From Pleurocapsaceae cyanobacterium CSU_1_1 (GTDB lineage Bacteria > Cyanobacteriota > Cyanobacteriia > Cyanobacteriales > Xenococcaceae): 41,271 nt of DNA. The stretch is from assembly GCA_012034765.1 (NCBI GenBank), contig JAAUOU010000034.1:1-41271 (forward strand), read 5' to 3'. The translations under genes and the position numbers were made by a program. Positions 1 to 41,271 of the stretch are shown here, one piece after another. Below the pieces are notes generated by a model. That model ran no database searches. It was given only the letters and a program-made list of their open reading frames with translations, and was not told where the DNA came from. Position 1 is the first letter of the stretch. Each line of letters opens with the position of its first letter.

Positions 1-66
1 ATTGATGCTCTCAGAGACAGTTGGTCAGATTTATACTCCGATCTAGAAGAGAAGAAAAAATCTTAG
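1..66 (+). CDS. 3' end of an unidentified protein-coding gene
   Basis: Frame 1 is open from the window edge to a TAG at 64-66 and would encode the last 21 residues of a protein with a very charged tail (ending SDLEEKKKS). Too little is present to name a family. The call rests only on the open frame and the protein-like charged C-terminus, so it may be chance. Confidence 0.3.
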   Translation: MDALRDSWSDLYSDLEEKKKS

Positions 67-534
67 TTCTCGATTAAGACCCGCGAACTCACTCTTCTTT
101 TTGTCCCGCCTTAAGTTGGTTGTCGTTGTCGTATTTCTTATCATTTAGGCTAAAAAATAGTATAAAAAATCACAAATTAAATGACGCTGCACTTCGTTGC
201 ACGAACCCTATATTTTCGCCATCTAGGGGTTACTGAGTCGCAGAAGGAAACCGCGATCGCTACCCTGGATTTTTAATCAGAAATTAATTTAAAGGAGTCA
301 CATTTGCACAGCTTGCCATACCTCCTAATATTTTTCCTTAATCTTGCACCCTAACTCTCCAATTTTCAGTTTCAAATCTGCCATTTTCATAGCAAGCAAC
401 TAGAATTTTTTTCGATTAATCTATTTGAATCTGATCAAATGCTTTTGTAAAGTCAGTATCATCTGAGATAGATGCACTCTGTTGAGCTTCAAAAGATAAA
501 ATATTCTCCATTTCTAAGATTGCCATACACACAG
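67..534. other. Intergenic stretch without a recognisable gene
   Basis: I see no supported gene here. The stretch holds one copy of a 27-bp dispersed repeat (194-220) and one HIP1 octamer near 254. The rest is AT-rich with stops in all frames. Confidence 0.5.
194..220. repeat. 27-bp dispersed direct repeat, copy 1
   Basis: The 27 bases from TCGTTGCACGAACC to ATTTTCGCC are repeated exactly and in the same orientation at 4137-4163. The first part contains a short inverted repeat (TTCGT-TGC-ACGAA). The two copies bracket the replication-protein module and the integrase fragment, so they could be element borders or simply a dispersed cyanobacterial repeat. Confidence 0.75.
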
Positions 535-864
535 CTAATGATGTTCAATAACTGGAGTAGTATGCCAATCATCGACATCTTCTAAATCACTGTAAAGCTG
601 CCACACATCAGTATTAGAAAATTTATTTTCTGAGCTATCTAAATATAAAGCCATTTTTCCAGCAATCGTCGCATTGATCAGCGCATTTGTTCGCGCAGGC
701 TGCGGTAAATCACTAAAACTTTGTCTAGTTACCGAAGTATCATTGGAAAGACTTAAGAAAAAATCGTCATTAGAATTATCTAAACGCCGTATTTCCGAAA
801 GAAAATTCTTTGCCACAATATAAAACCCTTGCAATTTTTTGCTTCTAGCTTTCATTGTAAACAC
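535..864 (-). CDS. Hypothetical protein, ~106-109 aa
   Basis: An open frame of 109 codons from a GTG at 864; an ATG three codons further in, at 855, is an equally good start. The protein starts basic (KARSKK) and ends acidic (LYSDLEDVDDW), with no membrane segment or motif I recognise. The ending LYSDLE resembles the tail of the partial gene at the window start (LYSDLEEK), a weak hint that the two are related. It lies on the same strand as the replication gene further right but about 160 bp beyond that gene's tail, so it is not clearly in an operon with it. Function unknown; it could be a chance frame. Confidence 0.4.
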   Translation of the reverse strand: MFTMKARSKKLQGFYIVAKNFLSEIRRLDNSNDDFFLSLSNDTSVTRQSFSDLPQPARTNALINATIAGKMALYLDSSENKFSNTDVWQLYSDLEDVDDWHTTPVIEHH

Positions 865-1024
865 TTTTCAGTAACCCTATGGAAATATTCCCTGCGAGAA
901 AGCTTGCTGCGATTCCCACAGCCACTTGGATAACTTTTGTGCTAGACAGAGCTTTTTTTTGCTACATCCGTCAGCAAAAGTTACCCACATACCCACAGGA
1001 ACAAGCAACCTGTTGTTTTTGGAA

Positions 1025-1471
1025 TCAAGAAGGGGGCGAAGGTATATGCTGTCCAGACTTAGCCCTAGCATGAGCTAGAATTGCTCTAACACGCTCAAAA
1101 GCTTTTCGGGCAGTTTGCTGGTATTCTGGGGTCTTTCGCTCTGACTCAAGTTGCTTAATCTCACTATGCCGTTGCTGTAATCGCTGATAGTACGTTTCAG
1201 CCGAAGGTGAAGTTTGCAAGTTTTTGGATTTTAGTTTCGGCTTTGACTTTGATTGCGAACTTGTTGTTTTAGGCGATCGCTCTGGCAGTGCTAAATCGAC
1301 CGAAAGATTTTTTTGATTTTTAGAATCGGCTTCAAAAACCTTCATATAGGACAAGGTGTGTAATTGCTTATTCTGTATAGGTTCTGGCGATTCAGATTCA
1401 AGAGTTTTGGGTAAAGGTGTGTAATTGCCTAGTTTTATTGGGTTTTGGGGGATTTTAGGCTCTATATCCAA
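1025..1471 (-). CDS. Probable C-terminal tail of the replication protein (frameshifted)
   Basis: 148 codons, rich in Ser, Lys, Pro and Gln, with no globular motif. The C-terminal third (residues ~90-140) is a charged, probably helical segment. The only start is a TTG that overlaps the end of the upstream replication gene by 10 bp, with no ribosome-binding site. One extra A in the A5 run at 1478-1482 (minus-strand sense) would fuse the frames and read through SKKPVLDIEPKIP, giving a replication protein of about 640 aa. I therefore read this as a C-terminal extension rather than a separate gene. I know no homologue of the tail, so the fusion is inference. A genuine overlapping small gene remains possible. 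Confidence 0.45.
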   Translation of the reverse strand: MDIEPKIPQNPIKLGNYTPLPKTLESESPEPIQNKQLHTLSYMKVFEADSKNQKNLSVDLALPERSPKTTSSQSKSKPKLKSKNLQTSPSAETYYQRLQQRHSEIKQLESERKTPEYQQTARKAFERVRAILAHARAKSGQHIPSPPS

Positions 1472-2949
1472 AACTGGTTTTTGCTCTTCTTTTCTGCCTC
1501 TTCTATGACGATTAGGGGTGTTTCTGGCTGAGGGGCGATAACTGTTTCTACTACCGCGACTTCCTCAACTGGTGTTTCTATTTTTGGTTCAGTAACGGAT
1601 GCTTCTACGGGAACTACAGCTATCGAAGTTTCCATTACTAGAGTTAGTACTGGCAGCCATAATGCCTCATAAGCTTCCTGCTTTAAGGTGGAGAAACTGA
1701 AGCCTACTTTAAAGATTTCTAATGATTTTTTGCTCAGGAATTTTAAAAAGGCTGTTTTAGCAGCAGGAACAAATTCTAATGCTTTTTTGATTTCCTCCAG
1801 CACTGCTGTTAGTCGCTGTATGGTGTTTAGTTTGGTGTTTTCGTTACCATTGACTACACCGCTTCTAATCTCATTAAAAGCATCCTTCCAGGCAATTTCT
1901 CTCTTGGGAGTGCTGCCCAGCTTCCAATAGTATTTCTCGGCGTTCTTGGCCCGTTCTCTACAGCGTCGCTCGATATCGTCATGGTGATTGCAGTATTCTA
2001 TATAGCCAGGGGCATTTAAAACAGTAGCTAAAACATACTGATAAAGATTGTCACCTTCTAAGCCCAGAAATACTACGCCGTAGGTCGCAATAATTCTTAA
2101 TAGTTCGTTGGTTTGTCCTGTTCCAGTCCAGCCAAGTTTGATGGAAAATTCTAGATCTGCTTTCCACTCGGCAACCTTGCTTTTGTTCCTAACGTTGAAA
2201 AAGCCGAATCGTTCTTTTTCAATCGACTCCCGCGCCAGGAGCAGTTTTTCCTGGAATTCTTCATCAACTATATTTTTCCTAGCTGAGAAGTCCATGTGGG
2301 CGATGAAATCATTAAAGTTATCGCTCTCTGGTTCTAACTCATCATTGAGTAGTAAGCTGCCTGAATTAGGCTGTAATGGCAGTCTGTGGGCTTTGTAGTT
2401 GGTGACTTGGTTTTTGTTGAAGAACTTACAGTTAGGGAATAACTCTAAATGTCCATCTTCAATTTTTATTCTTGCCCTCTCGACAACCCGTTTAATTAGG
2501 CAAGCTAGGTTAAAGGTATTTACTGCTTCAGATAGGGCAAAGAAGATATGTAATCCCCTGCTATAACTCGACTGCACAAATACAGGAGTAACTAAGCCTT
2601 CTTCTTCAAAAATATCTAGCAGCTTTTGAAACGTCTCTGGATACTCGACGGGGTGAACTCTGCCTAAAGTATCTAAATCAACTAAACAATAATTAACAAC
2701 GCTGCCTTTGTTGGTATCGAATCGCACTCCCACCAAGGAATCGGGGTCGATAAAGCGTCTAAGTAAAGTCTTGTTATTCAGACTAAAACTGGTTTCGGTT
2801 CTCCAGTTTGGCTTTTTTCCGTCGTGATGCCCTAGATTCCTCGCCTCAATAAATGACCAGTAATGATTGAAATACTTGGATAATCCTTGATTGATGCTGT
2901 GTAGTTCAGAATTATTATGAGCGGTGTTTTTTAACTTTCTTTGCGTCAT
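1462..2949 (-). CDS. Plasmid-type replication protein with primase-like (AEP) domain
   Basis: A protein of about 495 aa with the motif pattern of archaeo-eukaryotic primases as found in plasmid and mobile-element replication proteins. There is a hydrophobic strand ending in a paired-Asp motif, CLVDLDT (D91 and D93), then the sxH motif SRGLHIFF (H134). The middle contains a helical region; the C-terminal ~60 residues are a Val/Pro/Glu-rich low-complexity linker. Such enzymes make primers or copy DNA at their own origin. I moved the start from the longest GTG frame to the ATG at 2949 because AAGGAG lies seven bases before it. The 3' end runs into a second frame that probably continues the protein. 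A long inverted repeat sits just upstream. Family assignment comes from motifs only; a helicase domain is not visible. Confidence 0.6.
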   Translation of the reverse strand: MTQRKLKNTAHNNSELHSINQGLSKYFNHYWSFIEARNLGHHDGKKPNWRTETSFSLNNKTLLRRFIDPDSLVGVRFDTNKGSVVNYCLVDLDTLGRVHPVEYPETFQKLLDIFEEEGLVTPVFVQSSYSRGLHIFFALSEAVNTFNLACLIKRVVERARIKIEDGHLELFPNCKFFNKNQVTNYKAHRLPLQPNSGSLLLNDELEPESDNFNDFIAHMDFSARKNIVDEEFQEKLLLARESIEKERFGFFNVRNKSKVAEWKADLEFSIKLGWTGTGQTNELLRIIATYGVVFLGLEGDNLYQYVLATVLNAPGYIEYCNHHDDIERRCRERAKNAEKYYWKLGSTPKREIAWKDAFNEIRSGVVNGNENTKLNTIQRLTAVLEEIKKALEFVPAAKTAFLKFLSKKSLEIFKVGFSFSTLKQEAYEALWLPVLTLVMETSIAVVPVEASVTEPKIETPVEEVAVVETVIAPQPETPLIVIEEAEKKSKNQFWI

Positions 2950-2972
2950 GCCTATTTCTCCTTGGCAAATAG

Positions 2973-3018
2973 ACACAAAACCCGCTATATTATGAACATA
3001 GCAAAAACGGTTTTGTGT
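2973..3018 (-). promoter_or_regulatory. Inverted repeat and candidate promoter upstream of the replication gene
   Basis: ACACAAAACC (2973-2982) and its exact complement GGTTTTGTGT (3009-3018) face each other across 26 bp. On the minus strand the spacer contains TTCATAATATAG, a plausible -10 region, about 40 bp before the ATG at 2949. A repressor site or transcript hairpin controlling replication-protein synthesis would fit; this is inferred from position. Confidence 0.45.
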
Positions 3019-3100
3019 TCTTAGATGTTAGATACCCAAAACATAACGCCTTTTTGCATCAACAGGCAAGGGCTAAAACCATGTCTAACCGATACAAATG

Positions 3101-3130
3101 AAACCCCGTCCTTTATTGGTCGGGGTTTTA
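3101..3130. terminator. Intrinsic terminator-like hairpin
   Basis: AAACCCCGTCC (3101-3111) pairs with GGTCGGGGTTT (3118-3128) around a 6-base loop with one mismatch. The A/T ends of the stem allow it to work in either direction. It lies 3' of the minus-strand integrase fragment, so it was probably that gene's terminator. Confidence 0.6.
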
Positions 3131-3266
3131 TGGTTTTAAGCCTCTTATTTTAAGATTTATGTCTGCTATCTGTTGAAAGGTAAGCGATCGCAAGTGTAGG
3201 AGAGCGAAAAAAAGTGGGGGAGATAAAGATCGCGACAAATTTTCAGTTCGCGATCGTGACCAATAA

Positions 3267-3550
3267 TCAATCCAGCCAAAATTCTTGAAACCGCTTTGGA
3301 GACAATTCTGTATAGCGCACAGTATGTTGAATCTGACGATGACCAAGATACGCCTGGATTGCCCTAGTATCATGCCCTCGACTGGCAAGATAAAATCCGC
3401 AGGCATGGCGCAGCATATGAGGATGGACACTCAAAGATAATCCTGCTTGAATTCCAACACGTTCAATAATCCCTCTGGCAGTAGCAGCAGCCATCACAGT
3501 GCCACGTTCGGAAACAAACAGATAATTTGAGTTTGGTGTTTGTTTAGCAA
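3267..3550 (-). pseudogene. XerC-like tyrosine recombinase, C-terminal fragment
   Basis: The frame keeps the end of a short cyanobacterial tyrosine recombinase: the core NYLFVSERG, the HxxR box in HPHMLRHACGF, the second His in YLGHRQIQHT and the nucleophile Tyr in VRYTEL, ending RFQEFWLD. The N-terminal half, with the first catalytic Arg, is missing; these proteins are normally about 190-200 aa and only about 95 residues remain. The frame runs at its 5' side directly into the terminal repeat of a MITE (3543-3828), which probably destroyed the gene. No start codon with a ribosome-binding site precedes the conserved part. A second, independent remnant of the same family lies at 38917-39313. 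Confidence 0.8.
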
Positions 3551-3828
3551 CGGGGAAATTTTGGTCGGTAAGGAAATTTAAAGTGCTGAAAGCCTTATAT
3601 ATAAAAGATTTTAATTTTAGGAATCAAACTTTACTGCGATCGCTAAATATACAAGATGAGCCAGATCGAGTTAGTGTCCCACTTTTAACTCTAAGTGAGA
3701 CAGTTTTTTCTAAAACCATTGCCAAATAGTGCTTACAGACAATAAAAAAATTAATATCCAGTAATCGTAAGTGGGACAGTTACCATCAAAAAATCTCTTA
3801 CCGACCAAAATTTCTCTCCTGCTATACC
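3543..3828. mobile_element. MITE, copy 1 (~286 bp)
   Basis: The ends form inverted repeats of about 38 bp: the left reads TTAGCAACGGGGAAATTTTG and the right, in reverse complement, TATAGCAGGAGAGAAATTTTG, both followed by GTCGGTAAG. No transposase is encoded. Copy 2 at 36671-36958 has the same length, the same ends and a conserved right half. Inside, near 3675-3710, a GTCCCACTT/AAGTGAGAC hairpin is followed by AGTTTTTTCT, which looks like an intrinsic terminator. This copy abuts the broken integrase. Confidence 0.75.
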
Positions 3829-4255
3829 AACACCTCTCACTGTAAAGCTGCAAAGTCAGCTTTACGGCTTAAAATAATTATTTTTTCTCAAAAAAGATTA
3901 AATCAAATCCATCAAGCGATCGCGGGGGATGGCAACGATTCTGATCTCATTGCGATCGCCGAAGGCGTGGCGAAGCCAATCGCGATCGCTATCTTTGAGA
4001 ATTTAGTGTCACGAAATGACTTAAATTGAGCTTACAGATAATAATAAAAGTTCTGAAGCGATCGCCCTTCGGTATATTGTTAAGTTCGTGGCTCAGTATC
4101 CGCACCTACTCAAACCCTTACAACTATGGCAGGTTCTCGTTGCACGAACCCTATATTTTCGCCTAGTATTCGCGCGCGAATAAGCTGATAAAATGACCAG
4201 ATGAATAGCCAATCAAGATTTTTCACTAAAAAGCTAGTGAAAGCTTTGCACTTTT
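3829..4255. other. Gene-free stretch rich in HIP1 and small palindromes
   Basis: I see no gene. Around 3916-3990 there are several overlapping GCGATCGC/GCGATCGCC sites and a small palindrome, GGCGTGGCGAAGCC, of the kind dispersed in cyanobacterial genomes. The second copy of the 27-bp repeat is at 4137-4163. Confidence 0.5.
4137..4163. repeat. 27-bp dispersed direct repeat, copy 2
   Basis: Exact copy, same orientation, of the repeat at 194-220. It lies about 90 bp upstream of the AAA-like ATPase gene. Confidence 0.75.
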
Positions 4256-4642
4256 ATGACTTTTAATTCTCTTCTCAATCTGCTTGACAAACAACTCATT
4301 GAGATATGTGAATGCCCTTTAAATCCAGTGGAAATATTGCTATTAAAAGGAATTTGGGAAGAAGTAACTTATAGTAAAATTGGGCAAAAAGAGGGTTATA
4401 GCCCTGGCTATTTAACCAATGTAGCTGCACCCAAACTCTACAAAAAGCTTTCTAAATTGCTAGGTGAAAACGTTACTAAAAAAACTTGTCGTACATCGCT
4501 AGAGTCTTATGTTTCTTTGATTGAGCGCAATGTATCACCTTCCTATCCTAGCGGTGCAGTTGCTCTTAACTCTCTTTTTTATGTTGAACGTCCACCAATA
4601 GAAGATCGAGCTTATCAAGAGATCAACAACCAGGAGCTTTGA
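4256..4642 (+). CDS. vMAP-type HTH domain: N-terminal part of a frameshifted AAA-like ATPase
   Basis: 128 codons. Residues ~1-90 match the N-terminal helix-turn-helix of vWA-MoxR-associated and AAA-like/WD40 proteins of cyanobacteria (LNPVEILLLKGIWEEVTYSKIG, then GYSPGYLTN, and PKLYKKLSKLLGENV). The frame continues into YVERPPIEDRAYQEI, which in intact relatives leads straight into the ATPase domain. Here it stops after five more codons. The next frame contains the missing PGAL-IRIKAP. Adding one C to the CC at 4630-4631 restores a single protein of about 437 aa ending at 5568. Read alone, this piece has no enzymatic part. It was probably a sensor/adaptor of the STAND-like AAA family; its biological role is unknown. 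Confidence 0.75.
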   Translation: MTFNSLLNLLDKQLIEICECPLNPVEILLLKGIWEEVTYSKIGQKEGYSPGYLTNVAAPKLYKKLSKLLGENVTKKTCRTSLESYVSLIERNVSPSYPSGAVALNSLFYVERPPIEDRAYQEINNQEL

Positions 4643-5568
4643 TACGGATTAAAGCTCCTAAAGAAATGGGTAAGACTTCATTACTACTGAGGATTTTGAA
4701 TCATGCTGATTATCAAGGCTATAAGACGATTACTCTTGATTTTGACCAAATTGATTGTGCTATTTTGAGTGATCTTGATCGCTTTTTACGTTTTCTCTGC
4801 GCTAGTGCTACCCAGCAACTTAATCTTGAACCAAAGCTAGACGAATATTGGGATGAAGATATTGGCAGTAAAGTTAGTTGCAGCCTCTATTTCCGCTGTT
4901 ATCTCCTCGAACAGATCAACTCTCCCATAGTATTAGCGTTTGATGAATTGAATCGCATCTTTGAATATCCTCAAGTAGCGAAAGATGTTTTACCTTTATT
5001 ACGTTCCTGGTATGAAGATGGTAAAAGAACACCCATTTGGCAAAAGCTGCGTCTGATTGTCGTACATTCAACAGAAGTTTATATCCCTCTTCAACTTCAT
5101 CAGTCTCCTTTTAATGTTGGTTTACCCATTCAATTAAAAAGCTTTGATCTTGACCAGGTAAAAAAGTTAGCCAAAAAATATAAATTAGATTGGCAAGAGA
5201 GCGAAGAAGCTGAACAATTAATCAGTTTAGTCAGCGGTCATCCTGCACTAATCCAACTTGCTTTATATCATCTTAGTCACCAAGAAATTACGCTGGCGCA
5301 ACTGTTAAAGACAGCTTCAACCCCTGAAGGCATCTACCATAATCATCTACGCCGTCAGTGGTGGACTTTACAACAAGAGCCTGAGTTGGTTGAATTTTTC
5401 AAGATTCTCCTTCACACCAATCGACCTTTACAATTAAAGCCAATTGTTGCTTATAAGTTGAGTAGTATGGGATTGATTAGACAGATAGGTGACGAAGCAA
5501 TAGTAAGTTGTCAACTATATCGGAGTTACTTTACCAAGAATTTTGTTGAGATTAGAATCAACGACTGA
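4639..5568 (+). CDS. AAA-like ATPase domain: C-terminal part of the same broken gene
   Basis: A frame of 309 codons whose only start is a TTG overlapping the previous stop, with no ribosome-binding site. It begins in the P-loop region (IRIKAPKEMGKTSLL, Lys and Thr of the Walker A motif present). A Walker B strand follows, IVLAFDELNR (residues ~98-107), then the conserved region QSPFNVGLPIQLKSF and a winged-helix-like C-terminus. This is the AAA_35-type domain seen in cyanobacterial AAA-like/WD40 proteins; unlike many relatives it has no WD40 repeats. It ends 15 bp from the convergent WD40 gene. The same domain occurs in the large minus-strand protein next door, so the two are paralogous. Whether it works depends on whether the frameshift is real. 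Confidence 0.75.
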   Translation: MIRIKAPKEMGKTSLLLRILNHADYQGYKTITLDFDQIDCAILSDLDRFLRFLCASATQQLNLEPKLDEYWDEDIGSKVSCSLYFRCYLLEQINSPIVLAFDELNRIFEYPQVAKDVLPLLRSWYEDGKRTPIWQKLRLIVVHSTEVYIPLQLHQSPFNVGLPIQLKSFDLDQVKKLAKKYKLDWQESEEAEQLISLVSGHPALIQLALYHLSHQEITLAQLLKTASTPEGIYHNHLRRQWWTLQQEPELVEFFKILLHTNRPLQLKPIVAYKLSSMGLIRQIGDEAIVSCQLYRSYFTKNFVEIRIND

Positions 5569-5583
5569 ACTCTAAATTTTATT

Positions 5584-6378
5584 TTAATTTTGGCGATCGC
5601 TATTTTGACAAAGCAGGCGATCGCTTGGACTAACTTCGACATTAGTTCGCAGATAATCCCTTATTTGACTACAACCAGCAGCCAATAAGTCCAGCTCAAA
5701 CATCTGTTTGAGATTCCAAATAATTGCAGTTTTATCTTCACTAACAGAAACAAGGGTTTTACCGTCAGGGCTAAAAGCCAAACTCCAAACTGCTGCTTCG
5801 TGACCATAAAAGGTTTTGAGCAATTTACCACTGCGATGCCAAATTTTAATAGTATTGTCTTCACTGGCAGAAGCAATTAATTGACCGTCGGGACTAAAAA
5901 TAATTTTTCTGACTTCTTCAGTATGACTTTTGAGAGTTTTATTTAATTTGACTGAAACTTTACCCTGTTCTTGTTCTATTTGCCAAAGCTTAATCGTACC
6001 TTCAAGATCCGCAGTTGCCATCATTTTGCCATCGGGACTGATATTTAATGCCCCTGCCCCTAAATCATGATTATTCTTTTTGAGAGTCGCGATAATTTTC
6101 CCTTGAGTATTCCAAAGCTTAACAGTTTTATCATAACTGGCAGTGGCTACGATCTTGTTGTCGGGACTAAAAGCAACGGCTCTAACAACGTCTTGATGAC
6201 CAATCAAACTAGTGATTAGATTGCCCTGCCAATCCCAGATTTTTGCCGTCTTATCTTCACTAGCGGTAGCAATTAGTTTCCCGTTTGGACTTACAGCAAT
6301 TCGCCACACCCCAACTTTATGACCTGGAATAGTTTTGTCTAGATGTATTTGGGGATGATTTAAATCTTTTACCTGCAA
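5584..6378 (-). CDS. WD40 repeats 10-14: C-terminal piece of a giant sensor protein
   Basis: 264 codons containing five WD40 repeats (first VGVWRIAVSPNGKLIATASE, last AAVWSLAFSPDGKTLV) and the characteristic tail LAAGCSQIRDYLRTNVEVS of cyanobacterial AAA-like/WD40 proteins. The frame starts at a TTG inside the end of the previous one. One extra T in the T5 run (plus-strand A5 at 6377-6381) joins them. Five repeats cannot close a seven-bladed propeller. With the nine in the preceding frame the total is fourteen, exactly two propellers, which is strong evidence that this is not a separate gene. Confidence 0.8.
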   Translation of the reverse strand: MQVKDLNHPQIHLDKTIPGHKVGVWRIAVSPNGKLIATASEDKTAKIWDWQGNLITSLIGHQDVVRAVAFSPDNKIVATASYDKTVKLWNTQGKIIATLKKNNHDLGAGALNISPDGKMMATADLEGTIKLWQIEQEQGKVSVKLNKTLKSHTEEVRKIIFSPDGQLIASASEDNTIKIWHRSGKLLKTFYGHEAAVWSLAFSPDGKTLVSVSEDKTAIIWNLKQMFELDLLAAGCSQIRDYLRTNVEVSPSDRLLCQNSDRQN

Positions 6379-8231
6379 AAATTAATTGCACCGTTCCAAT
6401 GTCCAGACACCAGGCGATGACCATCGGGATTCCAAGCGATTCCTAAAACTGAATCTTGCTTGCTTTTAAAAGTAGTTAGCAGTAAACCATTTTTAGACCA
6501 AAGCTTTACTGTACGATCATCACTAGTAGTAGCAATCATGTTCCCCTGGGGATTAAAAGCCACATCAATAATCGGCGCACTATGGCTTCTTAAAACTTTC
6601 AAGAGAGGATTATCTAGTTTCGATAATTTGACTAGATCTTGTTCGGAAGCGGTGGCGATACTGTTGCCGTCAGGGCTAATATCGATAGCCCAAATTCTTT
6701 TTTTGTCGATATTAATTGTCTTGAGTAAAGCACCTTCAAGATTAAAAACCTTGACTATACCATCCCAACCAGCAGTAGCGACTATTTGGCTATCGGGGCT
6801 AAAAACAACTCCTAATACAGGAGAACTATATCCTTCTAAAGTATGGAGTAATTTACCGCTACTTGCTTGCCAGAGCTTGGCAGTTTGATCGTGACTAACA
6901 GAAGCTATTGTCTGACCGTCGGGACTAAAAGCGACATCTCTAATTTCACTGGTATGACCTCTAAGAGTTTGGTAAAGTTGAAACCGACCTTGAGGGTTTA
7001 ATTTCCATAGTTTGATGGTTTTATCCTCACTAGCAGTAGCAATCATCTGACCATCAGGACTAAAAACAGCTTTCCAAACTGAACTTGTATGGCCCTTGAG
7101 AGTATCTATATTTTTACCATCTTGACTCCATATTTTTACAGTTTTATCTCGGCTAGCCGTGGCAATTAACTGTCCATTAGGGCTAAAGGCAACTCCCAAA
7201 ACCTCATCTTGATGATCCTTGAAAGTGTTCAATAGCCGACCATCTCGATGCCAAAGCTTAAGGGTATAATCACGACTAGCGGAGGCAATTAGCTGACTAT
7301 CGGGGCTAAAAGCGATATCCCACACAGCAGCTTGATGTCCCTTAAAAGTATTAATTAAAGTTCCATCGGATTTCCAGAGTTTCACGGTTCGATCTGAACT
7401 ACCTGTGGCGATTAATTGTCCATTAGGGCTTATATCTACGCCAAAAACTACTTCGGTATGTCCCGACAGGCGATTATATTCATCAATCCCGTATACCGCC
7501 TGTCGCAGAACTGATTCAATCTGATTGTCTGTATTTCGATCTCGATAGTCTAACTGCTGCCATTTTTGCTTAACCTTAATCGCGGTAATCAGAGCTTCTA
7601 ATCTGCGATCGGAAACAAATAGAGCTTCAGAATAACTACTCAAAGCTTTAATTTCATTGAAGGCAGCTTGACGATATTGCTTATAGGCGATCGCCCCAAG
7701 CCCCAAAGCAATCAGGAAAGCAAAGCTAAGAGCTGCTAAAAAATAGCTTTGTAGTTGAGCAGTTTTTTGTTCTTGAGCTAGTCTTTTCTGTTTTTCCTGA
7801 AGTCGAGCTTCAATTTCTCTGGTGCGTTCGGTCTCCAAAACCTGTTGTGCTTCTTGTCTGTCTAATTCTTCACTGCTTGCCAAAAAACGGTAATCGAGAT
7901 CGCTTAAACTTTTGCCCTGCGACCATTTTTGAGAATCTTGTAAAGCTTTTCCTCTTAATAGGCGAGATGTATCGGTATGTTGGGAGTTCTGCCAAGCTTG
8001 GAAAGCTTCAGAGTAAGGACGTAATTGAGATAATTGTGCTTCAACCCAAACCAGATTAAATACTTTTTGATAAATGCGGTTGCGAACTTCAAGTTTACCT
8101 TTTTGCTTGATGATTAATCCTGACAGCAGCAGTTCTTGTTGTTCAATGCTATTATTTGCAGGAATAAATCCTTGTTGCAGAATTTGTTGATACAGTGCTA
8201 GTAGACAACCTACTTTTTCTTCGTTACTCAA
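6369..8231 (-). CDS. Helical linker, TM segment and WD40 repeats 1-9: middle piece of the giant sensor
   Basis: 620 codons. Residues 1-150 are the linker that follows the AAA domain in intact relatives (NEEKVGCLLALYQQILQQGF, then LSGLIIKQKGKLEVRNRIYQ). A charged coiled coil precedes a single membrane segment (LAALSFAFLIALGLGAIAY, ~165-185), and nine WD40 repeats start near residue 250. The start is a TTG overlapping the previous stop. Intact relatives read IRDRLL-NEE across this point. Here the frame breaks at a T4 run (plus-strand A4 at 8230-8233), and adding one T restores it. The piece therefore belongs to one reading unit with the frames on both sides, 10642 to 5584, about 1686 aa. Confidence 0.85.
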   Translation of the reverse strand: MSNEEKVGCLLALYQQILQQGFIPANNSIEQQELLLSGLIIKQKGKLEVRNRIYQKVFNLVWVEAQLSQLRPYSEAFQAWQNSQHTDTSRLLRGKALQDSQKWSQGKSLSDLDYRFLASSEELDRQEAQQVLETERTREIEARLQEKQKRLAQEQKTAQLQSYFLAALSFAFLIALGLGAIAYKQYRQAAFNEIKALSSYSEALFVSDRRLEALITAIKVKQKWQQLDYRDRNTDNQIESVLRQAVYGIDEYNRLSGHTEVVFGVDISPNGQLIATGSSDRTVKLWKSDGTLINTFKGHQAAVWDIAFSPDSQLIASASRDYTLKLWHRDGRLLNTFKDHQDEVLGVAFSPNGQLIATASRDKTVKIWSQDGKNIDTLKGHTSSVWKAVFSPDGQMIATASEDKTIKLWKLNPQGRFQLYQTLRGHTSEIRDVAFSPDGQTIASVSHDQTAKLWQASSGKLLHTLEGYSSPVLGVVFSPDSQIVATAGWDGIVKVFNLEGALLKTINIDKKRIWAIDISPDGNSIATASEQDLVKLSKLDNPLLKVLRSHSAPIIDVAFNPQGNMIATTSDDRTVKLWSKNGLLLTTFKSKQDSVLGIAWNPDGHRLVSGHWNGAINFCR

Positions 8232-10642
8232 AAGCGATCGCGGATAGTTTTTAAATGCTCAGGCTCATCCTGAGATTGCCAGTTATCGATCACATGAGTT
8301 TTTACGAATTGCTCAATCCACTCGCTTAAATTGGTGGTAGGTACTGAAACTGAATCAGAGCGAATTAGCTGACAAAGCTTTTGGGTCAAAAAAGGTTGCC
8401 CATTTGTCCAAGCCAACACTTCAAATAATAGCTTCTCATTGCTAGTTTTTTCTTTGAGTCCAGCCAGCAACGGTTGAGCTTCGTGCAAGTTAAATCCCTC
8501 TAGCTGAATTGCCTGACCAATATTAAAGGGAGTTCGCCGATAGTCGCTAATTAAATTAGAGGGAGTAGCGACACCAAATAAGGCAAAAGTTAAACGTCGG
8601 TAATTTTGCTTGAGACTACGCTGATTATAACAAGCGCGAATTAGGGCAAAAAGGTCATCTACCGCAAAATTTAAGCTTAAAACGCTATCAATTTCATCAA
8701 AGAAAATGACTATTGGTGATTGGGATAAGTTATCCTCGACTCTGGTTTCGACCAGCAGGACCTCTTCAATAAATTGACTTAACCTTTGAATAAGAGGCAA
8801 ATCTTGGCGCTCGTTCCACCAAGTTTTTAGATTAACTCGATCAAATAAATCAAAACCTTGCCATAATTCTACAGCTAATCCTTTGTACCATTGTTCGGGA
8901 GTAATGTTTTCATTGCTGATACGAGTCAGATCAATTGCTATACAGCGATATCCTTGTTGCTGCAAGCGGTACATCATTCTTACCATCAAACTAGATTTGC
9001 CCATTTGCCTGGCATTCAAAATGTAACAAAACTTTCTCTGCTTCAATGCTTGGTAAAGTTCATGGTCAGCAGAACGCACTACGTAATAGCGTGTATCCAT
9101 GGGTAAACTGCCCCCAACTTGATAGTCATGGGTAAACGAAGTTGATTCGGCATTCCGCAGCAGCGTGTTTTCAATCACTAATTGAGCTTGTGTAACTTTG
9201 AGAATTTTTAAAGTTTGTGATAGTTCTTGAGTACGCTCTGAAACTTTTTGCTCTAGGTTGTGGTTAGACTCGATTAACTTGTCTTTGACCTGCCGCAGCT
9301 CCGCATTTTGACATAGAGTTTCAGTCCTTAATTGATTAAGTTTCGCATTTTTAGCTTCTAGAGTGGCAAAAAATTTTTTTAGCCGAAAAGCCATATGATT
9401 AAATGACTTAGCTAGTTCGCCCAGTTCATCAGAGCGTTGAACATCTACTGTCTCCTCCCATTCGCCTGAAGCGATCGCTTTAGCGGCTGTGTTTAATCGC
9501 AAAATTGGCTGTAAAATCCATCGATAGGTTAGAAGACCTACTCCAGCAGCCACTACCGAGGCTGTTATACACAGCATGATGGTAGTATGAGTATTGTCTT
9601 TAATTTGCCCGATAAAATCTGTTTCTGGAACAACCACTACAATCAGCCAATCTAAGCCAAACTCATCTTGAAACGGTTGTAGTTGTATAAAATGTCGTTT
9701 GTCCTCCATTTTATATTCAAGTTGCTGTGATTTTTGAGTTAGTTTTTCGTACTTAATCTGACTAGCTAAATATTGAGCGGTTGTCTTAGTTAAAGCATTT
9801 TTACTATTAGTCGCTTTGACTCTTTCAGCCCCGTATTGTTTATTGATAGTGCGGAGCGGTTTTTCACCTGTGGAAGTTGCCACTAGCATACCCGAACGCT
9901 CAATAATAAAAGCTTGTCCGTTTTTTCCTATTGTGAGACTACGTAAAAAGTTACTAATTTGTGATAAATTCACATTTGCCAAAAGAACTCCTTGCAATCT
10001 ACCTTGTTGATTATAAAAAGGTTTAGATGCACCGAGATAAGAGGTGATCCCTGCTGTATTTGGATAGATTTTACTCCAAGTTTCTTGCTTGGCAGTTACA
10101 GCAGCTTTATACCAAGGGCGAGTACGTGGATCGAAGGGAATGCTATCTAACAGTTTTTGGCGATCGCCAAATTGATTAGTGGAATAGGTGCGAAAAATAT
10201 GGCCACTATCTTTAGTCGAGGTTCTAATAGCCAGTTTGCCATCATCTAGTCTTTCTGCTCCAAGATTATCTTTTTGTTCTAACCCTAATCCTGCAAAAGT
10301 TAGAGAGTCAAATATTTGAATTTGCTGCCAAAAGTGACGTTCTAAGATGGACGAATCCTGCAAATTTAGTTGATTAAGACCAATAGCAGCAGCATTAATC
10401 TGATTTACTTTATGAGGAATAGCCAAGTAAGCTTGTAAGTTTTGTTCGACACGGGCAGTTATTTCATCAAGTAATTGAGTCGCAACATCGTTAATAGCTC
10501 TTTGTCCATTCTTATAAGACAGATATCCCACAAGCCCAACTACTATAAAAATTTGAAATATAAAAGGAGCTACAATAACAATACGAAGAGGAAGATTTTT
10601 ATAAATTCTATAGCTCGACCTGTTCGCAGATTTGATAGACAT
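8228..10642 (-). CDS. Cache-HAMP sensor fused to AAA-like ATPase: N-terminal piece of the giant sensor
   Basis: 804 codons. A membrane anchor (~17-42) is followed by a double-Cache-type extracytoplasmic sensor domain (~45-350; note PFDPRTRPWYKAA and WSKIYPNTAG). Then come a second membrane segment (~352-375), a HAMP domain (~376-430; LRLNTAAKAIASGEWEETV and SDELGELAKSFNHM) and a coiled coil. The AAA_35-type ATPase (~525-790) has RQMGKSSL as its P-loop and IVIFFDEIDSVLSL as Walker B. Cache and HAMP normally precede kinases, cyclases or chemoreceptor tails. Here they feed an AAA domain and, after frame repair, fourteen WD40 repeats. The likely role is ligand-controlled assembly or signalling at the membrane; the ligand and output are unknown. 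The frame ends prematurely at IRDRF. Confidence 0.85.
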   Translation of the reverse strand: MSIKSANRSSYRIYKNLPLRIVIVAPFIFQIFIVVGLVGYLSYKNGQRAINDVATQLLDEITARVEQNLQAYLAIPHKVNQINAAAIGLNQLNLQDSSILERHFWQQIQIFDSLTFAGLGLEQKDNLGAERLDDGKLAIRTSTKDSGHIFRTYSTNQFGDRQKLLDSIPFDPRTRPWYKAAVTAKQETWSKIYPNTAGITSYLGASKPFYNQQGRLQGVLLANVNLSQISNFLRSLTIGKNGQAFIIERSGMLVATSTGEKPLRTINKQYGAERVKATNSKNALTKTTAQYLASQIKYEKLTQKSQQLEYKMEDKRHFIQLQPFQDEFGLDWLIVVVVPETDFIGQIKDNTHTTIMLCITASVVAAGVGLLTYRWILQPILRLNTAAKAIASGEWEETVDVQRSDELGELAKSFNHMAFRLKKFFATLEAKNAKLNQLRTETLCQNAELRQVKDKLIESNHNLEQKVSERTQELSQTLKILKVTQAQLVIENTLLRNAESTSFTHDYQVGGSLPMDTRYYVVRSADHELYQALKQRKFCYILNARQMGKSSLMVRMMYRLQQQGYRCIAIDLTRISNENITPEQWYKGLAVELWQGFDLFDRVNLKTWWNERQDLPLIQRLSQFIEEVLLVETRVEDNLSQSPIVIFFDEIDSVLSLNFAVDDLFALIRACYNQRSLKQNYRRLTFALFGVATPSNLISDYRRTPFNIGQAIQLEGFNLHEAQPLLAGLKEKTSNEKLLFEVLAWTNGQPFLTQKLCQLIRSDSVSVPTTNLSEWIEQFVKTHVIDNWQSQDEPEHLKTIRDRF

Positions 10643-10999
10643 AATTGGAGTTTCAAAAAAGTAGGATTAAAAATTGGCTCAATAGGTGTTTCAGGGAGGT
10701 AATAGAGAACAGTCTGAGATTGATAAAATATTAGAAAGAAAGCTTTTCCAATAGTATGTTAAGCCTAAAAAGCCTAAACCTAACTCACCTAGTTGACGAT
10801 GCAAAATGCTATACAACGGTTCGTCAGATGGGCTGACCGTCAGAGGTATGCTGTGCCTAGTTCGTTTCTTTTTAGGTAAAGTTTTTTCTTCAACCTCTCT
10901 CCCATCGCCAAAACTATCAACGAGGGACAGAGAATATCTGCGATCGCAGAAGTAAAAGCCATATTTTTAAAATGCTTTAAAAAACAAATGCAATACTAA
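10643..10999. other. Divergent intergenic region, no clear gene
   Basis: The region lies between the divergent sensor and NB-ARC genes. On the minus strand about 90 codons (roughly 10975-10690) are open but lack a normal start codon and resemble nothing I know, so I do not call a gene. Promoters for both flanking genes should lie between here and 11164. Confidence 0.4.
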
Positions 11000-11087
11000 A
11001 TTTAGTACAAAAGCTATGAGGTTTTAGTGCAAAAGCTATGAGGTTTTAGTACAAAAGCTATGAGGTTTTAGTGCAAAAGCTATGAAG
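11000..11087. repeat. Four tandem 22-bp repeats upstream of the NB-ARC gene
   Basis: Units start at 11000, 11022, 11044 and 11066 and read TTTTAGTRCAAAAGCTATGA plus two bases. The R position alternates A, G, A, G, suggesting that a 44-bp pair was duplicated. The 22-bp period equals about two helical turns, so bound proteins would lie on one DNA face. The array ends 77 bp before the NB-ARC start codon, a plausible regulatory position. Confidence 0.8.
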
Positions 11088-11111
11088 ATGATCAGCTATA
11101 CCCTATTTTAA

Positions 11112-11133
11112 TTTGTGCAATATTTGTGCAATA
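11112..11133. repeat. Tandem 11-bp direct repeat in the NB-ARC leader
   Basis: TTTGTGCAATA occurs twice without spacing, 31 bp before the start codon at 11165. One-turn spacing could mark an operator; it also overlaps the likely core promoter. Confidence 0.6.
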
Positions 11134-11164
11134 TTTAATCTAACTTAAAATAGAAGTATTAGGC

Positions 11165-14100
11165 ATGAAAAAGAAGAGAAAACGTAATCGAGGTGTGATT
11201 TTAACTTCTGAAGGTTTACAAAAACTTCAAGAAGTCAAACTTAACTCAGAACAAGCAGACAACTTTGGACAAAGGTACACTTGGGAACAATTAAGTGAAC
11301 GCACAGAATTAGATATTCACACAATCAAAAGAGTCCTAGCTTGCAAACAAGGAGTTGACGAGAGAACCTTGGAGCGTTTTTTCATGGCTTTTGGTTTAGA
11401 GTTAACTCAAACTTGCTATTCAAAACCCAATCCTAACAAACGCCAAGATTGGGGAGAAGCAATGAGTGTGTCAAATTTTTATGGACGTACTGAAAAACTT
11501 ACTACATTAAACCAATGGATTCTTGAAGACCATTGTCGATTAATAACAATTTTAGGAATGGGAGGAGTAGGAAAATCTTCTCTTTCAGTTCAGTTAGCAA
11601 AACAGATTCAGGATAAATTTGATTGCGTTATATGGAGATCACTCCAAGATACTCCTCCTATAAAACAGTTTTTAGGCAATTTAATTCAATTTTTGTCTGA
11701 AGAGCAAGAAGCGAAAGCTAACTTGCCAGAAAGTATCAACGAAAGAATATCTTTGGTGATTGAATATCTACGATCGTCGCACTGTCTTATAATACTAGAC
11801 AATTTTGAGTCACTATTATGTAGTACTGGTAGAGCAGGAGTTTGCCGAGAGGAATATAAAGATTATAGTATTCTCTTAAAAAGAATAGGACAAACAGATC
11901 ACCAAAGTTGTTTGCTAATAACAACACGAGAAAAACCGACAGACATTGCCATTTTTGAAGGAGAAAAACTTCCAGTTCGTACCTTGCGGTTGAGTGGTTT
12001 AAAAGAAAAAGAAGGACGAAAAATTTTAAGAGCCAAAGGGCTTTTAAGCTCAGATCAAGAATTAGACACATTAGTAAAACACTATGCAGGTAATGCCTTA
12101 GCTTTAAAGGTTGTAGCCACAAGCATTTGCGACTTATTTGAAGGTAATATCTCAGAATTTCTTAAACAAAATACGTCAATTTTTGGTGATATCCGCGATC
12201 TTTTAGACGAGCATCTGAAACGTTTATCAGATACAGAAAAAGAAATAATATACTGGTTGGGGATTAATCGAGAACCAACTTCGCTGCTCGAATTACAAAA
12301 AGATATTATCTCATCGATTTCAGCATTCGATTTAATGGAGGGATTGGAGTCTTTGTCGAGGCGAAATCTCATTGAAAAAAATGCTGCTCGTTTTACGATG
12401 CAACCTGTAGTCATGGAGTATGTAGTTTCTTGCTTAATTGAGCAAGTCTGTCGAGAAATACAAACTCAAGAACTTGATTTTTTTGGTCGCTATGCCCTAA
12501 CTAAAGCCACTGCTAAAGACTACATTAGAGAATCTCAAATTCGCCTGATTCTTCGACCTGTAATTGAGAGACTATTAACTATCTTCACAGAGGAAAAAAA
12601 TGTTGCAGGACATTTAGCACAAATACTCGCCAAGCAGCAAAAATCATCCAACTCATATACAGAGTATGCACCAGGAAACATCATTAACTTACTGTGTAAA
12701 ATGAACATTGATTTTAAAGGCTATGACTTTTCTTCCTTGGCGGTTTGCCAAGCTGATTTACGCAATGTTTGTCTGCATGACGTAAATTTCCAAAATTCTA
12801 ATTTTACCAAGTCAATTTTTGCAGACACCCTAGGCTCCATAATGTCTGTAACATTCAGTCCAAATGGAGAATTGTTGGCTGTAGGTGACAGCAATAATAA
12901 GATTCGCTTATATCGAGTTACAGACAATCAACAAATTTTAATAATTCAAGGGCATGGAAACTGGGTAGTATCACTTGCCTTTAGCCCAGATAGCCGAACT
13001 CTGGCAAGTGGCAGCAGTGATCATACTATAAAGCTATGGGATGTTAGTAATGGTCAATGTCTTCACACTTTAAAAGAACACAGTCATGAAGTTTGGTCGG
13101 TTGCATTTAGTTCAGATGGTGAAATATTAGCAAGCGGTAGTGACGACTGTACGGCAAGATTATGGAATGTTGAGACTGGTAAATGTCTCAAAGTTTTTCA
13201 AGGACATACAGATTATGTACTTTCAGTCGCCTTCACAAATGATGACCGTATGCTTTTGAGCGGTAGTCACGACCGCACAATTAGACAGTGGGATATCAAA
13301 ACTGGAAAATGCTCTAAAATTTTCCATGGACATTCTGATGAAATAAGGTCTATTGCCGTTCATCCCAATGAGCAAATACTAGCTAGTAGCAGTAATGACT
13401 GTACAGTGAGATTGTGGGATATTAATACTGGTGAATGTCTCAATATTTTTCAGGGACATTCCGATGGAGTATGGTCAGTTATTTTTAACCCACAAGGCAA
13501 TATTTTAGCTAGTGGTAGTAATGACTGTACAGTGAGATTGTGGGATATTAATACTGGTGAATGTCTCAATATTTTTCAGGGACATACAAATTGGGTATTA
13601 TCAGTTGTTTTTAGTCCGCAAGGTAGTATTTTAGCTAGTGGTAGTCGCGACCAATCAATCAAGCTATGGGATATCAGTATTGGTCAATGTCAAAAAACTT
13701 TTCAGGGGCATACTAATCAGATATTTTCGGTTGCTTTGAGTCCTGATGCTCGGCTTCTAGCCAGTGGTGGTTACGATCAGAAGATAAGGGTGTGGGATAC
13801 TAGCACTGGTGAAGTTTTCAAGACTTTGCACGAACATAATAATTGGGTGTGTTCTGTAGCCTTCAGTCCACAAGGTAATATTTTAGCCAGTGGTAGCGTT
13901 GACCAAACAGTAAGATTATGGGATATTCCTACCGAAAGAGTCTTTAAAACTTTTCGAGGACATAGCGCCACAGTTAAATCCGTTGCATTTAATTGTGATG
14001 GTTATACGCTGGCCAGTGGTAGCGTTGACCAAACAGTGAGATTATGGGATATTCGTACTGGTCAAACAGTGAGAATTTTCAACGGGCATTCTGCTGCAAT

Positions 14101-14683
14101 TTGGTCAATTGCTTTCAGTTCAAACGGTCAGATGCTAGCGAGCGGTTCTTTAGATGGTACAGTCAAGCTATGGAATGTTAGGACTGGAGAATGTCAACAA
14201 ACGTTAGTGGGTCATACAAGTTGGGTTTGGTCAATCGCTTTTAGTCCTGACAACCAGACACTAGTAAGTACCAGTTCGGATCAAACGATAAAACTGTGGG
14301 ATCTGAACACTAATAAATGTCTTAAAGCTCTGCGAGGAGATACAAGTTGTTCGCCATCGGTTGCTGTTAGTCCTGATAACAAGATAATAGCCAGTAGTAG
14401 TCAAGACCACAGAATTTTGTTATGGGATTTTAAAACTGGTAAATGTATTAAATCTTTCCAAGGACATACAGCTACAATCTGGTCGATCGCTTTTAGTTCG
14501 GACAATCAGACTTTGGTAAGTGGTAGTGAAGATGAAACAATTAGATTTTGGGATACTAAAACAGGTAAAAATCAAAAAACCTTAAGAGCTAAAAAACCTT
14601 ACAGTGGGATGCAAATTAAAGGAGCTAAAGGTTTGACAGAGGCAACAATTGCTACTTTACAAGCTTTAGGAGGAGTCAGTTAA
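11165..14683 (+). CDS. NB-ARC ATPase with N-terminal HTH and 14 WD40 repeats (NLR-like)
   Basis: 1172 aa, intact. A basic N-terminus and HTH-like segment (~12-85, VILTSEGLQKLQEV, LSERTELDIHTIKRVL) precede an NB-ARC ATPase: FYGRTEKL, P-loop GMGGVGKS at 131-138, Walker B LIILDNFES, and GNALALKVVA as the GLPL-like motif. A winged-helix part (~390-430) and a short pentapeptide-like spacer (DFSSLAVCQADLRNVCLHD) follow. Fourteen WD40 repeats start near residue 560 and should form two seven-bladed propellers, ending in the tail GAKGLTEATIATLQALGG. This is the STAND/NLR architecture: WD40 senses, NB-ARC switches. No separate effector enzyme is fused, so the HTH domain may recruit a partner. Several repeats are nearly identical at DNA level, a sign of recent internal duplication. 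It is preceded by the 22-bp repeat array. The cellular role is unknown; defence or regulation are both possible. Confidence 0.9.
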   Translation: MKKKRKRNRGVILTSEGLQKLQEVKLNSEQADNFGQRYTWEQLSERTELDIHTIKRVLACKQGVDERTLERFFMAFGLELTQTCYSKPNPNKRQDWGEAMSVSNFYGRTEKLTTLNQWILEDHCRLITILGMGGVGKSSLSVQLAKQIQDKFDCVIWRSLQDTPPIKQFLGNLIQFLSEEQEAKANLPESINERISLVIEYLRSSHCLIILDNFESLLCSTGRAGVCREEYKDYSILLKRIGQTDHQSCLLITTREKPTDIAIFEGEKLPVRTLRLSGLKEKEGRKILRAKGLLSSDQELDTLVKHYAGNALALKVVATSICDLFEGNISEFLKQNTSIFGDIRDLLDEHLKRLSDTEKEIIYWLGINREPTSLLELQKDIISSISAFDLMEGLESLSRRNLIEKNAARFTMQPVVMEYVVSCLIEQVCREIQTQELDFFGRYALTKATAKDYIRESQIRLILRPVIERLLTIFTEEKNVAGHLAQILAKQQKSSNSYTEYAPGNIINLLCKMNIDFKGYDFSSLAVCQADLRNVCLHDVNFQNSNFTKSIFADTLGSIMSVTFSPNGELLAVGDSNNKIRLYRVTDNQQILIIQGHGNWVVSLAFSPDSRTLASGSSDHTIKLWDVSNGQCLHTLKEHSHEVWSVAFSSDGEILASGSDDCTARLWNVETGKCLKVFQGHTDYVLSVAFTNDDRMLLSGSHDRTIRQWDIKTGKCSKIFHGHSDEIRSIAVHPNEQILASSSNDCTVRLWDINTGECLNIFQGHSDGVWSVIFNPQGNILASGSNDCTVRLWDINTGECLNIFQGHTNWVLSVVFSPQGSILASGSRDQSIKLWDISIGQCQKTFQGHTNQIFSVALSPDARLLASGGYDQKIRVWDTSTGEVFKTLHEHNNWVCSVAFSPQGNILASGSVDQTVRLWDIPTERVFKTFRGHSATVKSVAFNCDGYTLASGSVDQTVRLWDIRTGQTVRIFNGHSAAIWSIAFSSNGQMLASGSLDGTVKLWNVRTGECQQTLVGHTSWVWSIAFSPDNQTLVSTSSDQTIKLWDLNTNKCLKALRGDTSCSPSVAVSPDNKIIASSSQDHRILLWDFKTGKCIKSFQGHTATIWSIAFSSDNQTLVSGSEDETIRFWDTKTGKNQKTLRAKKPYSGMQIKGAKGLTEATIATLQALGGVS

Positions 14684-14721
14684 AGGCATATTGGCTTGTA
14701 TTAATTTTGGAAAATGTTTGA

Positions 14722-14925
14722 TTATCTACTAATAGTTATAGTGTCAACTGTTGTAGCTTTTAAATCAGCAGGAATTCTAAAAGAAAGCGATCGCGTTAGA
14801 TTGTTTTCTCGATATTGAATAGTAAACGAACCTTGGTAAATGTTTGTTTTTTCTGGTAACTGTAAAGCCTCTTTTTCCGTGACTTTACAACTATCTGCCT
14901 GGCAATTATCGCTTTGGAAAGTCAC
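14722..14925 (-). CDS. C-terminal piece of the secreted Cys-motif protein (frameshifted)
   Basis: 67 codons from a GTG (FQSDNCQADSCKVTEKEALQ, then YQGSFTIQYRENNL). The frame is open well upstream of this GTG and encodes FNGALGFSPVPLPFVEA, which joins the preceding piece if one base is added to the A4 run at 15010-15013 (plus strand). Together the two give a 222-aa protein spanning 15389-14722. On its own it lacks a ribosome-binding site and a signal peptide, so a separate gene is unlikely. Confidence 0.65.
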   Translation of the reverse strand: MTFQSDNCQADSCKVTEKEALQLPEKTNIYQGSFTIQYRENNLTRSLSFRIPADLKATTVDTITISR

Positions 14926-14996
14926 TTTAGTTACTTGATGGTTTTTCCAACTATATTTGTTGGCTTCGACAAATGGTAAAGGAACGGGAGAGAAAC

Positions 14997-15389
14997 CTAA
15001 AGCACCATTAAAATTCCTGAAACCAGACCATCTTTAACTTTAGTTTGATGTAATAGTCTAACAGTATCACCATTTTTTTGAATCAGAATCCATTCATCAT
15101 CTTCACCAGAACGATCTAAGTTTAGTTTTATGACTTCGGTTGGTTTTTGTTGACAACGAGAATTTAAGGAAAATTTCTGGCAAAAAGTATTGCGATCAAT
15201 TTCATATTTATAGGTTTTTAGTTTCGGTTCTTTTGGTACATAATCGTTATCTTGGCAGCGAGAATTAAGAGGAAACTTATTACACAAAGAATATAGATCT
15301 GCTCCTTGAGTGGCAGCGGGAGAACTGCCCATTTCGGTTACTAAAATAGTAGCCCCTAAAGTTAACATTAGCTTAATGATAATTTTCAT
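14997..15389 (-). CDS. Small secreted protein with repeated Cys motif (N-terminal piece)
   Basis: 130 codons. Residues 1-28 form a signal peptide (IIIKLMLTLGATILVTEMG, then SSPAATQGA). Two copies of the motif LCNKFPLNSRCQ and FCQKFSLNSRCQ follow, a Cys pair spaced seven residues apart that recurs in uncharacterised exported cyanobacterial proteins. The frame ends early; one extra base restores the rest (see the piece at 14722-14925). The gene lies downstream of the exporter genes on the same strand. Its upstream region contains the 65-bp element also found before the desaturase gene, so it may be co-regulated with the polyketide locus. It is probably periplasmic or secreted; its function is unknown. 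Confidence 0.7.
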   Translation of the reverse strand: MKIIIKLMLTLGATILVTEMGSSPAATQGADLYSLCNKFPLNSRCQDNDYVPKEPKLKTYKYEIDRNTFCQKFSLNSRCQQKPTEVIKLNLDRSGEDDEWILIQKNGDTVRLLHQTKVKDGLVSGILMVL

Positions 15390-15490
15390 GATTTTAATTT
15401 TTTCTGATACTTTTTTCTAGATTCATTAGATGTTTACAGCAAAAATTTATCTATTTTATCTATTGAACTTACTGACTCTATTGTTATTTT

Positions 15491-15555
15491 TAACTTTAAA
15501 GACTTGAAAACAGAATTTCAATGGAAAATGTTTCGAAAAAATGGGATATTTGGTT
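15491..15555 (-). promoter_or_regulatory. 65-bp shared upstream element, copy 1
   Basis: Matches 34685-34749 at 59 of 65 positions without gaps, in the same orientation. The best block reads AATTTCAATGGAAAATGTTT on the plus strand. It lies about 100 bp before the minus-strand start at 15389, beyond the 3' end of the exporter ATPase gene. Weaker similarity continues towards the start codon (TTCAAT and ACATCTAA blocks). This suggests a common promoter/operator region rather than a coding remnant. Confidence 0.65.
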
Positions 15556-15601
15556 GGAGAGAGAAAAGTATCGCGGATCATTTATCACAGTCAATTTATA
15601 T

Positions 15602-16303
15602 CTATTTAGTGGCAATAGAACTTGCCTTGGCGATCGCTAACTGCCCATCTTCCATTTTGACAATGCGATCCGCAATATCTAAAATACGATTATCGTGGGT
15701 TACTAATAAAATTGTGCTACCTTGTGCTTTTGCCAAATGTTGCAGTAAATCAACAATATTGCGACCTGTTTTACTATCTAGAGCAGCAGTCGGCTCATCT
15801 GCTAGGATAAGCTTAGGATGGCTGACTAAAGCCCTTGCGATCGCCACTCTTTGTTTTTGCCCTCCAGAAAGTTTTTCAGGAAAATAATCGAGATATTTAC
15901 CTAATTCAACTTGATGTAAAATCGATTCAGAAAGCTGTTGAGCTTCTGCTTTGGTAACATTATTTTGTAGCTCAATAGACATTTGAACATTCTGTTTAAC
16001 AGTAAAAAAAGGTAGTAAATTATGAGCTTGAAAGATATAGCCAATTTGGCGACGAACTCTCACTAATTCATTTTCATTACTGTCTTTAAGTTCTTGATTA
16101 AGATTTACTAAACTTCCTTCTTGAACAGAACGCAACGCGCCAATCAGCGAGAGTAATGTTGTTTTACCTGAACCAGAGTGACCAGTCATAATCACAATTT
16201 CTCCAGGAAAAACATCTAACTTAATATTAAATAAGACCTGCTTCTTTAAATCTCCTTCACCAAAGTAATGATTAAGGTTATTAATGGCAATTGTAGGCTT
16301 CAT
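15602..16303 (-). CDS. devA-like: DevA-family ABC exporter ATPase
   Basis: 233 aa, the usual length. Walker A is GHSGSGKT (41-48), the Q-loop lies in IFQAHNLL, the signature is LSGGQKQR (145-152), Walker B is LILADE (165-170) and the H-loop His is in LLVTHD (203). The sequence belongs to the MacB/LolD/DevA group that powers export of lipids and other hydrophobic products with an FtsX-type permease. The permease gene ends 14 bp upstream on the same strand, so the two are co-transcribed. In heterocyst-forming cyanobacteria DevBCA exports envelope glycolipids. Here the neighbouring polyketide locus suggests its product, or a lipid made from it, as cargo; that link is inference. Confidence 0.92.
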   Translation of the reverse strand: MKPTIAINNLNHYFGEGDLKKQVLFNIKLDVFPGEIVIMTGHSGSGKTTLLSLIGALRSVQEGSLVNLNQELKDSNENELVRVRRQIGYIFQAHNLLPFFTVKQNVQMSIELQNNVTKAEAQQLSESILHQVELGKYLDYFPEKLSGGQKQRVAIARALVSHPKLILADEPTAALDSKTGRNIVDLLQHLAKAQGSTILLVTHDNRILDIADRIVKMEDGQLAIAKASSIATK

Positions 16304-16317
16304 AAGATTATTTTTGA

Positions 16318-17484
16318 TTAAAAAATGTCAGCAGGATCAGCATCTTGTAATTTCTTAACTGCGGTTGCTCCCGCGATCGCACACATCAAGACAGTAGCAA
16401 CTAAAACAAATCCTGAACGGTTAAGAGTCATTGCAACTGGTAATAATGTGGCTTTTTCAATGACTTCATACTGGATTATCGAAATTAAAAGACCAGGAAT
16501 ATATCCCAAGACGGCAATTAAAAATGCTTGTTGTAATACTATTGTCAAAAGATATTGATTTTTATATCCAATAGCTTTTAAAGTTGCATACTCAGGGAGA
16601 TGTTCAGAAACATTAGTATAAAGAATTTGATAAACAACCACAATTCCTACAACAATTCCTAAAAAAACTCCCAAATTAAAAATAAAGCCGATCGCGGTAC
16701 TACTTTGCCAATAAGATTTTTCAAAATTCATGAATTCTTCTTTAGTAAAAACAATTACATCTTCAGGTAAATATTTTTTTAATTTAGCTCCAAAATTTTG
16801 AAAATCAGATCCTTCTTTTAGTCCAATCAAGCCAATATTAATAAAACCTTTTTCTTGACTATCAACAATTCGCAAAAAATTAAGATGACTGGTTACTAAA
16901 TTACCATCAAAACCAAAAGATGTACCCAATTCAAATAAACCTACTACTTCAATTTTCCTAGTAGAATCACCATTTCTAACTTCGGTAACAACTGTACTAT
17001 TTTCTTCAAACTTGTCAACGATGGGACCAAATTCTTCTCTACCAAAGCGATCAAATAAAACGGTGTTAGATTTTTTGAGGAGGTTAATATTTTCCTCAAC
17101 TCCAGGTAAATTCAAAATATTTCTGCGTAAATCAATCCCAATTATATTTAAATTGCGCCAGTAACTTCTATTTTCTGGATTTCTCCATTGAGCAAAAGCT
17201 TGATAAACTGGTGCAACGTACTCAACTTCCTCAAATGCTAATGCTTGAGATAAGCGACGTTCAGGGAAAGTTTCCATAGCTATAGAAGAAGTAGAGCTAG
17301 GACTAATCATAAAATAGTCTGCTGTTAATCCTTGATGTAAACGAATAGTACTATCAAATAGAGCATCACGAATACCCAGTTGCACAAACACAATGACAAC
17401 TGCAAAAACCACTCCAGATAAAGCTACAATTAAGCGAACTTTTTGATATTTAAGTTGTAACCATGCGGTCGGTAATTTTTGCAT
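16318..17484 (-). CDS. devC-like: DevC-family ABC exporter permease
   Basis: 388 aa with the MacB/FtsX permease layout. There is one membrane helix near residues 17-40 (LIVALSGVVFAVVIVFVQLG), a large extracytoplasmic domain (~45-260), and three more helices (~265-385), the last ending in GATAVKKLQDADPADIF. The GGxxP-like stretch LSQALAFEEVEYVAPVYQAF and the sequence EYATLKAIGYKNQYL between helices are typical of DevC proteins. It forms the membrane channel partner of the DevA ATPase, 14 bp downstream, and of the receiver-fused adaptor encoded 141 bp upstream. No frame problem is seen. Confidence 0.9.
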   Translation of the reverse strand: MQKLPTAWLQLKYQKVRLIVALSGVVFAVVIVFVQLGIRDALFDSTIRLHQGLTADYFMISPSSTSSIAMETFPERRLSQALAFEEVEYVAPVYQAFAQWRNPENRSYWRNLNIIGIDLRRNILNLPGVEENINLLKKSNTVLFDRFGREEFGPIVDKFEENSTVVTEVRNGDSTRKIEVVGLFELGTSFGFDGNLVTSHLNFLRIVDSQEKGFINIGLIGLKEGSDFQNFGAKLKKYLPEDVIVFTKEEFMNFEKSYWQSSTAIGFIFNLGVFLGIVVGIVVVYQILYTNVSEHLPEYATLKAIGYKNQYLLTIVLQQAFLIAVLGYIPGLLISIIQYEVIEKATLLPVAMTLNRSGFVLVATVLMCAIAGATAVKKLQDADPADIF

Positions 17485-17625
17485 TATGCTAATTTTAAGT
17501 CTGAAATAAATAATGAGTCTAATCTAAATTTTTAAAAATCAACGATTACTTTAAAGTCCTTAAAAGTCTCAAAAAGTTAATCAGAAAAAGATAATTTATG
17601 TAACTGCGTATAGTAGTGATGAGAA

Positions 17626-19539
17626 TTAAGAAGAAACATCAACCATGACATCAACTTCTAAATTACTCAAACTTTCGACTTGCTTGCTATCTTCTGGATT
17701 AAGACGAATTTTAACTCTGACTACTCGCGAATCAACATCAGCAACAGGGTCAGTCCCCAGAATATCTTTGGTACCAATTAACCATCCTTTTTCAGCAACT
17801 TTTCCTGTTAACTCATTTTGTAAAATACCATTACTAGTAATAGTTACAGGTTGACCTATTTTTAATCTAGAAATATCAGTTTCATAGATTTCAGCAACCA
17901 CATACATTTGGTCTATTTGACCAAGTTCTACTATGCCTTTGCTGTCAATAATTTCTCCTGGTAAGGTATTAATTTCTAAAATTGTGCCATCACTAGGAGC
18001 TTTAACATAAGCTAAGTTTAAATTAGCTTTGGCTTTTTGAACTCCTGCTTTTGCCTCTAATAATTCTGCTTTAGCTAATTCTAAATCTTCTGTCCGAATT
18101 TCTGAAACCGCTTCTAATTGTGCTTGTCCTTCTGTGATTTGTCGGTCAACTGTAGTAACTGTTCGTTGTAGATCTGCTTTAGCTTGGATAATTTTTTGTG
18201 TTTGACTGGTAACTATACGATTGAGATTAGCTTCTGATTCCTTAAGACTTTCCTGGGCTGTTTTAGCTTGTAAACAGACACCATCCTGCTTAGAAACCGA
18301 TACTGCTCCATCGGCTAACAAACTTTGATATCGTTGACATTCAGCTTGAGCGTTAACTAACTCTGCTCTTATTCTCTCAATGGTGGCATTTTCGACGGAG
18401 GTTTCTCCTTGTAGTTGCGCTTCCAAACTAGCGATGATCGCTTTTTGGCTCGGTATTTGTCCAGCTTTCTCCGCTTTGGCTTTCTCTAATCTGGCATTTT
18501 GGGCGGTGATCTCTCCAGTTTTTGCTCCTGCTTTTACCTGATTAAGCTTGGCACGGGCGATCGCAACTTGTGATTCTGCTTGTTTTAATTCTCCTTGTAG
18601 ACGATCTCGACTATCTAGAATGGCAATTGTTTGTTGAGCTTTAACTAACTCGCCTCTTTTAAACAGAAGTTGTTCGACTCGTGCATCAGCGATCGCACTA
18701 GAAACTTTAATTACTTCACCTTTTGGTTCTATATAACCAGTAGCAGCGACAAAATTAGGGATGGTTGGCTTTTCAACGGTATTGGCAGCCGAAGTTTGCG
18801 CTGGTTTAGATGTAATCAAAAAATTAGTTACTATTCCACCAGCGACTACAATAGCCATTATTAAGACTATTGATAATCTTTGGTTTTTACTCAGCACAAA
18901 TTTCATGAGATATTTCGTTCGTTCAAAAGCTGATTTTAAAATAGCCTTGTTTATCTTGGACGGCAACTCATTTTCATTGTTTCTTGTGTTTGTCTCAATT
19001 TTTTGGCAGTATTTGTCATCAAGATCGCAAGTATTGGATATAAACTTAAAAGATGTATTTTCTACTAATTGTTTTTTGGTCGAACTAGCTCCATTTTGGC
19101 TTACTGAGGCAGTTGATTGCGAAACAGCAACTCCAGCTAATTCTTTTTCAAACAATCTTGATTCTATCTGCGAGTGACCTTGATATACAGACCAAATGCT
19201 CTGTTCCAAATCTTCTGCTAGAGTACTTTTAGGGAGATAACCCTTCGCCCCTGCCTCTAAAGCTTTTGTGACATATGTTTGATTTTCATGGCTACTAAGA
19301 ACCAGAACCTTAGTCTTAGGAAACTGTTGACAAATTTTATGGGTGGCAGTTATTCCACTCATTCCTGGCATTTCAATATCAATTAACACAACATCAGGTT
19401 TAAGGATGCCTACTTGTTTTATGGCGCTGTTACCATCTTCAGCAGTACCTACAACTTTCAGTTTCGGATTAGACTCAAGTAATGCCTGAAGTCCTTGTCG
19501 CATTATATTTTGATCGTCTACTAGCAAAATACGAATCAT
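17626..19539 (-). CDS. Response-regulator receiver domain fused to a DevB/HlyD membrane-fusion protein
   Basis: 637 aa in one open frame. Residues 1-125 form a NarL-type receiver domain with all signature residues: acidic pair D8/D9, phosphoacceptor D54 in LIDIEMPGMSG, S83 and K104 in GYLPKS. The LuxR-type HTH that normally follows is absent. Instead there is a ~90-residue polar linker and one membrane helix (~222-242). A DevB-type adaptor completes it: lipoyl half-motif (VAATGYIEPKGEVIKVS), long coiled-coil hairpin (~310-500) and beta-barrel. The receiver should lie in the cytoplasm and the adaptor in the periplasm, bridging the DevCA pump to an outer-membrane channel. This could let a histidine kinase control export by phosphorylation. 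No kinase gene is in the window. An AT-rich repeat (GAATATATTGAATATATTG) lies just upstream and may be an operator. Confidence 0.9.
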   Translation of the reverse strand: MIRILLVDDQNIMRQGLQALLESNPKLKVVGTAEDGNSAIKQVGILKPDVVLIDIEMPGMSGITATHKICQQFPKTKVLVLSSHENQTYVTKALEAGAKGYLPKSTLAEDLEQSIWSVYQGHSQIESRLFEKELAGVAVSQSTASVSQNGASSTKKQLVENTSFKFISNTCDLDDKYCQKIETNTRNNENELPSKINKAILKSAFERTKYLMKFVLSKNQRLSIVLIMAIVVAGGIVTNFLITSKPAQTSAANTVEKPTIPNFVAATGYIEPKGEVIKVSSAIADARVEQLLFKRGELVKAQQTIAILDSRDRLQGELKQAESQVAIARAKLNQVKAGAKTGEITAQNARLEKAKAEKAGQIPSQKAIIASLEAQLQGETSVENATIERIRAELVNAQAECQRYQSLLADGAVSVSKQDGVCLQAKTAQESLKESEANLNRIVTSQTQKIIQAKADLQRTVTTVDRQITEGQAQLEAVSEIRTEDLELAKAELLEAKAGVQKAKANLNLAYVKAPSDGTILEINTLPGEIIDSKGIVELGQIDQMYVVAEIYETDISRLKIGQPVTITSNGILQNELTGKVAEKGWLIGTKDILGTDPVADVDSRVVRVKIRLNPEDSKQVESLSNLEVDVMVDVSS

Positions 19540-19677
19540 AAGAAAATTTATTGATGTTCGATTGAATATATTGAATATATTGTGAATATGTATTGTCGTA
19601 TGTCCGTCTTGATCTTTGACAGTGAAAATGCTGGAAACAGCTATTTTTTAGCTAATTTTCAATTTAGACTTTTGCTC

Positions 19678-20351
19678 CTAAATTAATAATCTTGGAGAGC
19701 GATACATAAAATCAGACAAAATAGTAAATGCTAGAAAAACTATGGCTCCTGTTATAGTAACTGAGATTGTCAGAGGTATAAATAAAACAGAACTTACGAG
19801 ATTAATCAATATTAGAAAAACCAAAGTCCTAACAATTATTTCTTTATTTAAATAACTACAGATTATTGCCCCTAACGGTGCGCCAATAACTACTACTGGA
19901 ACAGTGGCTAACCAATAATCAATAACTGGAGTAACGAAATCACCAATGAGTAACTTATGAACTAAAAATTCTACCAACGAATTAAATGTCATCAAAACAA
20001 TTAAGGTAGCAGAACTAATTTTTTCACAAATATTGAATAACAGAATCATGGCAGCAAAAATTAAAATCTCCATACCACTGCCAACTAAGCCACTAATTAT
20101 CCCCACCACAAAACCAATAATTAAAAAAAGAATTTTTTGCCAAATGTTTTGATTAATAATGTTGTAACTACAATTGTTATGATTTTTATTCGAAAACAAA
20201 AAAACCAGAGTAAAACTACTAATCATCATCGAAAAGAAATCTTGATAATATTTGCTGGTATTATAGGGCTTAAATAAACAGCACTAATAATACCAGGGAT
20301 TCCTCCTATAGTCATCCAAAAAACTAATTGCCATTCTAGTTTTATTTTCAT
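19678..20351 (-). pseudogene. TauE/SafE-family permease, N-truncated and frameshifted
   Basis: Two frames form the last three quarters of a TauE/SafE sulfite/anion permease. 20351-20226 encodes IGGIPGIISAVYLSPIIPAN, the end of the first helical module. 20229-19678 (183 codons) encodes the second module (FLIIGFVVGIISGLVGSGME, VIGAPLGAIICSYLN). Adding one T to the T4 run (plus-strand A4 at 20232-20235) joins them. The first two membrane helices, including the first glycine-rich motif, are missing because the ATG at 20351 is preceded by an in-frame stop four codons upstream. Even with the frame repaired the protein would be about 225 aa instead of 250-300, so I call it degenerate. It lies between the flavoenzyme terminator and the exporter genes. 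Confidence 0.7.
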
Positions 20352-20388
20352 ATTGTTTAATTATTTATGAGCTATTTTTTTAAAGTAT

Positions 20389-20426
20389 AGGATTGTCTAA
20401 TCAAAGAAATTATTTTAGACAATCCT
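20389..20426 (-). terminator. 12-bp-stem hairpin ending the polyketide operon
   Basis: AGGATTGTCTAA (20389-20400) pairs perfectly with TTAGACAATCCT (20415-20426) around a 14-base loop. It lies 40 bp after the stop of the last flavoenzyme gene. The following minus-strand sequence is T-poor at first (ATACTTT), so termination may be inefficient, but the position suits the end of the biosynthetic transcript. Confidence 0.55.
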
Positions 20427-20466
20427 ATTTTCAACGTGATCAATAGTCCACAATTTAAACTATTAA

Positions 20467-22271
20467 TTATTCAGTCCAAGGTTGTATTTTAGATTGATAT
20501 CGATAGCTCTCAAATTCTGTTCTCATCTTTTCAATAGTGCTATTGTTAGACACCTTACGAGTCTTGAATAGAAAAATTTGTTCGGCGATCGCATTAGTAA
20601 TAGATCTCTTCAAAATGCGTCCCACTCTAATAAAAGTTAAAGGAGATAAAAGCCCTAAGATACCAAAGCCTTTATATCTTAATTTGAGGTAATAAGCAGC
20701 TACATAAAAATAGGTCAGCTTCAACATTGCAAATATATTGAAACGCCCAGGTTCAAATCTTGTGTTATACAAACCATTATCAAAACTGAGAGATTTTTGA
20801 GGACCAAAGTCAAAAATAAGTTGATCTGCTCGCGTATAATCCATCAACCCAATATTAGCATCACGTTTTACTAATGTTTCAAATTGCTGATAGAAATCAT
20901 CAAAAAGATTATATTTTTCATTGAAGAATAAATAATCTGCGGATTTAGTAAAAACTTCAATGAACTGAAGATTTAAAAACCATTTGCCAAGATACATGGG
21001 AATAATAACGCCAAACCAAAACATATTTTCCATGTAAATGCGCCAACTCATGATACTGGCATGACCAAGCTGAGTTTCGTGTTTTTGATAGATACGTGAA
21101 TATCTCGATTGATATTGAACCAAAAATTTGTTGTACAGACGTTGTTTTTGTTTGGCATCTGCTTCCCCTGCTAACTTAGCTTTAATTGCAGCTGTAAAAC
21201 TTTCAATACCAACGCAAGTTAAAACCAACCCAGGAGAGTAAAATGGGTCAAACATAGCAGCAGCATCACCCAAGACATACCAATTATCCTCAGAAATAAT
21301 TTTTTGCTCATATGAGCTAATCTCGGTAGATAATTAAAGTCAACTAAGTCTCCTCCCTCAATAAGCTCTGCTAGAAGAGAATGATTAGCTTTTAAAAAGG
21401 ACTTTACTTTTTCAACGGTGTTAATGTCTTTGGATGGAATAACGTTTTTGTGGTGGGTAATACCAATCGATAATTCTCTTTCTTCTGTGTTGATAGGAAG
21501 CATCCAAAGCCAGTGTCCCTTGCCAAACCAATGATGAGTAGTATAGTAGCGACTAGCTCCTCTAAGAGAGGGGTCATATCCTTGATCAAAAATTTTCGGG
21601 TCAATATTTTTGACTCTCAACCAAGCAGCACCAGTATTGAGTCCACCAAGCTTATCGGTATCAAAATCAAAAATTAAATTGTCTGTTTTTTTGCCAATCA
21701 GGAAGCGACGACCTGCGCCATCAATCAAATTTTTAGCTTGCAAGGCAATTTTTGAATCACCTAGTTTGATATGAACTGTATGTAGTTCATCCTCAGCAGT
21801 CAAGTCTAAATCTACAACTCGACCATTGTAGAAAGTAGCTCCCATCTCTTGATTCATTTTGAGAATGTCACGCTCGAATTTGGCTCGATTGAGGTGAAAA
21901 CTTTCGATAGTAGGTGAACCATTAACCCAAATATGATGGTAATCATCAATGGTTTGAGTATCGCTAGAATCTTTTGGCCAATGAAAAGTTAAACCATACT
22001 TGGGAGAATGATTTTCAATTAAATATTCTGAAAGACCAAGCTCTTTAATGAGAAACATTGCGGTAATTTCGACTAAAGATTCCCCTACTTTGAGATCTTT
22101 ACCGTCCCTTTCTGGAGAACGCGGATCGATAATAGCAACCTTAATCCCAGGTATATTAAGCATTAGGTGTCTAGCTTGACAGTTACCTGCAAAACCTGCA
22201 CCCATAATAACGACATCGTATACTTCTAATTCAGTTAATTCAGTAGCAACTTTTGCTTCAGTGATAGTCAT
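20467..22271 (-). CDS. FAD-dependent halogenase-like oxidoreductase 1 (frameshifted)
   Basis: Two overlapping frames, 22271-21219 and 21273-20467, join into a protein of about 601 aa when one A is added to the A6 run at 21300-21305 (plus-strand T6). The repaired sequence (SKKIISEDNWYVLGDAAAMF) then follows the neighbouring paralogue residue by residue. It has a Rossmann FAD site (VVIMGAGFAGNCQARH), the motif KVGES common in flavin-dependent halogenases, DGAGRRFL, and WLWMLP, close to the halogenase WxWxIP signature. GDAAAMFDPFYSPG is the second FAD-binding motif. I use the ATG at 22271 (MTITEAKV), preceded by AAAGGA, not the longer frame. Possible roles are halogenation or oxidation of the polyketide, or a desaturase/reductase of the geranylgeranyl-reductase type. 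If the frameshift is real the enzyme is dead. Confidence 0.8.
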
Positions 22272-22373
22272 TTTGTTTCCTTTTGTTGTCTGTTTGTTAT
22301 GTGTCGTAGATAAAATAGATAATGCAGTTTGGCACAATCAAATTCTTGCCTGGTTTTTGACCTAAACTTTTAC

Positions 22374-24137
22374 TTATGACCGCCAAGGTTGGAGAGCAGC
22401 TTGGTATTTGTACTGCTTGAAATCATTTCGGGTTTTCTTAACAGCACTATTGCTGGCAAGTCTACGAGTTTTGTAAAGATAGATGCGTTCGCCAATAGCA
22501 TTATAAAAAGACAACCATAATATTTGGATAATCCGCCAAATACTACTGGGAGCGAGAACGCCCAAAATTCCAAAGGCTGTAAATCTTAGTTTGAGGTAAA
22601 AAAGTGCCATAAAGAAATAAGTTCCCTTAATTCCTGCAAAAACATTGCACCGTAATGGCTCATATTTGGCATTGGCTAAAAAGTTATCGAACAGTTTACT
22701 AGCACTATGACCCCACAATAATTGGTCTTGACGGTCATAATCCATCAAGCCAATATTTTTTCCTTGCTCAATAACACGGTCTAACTGATTGTAAAAATCA
22801 TTTAAGAGACCATTTTTGTTGAAGAAGATAAAATCAGCTCTGGCGATAAAAGGTTTGAGAAACCGAAAATCAAGAAACCATTTACCTGCATACATGGGAA
22901 CAATAATGCCAAACCAGAACATATTTTCCATGTAAATACGCCAACTCATGACACTGGCATTGCCTAAATGTCGATCATGTCTCTGATAAAGAGTTGTATA
23001 TCTTCTTTGATATTGAGTTAAAAACTCGTTGTACATTCGTTGTTTCTCTTCCGCATCCGCTTCATTAGCTAACTTGGCACGAATTGTTTCAGTAACCGTT
23101 TCAATTGCCATACAGGTTAATGCCAAACCAGGAGAATAAAGTGGGTCAAACATATAACCAGCATCTCCGAGAATATACCAGTTATCTGGAGAGATTAGTT
23201 CTTTGCTGATGTGAGCTAGTCTTGGTAAGTAATGGACATCTACTATTTCTCCACTTTCGATTAGTTCATACAACACATGATGATTAGCTTTTAAAAAAGC
23301 TTTTAACTTATCCAGGGTGTTGATATCCTGACTGGGTATAACATTTTTATGATGAACCATGCCAATAGATATTTCTTTATTTTCAATGTCCATAGGAAAC
23401 ATCCACAGCCAATGACCATGACCAAACCAATGATTAGTGGTATATAAACGACTAGCACCTCTAGTTTGAAAATCGTGTCCATCATCGAAAATTTTTAGTT
23501 CGGCATTTTTGACTCGCAACCATACTGAACCAGTATCGATACCGCATAAAGCTTCAGGATCAAAGGTTAAATTATCAGTTTTTTTGCCGAGTAAAAACCG
23601 TCGTCCTGCTCCGTCTATCAAGTGTTTTGCCTTTAACTCAATTTTGGAGTCATTAACTTTAACTGAAACAGTGTGTAATTCGTCATTTGGTGCTAATTCA
23701 ATATCTGTAGCGCGACCGTTGAAGAATGTCGCCCCCATTTCTTGATTCATTTTCAATAAATCGCGTTCTAACTTAGGGCGATTGAGCTGAAAACTATCAA
23801 TAGAAGGAGTACGATTGACCCAAATATTGTAGTAATCTTCGGTAGTTGCGGTTTGAGCCAAATTTTTAGGCCAATGAAAACTGAGTCCGTATTTGGGAAC
23901 GTGATTTTCTAATAAATAGTCTTGAAGTCCTAGTTCTCTGGCAAGAAACATCGCTGTGATTTCTACCGTAGATTCCCCAACTTTTTGATCTTTAACTGAT
24001 CTTTCAATGGGTCTAGGGTCAATAATGGCAATTTTGAGCTGGGGCATTTTGAGCAAGAGATGCCTTGCTTGACAATTACCTGCAAAACCTGCGCCCATAA
24101 TAACGACATCGAAAACTTGCTCTTCAGTAGCTAACAC
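22374..24137 (-). CDS. FAD-dependent halogenase-like oxidoreductase 2
   Basis: 587 aa, intact. FAD-binding GAGFAG is at residues 15-20, KVGEST at 52-57, DGAGRRFLLG near 175, WLWMFP at 243-248 and GDAGYMFDPLYSPG at 325-338. The C-terminal ~200 residues carry hydrophobic stretches (MFWFGIIVPMYAGKWF, YFFMALFYLKLRF) that may touch the membrane, as expected for an enzyme acting on a lipidic polyene. It starts at GTG 24137 with AAGGAG eight bases upstream. It is a close tandem paralogue of the downstream enzyme. The Trp-halogenase/lycopene-cyclase superfamily is clear; whether it halogenates, hydroxylates or desaturates cannot be told from sequence. Its place directly after the PKS and DUF1702 genes suggests tailoring. 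Confidence 0.85.
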   Translation of the reverse strand: MLATEEQVFDVVIMGAGFAGNCQARHLLLKMPQLKIAIIDPRPIERSVKDQKVGESTVEITAMFLARELGLQDYLLENHVPKYGLSFHWPKNLAQTATTEDYYNIWVNRTPSIDSFQLNRPKLERDLLKMNQEMGATFFNGRATDIELAPNDELHTVSVKVNDSKIELKAKHLIDGAGRRFLLGKKTDNLTFDPEALCGIDTGSVWLRVKNAELKIFDDGHDFQTRGASRLYTTNHWFGHGHWLWMFPMDIENKEISIGMVHHKNVIPSQDINTLDKLKAFLKANHHVLYELIESGEIVDVHYLPRLAHISKELISPDNWYILGDAGYMFDPLYSPGLALTCMAIETVTETIRAKLANEADAEEKQRMYNEFLTQYQRRYTTLYQRHDRHLGNASVMSWRIYMENMFWFGIIVPMYAGKWFLDFRFLKPFIARADFIFFNKNGLLNDFYNQLDRVIEQGKNIGLMDYDRQDQLLWGHSASKLFDNFLANAKYEPLRCNVFAGIKGTYFFMALFYLKLRFTAFGILGVLAPSSIWRIIQILWLSFYNAIGERIYLYKTRRLASNSAVKKTRNDFKQYKYQAALQPWRS

Positions 24138-24280
24138 TAATATTGCTCCTTAACTGATTTAGGGTTGAGAAGGGAGAAGGTCGTCAACCGTTTCCCTCCT
24201 TCTGCGATAACAATTTGCGGTTTTTTCGGCTCTTTAATCCTTATTCCCTGGTGAAACCGTAATTGTTCGTTTGAAGTCAT
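24137..24280 (-). CDS. Possible 47-aa ORF coupled to flavoenzyme 2
   Basis: An ATG at 24280 opens 47 codons (MTSNEQLRFHQGIRIKEPKK, tail KSVKEQY) whose TAG shares its last G with the GTG start of the flavoenzyme gene. The flavoenzyme ribosome-binding site lies inside it. An imperfect GAAGGGAG/CTCCCTTC-type hairpin overlaps its middle. It may be a leader peptide or a chance frame; no homologue is known to me. Confidence 0.25.
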   Translation of the reverse strand: MTSNEQLRFHQGIRIKEPKKPQIVIAEGGKRLTTFSLLNPKSVKEQY

Positions 24281-24293
24281 CAATTTCCAGGGG

Positions 24294-25271
24294 TTAAACT
24301 TGAGAAGTAACAGCAACTTTGACAAAATGAGAACGTACATTTTCACGCATTGTTTCAAATACTGGTTGCTTCACGTTCAGTGATTCGTTGGGATCGATAT
24401 TCAGGTCTTCAATAGTCTTGACTACGATTTCTGCTACTTGTGAAGCGGTCATTCTACAAAGAACAGAACAAGCAACATTAGTGTGGTAAACAATATTACC
24501 AGCCGTATAACGACATTTGGCAGCCATAGCCGAACCCAAAGCTACATAAGAAACATAATCGCCTGCTAATTCTTTCAACTTGACAAGAGTATCTCGCTCT
24601 ACTCCCCCAGCAAAGGTACTAGCAAGACCAACCCCGCTCCAAAGGTCTGCTTGACGAGATTCGGGAAATTTGGCGATCGCCTCAAAGATAATTTCTGGCT
24701 CACCACTAAGAGCAAACCACATTCTTCTGCCTAAGCCACGGTCAAAAGCTCGAAGTGCATAACCTTTAACTTGTGCGGGAACTATTTGTTGCTCTACAGA
24801 ATCTTCCCATTTATAAATACCAGTGAAAAAACCAAAACCGTCAGGAATCCACCATCTTTGCAGAGGTTCAATTTGAGGCAATTTTTGTTCTAGGTCTTTT
24901 TTCAAAGCTGCGGTGGCACAACCAACACCTACATAAATAAGCTCTGGATATTTAGCTCCTTGACCTTGTAGAAAAGTGGCAACTAAATTTTTCTGGCGAG
25001 CATAGTCACTAACAGCCAAACCCATACCAGCACCTTCGTAACCAAATCCCCGACAGTTATCATTTAAACCTTCTAATTGACCAACCAGAAGCTCAGATAG
25101 AGATACCTCCAAAGCTGTGTTGAAGCCAGTGATAAAAGCAATTACAGGGGATCTAAGTTGCTGTCTAGTAGCAGTCTCAACGCTGGGAACATTTTTCCAA
25201 GTATTTTCGATATTGATTAAAGGTAAACCAAAAACGAAACGACGTATTTTTCCCCAGTTAATTTTGATCAT
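24294..25271 (-). CDS. DUF1702-like protein of enediyne-type clusters
   Basis: 325 aa starting at ATG 25271 with AAGGAG before it. It opens with RRFVFGLPLINIENTWKNV and has the Gly/Phe-rich blocks FITGFNTALEVS, RGFGYEGAGMGLAVSDYA, WIPDGFGFFTGIY, YALRAFDRGLGRRMWF and DLWSGVGLASTFAGG. This is the pattern I associate with the DUF1702 family, found in enediyne gene cassettes and other iterative-PKS loci. The function is not established; it has no known cofactor motif. The gene lies 39 bp after the PPTase/hot-dog gene, in one operon with the PKS. Assignment is by remembered family features, not by a search. Confidence 0.7.
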   Translation of the reverse strand: MIKINWGKIRRFVFGLPLINIENTWKNVPSVETATRQQLRSPVIAFITGFNTALEVSLSELLVGQLEGLNDNCRGFGYEGAGMGLAVSDYARQKNLVATFLQGQGAKYPELIYVGVGCATAALKKDLEQKLPQIEPLQRWWIPDGFGFFTGIYKWEDSVEQQIVPAQVKGYALRAFDRGLGRRMWFALSGEPEIIFEAIAKFPESRQADLWSGVGLASTFAGGVERDTLVKLKELAGDYVSYVALGSAMAAKCRYTAGNIVYHTNVACSVLCRMTASQVAEIVVKTIEDLNIDPNESLNVKQPVFETMRENVRSHFVKVAVTSQV

Positions 25272-25310
25272 TTATTTTCTCCTTAAATTTAATTGATGTT
25301 GATTGATTTA

Positions 25311-26915
25311 CTAAATGTTTTTAAGTAGAGCTGTTCTAACTTTTGATGGCATGGATGCAGAAATTGACTTGCCATTGTCATCTGGGACAAACCAGATAGC
25401 ATCCTGTTTACCCACGGCTAGTTTTTCTTTTACACCATTAGGACAAGAGCGAAAATACTCAAAAACTAAACTGACAGAACTTTCATATAAAGCTTGCAGA
25501 TACATTTTGACTTCAATGCAATCAAAGGGAAATGCTTCCCGTAAAAAGTCAACTTTACTGTGCAGACAACGAAATTCTCCTTGTTTTAAATCCCGTCGAT
25601 AATATTCAGGAATTATTTCTTGGAAAAAGCCATCTCGTAGCCTTCCTTGAAAGATGTAGTAGTTCTGAAAATTAATATTGCCGATGGCATCAGTTTCTTC
25701 TAGACAAGTAGAAAAACTTTGTTCTCTAAGCAACAAACCAGCACTAGGGCCAAAGGGAATTTCATAAAGCTTTTCGCCTTTAGAAATATCTTCAAAAGAC
25801 TCTGGGAAAGATTCTGGTGTGTAGTTAGAAATTTGACCGATAAACTCCTGCATAAATTCTGGTAGTGGCAAAGGCTGAGGGGGTGCATTTTTGGTTAATT
25901 TGACCCAAGTCATTTGCAATTTACCAACAGCAACTCGCTCCTGATTTCCGTTGGGCAATACTTTCAACCAGTCATAATTAAAATCAACTGTGGAATTGCT
26001 GCTAACAGAAGCATTGCTGACTCCAATTCTAGATTCGATCACATCATCTAGTCCTGCCTCACCTACTACCTCTACTTCAGCGAAGTTAGTCACCATACCC
26101 CATTCTCCTGTGGCCAAATGCTCTCCTAAAGTCTCGCGAATTGGTAGTAAAGCTAAATCTCGCACCTGTTCTATCCAAGCAAAAAAGTTGGAAAAATAGA
26201 CAGTTTGACTTAAATTAGCCACGTTTTTATAGGATACAGGCCAACGTACATAGAAAAAGCAACTGCTGGTTTTTTCCTCTGTACCGAAACAATAGATATT
26301 TGCTGGGTATTCTAGATAATTATCGGCTGGGTTGGAAATTATTTGTTGTGCTTTGGAGTCGGGAATTACTAAGGCAACAATCCTGGGTTTTCCTCTCGTT
26401 AATTGAAGAGGAAAAGTTAACACACATAATTCTTTTCCTGAAGCAGAACCACGAAAAACAATACTGTCTTGATCTTGTCGGTCTAATATTAACTTGAAAT
26501 TAGTCAATTCAGTCGCTTTGCGAACTGCCTCAATTGCTGCCCAAATTCTAGTACCTGCAAAATCTAAAGTATCAGAACATTGAGTTGTTAATTGTTCTAA
26601 TAAAGATTTTCGAGAATTACCCAGCAAAGCAAGCCAATCATCGCGATCGCGACTATCTACACAAGCAATATCGCAACCTTGAGAGCCAATTCCGGCGGCA
26701 CAAAGACAAAGGCGATCATCATGGGCAAGGGAAATTTCTACTGTTTTACTGGTGTTATTTAATCCTGTAATTACGGGTTTACCTGATTTAAGCCATTGAA
26801 TTTGCGCTTCAGGCTCGTTAGTCAGATTTAGATTTTTGACTGCTCCAGATTGTTTGGTTACATCTTTAGAGGAATCAGATTTGATTTGAGTTGTTGTTGC
26901 TAATGTTTGAACCAT
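25311..26915 (-). CDS. Phosphopantetheinyl transferase fused to two hot-dog (TE-like) domains
   Basis: 534 aa. Residues ~55-190 resemble the C-terminal PPTase of enediyne PKSs: EISLAHDD, GCDIACVD with D82, and FAGTRIWAAIEAVRKA with E129, the usual metal- and substrate-binding acids. This would load pantetheine arms on the neighbouring ACPs. Two hot-dog domains follow. The first (~230-345) has VYFSNFFAWIEQVRD; the second (~395-530) has NINFQNYYIFQGRLRDGFF, very like the N-YY-WQG-RE signature of the DynE7/CalE7 thioesterases that release polyenes. In enediyne clusters the PPTase is the last PKS domain and the thioesterase a separate gene, so this is a regrouping. The start at ATG 26915 has AGGAG nine bases upstream. 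The stop is 39 bp before the DUF1702 gene. Confidence 0.8.
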   Translation of the reverse strand: MVQTLATTTQIKSDSSKDVTKQSGAVKNLNLTNEPEAQIQWLKSGKPVITGLNNTSKTVEISLAHDDRLCLCAAGIGSQGCDIACVDSRDRDDWLALLGNSRKSLLEQLTTQCSDTLDFAGTRIWAAIEAVRKATELTNFKLILDRQDQDSIVFRGSASGKELCVLTFPLQLTRGKPRIVALVIPDSKAQQIISNPADNYLEYPANIYCFGTEEKTSSCFFYVRWPVSYKNVANLSQTVYFSNFFAWIEQVRDLALLPIRETLGEHLATGEWGMVTNFAEVEVVGEAGLDDVIESRIGVSNASVSSNSTVDFNYDWLKVLPNGNQERVAVGKLQMTWVKLTKNAPPQPLPLPEFMQEFIGQISNYTPESFPESFEDISKGEKLYEIPFGPSAGLLLREQSFSTCLEETDAIGNINFQNYYIFQGRLRDGFFQEIIPEYYRRDLKQGEFRCLHSKVDFLREAFPFDCIEVKMYLQALYESSVSLVFEYFRSCPNGVKEKLAVGKQDAIWFVPDDNGKSISASMPSKVRTALLKNI

Positions 26916-26993
26916 ATATCAAAACTCCTGAAATTTTCAATTTTTCTGACGATGCGATCGCTAAACTTGGCTGAGAAATTCACCATAGACTGG

Positions 26994-29900
26994 TCATTCT
27001 AGGTTGCGCATCAGCTTATCTACTGTTTGGGAAAATAATGGCATCTCTAATTTATGCCTTTCCTCAACTGAAAGATGATGTAAACCTGGAAGATGAGCCA
27101 TTGTTACTTGAGGAGGAACTATTCCTAAAGTCTCAGCACGTTGATTTAACTCCTGATACAAAAGTTGCTGATCGCGAAGTTCAGGATTTACTAGCTCTTC
27201 GGCAGTAGGATTATCTGCACAATGTTCCATAATTTTGAGTTGATATCCTGTCAGTTTTTCGATTACTTGACCACGATGATTAATTGCCATCACCGTAGTG
27301 GTATATTGATCATTTTCTTTTTTATCATTGAGGGCGATGCCGACATAGTTTTTGGTTGTCTCTGGAGTAAGATGAATTTCAATGCTTTGAATACCGAGGG
27401 GTAAACATAAATCCTTAGCCACCATTGGCTGCACAGAATGCAATAGAGAATCTCGATAGTAAGGGTCTCCTAATAAAAATGGTCCAGAAGCGCGATCTTC
27501 AAAATTGTTGCTCAAAAAGTCTTTTTGCTCTGTGAGGAAAACCATTTTTTGAGAGTCTAGACTATAAATTTCTTGAATTCGTTGGAATTTAACTCCTTGG
27601 AAGAGTAACCATCCATAAAGATCTTCTTGGGGTTTTATATCTAAAGCAATTAAAGGTTGAGGAATTTCATAATTTGTTGGTTCAATTGCCGTTTCTAAGA
27701 TAAAATCAGCAGCAAAATGGGCTTTAGTAAATCCAGTGCTTTCAGTTCTAATTTCTACGTAAACTTTTAAAGGTGCTGATTCAGTAATTCGCTCGGCAAC
27801 TTCTGCCTGAATTTCAATATCTGTACCATTTTCTGAATGTACTACAATAGGTCGTACCAAACGGATATTTTCTAAACGCAGAGAACTAAAACTATCTATT
27901 CCTAGAGTATAAGCAACGGTTTGAGCCATCGCTTCTAAACCAAACACAGTGGGAAATAGATAAGAGCCTTTGTAAATATGGTCTTGAACGTAAGAATCTT
28001 TAGCTAAAGTAAGATGGGTTCTGGCAATAGTTTCTACCCCAGGCTCGTTCATCAAAATTTGCTCTAAGAATCTTAAATTCTTAGCTGGAGGGACTTGAGG
28101 CGGTAGCCAAGTATCAAAATTGTGCTGGAGAGATATTCGACCATCGATTCTGGCTGCAATAACAACTTGAGCATTACCAGGATCTTGTTCCATTAGTTGA
28201 ACGAAGCGATCTATACCTTCGGCGCGAGATATTGCCCCAATTCCCATTTTGGCAAGACCACTAACTGCACCCATTTTAGCTCCCATGCCTACTTCTGACC
28301 AAACACTATAGGCAATGGAAATAATTGCTGTGTCAGGATGTTGCTGTTTATAGTCTCGTAAAATTAAATCTAAAGCTTCATTGGAAAAGCTATACCAAGT
28401 ATTGCCAGGTAGACCAACTATTGCACCTATGGAAGAGAATCCAGCAAAAAGTTTGAGAGATGTCGCTTGAAAAATTTGAGCCAGATTAATTGCACCCATG
28501 ATTTTGGGTTTAACTTCGGCGATCGCATCTTCAATGGTGGAATTATTGACTGGTTTAGCTCGGTTAATAGCTGCTCCATGAATTACGCCAGTAACTGTTC
28601 CCATTTCTGCTTGAATAACTTCAACTAAGCTAGTCAAAGCATCTTGGTCAGCAACATTACACTGATAATAATTACAAGTTAAATCTTCTGCTTGAAAACG
28701 GTTTAAGGTTTGAGTAATTTCTGCGCTACTTTTACCAGTGGGGTTTGCTTGGGGATGAGCAGAACTACCTACTAAGGCAAGACTTACTCCTGTTTGTTTT
28801 GCCCAAGCTAAGGTACATTCTGCTGTAATCCCTTTCGCTCCTCCTGTAACTAAAATGACATCTGCTTTAGACCAGGAAATATTACGGTTTTGATAGCTAG
28901 TTCGATCTTGAAGACAAGGACGAGGAATGCGCCGAGTCAGCTCATCATCAAAGCCTACAGCTAAGTAAGCATCAGGACGAGCTATTTCTGCTATTACTGA
29001 TTCAAACAATAAATTTGATTGATTCTGAGAGGGTAGATCAATTACTCGAACTTGAAGATCGGGTCTTTCTAAGTGAAGACTGGCAGCAAAACCAACGGTG
29101 CAATTAGTATCAATAGTGCCGAGCTGTTTTTCTTTGCCAAAATAACCATCTCCAAATTGAAGATAACTAATACTAGTCAGATCGCGATCGCTCCCCGCTA
29201 TTTTGGATAGATCTCGTTTTACAGGGAATGTTGCCACTGTGCGCAGTTGACCCATCGCGTTTTCTAGGCGATCTATAGCAGTAAGATCTGGTTCACTCTG
29301 AGAGGGGAGAATGGCAATTATATGGGTATAGTTATCAGCAGGTAATTCTGCAAGTTGTCTAAAATCAACAATCTTTACTTGTGCGGCTTTGTATTTAAGT
29401 TTCTTGCTTAAAGATTTAGCCCAGGCTTTATTTTGAGGATTTGCTACAATCAATACCTCTTTATTTGTCCAATCATTAACTGACAATTTAGCTTTGGAAG
29501 GGTTACTCGATTCGACCAAACTGTCAACTGGTTCTGCAATATATTCGACAACGAAATTACGCACCCAGGGATTGGGGATCTTTTGAGATGTAGTATTAAG
29601 AGTTTGACTAACGGAAGTAGAAGAGGGGAAAGTTTTAGTTTCTCGAAGCTGTTGTAGAGCGTTTATTACTTCGCTCAAAGTTGCGTTAGCAAATAAGGAA
29701 GGATCGATTTGCCCTTCTAAGTCAATTTTTTTAGCTGTTTGAGCAACAACTTCGGCTGATTTAATCGAGTCTAGGTTGAGATCGTCTAATAATTTAGCAT
29801 CTAAGGTAATACTTTCGAGAGGATATCCAGTTTGCTCAATAATTAAATCGAGCAAAATCTTTTCTACAGACTTCGTAACAGAAGAGAAAACTTCAGGGCC

Positions 29901-30419
29901 TTGGATTTGTTGTAGAGCGTTTATTACTTCGCTCAAAGTTGCATTGGCAAATAAGGAAGGATCGATTTGTCCTTCTAAGCTAATTTGTTTGGCTGCTTGA
30001 GCAACAACTTCGGCTGATTTAATCGAGTCTAGGTTGAGATCGTCTAATAATTTAGCATCTAAGGTAATACTTTCGAGAGGATATCCAGTTTGCTCAATAA
30101 TTAAATCGAGCAAAATCTTTTCTATAGATCTCGTAGAAGAGAGCTTTTCTGAATGGTTGCGATCTTCTGCTGCAACATTTTGCTCTATGACGCTAACTTG
30201 AACCGATTCTTGATTAGAAGTATCAAGAGCAAGTTGGATTTGATGAGAATCAAGCTTTCGTGCATGATTAACTATAGCTGGTTGATGATCTAGCTTGGGA
30301 GTGAGAGGATAATTTTTAAAGTCAGCTTTAATAACTTTAGCTAAGAATTCTCCTCGTTGAGAAAAGTAATTTGAGAGCAAATTAACTAGCTCTTGATTAT
30401 TATTTGGAGATTTATTCAT
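26994..30419 (-). CDS. Iterative PKS subunit: ACP-ACP-KR-DH
   Basis: 1141 aa. The N-terminus (LLSNYFSQRGEFLAKVIKAD) repeats the linker that ends the preceding KS-AT protein. Two almost identical carrier domains follow (~98-173 and ~184-258), each with the pantetheine-bearing DDLNLDSIKS motif (S132 and S218). A ketoreductase comes next (~515-745; NADPH loop VTGGAKGITAE, catalytic SSIGAIVGLPGNTWYSFSNEA). A hot-dog dehydratase ends the protein (~800-1080; DHIYKGSYLFPTVFGLEAMA). There is no enoyl reductase, so each cycle should leave a double bond. This is the second half of an enediyne/PUFA-type synthase, which is normally one chain. The start overlaps the KS-AT stop by eight bases (ATGAATAA), so translation is coupled. 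It needs the KS-AT protein and the PPTase encoded on either side. Confidence 0.9.
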   Translation of the reverse strand: MNKSPNNNQELVNLLSNYFSQRGEFLAKVIKADFKNYPLTPKLDHQPAIVNHARKLDSHQIQLALDTSNQESVQVSVIEQNVAAEDRNHSEKLSSTRSIEKILLDLIIEQTGYPLESITLDAKLLDDLNLDSIKSAEVVAQAAKQISLEGQIDPSLFANATLSEVINALQQIQGPEVFSSVTKSVEKILLDLIIEQTGYPLESITLDAKLLDDLNLDSIKSAEVVAQTAKKIDLEGQIDPSLFANATLSEVINALQQLRETKTFPSSTSVSQTLNTTSQKIPNPWVRNFVVEYIAEPVDSLVESSNPSKAKLSVNDWTNKEVLIVANPQNKAWAKSLSKKLKYKAAQVKIVDFRQLAELPADNYTHIIAILPSQSEPDLTAIDRLENAMGQLRTVATFPVKRDLSKIAGSDRDLTSISYLQFGDGYFGKEKQLGTIDTNCTVGFAASLHLERPDLQVRVIDLPSQNQSNLLFESVIAEIARPDAYLAVGFDDELTRRIPRPCLQDRTSYQNRNISWSKADVILVTGGAKGITAECTLAWAKQTGVSLALVGSSAHPQANPTGKSSAEITQTLNRFQAEDLTCNYYQCNVADQDALTSLVEVIQAEMGTVTGVIHGAAINRAKPVNNSTIEDAIAEVKPKIMGAINLAQIFQATSLKLFAGFSSIGAIVGLPGNTWYSFSNEALDLILRDYKQQHPDTAIISIAYSVWSEVGMGAKMGAVSGLAKMGIGAISRAEGIDRFVQLMEQDPGNAQVVIAARIDGRISLQHNFDTWLPPQVPPAKNLRFLEQILMNEPGVETIARTHLTLAKDSYVQDHIYKGSYLFPTVFGLEAMAQTVAYTLGIDSFSSLRLENIRLVRPIVVHSENGTDIEIQAEVAERITESAPLKVYVEIRTESTGFTKAHFAADFILETAIEPTNYEIPQPLIALDIKPQEDLYGWLLFQGVKFQRIQEIYSLDSQKMVFLTEQKDFLSNNFEDRASGPFLLGDPYYRDSLLHSVQPMVAKDLCLPLGIQSIEIHLTPETTKNYVGIALNDKKENDQYTTTVMAINHRGQVIEKLTGYQLKIMEHCADNPTAEELVNPELRDQQLLYQELNQRAETLGIVPPQVTMAHLPGLHHLSVEERHKLEMPLFSQTVDKLMRNLE
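29646..30128. repeat. 258-bp-period direct duplication of the ACP coding unit
   Basis: 29646-29870 and 29901-30128 encode the two carrier domains with only a handful of differences, and the DNA is nearly identical, including synonymous sites. The duplication is recent or maintained by gene conversion. It is a natural spot for copy-number change by recombination. Confidence 0.85.
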
Positions 30420-33400
30420 GGCTTTCTAGATTGCTCATCGAAATTGAGGGTAAAGTTGGTAAAGTTTCTAAGTCTACTTGGATAATATCTGCTAGAAAAG
30501 TTCCCCGTTTGTCAAAGTATTCTGTTAAAGCAGCCACAAAATCTGGTTCTGATTCGGGTGCGTGTTTTGGGGAGATTCGAGTTACTAATTCTGCTTTATT
30601 GACTTCAAAAGGTTTTTCACATTGATTTTCGATAAAGTTCTGGTCAGATGGTGTCACAAAAGGACGAATTAGGCGATTTTCATAGAGCGCGTCCCAATTA
30701 ATCGAGCCACTACGGACATAAAAATTGGCTAAAACAGTGTTCAAATCGCGATCGCATCCTGCTTGTGATTCGATCGGGAAACAGGTAAGATTTTTGGGGT
30801 CTATGGTTGCGTTGACTAATCCTGAAAGAACTCTTCCTGAACCAACTTCAATTAGTAAGTCACATTCATTAGATACTGATTCTACTAAGGAAATAAAATC
30901 GACCGCCGAAACTACTTGTTTGGCAAAATGTTCTTTTAAGTTAATGCCGGCTTTTATTGGTTGACCATCCATACTAGAGAATAGAGGAATGGAGGGGGTT
31001 TTTAGGGTTTCTGGTAATTGGGCTTGTTCTTTTAAAAAGGTGGCTGCTGCTGACATTTTTGTAGAATGAAAAGCATTAGAAACTTGTAGTTGACGGGTTT
31101 GAATGTTTTGCTGTTGAGCTTTAACTATTACCTGTTGAACACTGCTTAAATCGCCAGAAACAACAGTCTGTTCAGGACTATTAATGTTGGCAATCACTAG
31201 ATAACCAGGGACTTTCTTAAGTAATTCTTGGGCTTGATGGTAATCACAAGCTAGACTCACCATTCCTCCAGGAGTCTCATCTTGACTAAGCATCGCCTTA
31301 CCTCTGATGGCAGCTAAACACAGTAATGTGCGATCGTCAAAAGCAGATGCAGACTGAAAGGCAGTCAGCTCTCCTAAACTATGACCAGCAACCACATTTG
31401 GCTTAATTCCCAATCGGTCTAAATAACGTTGCCACAATAAAGAACAGAAGCAAATAATGGGAGAAGCAATTTCAGCACTAGTCATTTGCTGCTTCCAGTC
31501 GTTTAGTTGTTCTGGGTTTTCGGCTTTTTCCAGTATGTGAGTAAGATGATTGCTAATACTAGAAAATCCCATTTCCGTTAGCCAATGATCAGCTTGTTGT
31601 AGAAATTCTCTAGCCCAGTCATATCTTTCTATTAAAACGCGAGTGGCATTAAGTCTTTGAGAACCTTGACCAGGAAACAAAAAGCCCACTCGACAGTTAG
31701 TTGCGTTATTACTTACCCAAATGTCTTGATTTAAGGCCGTAAAAACTTCTCCCCCAGCTGGCGGTGTATCTTGGAGAATTTGTTGCAGCTTAGTTAACTT
31801 ATCAACTAAGTTTTGCGGTGTATCGGCGACTACAGCTGCGCGGATTCCCTCCGAAAATTTGATTTCGCTGGTTAATTGAACTGCCAGATCAGCCATTTCC
31901 GCTAAACTAATATCTACAACTATCGATTGCCAATGTTCAATTTTGTCGATTAAATTCTCTAGCGAATCTCCGCTAAAGATAAATAATTCAGTCTCTTGAT
32001 GAGAAACTAATAACGCTCTGGTATCTATAGAGGGATGAAGATTTTCTGCTGGAGGATCTCCTGATTCTAGAGTGACATGAGAATTAATTCCGCCGAATCC
32101 CATTGCCGAAACTCCTGCACGCAGAACATCAGTTACAGGGCGTATTTCGCCAGATAATACAGGATAAAGACTTTTAGCTGTCGTTTCAAAAACAGCATTC
32201 AATTCTTGACAGCCAGCAGTCGGCGGAATTACTCTTTGATTAACTGCTATTAACGCTTTGATGAAACCACCAATACCAGCAGCAGCTTTAGTATGACCAA
32301 CTAAAGACTTAAATGAGGTCACTCCGACAGAGCGAGGTGGGACTTCGCCTTCAATAGAGATCGCCCTACTAATACCTTCTAGTTCAATGCGATCGCCTAC
32401 AGGAGTGCCTGTACCATGACCTTCAACAAAGTCTAATTGGTGAATATTGTAACTAGCTTTCTCATAAGCACGACCTAAAGCTTTAGATTGCCCCACACTA
32501 GAAGGTGCAGTAATGCCTCCTTTCCCATCGGAGGAAATACCCCAGCCTTGAATAATGCCATAGACATAATCACCAGCTTGGCGAGCATCTTCTAATCTTT
32601 TAAGAGTAACAAAACCACATCCTTCACCAGGAATAAAACCGTTCGCACGACGGTCATATACTTTCATTGCCGATGGACTTAAGGCACCAACTTTAGCAAA
32701 TCCAATCAACTCAAAAGTATCTAGACTAATATCTACTCCTCCAGCTAATGCCATGTCAAGATCGCCATTAGCCAGCTTTGTGCAAGCGGTATTAATCGCA
32801 ATCAAAGAAGAAGAACAAGCTCCATCCACAACATAGCCACCACCATCAAAATCGAAAAAGTTACAAATCCTACCCGCAATAGTGTTAGATAAATTTCCAG
32901 CAAGAGTATCTTCATTAATTGAAGCAAATACCGACTTATAATACTTTTCCATCGTCGTTATTAATTCTTCTGTGGTAGAAGTCGCTAAATTATTAGTTTT
33001 AGCAGCAGCCCTCAAAGCTTTTCTTACATAAGGCCATCTTAATCTGATCGATTGAGCGCGGACTTGCTCTCCTGTTAGAGTATTACCAAGAATCACCCCC
33101 GTACGTTTAGTGGGAACATTGTGACGATTATAATTAGCATTTTCTAGAGCTTTAATAGCTACTTCTAAAGATAACCAATGAACAATATCTGTAGTTTCAT
33201 ACGCTTTTTTGGGAACTCGTCTTTTGATCCAATCAAATTCAAATCCATCTATAAAAGCAGCTTGACTACCATAGGTTTTATCTGGGGCTTTTGGGTCTGG
33301 ATCGTAATATTCAGACATTGGTAATCTAATATCAGGAAATCTTCTAAATTGTCGTCTTCGAGATAAAATGTTTTCCCACAGTTTTTTACTCGTATTGGCA

Positions 33401-33474
33401 CCAGGATAATAACAATCTGTTCCCACTACAGCAATTGGGTGATTGGGTAATTGTCGTTCAATATTCTTGATCAT
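30412..33474 (-). CDS. Iterative PKS subunit: ketosynthase-acyltransferase of enediyne type
   Basis: 1020 aa. The ketosynthase (~10-480) has the catalytic triad C220 in DGACSSSL, H353 in EGHGTGTPVG and H394 in VGHTKAAAG. Its N-terminal block (RRRQFRRFPDIRLPMSEYYD, APDKTYGSQAAFIDGFEFD, TTDIVHWLSLEVA) is diagnostic for enediyne PKSs rather than modular ones. The acyltransferase (~595-890) has FLFPGQGSQ and S699 in GHSLGE. The last residues (ALTEYFDKRGTFLADIIQVD) form the linker that in one-chain synthases leads into the ACP, and the next gene begins with a copy of it. The protein condenses malonyl units iteratively with the ACP-KR-DH subunit. The ATG at 33474 lies 47 bp after the small membrane gene; no strong ribosome-binding site is seen. 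The family is sure; the product is not. Confidence 0.92.
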   Translation of the reverse strand: MIKNIERQLPNHPIAVVGTDCYYPGANTSKKLWENILSRRRQFRRFPDIRLPMSEYYDPDPKAPDKTYGSQAAFIDGFEFDWIKRRVPKKAYETTDIVHWLSLEVAIKALENANYNRHNVPTKRTGVILGNTLTGEQVRAQSIRLRWPYVRKALRAAAKTNNLATSTTEELITTMEKYYKSVFASINEDTLAGNLSNTIAGRICNFFDFDGGGYVVDGACSSSLIAINTACTKLANGDLDMALAGGVDISLDTFELIGFAKVGALSPSAMKVYDRRANGFIPGEGCGFVTLKRLEDARQAGDYVYGIIQGWGISSDGKGGITAPSSVGQSKALGRAYEKASYNIHQLDFVEGHGTGTPVGDRIELEGISRAISIEGEVPPRSVGVTSFKSLVGHTKAAAGIGGFIKALIAVNQRVIPPTAGCQELNAVFETTAKSLYPVLSGEIRPVTDVLRAGVSAMGFGGINSHVTLESGDPPAENLHPSIDTRALLVSHQETELFIFSGDSLENLIDKIEHWQSIVVDISLAEMADLAVQLTSEIKFSEGIRAAVVADTPQNLVDKLTKLQQILQDTPPAGGEVFTALNQDIWVSNNATNCRVGFLFPGQGSQRLNATRVLIERYDWAREFLQQADHWLTEMGFSSISNHLTHILEKAENPEQLNDWKQQMTSAEIASPIICFCSLLWQRYLDRLGIKPNVVAGHSLGELTAFQSASAFDDRTLLCLAAIRGKAMLSQDETPGGMVSLACDYHQAQELLKKVPGYLVIANINSPEQTVVSGDLSSVQQVIVKAQQQNIQTRQLQVSNAFHSTKMSAAATFLKEQAQLPETLKTPSIPLFSSMDGQPIKAGINLKEHFAKQVVSAVDFISLVESVSNECDLLIEVGSGRVLSGLVNATIDPKNLTCFPIESQAGCDRDLNTVLANFYVRSGSINWDALYENRLIRPFVTPSDQNFIENQCEKPFEVNKAELVTRISPKHAPESEPDFVAALTEYFDKRGTFLADIIQVDLETLPTLPSISMSNLESHE

Positions 33475-33521
33475 TTTTGATTTATTGCTACTTAAAAATT
33501 AAAAATCTTCCTAGTGATAAC

Positions 33522-33692
33522 TTACTTTAGATAACCACATAAAATGAAACCTAAGATGTAGCCAATTGGCATAGTAAGGCTATGAGGAACACCAACAGTA
33601 CGAAATACACATCCACCAACAAATCCAGTCGTAAAAGCAAACAAAAGTTTAATACTAATAATCAACATATGTTCTTTTTTAAGGTATTTCAT
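33522..33692 (-). CDS. 56-aa membrane protein coupled to the desaturase
   Basis: ATG 33692 overlaps the desaturase stop as ATGA, and the frame ends at TAA 33522-33524. The product has a short basic N-terminus (MKYLKKEH) and two membrane helices (LIISIKLLFAFTTGFVGGCV and LTMPIGYILGFILCGYL) joined by FRTVGVPHS. The pattern is like small XapX/DUF1427-type membrane proteins, though I am not sure of the family. Tight coupling on one side and the KS-AT gene 47 bp further on the other make it a real member of the operon. It may help the desaturase or product handling at the membrane. Confidence 0.7.
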   Translation of the reverse strand: MKYLKKEHMLIISIKLLFAFTTGFVGGCVFRTVGVPHSLTMPIGYILGFILCGYLK

Positions 33693-34612
33693 TGAACATT
33701 ATGGTGAAATTTACAATCATTAGCTTCAATGCCAATTAACATATCTTTTAAAATACCTAGATAGTCCCAAAATGTAATATAAACTGAGCCGTCAGGCATC
33801 GAAAGGTTATCAGGTGCTGGTCTGGTATTAGATTGTGGAAAAGAGTGATGTAATGTATGTTCTAAGGGATCATCATGAGTAAAAATTAAAACAATTTTTT
33901 CGATAATTCCTGTTGATTTTAAATTGCGTGTTCTAATATTTCTTTGAGGCAATTTATCTTCGACAATTAAATTACCGTGTTCGATCAGCATACTGTGGTG
34001 AATTATTAATGATCCTCCCCAATAAGTTGATAAGTAGGGGATTAATATATCAGATGTTTTTATTCCAAAAATTAAATGAGAACAAAAACTGATTCCCACA
34101 ATAAAGGATATTCTACATAGCAGAAATACTAGAAACTTTTGATAGCTATACTGCTTTTTAAATCTTGGCTCTTTAGATAATCGAATACCGGCGATCGTCA
34201 TTACAAATATTGCTCCCAAAAAAATTTCAAAAAAATTGTAGATGATTCGTAAATATCTTTTCTTGATCTTACTCAAAGGATAAAACTGCATATCCTGATA
34301 TGAATTAACATCAGTATGATGACTACGATGAGTTAAATCATAAACTTGAGGATCAGAGATTAACATGAAGCAAAATATTGGAAACAAAATTTTGTTAGGA
34401 ACACTAGGTAAGTATTTATGCCAAGATTCATGAATTAAAAGTCCAAATAAAGGAAAAAGATAAAGCCCTGGAAAAACTATATAAAACAAACAAAGTATTT
34501 TTTGATTTGCATAAACCCAAGGCAAAGATACAAGATACAGTAACCAGGTCACTATTAATCCATATATTTTTAATTGCTCAATATGTTTTGCTTTTAATAA
34601 GGATTTGAACAT
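33689..34612 (-). CDS. Membrane di-iron fatty-acid-desaturase-like enzyme
   Basis: 307 aa with the three His boxes of the membrane desaturase/hydroxylase family: HESWH (61-65), HRSHH (95-99) and HTLHH (252-256). An extra His pair lies in HHSMLIEHGN (205-214). Four or more membrane helices surround them (LIVTWLLYLVSLPWVYA, LFYIVFPGLYLFPLFGLLI, ILFPIFCFMLIS, FFEIFLGAIFVMTIAGI). Such enzymes insert double or triple bonds, or hydroxyl or keto groups, into lipid chains. As first gene of the transcript that continues into the PKS it probably tailors the polyketide or its starter; this is inference. The start at ATG 34612 follows the shared 65-bp element by about 75 bp. Confidence 0.85.
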   Translation of the reverse strand: MFKSLLKAKHIEQLKIYGLIVTWLLYLVSLPWVYANQKILCLFYIVFPGLYLFPLFGLLIHESWHKYLPSVPNKILFPIFCFMLISDPQVYDLTHRSHHTDVNSYQDMQFYPLSKIKKRYLRIIYNFFEIFLGAIFVMTIAGIRLSKEPRFKKQYSYQKFLVFLLCRISFIVGISFCSHLIFGIKTSDILIPYLSTYWGGSLIIHHSMLIEHGNLIVEDKLPQRNIRTRNLKSTGIIEKIVLIFTHDDPLEHTLHHSFPQSNTRPAPDNLSMPDGSVYITFWDYLGILKDMLIGIEANDCKFHHNVQ

Positions 34613-35178
34613 ATATTATTCTGCCTCTAAGTCTTTAGATGTCTTAAAATAAAATTCGTTAATTGAATTTATTGACTATGGTATTAACATTAAAGACTTG
34701 ACAATATAATTTCAATGGAAAATGTTTCGAGAAAATAGGATATTTGGTTCTACCAAACTTATAATGTAAAACTAACTATAAAAAGCCAAGTTTAAAAACA
34801 TCGCAGACTAAAGTTGTCAAAATTTCTGAAGCTATAGCCTCGTCTTTTGCGCTCCAGAAAAATTCAACGACGGGAGTCACAAAGATATCCCTCACAGCAA
34901 TCAAGGTTTGAGTGCCATGAGGGATGTGACCATTTGCAGGGTGCCTATTCCTATGTAGAAAATCCTTGCACGGAAATGGCACTTGATTATGGAATACTTA
35001 AACTACTGATCAATTTGAATCTCTAATACGCTATGTAGCGCAAATGGAGGAATTGGATGTTGATCTGGGTATTAGGGGTAAGAAAGTATTCTGCGATCGA
35101 TGGAAACTAGAACTGCATTTCGACTGATTCAAGCCATCGAACTGAAAGCTGGATGGGCTTGAATACTAATATGTATGG
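34613..35178. other. Promoter region of the polyketide operon plus unrecognised sequence
   Basis: The first 140 bp hold the shared 65-bp element and presumably the operon promoter. A minus-strand frame of 68 codons (34982-34776) and a plus-strand frame of about 40 codons ending near 35128 (IRYVAQMEELDVDLGIRGKK) resemble nothing I know and may be remnants of a lost gene. Confidence 0.4.
34685..34749 (-). promoter_or_regulatory. 65-bp shared upstream element, copy 2
   Basis: Ungapped 59/65 match to 15491-15555, same orientation. On the minus strand it contains TTGTCA followed 18 bp later by CATAGT, a possible promoter. It lies 70-140 bp before the desaturase start. Its presence at both ends of the locus suggests shared regulation of the biosynthetic operon and the secreted Cys-motif protein. 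Confidence 0.65.
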
Positions 35179-36549
35179 CTAAAGCTTTGGCTGGTTGAGA
35201 GCATATATTTGCTCTGAGTCTCTATTTTTTAGGCGGTTGTCTTGCTCTAATTTGTAAAGAAACTTAAACAGTGGAGATGCCACAAACGTTGTGGCAACTG
35301 CCATTAATACCAATATGGTAAACAACGCTGGAGAAATAATATTATTCTCTAAACCAATATTGACCAATATTAATTCCATTAATCCCCGAGCGTTCATTAG
35401 CCCACCAATCATTGATGCTTCTATTAAACTTCCTCCACTAATGCGACTAGCAAAAAAACAAGCGCCTCCTTTACAGAGAAAGGCAACTATAATCGTTACA
35501 ATAGTAATCCCAATCAAAGATGGATTATTAATTAATCCAATTTGCGTATTCAAACCTGAGTAGACAAAGAAAACTGGCAGAAAAAGCGTAACATTCAAAC
35601 GCTCAACCACGGAACTCACTTCATCCACAAAATTTCCTCGCGGCATGACAACACCAGCGATAAATGCACCAAAAATTGAATAAATGCCAACAGCATCAGT
35701 GAACCAGGCACATAAAACTAAAACAAACAGTAACAAGGAAAGTGTGTCCATCCCCATTCTTTGATCTTTTTTAGACACACGCTTGAAAAGCCGAAATGCT
35801 GGGCGACCAAGGAAAATCATAATGCCCGCATACAAAATTCCCCCACCAATAGTTATTATGGCAATTGAGAGAGAGTTTTTGGCACTAGCTACTACAATAG
35901 CAAGCATAATCCATGCTATCGCATCATCAAATGCAGCAGCACTAAGAGTTAAAGTACCTATTTTTGTACCAGCAAAGCCACTTTCATAGATAATTCGTGC
36001 TAGCATCGGGAATGCAGTAATCAACATAGCAGCGCTCATAAATAATGCTGCTTGCCATGTTGCAATGTTAGCTGTAAAAAGCCTACTATCGTCCGCTACA
36101 AATAACCCTAATAATCCACCAAGTATGAAAGGAGATAAGACTCCTAATAAAGATAGAACAGATGCTTCCTTTAAATGCCTATTCAGAATATTAAAATTGA
36201 ATTGCAAACCAATAAGGAACATATAAAGCACAAGTCCAATTTGGCTAAGAGCATACAAAATGGTCATTGAAGGATGAGGAATAGGAGTTGCAGCACCATC
36301 AATGTTGAGTGTTACAGAAATTGGAAATAAAAAAGTTTGTACATTAGGTGCAATAAAACCTAAAAAAGATGGTCCTAAAAGGACTCCAGCTATCATTTCA
36401 CTAACAACTTGTGTTTGACCTAAATATTTGAACAGTATGCCTGCAAGCCTTCCAATAGCTAGAATAACTGCAAGCTGTAAAAATAGTTGAACAGCAAGTT
36501 CATGGTTGGTGGGAAAACCTGGAACAGTGGTTATAAAAAAAAGTGACAT
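35179..36549 (-). CDS. CPA2-family monovalent cation:proton antiporter (Kef/NapA type)
   Basis: About 456 aa with a dozen hydrophobic helices. Family motifs are visible: GQTQVVSEMIAGVLLGPSFLG in the first third, LYMFLIGLQFN, the unwound-helix region SAAAFDDAIAWIMLA with the paired Asp thought to bind the cation, GIYSIFGAFIAGVVMPRG, and GLMNARGLMELILVNIGL. It exchanges Na+ or K+ for protons across the cytoplasmic membrane. There is no C-terminal TrkA-type regulatory domain. A GTG at 36600 would add 17 residues; I prefer ATG 36549 (MSLFFITTVPGFPTNHE) because the sequence from there looks like the family, although its ribosome-binding site is weak. It stands alone, more than 560 bp upstream of the desaturase, and is probably not part of the biosynthetic operon. 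Confidence 0.85.
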   Translation of the reverse strand: MSLFFITTVPGFPTNHELAVQLFLQLAVILAIGRLAGILFKYLGQTQVVSEMIAGVLLGPSFLGFIAPNVQTFLFPISVTLNIDGAATPIPHPSMTILYALSQIGLVLYMFLIGLQFNFNILNRHLKEASVLSLLGVLSPFILGGLLGLFVADDSRLFTANIATWQAALFMSAAMLITAFPMLARIIYESGFAGTKIGTLTLSAAAFDDAIAWIMLAIVVASAKNSLSIAIITIGGGILYAGIMIFLGRPAFRLFKRVSKKDQRMGMDTLSLLLFVLVLCAWFTDAVGIYSIFGAFIAGVVMPRGNFVDEVSSVVERLNVTLFLPVFFVYSGLNTQIGLINNPSLIGITIVTIIVAFLCKGGACFFASRISGGSLIEASMIGGLMNARGLMELILVNIGLENNIISPALFTILVLMAVATTFVASPLFKFLYKLEQDNRLKNRDSEQIYALNQPKL

Positions 36550-36670
36550 GTTAGACTTAGATATCTCCAGAAATTTAACTACATAAACAGAATTAGTCAC
36601 TGTGTAACTAATTAAAAATTTCTGATGTAACGCTCATCACTTATGAAAACTTAAAGCTTTAGAAGGCGTT

Positions 36671-36958
36671 TGTATAGCAACAGAGAAATTTTGACCGCTA
36701 GGGAAAAACATGACTACTAAAAGCCTTTTTAATTAAATGTTTATCCCTTGACCTTGAAAGATTTATTGAGTCTCTATTGAGAAAAAATTATCAGCTTGCG
36801 TTAATGCCCCACTTTTGCTCGTTACTGGGGCAGTTTTTTCTGAAACTATTAGTCAATAGTCACCATACAAAGTGAGAGATTTAATATACAATAATCGTCA
36901 GTGGGACAGTTACTATCAGAAAATCTCTTAGCGACCATTTTTTCTCTTCTGCTATGTA
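36671..36958. mobile_element. MITE, copy 2 (~288 bp)
   Basis: Same size and ends as the element at 3543-3828. The left end is TGTATAGCAACAGAGAAATT; the right end, reverse complemented, is ACATAGCAGAAGAGAAA followed by GGTCGCTAAG. The right halves align over about 150 bp, including a GCCCCA/TGGGGC hairpin followed by AGTTTTTTCT and a second GTGGGACAGTTAC block. The left halves have diverged. No coding capacity. Confidence 0.75.
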
Positions 36959-36966
36959 AAAGCCTA

Positions 36967-37098
36967 TTACAAACAAGCATTTAAGTCGTTAGGAAATTCT
37001 TGGTCGAATTCCTTGATGAAGCTGTCTAAATCAATTTCTGTCTCTTCTAACAACTCTAAGGTTTCAAGGTATTTAATTTCTTGGGTGACAGTAATCAT
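36967..37098 (-). CDS. 43-aa acidic peptide next to the di-iron oxidase
   Basis: ATG 37098, with AGGA eleven bases before it, opens 43 codons ending TAA at 36967-36969. The peptide is strongly acidic (LETLELLEETEIDLDSFIKE, then FDQEFPNDLNACL), with one Cys two residues from the end. It starts 32 bp after the oxidase stop on the same strand, so it should be on the same transcript. The Leu/Glu-rich helical leader followed by a short tail is reminiscent of modified-peptide precursors, but nothing proves it. It could equally be a small partner protein. Confidence 0.5.
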   Translation of the reverse strand: MITVTQEIKYLETLELLEETEIDLDSFIKEFDQEFPNDLNACL

Positions 37099-37130
37099 GA
37101 CTATATTTTCCTGGGTATTATTTTGAGATG

Positions 37131-38069
37131 TTACGTAGATTTTAAAGAACTTAATATCTGCTGAAGTTCTTTATTTGAGATATAGCCTGCGTTAGGGTGG
37201 CTGAAGCATAATAGTGCAGTTTCGTAACAGGCAACAGCTATACGGCTAAGCTTTTCGGAAGTAAGACCTGCTAACATTTCAATAGTTTCTTCTACATGCT
37301 CCGCATCAGCACCGATATTACTGTGTACGCGCAGACATCGAGTAGCACTAGTCCCCGATGGTAACAATGCTTCTATCTTTTGGATATACTTCCTGTCAAT
37401 ACCGAGAGCCAGACGTTCCATTGTATAAACATAGCCTACACAATCAATTGGGTCTAAATCCTGAACGCTTCGAGTCAAGTAATTAATTAAAGCTATAGCA
37501 GCTGGAGGAACAAGCGTTTTAACTACCTCTTCGGCATCGTATTTCAGCGATTGAATATCTTGTAAGGCTAGCAGGTCATGACCTTTTTCCTCGCAAGCCT
37601 TTTGCGATGCCCACTGAGCTAGATTTTTGCATCCTACTTTTGTAAAACCTTGAGAAGCTTTTTCCATAAGTTGCGGAATGGAATGAGTCTGATGATAGAG
37701 TCCAGCTAACCTCCAAACCCATCGCTCGCTAGTCAAGGCAGGCGGTCTAACACTCGATGAAATAGAAAACTTAGCCGCCGCGATCGCCCCGTCTAAAAGT
37801 TGGCGAATTGCTATTGTACTACCAAAATACTTCATTGGTTGAGTAAAGCAATCACGGCTTTCATGAAAACTTGGTTGATACAACCAAGTTCGAGCGTTAT
37901 TTGTCACTACCACTTTGCCTGGTGCAATATGTACCCATTCAGCATCAGCTAAATTCAATAAATACTTAAGCGAAATGCTTTTAGATAATTCTGGAGAAAA
38001 ACTTTGAGATTTCTTAAGCAGTTCTTCTGTTCTCCAATTACTTTTGGTATCATTCGATTTAGAGTTCAT
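37131..38069 (-). CDS. Heme-oxygenase-like di-iron oxidase (iron-containing redox enzyme family)
   Basis: 312 aa from ATG 38069; a TTG nine codons earlier is unlikely. An N-terminal domain (~30-85) precedes an all-helical TenA/heme-oxygenase-like fold. Metal ligands of the HDO type are visible: E160/E161 with GHD (H164), D171 nearby, then H249, D255 and H258 in VHSNIGADAEHVEE. HDO enzymes use O2 at a di-iron site to oxidise amino acids, fatty acids or peptides (for example UndA, BesC, SznF and CADD). The substrate here is unknown. The gene is followed by the 43-aa peptide gene and preceded by the ribbon-helix-helix gene; a 10-bp palindrome separates it from the latter and may be its operator. 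Confidence 0.75.
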   Translation of the reverse strand: MNSKSNDTKSNWRTEELLKKSQSFSPELSKSISLKYLLNLADAEWVHIAPGKVVVTNNARTWLYQPSFHESRDCFTQPMKYFGSTIAIRQLLDGAIAAAKFSISSSVRPPALTSERWVWRLAGLYHQTHSIPQLMEKASQGFTKVGCKNLAQWASQKACEEKGHDLLALQDIQSLKYDAEEVVKTLVPPAAIALINYLTRSVQDLDPIDCVGYVYTMERLALGIDRKYIQKIEALLPSGTSATRCLRVHSNIGADAEHVEETIEMLAGLTSEKLSRIAVACYETALLCFSHPNAGYISNKELQQILSSLKST

Positions 38070-38143
38070 ACATTTAATTGTCAAAATTCTACACAATAAC
38101 TTGGAAAAAAGGTAAGTGTTTTCTTAATTCATTTGGGATTATG

Positions 38144-38169
38144 AATATTTTGCTGGCAGGCAAAATATT
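38144..38169. promoter_or_regulatory. Perfect palindrome between the RHH and oxidase genes
   Basis: AATATTTTGC (38144-38153) and GCAAAATATT (38160-38169) are exact complements around a 6-base loop. There is no T-tract on the minus strand, so an operator is more likely than a terminator. It lies about 75 bp before the oxidase start. Confidence 0.55.
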
Positions 38170-38171
38170 AT

Positions 38172-38504
38172 TTAATTAGGAAAACTATTTACCTCTATCC
38201 ATTCCTCAACGAGATTATATAAAACAAGGCTCATCGCAATTTTGTTCTGTGTACAGAGTACTTTAAATTGAATTCTCAGAAAATGAGGAATATATGCTTT
38301 AATAACCTCACATCTATTGCTAGACAAGTCGGTGGTAAAACAAGAAATAGGTGCGTTAGCTTGTATCCAATTTCTAATTGATTCTTCAATTACTTTGCTC
38401 ATATTCAACTCTTTCTCTATACAGAGAATTTTAAACTGAAGTTTGACCTTTATTGGTACATTTGTCTTAATAGCAACACGTTGTTCATTATTTTTATCAG
38501 TCAC
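38172..38504 (-). CDS. Single-chain tandem ribbon-helix-helix protein
   Basis: 110 aa starting at GTG 38504. It contains two similar ~42-residue units: VAIKTNVPIKVKLQFKILCI with LNMSKVIEESIRNWIQAN, and EVIKAYIPHFLRIQFKVLCT with IAMSLVLYNLVEEWIEVN. Each has the strand-helix-helix pattern of Arc/CopG-type DNA-binding proteins. Since such proteins work as dimers, one chain with two units should fold as a pseudo-dimer. A TAAGTACTTA palindrome lies two bases before the start codon, as expected for autoregulation. The oxidase and peptide genes follow on the same strand, so it may regulate them. A plasmid copy-control or antitoxin origin is also possible; no toxin gene is adjacent. Confidence 0.65.
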   Translation of the reverse strand: MTDKNNEQRVAIKTNVPIKVKLQFKILCIEKELNMSKVIEESIRNWIQANAPISCFTTDLSSNRCEVIKAYIPHFLRIQFKVLCTQNKIAMSLVLYNLVEEWIEVNSFPN

Positions 38505-38505
38505 A

Positions 38506-38515
38506 TAAGTACTTA
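38506..38515. promoter_or_regulatory. TAAGTACTTA palindrome at the RHH start
   Basis: A perfect 10-bp palindrome immediately upstream of the GTG at 38504. RHH repressors commonly bind such short dyads at their own promoters, so this is a candidate autoregulatory site. Confidence 0.45.
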
Positions 38516-38873
38516 GGTAATAAAGTGAATTAGGGATTTGTTACTTAACATCTTAGAGACTTCAGAAATTTAGACCAGTGAAGATAATGAAGTTAAGAAA
38601 AAATTTAGATTGTGTCGCCAATAATAAAAGCGATCGCTCTTCTCAAAGAACAACATCTCGGAGAGCGAAAAAGGCGTACAGCCGACATACGGATACTGTT
38701 GGCGAAAGTAATTAAGAAGAGTTTCAAACGTAATATCGTAATATCAAGGCGCGTTATTAGTGCATAAATTCTAAATAGTCAGAAAAATCTCAACCAAGTA
38801 ATACATGGAAAATTGGATATCATAAAAGAAGTTAAGAAGGAATAGGGAGAAAAACAAATGTCTCTAAATGGCC
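38516..38873. other. Gene-free stretch with possible remnant
   Basis: No supported gene. A plus-strand frame of about 48 codons near 38620-38765 (KAIALLKEQHLGERKRR, then ILLAKVIKKSF) looks protein-like but is not recognised and may be a decayed fragment. One HIP1 site is present. Confidence 0.4.
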
Positions 38874-38915
38874 TTTGTATAGCAACGGAGAAATTTTGGT
38901 CGCTAAGGAAATTTA
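38874..38915. repeat. Solo MITE terminal repeat
   Basis: TTTGTATAGCAACGGAGAAA and the following 22 bases match the left ends of the two MITEs. No opposite end is found to the right before the window ends. The integrase remnant begins directly inside it, so this may be the one surviving end of a larger related element. Confidence 0.65.
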
Positions 38916-38916
38916 G

Positions 38917-39313
38917 TCTGACCAAAATTGGCTAAAGCAATCAGCAGAAAGCGTTGTGTAGCGGACAGTGTCCTAAAGGATACCGCTCCGCATATGTTGA
39001 ATATTCTTGTGGCCAAGATATTGTTGAATCATTCGTACATCGCGTCCGTCATTCACTAATTTATAGCCACAAGCGTGTCGGAACATATGAGGATGAATGG
39101 GAAAAGAGATTGAAGAACATTCAGCTACACGAGTCAAAAGCTTACGAAAACCAGCAGCCGTCATGGGACTGCCTCGTTCTGTGACAAATAGATAGGATGA
39201 AGGCGGAGATTCTCGTTTGAGCTTTCGTAATGCTCGCAATTCTGGTCCTCTTAAAGGATGAACGCTGGGGATACCCCGTTTCAGTCGTCGAACATGAAAT
39301 AAACCCGTATTAA
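38917..39313 (-). pseudogene. XerC-like tyrosine recombinase fragment with a 24-bp insertion
   Basis: Reading from 39313 the frame gives LFHVRRLKRGIPSVHPLRGP, ELRALRKLKRE, SSYLFVTERGSPMTAAGF, the HxxR box HPHMFRHACGY and YLGHKNIQH. A 24-bp insertion (38970-38993) then adds eight codons, the seventh a TAG. After it the original frame resumes with VRYTTL (the nucleophile Tyr) and FSQFWSD. Both the N-terminal ~70 residues and an uninterrupted C-terminus are lost, so it is inactive. The break at the 5' side coincides with the start of the Tn3 remnant. It is related to the fragment at 3267-3550 but not a recent copy. Confidence 0.8.
38970..38993. mobile_element. 24-bp palindromic insertion in the integrase gene
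   Basis: Removing GTCCTAAAGGATACCGCTCC plus the four following bases restores the codons QHTVRYT exactly, so this unit was inserted. With its left flank it forms a GTGTCC-TAAA-GGATAC hairpin within a longer AGCGG/CCGCT pairing. That is the character of a small interspersed palindromic element. Confidence 0.6.
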
Positions 39314-39320
39314 AATCTAA

Positions 39321-40287
39321 AAGACATCACTGAAAGAAACCAAACAGCTAATTCGTCCTGAGAATGACGCTTATGTCGATTATTTTGGGAAATCTTACAA
39401 TCGCGTTCGACGTTTCTCCAGTAAATTTCTGAATATACTTCAGTTTCAGGCTAGAGGGAACGATTCAGGGTTACTAACAGCACTGAATTTAGTCCATGAA
39501 ATTCATCTTGGGCAAAGACGCAAACTGCCTACTGATGCTCCCACCGATTTTATTCCAGAGCCTTGGCTACCCTACGTCAAAGAGGAGCAGGAAATAAATC
39601 GACGCTACTATGAACTGGCAGCTTTATGGTTATTGCGACAACAACTACGCTCAGGAGATATTTATATCCCTCAGAGCCGTCGTTTCAGCGAACTAGAAAC
39701 CTATTTCATTCCCCCAAAGGAATGGCCATCATGTCGAGATGAGGTGGTCAATTTAACTGGCACGCCTATTGATGCCAAGGTTCGCCTAGCTGAACGTGAG
39801 AGCGAACTCATTACTTTGATGGGAGAGGTTGAAGAACTTCTAAATCAATCAGACAGTGATTTGAGAGAAGAACGAGGGAAGTTGGTTCTCAGCCCGATTA
39901 AGGCAGATGAAAAAACCCTAGAGTTAAAGCATTTGGCTCAAGATATTACTGCTCGGCTGCCCAGAATTGAAATTACTGACCTCTTGGTGGAGGTAGATAG
40001 CTGGACAAATTTTAGTAACGCATTTGAACATCTTAATCTGGATCAAAATAAAGACCATAATTCAATGTTAAGTCTTTATAGTTGTCTATTGGCCGAAGCT
40101 TGTAATTTGGATTTTCACTACTATGGCCATCTCAACAGGTTTATCCTACAGAAGTTTATGCTGGTTCAATAATTGGTATATCCGAGACGAGACTTTGCGT
40201 TCAGCTAACAACATTTTGATCGATCATCATTATGATTTACCTCTTTCTCATTACAAAGGCCAAGTTAAGGAAATTTTAACTTCCTAA
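39321..40287 (+). pseudogene. tnpA: Tn3-family transposase (TnpA), internal fragment
   Basis: The frame from 39321 to 40172 has Tn3 TnpA landmarks: YVDYFGKSYNRVRRF, LLTALNLVHEIH, RRKLPTDAPTDFIPEPWLPY, INRRYYELAALWLLRQQLR, SGDIYIPQSRRFSELETYFI and LPRIEITDLLVEVD. Near 40115 a one-base insertion (T4 for T3) shifts the frame. The next frame carries MAISTGLSYRSLCWFNNWYI, RDETLRSANNILIDHHYDLP and stops at 40287. In intact TnpA the WGDGT motif with the first catalytic Asp follows here, so the remnant holds none of the DDE triad. The N-terminal DNA-binding part is also gone (full length is about 950-1000 aa). No Tn3 ends or resolvase are recognisable. The upstream border touches the integrase fragment. 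Confidence 0.85.
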
Positions 40288-40434
40288 TCTTCACTTGCTG
40301 GTTATGGAGCTAATTTATAAAATAAATCTTAAGAAACCTAAAATCATTGTCGTCAGAGATTACAATCTTTGGTTTTCTTCATGAGTTCACTAAAGAGGAT
40401 TAATAACTGAAAAAGCTCATTCAAGAGGAACTAC

Positions 40435-41064
40435 ATGTATTTAGAAAGTTTTCATAGTACAAATTTGTCTTCGCCTACAATTCCACTTAAAAGTGCTAAT
40501 TTACAAAATCACACAATATCTAATAATTTTTTAGAGTCTAGATTACAGAAGCTTTCAACTGAATTAAAAGATGTCAAAGTTCAACTAGACTACGAAGCAG
40601 TAAAGCGTAAGCAAGCAGAACAAGCTCTAGAACAACAGCAAAGTCTCTGTAGAATTCTAGCACGTTCTATTTTTACAGTGTCTTGCAAATGGACTACCTT
40701 ACCTAAAAATGAAATTTTGCCAGAAAAGCAATCCATTTTTCCTATCAACTCTCAACTAAATCCAGTTTTTCAATTTATTGAGGATAATTATCACCAACCA
40801 ATCAACCTCTCTGATGTAGCTCAGGCAGTGGGTTATTCTCGTGCTTACTTAACCAATCTGACGAAACGTCTCACTGAACGTACTGTACATACCTGGATTG
40901 TAGAACGTCGAATGACAGAAGCTCGCTCTCTGCTTCTAAAAACCAACGAGTCTGTAAATCAAATTGCTGCTAGAGTAGGCTATCCAGATCCAGGTCACTT
41001 TAGTCGTCAGTTTCGTCAACTTCATGAAACACCTCCAAAAGTATGGAGAGATAAGCATCGCTGA
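40435..41064 (+). CDS. AraC-family transcriptional regulator
   Basis: 209 aa from ATG 40435 with AGAGGA close upstream. The N-terminal ~110 residues have no known ligand-binding fold. They contain a coiled coil (~33-72, LQKLSTELKDVKVQLDYEAV) that probably dimerises the protein. Residues ~115-209 are the double helix-turn-helix of the AraC family (FIEDNYHQPINLSDVAQAVG, RAYLTNLTKRLT, then NQIAARVGYPDPGHFSRQFR). Relatives in cyanobacteria often have PAS or GAF parts in front; here only the coiled coil remains. Its target is unknown. It points away from the other genes of the window. Confidence 0.85.
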   Translation: MYLESFHSTNLSSPTIPLKSANLQNHTISNNFLESRLQKLSTELKDVKVQLDYEAVKRKQAEQALEQQQSLCRILARSIFTVSCKWTTLPKNEILPEKQSIFPINSQLNPVFQFIEDNYHQPINLSDVAQAVGYSRAYLTNLTKRLTERTVHTWIVERRMTEARSLLLKTNESVNQIAARVGYPDPGHFSRQFRQLHETPPKVWRDKHR

Positions 41065-41167
41065 CGGGGAGACAACCTTTACAATTCAGATATGACAAAG
41101 GATTCAGGGAGTTTAGTAACTAGAGAAGAATACCAGTGTAATTGACCTGACGGGGTGACAACCCCGC
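41065..41167. repeat. Degenerate direct repeat and hairpin after the AraC gene
   Basis: TGACGGGGAGACAACC near 41063 recurs as TGACGGGGTGACAACCCC near 41148. The second copy folds as GGGGT-TGTC-ACCCC and could end transcripts from both convergent genes, although no long T-tract follows. Confidence 0.4.
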
Positions 41168-41271
41168 TAAACGATACTCTGTATGTGCTTCATAGCTTTA
41201 AGACCTTTGAGATAAAATGGCAATTTATTGAGAGCTCTTTTCATTAATTTTTCGACCCACTCCCAGCATAT
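41168..41271 (-). CDS. 3' end of an unidentified minus-strand gene
   Basis: From the window edge a minus-strand frame stays open for 34 codons (CWEWVEKLMKRALNKLPFYL, then KAMKHIQSIV) and stops with TAG at 41168-41170. It is amphipathic and basic, with no recognised motif. It is convergent with the AraC gene and followed by a hairpin, which is consistent with the end of a real gene. Confidence 0.35.

Follow-up and report, generated by a model that had tools for sequence, protein, structure and literature searches.

Does an enediyne-type polyketide synthase (PKS) locus in a cyanobacterium lead to an enediyne or to another product? The question is raised by a gene cluster of the Pleurocapsaceae cyanobacterium CSU_1_1, found on a stretch of 41,271 nucleotides (contig JAAUOU010000034.1, assembly GCA_012034765.1), hereafter the window. 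In surveys that rely on the KS, such genes are classed as "enediyne", and the non-actinobacterial ones are named as possible enediyne sources. In the portions of the literature available, "enediyne" KSs without known product from cyanobacteria, Deltaproteobacteria and Firmicutes are already described (PMC10308959, PMC4247773). No product for this KS clade was found in the mainly open-access literature covered, with preprints and most subscription papers outside its scope; within this coverage a single open paper names DUF1702.

Gene order and PKS proteins

The PKS is encoded on the minus strand by three adjoining genes. PKS gene 1 (30412-33474, 1020 aa) encodes a KS (~32041-33441; Pfam E 9e-57) and an AT (~30805-31683; E 2e-27). 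PKS gene 2 (26994-30419, 1141 aa) was resolved by Pfam and motifs into ACP1 (29913-30113), ACP2 (29655-29855), KR (28296-28859) and DH (27225-28034). PKS gene 3 (25311-26915, 534 aa) was assigned by Pfam 4HBT_2, a motif tally and alignments; it combines an N-terminal PPTase-like domain (26346-26804) with a double hot-dog thioesterase (25866-26303 and 25326-25709). Upstream of the PKS genes lies a gene of the FA_desaturase family for a membrane di-iron desaturase/hydroxylase family protein (33689-34612, minus strand, 307 aa; PF00487, E 4e-11), and downstream, on the same strand, follow a DUF1702 gene (24294-25271, 325 aa; PF08012, E 4e-77, 260 bits, cut-off 25) and two genes for halogenase-like flavoenzymes. 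An earlier sequence-only reading had listed KS, AT, two ACPs, KR, DH, PPTase, hot-dogs, DUF1702 and desaturase, and Pfam, motifs and alignments confirmed this inventory. The genes within the bounds that it had drawn, 20467-34612, are real, but the unit is longer and also takes in a DevBCA exporter (15602-19539). Neither the Rfam nor the tRNA scan of the window gave a match.

The catalytic motifs of the PKS are kept. The Cys/His/His of the KS and the Ser/His of the AT align with those of SgcE from the C-1027 locus, to which KS-AT is ~40% identical, and the motifs of ACP, KR and DH are likewise intact and in alignment with SgcE. Of 54 aligned rows, 52 keep the His of the PPTase-like motifs, 53 each the Asp, the Glu and the Lys, and all 54 the Trp; this tally leaves out two spurious L148 frames and includes one genome under two handles in each of the pairs L022/L045 and L027/L091. 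The triad reads Asp-Ala-Glu; in group II PPTases the middle triad residue is reportedly non-essential, according to the available part of PMC4103896. The C-terminal hot-dog of PKS gene 3 matched CalE7/DynE7 (E 6e-10 to 1e-7; CalE7 E 5.8e-10) and the N-terminal one was assigned via alignment. At sites aligned with SgcE10 the thioesterase carries Asp for Asn and Phe for Tyr, in a tally that counts the L022/L045 and L027/L091 genomes as well as SgcE10 twice. The two ACPs are the copies, 90% identical, of a tandem duplication of 258 bp at 29617-30132. A Pfam scan of the ten proteins of 19678-36600 revealed no PKS-type ER and no glycosyltransferase, and no methyltransferase domain was seen in the PKS.

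The order KS-AT-ACP-KR-DH-PPTase is thus spread over three genes and not one polypeptide, as the sequence-only reading had pointed out. The split is evident in the window, but it is not distinctive. A single protein of 2,240-2,730 aa is encoded at 16 of the 28 non-cyanobacterial loci of the PKS family, while eight of the other 12 are cut by contig or locus ends and four are in several frames; one protein is found in Microcystis LEGE 91341 and two in Gloeothece. Judging from these sequences, the three-gene arrangement is a lineage detail, a local fission of what is one whole protein in most complete non-cyanobacterial relatives, and the split gene as the key novelty of the locus was rejected, the pattern varying between lineages.

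Position of the ketosynthase and relatives of the locus

The KS of the window was placed in a tree, and it fell inside an enediyne-type clade of 60 rows with a support of 100/100, apart from modular KSs and from the PfaA/Hgl-type KSs (100/95) which this clade adjoins. Rows with 380 or fewer KS positions had been removed, and a further 20 loci were left out of the tree because they duplicated other rows, were fragmentary or were extra KSs of loci of PfaA/Hgl type. As a result, the tree lacks the Dolichospermum-type loci L027, L031, L091 and L092, in which the KS is divided between two frames, and a number of fragments, among them L094 and L096-L099. The tree labels were assigned by the authors: 11 of the 15 "PfaA/Hgl" rows are TIGR02813 matches over the cut-off, L114 and L128 lie under it, L150 and L151 are unannotated plasmid loci, and the six "modular" and two "PUFA2" labels are author-assigned as well. 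The PKS of the window scored 408 bits against TIGR02813 (PfaA/HglE-type PUFA synthase), with a cut-off of 1010. The proposal of an enediyne-type KS therefore held, and an HglE/PUFA or modular KS was rejected on tree and model score. Within the clade, 54 rows form a window-side branch (97/87), outside of which six PKSs accompanied by UnbV/UnbU are found, the latter joined to each other at 92/34 only. Since the scan of genome contigs was queried with the window's own family, window-type loci are over-represented in these numbers.

The C-1027 cassette (Streptomyces globisporus C-1027 plasmid SGLP1, L039) comprises SgcE, two DUF1702 genes, UnbV, UnbU and a thioesterase; CRTAC1/UnbV we take to be E4, RnfD-like/UnbU E5 and the thioesterase E10. 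The window shares with it the KS-AT-ACP-KR-DH-PPTase order, the catalytic motifs, a DUF1702 protein of the same family as both C-1027 genes and a CalE7/DynE7-type hot-dog thioesterase. Unlike C-1027, it has three proteins instead of one and a thioesterase that is doubled and fused to the PPTase, it lacks matches to UnbV and UnbU, and it adds halogenase-type flavoenzymes and a DevBCA exporter. No match to the C-1027 UnbU and UnbV proteins was obtained at E <= 0.001 in the whole draft genome (95.9% complete), in agreement with the sequence-only reading, which had seen neither in the window; its wider claim that the usual enediyne accessory genes are lacking was only partly right, because DUF1702 genes belong to the C-1027 locus and a thioesterase is present, fused to the PPTase. 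Among the 54 window-side loci, UnbU was found at none and UnbV at one. Whole searches of 20 genomes or records gave UnbV in two and, in nine, no more than weak UnbU-like matches (19-46 bits at 24-31% identity); the genome of the nearest relative (G386) gave a very weak one (23 bits, 28%).

The locus is not singular but belongs to a PKS family of 59 loci across many phyla. The nearest relative, in an uncultured Xenococcaceae MAG (L077), has the same order of desaturase, three PKS genes, DUF1702, two flavoenzymes, TauE, DevC and DevA at 61-83% identity to the window; it differs by a single ACP (by motif count), an intact flavoenzyme 2 and a receiver-DevB gene at the other side of the cluster. 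Plasmid Cy782201 of Gloeothece verrucosa PCC 7822 (L038) encodes WP_013334445, WP_013334444 and three "tryptophan 7-halogenases"; at this locus and at Microcystis loci (L045, L048-L050) KS-AT is 58-62% and the tandem flavoenzymes are 51-61% identical to the window, and a DevC relative (64-67%) lies on the PKS contig in Gloeothece, L045, L048 and L049. The Gloeothece locus adds a carotenoid oxygenase, and at the Gloeothece and Microcystis loci no desaturase match was found. We know of no product for these loci. Two further loci of the family (L055, L087) are present in Fischerella muscicola SAG 1427-1 (= PCC 73103), and one (L052) is present in the culturable Fischerella thermalis PCC 7521. In a Xenococcaceae MAG (L096) a 103-residue KS fragment, 94% identical, was found. 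The phylum sample includes one more genome of this genus, G070, in which no PKS copy was found.

Flavoenzymes, exporter and other neighbours

Flavoenzyme 1 (22374-24137, minus strand, 587 aa) belongs to PF04820 (40.2 bits, cut-off 21). It matched PltA (E 1e-13), and its structure matches show a flavin-dependent-halogenase fold. It carries Lys82 and a W-x-W-x-x-P motif, which occurs in 32 of 32 aligned flavoenzymes with Ile at the fifth place in 25 and Phe in the window; a lysine at the halogenase position, aligned with that of PltA, CmlS, FasV and Mpy16, is present in 29 of the 32. WxWxIP and the catalytic lysine are presumably hallmarks of flavin-dependent halogenases. The identity to PltA, PltM, CmlS and Bmp2 is 16-20%, most matches cover 6-493 of 587 residues and leave ~95 C-terminal residues beyond them, no NCBIfam halogenase equivalog scored over its cut-off, and the fold fits hydroxylases too. 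Taken together, predicted fold, motif and lysine suggest halogenase-like tailoring enzymes, as the sequence-only reading had supposed. Of the two flavoenzymes that it had counted, both are present and of Trp_halogenase type, but the second (20467-22337, minus strand), a paralogue of the first, is broken by a frameshift into ORFs 21219-22337 and 20467-21273. At the corresponding position L077 has an intact relative of 602 aa, to which the pieces align at 84% and 78%. Both pieces have the same low dN, indicating that the break arose recently or stems from a sequencing error.

The flavoenzyme is linked to the PKS. It was found (E <= 1e-50) in 8 of 386 genomes of the phylum, in all eight beside the enediyne-type PKS family, which itself is present in 11 of the 386 (Fisher p 1.5e-14, relatedness of the genomes ignored). 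The loci of Dolichospermum sp. FACHB-1091 (G149) and G022 have a CrtD-like dehydrogenase and no flavoenzyme match.

The pump that had been noted beside the cluster is a DevBCA exporter encoded by three adjacent minus-strand genes, all over the model cut-offs: a DevB-family membrane fusion protein (17626-19539, 637 aa; TIGR02971, 293 bits, cut-off 129) with an N-terminal response-regulator receiver domain (PF00072, residues 4-115), a DevC-family ABC permease (16318-17484; TIGR01185, 470 bits, cut-off 290) and a DevA-family ABC ATPase (15602-16303; TIGR02982, 355 bits, cut-off 296). Its closest DevC relatives (64-79% identity) lie on the PKS contig in the genome of the window and in 7 of 15 others, and DevB-DevC-DevA directly follow the flavoenzymes in L155 and L157 and lie ~6 kb on in L156. 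This linkage to window-type PKSs in several genomes suggests that DevBCA may be dedicated to export of the PKS product. Between flavoenzymes and exporter lies a TauE/SafE-type membrane protein (19678-20229, minus strand, 183 aa; PF01925, E 2e-14), which in the nearest relative likewise separates flavoenzyme from DevC and is 61% identical in L154.

The DUF1702 protein is predicted to be all-helical (model pLDDT 84.3), and its fold search gave no PDB match at E <= 0.001. A desaturase lies beside the PKS in 2 of 54 loci, the window and L077 (L077:5178-6122, 67%). In several relatives the PKS has carotenoid-cleavage-oxygenase homologues as neighbours, in keeping with a polyene product. A protein of ~110-130 aa recurs near ten PKS loci, and its one scanned representative (L042) had no Pfam or NCBIfam match. 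Neighbour clustering holds promiscuous groups and shadow frames, and only groups with an identified representative were used.

Proposed pathway and alternative readings

We consider it probable that the locus is an iterative enediyne-family PKS cluster that makes a conjugated polyene, with halogenase-fold flavoenzymes as its tailoring enzymes and DevBCA as its exporter. The KS-AT and ACP-KR-DH proteins would act in trans and add acetate/malonate units repeatedly with KS, KR and DH only, and these cycles would leave a conjugated polyene on the ACP, whose phosphopantetheine arm would be put on by the PPTase-like domain of the third protein. The double hot-dog of the same protein would free the chain as polyene acid or hydrocarbon; the flavoenzymes, DUF1702 and, in the window's lineage, the desaturase may oxidise or halogenate it, and DevBCA, presumably with a TolC-like outer-membrane partner, would move the lipophilic product out, as described for heterocyst glycolipids in the consulted part of PMC6161253. 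In this scheme we infer the polyene, its chain length, its release, the halogenation, the roles of DUF1702 and desaturase and the exporter substrate. According to the available text of PMC3107222, conjugated polyenes are the products of CalE8 and its homologues and are released by hydrolysis through the thioesterase CalE7; together with the CalE7/DynE7 match of the C-terminal hot-dog this supports the polyene reading. A linear polyene can reasonably be inferred from domain content and relatives, and a modified polyene, rather than an enediyne, is probably made and secreted.

Halogenated intermediates are part of enediyne pathways, and fischerellins carry an acetylenic chain. The flavoenzymes could replace UnbV/UnbU, with halogenation of the polyene and elimination giving alkynes, and the secreted product would be a polyyne or a linear enediyne. 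This idea fits the tandems of two or three halogenase-fold enzymes linked to the PKS, their conserved lysine and the DUF1702 shared with C-1027. The Fischerella cluster would be a candidate for fischerellin, L055 and L087 being in the species from which fischerellin A is reported (PMC4558948, as far as available), but fischerellin is tied to no locus here, halogenation is a prediction for a fold that fits hydroxylases too, and the loci of G149 and G022 lack a flavoenzyme match; we regard this route as rather unlikely. A cyclic enediyne from a canonical cluster, with E4/E5 elsewhere or missed in the draft, would agree with the KS clade, the DUF1702 protein, the DynE7-type thioesterase, the incomplete assembly and the very weak UnbU-like match in G386. 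It was rejected as extremely improbable: neither protein was matched in the own genome, almost none at the 54 loci and few in the whole searches, and in the tree the KS stands apart from the six PKSs accompanied by E4/E5.

A saturated or hydroxylated envelope lipid from a PUFA/heterocyst-glycolipid-like synthase appears very unlikely. HglE/PfaA-type lipid synthases likewise combine an iterative type I PKS in a cyanobacterium with a DevBCA exporter, and their KSs adjoin the enediyne-type clade, but they differ in KS clade and tailoring genes, and in the window the TIGR02813 score is far below cut-off and neither a PKS-type ER nor a glycosyltransferase was found among the ten scanned proteins. 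That the cluster decays without functional product is suggested by the frameshift, the duplicated ACP, the L096 fragment and the missing copy in G070. All other frames are open, though, the gene order is that of L077, both flavoenzyme 2 pieces share their low dN, and against L077 dN is 0.10-0.26 with dS > 1.2 for 8 of 10 genes or gene pieces (dS was not computable for the other two); dN well below dS was counted for a working cluster, making decay unlikely. Cyanobacteria may have a second, independent finishing route for enediyne-family polyenes, in which tandem halogenase-type flavoenzymes, at some loci with DUF1702, replace UnbV/UnbU and give DevBCA-secreted halogenated polyenes or polyynes, with anaerobic and Gram-positive relatives mostly keeping a bare polyene core, often as a single KS-AT-ACP-KR-DH-PPTase-thioesterase protein; this generalisation is doubtful, if conceivable.

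The "enediyne" KS class thus splits into one side that keeps UnbV/UnbU and the window side, which almost never has them nearby and whose cyanobacterial members have their own tailoring enzymes and exporter. For loci classed as enediyne, this split is a concrete argument for anticipating polyenes that are not enediynes. Window-type loci are a natural comparison for the action of DUF1702 without UnbV/UnbU, and their products are a candidate second substrate class for DevBCA exporters.

Gene order and catalytic motifs

The cluster runs from 34612 down to 15602, and every gene described for it is encoded on the minus strand. A membrane desaturase (33689-34612) is followed by a KS-AT protein (30412-33474), an ACP-ACP-KR-DH protein (26994-30419) and a third PKS protein, in which a PPTase-like domain is fused to a double hot-dog thioesterase (25311-26915). 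Then come DUF1702 (24294-25271), two halogenase-fold flavoproteins, flavoenzyme 1 (22374-24137) and flavoenzyme 2 (20467-22337, in two overlapping frames), a TauE-type protein (19678-20229) and DevB, DevC and DevA (15602-19539), in this order. The host genome is a 4.61 Mb draft with a completeness of 95.9% and belongs to the same family as the uncultured Xenococcaceae cyanobacterium MAG with the nearest relative's locus (L077).

The PKS looks functional: aligned with SgcE, the C-1027 enediyne PKS, it shows the motifs of KS (Cys-His-His), AT (Ser and His), ACP (Ser), KR and DH. The ACP pair is a 258-bp tandem duplication with 90% identity; motif counts give one ACP for L077 and three for each of the two Thermoflavimicrobium loci. 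In the PPTase-like domain, His (52/54 aligned rows), Asp (53/54), Trp (54/54), Glu (53/54) and Lys (53/54) are kept. In its Asp-x-Glu triad the window has Ala at the central position (Ala in 11/54 rows, Glu in 32/54), a position described as non-essential (PMC4103896). The C-terminal hot-dog part matched CalE7/DynE7 with E-values of 6e-10 to 1e-7. At three positions of the C-1027 thioesterase SgcE10 which we take to be the catalytic ones, the window has Asp at the Asn position (7/38 rows), Phe at the Tyr position (18/38) and a retained Arg (21/38), a few genomes being counted twice in these rows. CalE8 and its homologues produce conjugated polyenes, and CalE7 releases them hydrolytically (PMC3107222).

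Compared to L077, dN was 0.10-0.26 in ten genes or gene pieces and dS was >1.2, near saturation, in the eight in which it was computable (all except the desaturase and flavoenzyme 1). Both pieces of flavoenzyme 2 have an equal dN (0.125 and 0.129) and align to an intact relative at residues 1-325 and 319-601, from which its break would be either recent or a sequencing error.

Position of the KS and the distribution of UnbV and UnbU

In a maximum likelihood tree of 83 KS rows, the window fell into an enediyne-type clade of 60 rows (support 100/100), separate from 15 PfaA/Hgl-type KSs (100/95), 11 of which carry this label by TIGR02813 over cut-off. Six rows labelled modular and two further PUFA-type KSs were also outside the clade. 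The enediyne-type clade has two sides: the window belongs to one of 54 rows (97/87), and the other side consists of PKSs accompanied by the enediyne accessory genes UnbV (E4) and UnbU (E5): C-1027, three further Streptomyces, Sinorhizobium meliloti T073 and a cyanobacterium (G078, locus L032). The long S. meliloti branch lowers the support for the latter side to 92/34; without this branch it is 100/94. The PKS of L032 is 47% identical to SgcE, and UnbU (51%), UnbV (46%) and a stand-alone thioesterase (52%) are found with it.

UnbV and UnbU were both present at 6/6 loci of that side, whereas the available flanks of the 54 window-side loci (33 of them with 5 kb or more to each side of the KS gene) gave no UnbU and a single UnbV (L084, 29%). 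This contrast arises partly by choice: five of the six UnbV/UnbU-side rows came from a plasmid search, four of these five being chosen as Streptomyces enediyne loci, and the query that gathered the window-side loci was the family of the window itself. A search of the whole host genome, 95.9% complete, matched neither gene. Thus, neither result named as refuting the sequence-only reading, a KS grouping inside modular or HglE-type synthases or UnbU/UnbV genes just beyond the window, was obtained. Among 20 genomes or records searched whole, two had UnbV matches and nine weak UnbU-like matches (19-46 bits, 24-31% identity), including the genome of the nearest relative (23 bits).

By its KS, this kind of PKS is already known. 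Enediyne KSs distinct from characterised ones were described in cyanobacteria, Deltaproteobacteria and other phyla without known compounds of this type (PMC10308959), as were a cyanobacterial enediyne KS clade adjoining PUFA KSs (PMC4247773), an uncharacterised enediyne T1PKS of Hormoscilla-type sponge symbionts (PMC6520454) and a lake bin with a PKS resembling a Microcystis one (PMC5826242); these may overlap with the sequences compared here. The literature covered by our searches named no product of this PKS clade; within their reach, the sorting by UnbV/UnbU, the linkage of flavoenzyme and exporter and the fused thioesterase are new here.

Spread and gene splits of the PKS family

A KS-AT alignment search of genome contigs gave 59 loci in total, in cyanobacteria, Thermodesulfobacteriota, Nitrospirota, Myxococcota, Bdellovibrionota, Bacteroidota, Pseudomonadota and Bacillota. 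KS to hot-dog is one open frame of 2,240-2,730 aa at 16 of the 28 non-cyanobacterial loci (one cut at its end), eight are shortened by contig or locus ends, and four (L066, L069, L071, L099) have several frames. The number of PKS genes at cyanobacterial loci varies from one to three or more, and the hot-dog part is missing at some (L042, L051, L089, Nostoc/Fischerella type). The split over genes pointed out earlier is real, yet it represents a fission event inside this PKS family. Thermoflavimicrobium branched among cyanobacteria in the KS tree and Microcystis LEGE 91341 apart from other Microcystis, which suggests horizontal transfer of the PKS, several inner branches being moderately supported.

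In three Dolichospermum-type genomes (L027/L091, L031, L092) the KS itself is in two open frames with a break near residue 246, soon past the active-site cysteine region. A BioF/serine-palmitoyltransferase-like gene, identified in the L044 copy, lies between the ACP and KR-DH parts in L044 (14064-15497), L031 (12768-14135) and L092 (13817-15184), suggesting a possible amino-acid-condensing chain release in these lineages. Fischerella muscicola is known for fischerellins; strain SAG 1427-1 = PCC 73103 has two loci of this PKS family (L055, L087), and the parts of the fischerellin literature covered name no biosynthetic genes. A Xenococcaceae MAG encodes a 103-residue KS fragment (L096:10001-10309) with 94% identity to the window KS, which may be left over from the same cluster.

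Linked genes and a possible pathway

In 386 genomes of the phylum, the same set for every query, KS-AT was found in ten (E ≤ 1e-140) and the third PKS protein in 11 including these ten (E ≤ 1e-8). The flavoenzyme (E ≤ 1e-50) was found in eight, all among the 11 PKS genomes and adjoining the PKS (Fisher p 1.5e-14, relatedness of the genomes ignored). It was not found in three of the PKS genomes: G078, which carries UnbV/UnbU, and G149 (Dolichospermum sp. FACHB-1091) and G022, whose PKS loci each include a CrtD-like dehydrogenase. DUF1702 (E ≤ 1e-15) was present in seven genomes, six of them with the PKS; the seventh, G143, has a cyanobacterial DUF1702 gene (L158), with the PKS unmatched at the threshold used. 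Since flavoenzyme, hot-dog and DUF1702 occur at 26/54, 28/54 and 8/54 window-side loci, respectively, none is universal.

The closest relatives of DevC (64-79%) are on the PKS contig in the host genome and 7/15 other genomes; the other eight either have no relative or have their best one on a different contig, far off or at a greater sequence distance. DevB-DevC-DevA directly follow the flavoenzymes at two loci (L155, L157) and lie ~6 kb past them at a third (L156). DevBCA with the TolC protein HgdD is described as the heterocyst glycolipid exporter, and the substrate of several DevBCA homologues is given as unknown (PMC6161253).

Carotenoid-cleavage-oxygenase homologues adjoin the PKS in Gloeothece verrucosa PCC 7822 (L038:29597-31015), L029, L030, L052 and L095, and an aldehyde-dehydrogenase-family gene (one representative identified) is common to six Nostoc/Fischerella-type loci (L028, L029, L030, L052, L054, L095); with these neighbours, a polyene substrate fits. 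We propose that a polyene would be built through KS/KR/DH cycles without ER, that the third PKS protein would serve in activation and release, that the flavoenzymes, perhaps together with DUF1702, may oxidise or halogenate, and that DevBCA would carry out export.

The DevB adaptor of the window (17626-19539, minus strand) has a response-regulator receiver domain at its N-terminus (residues 4-115), after which come a hydrophobic segment and the adaptor region. Full-length fusions of this kind were seen in at least 4 of 291 genomes of the order among the matches listed, all of the window's family; one of the fusions is in G070, from which the PKS is absent. A protein of ~110-130 aa lies near the PKS at ten loci (e.g. 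L042:11996-12391), a group without a window ORF, and the L042 copy gave no family match when scanned. Upstream of the cluster and on its strand, the window encodes a haem-oxygenase-like iron enzyme (37131-38096, PF14518 just at cut-off), and a ribbon-helix-helix protein and a Tn3 transposase fragment (38172-40172) are close to the contig end. AAA_35 proteins and large WD40-repeat proteins occupy 4256-14683 on both strands. A CPA2 Na+/H+ antiporter is encoded near the cluster (35179-36600, minus strand); a relative with 63% identity comes after the exporter in L155, and a further homologue is found in L041.
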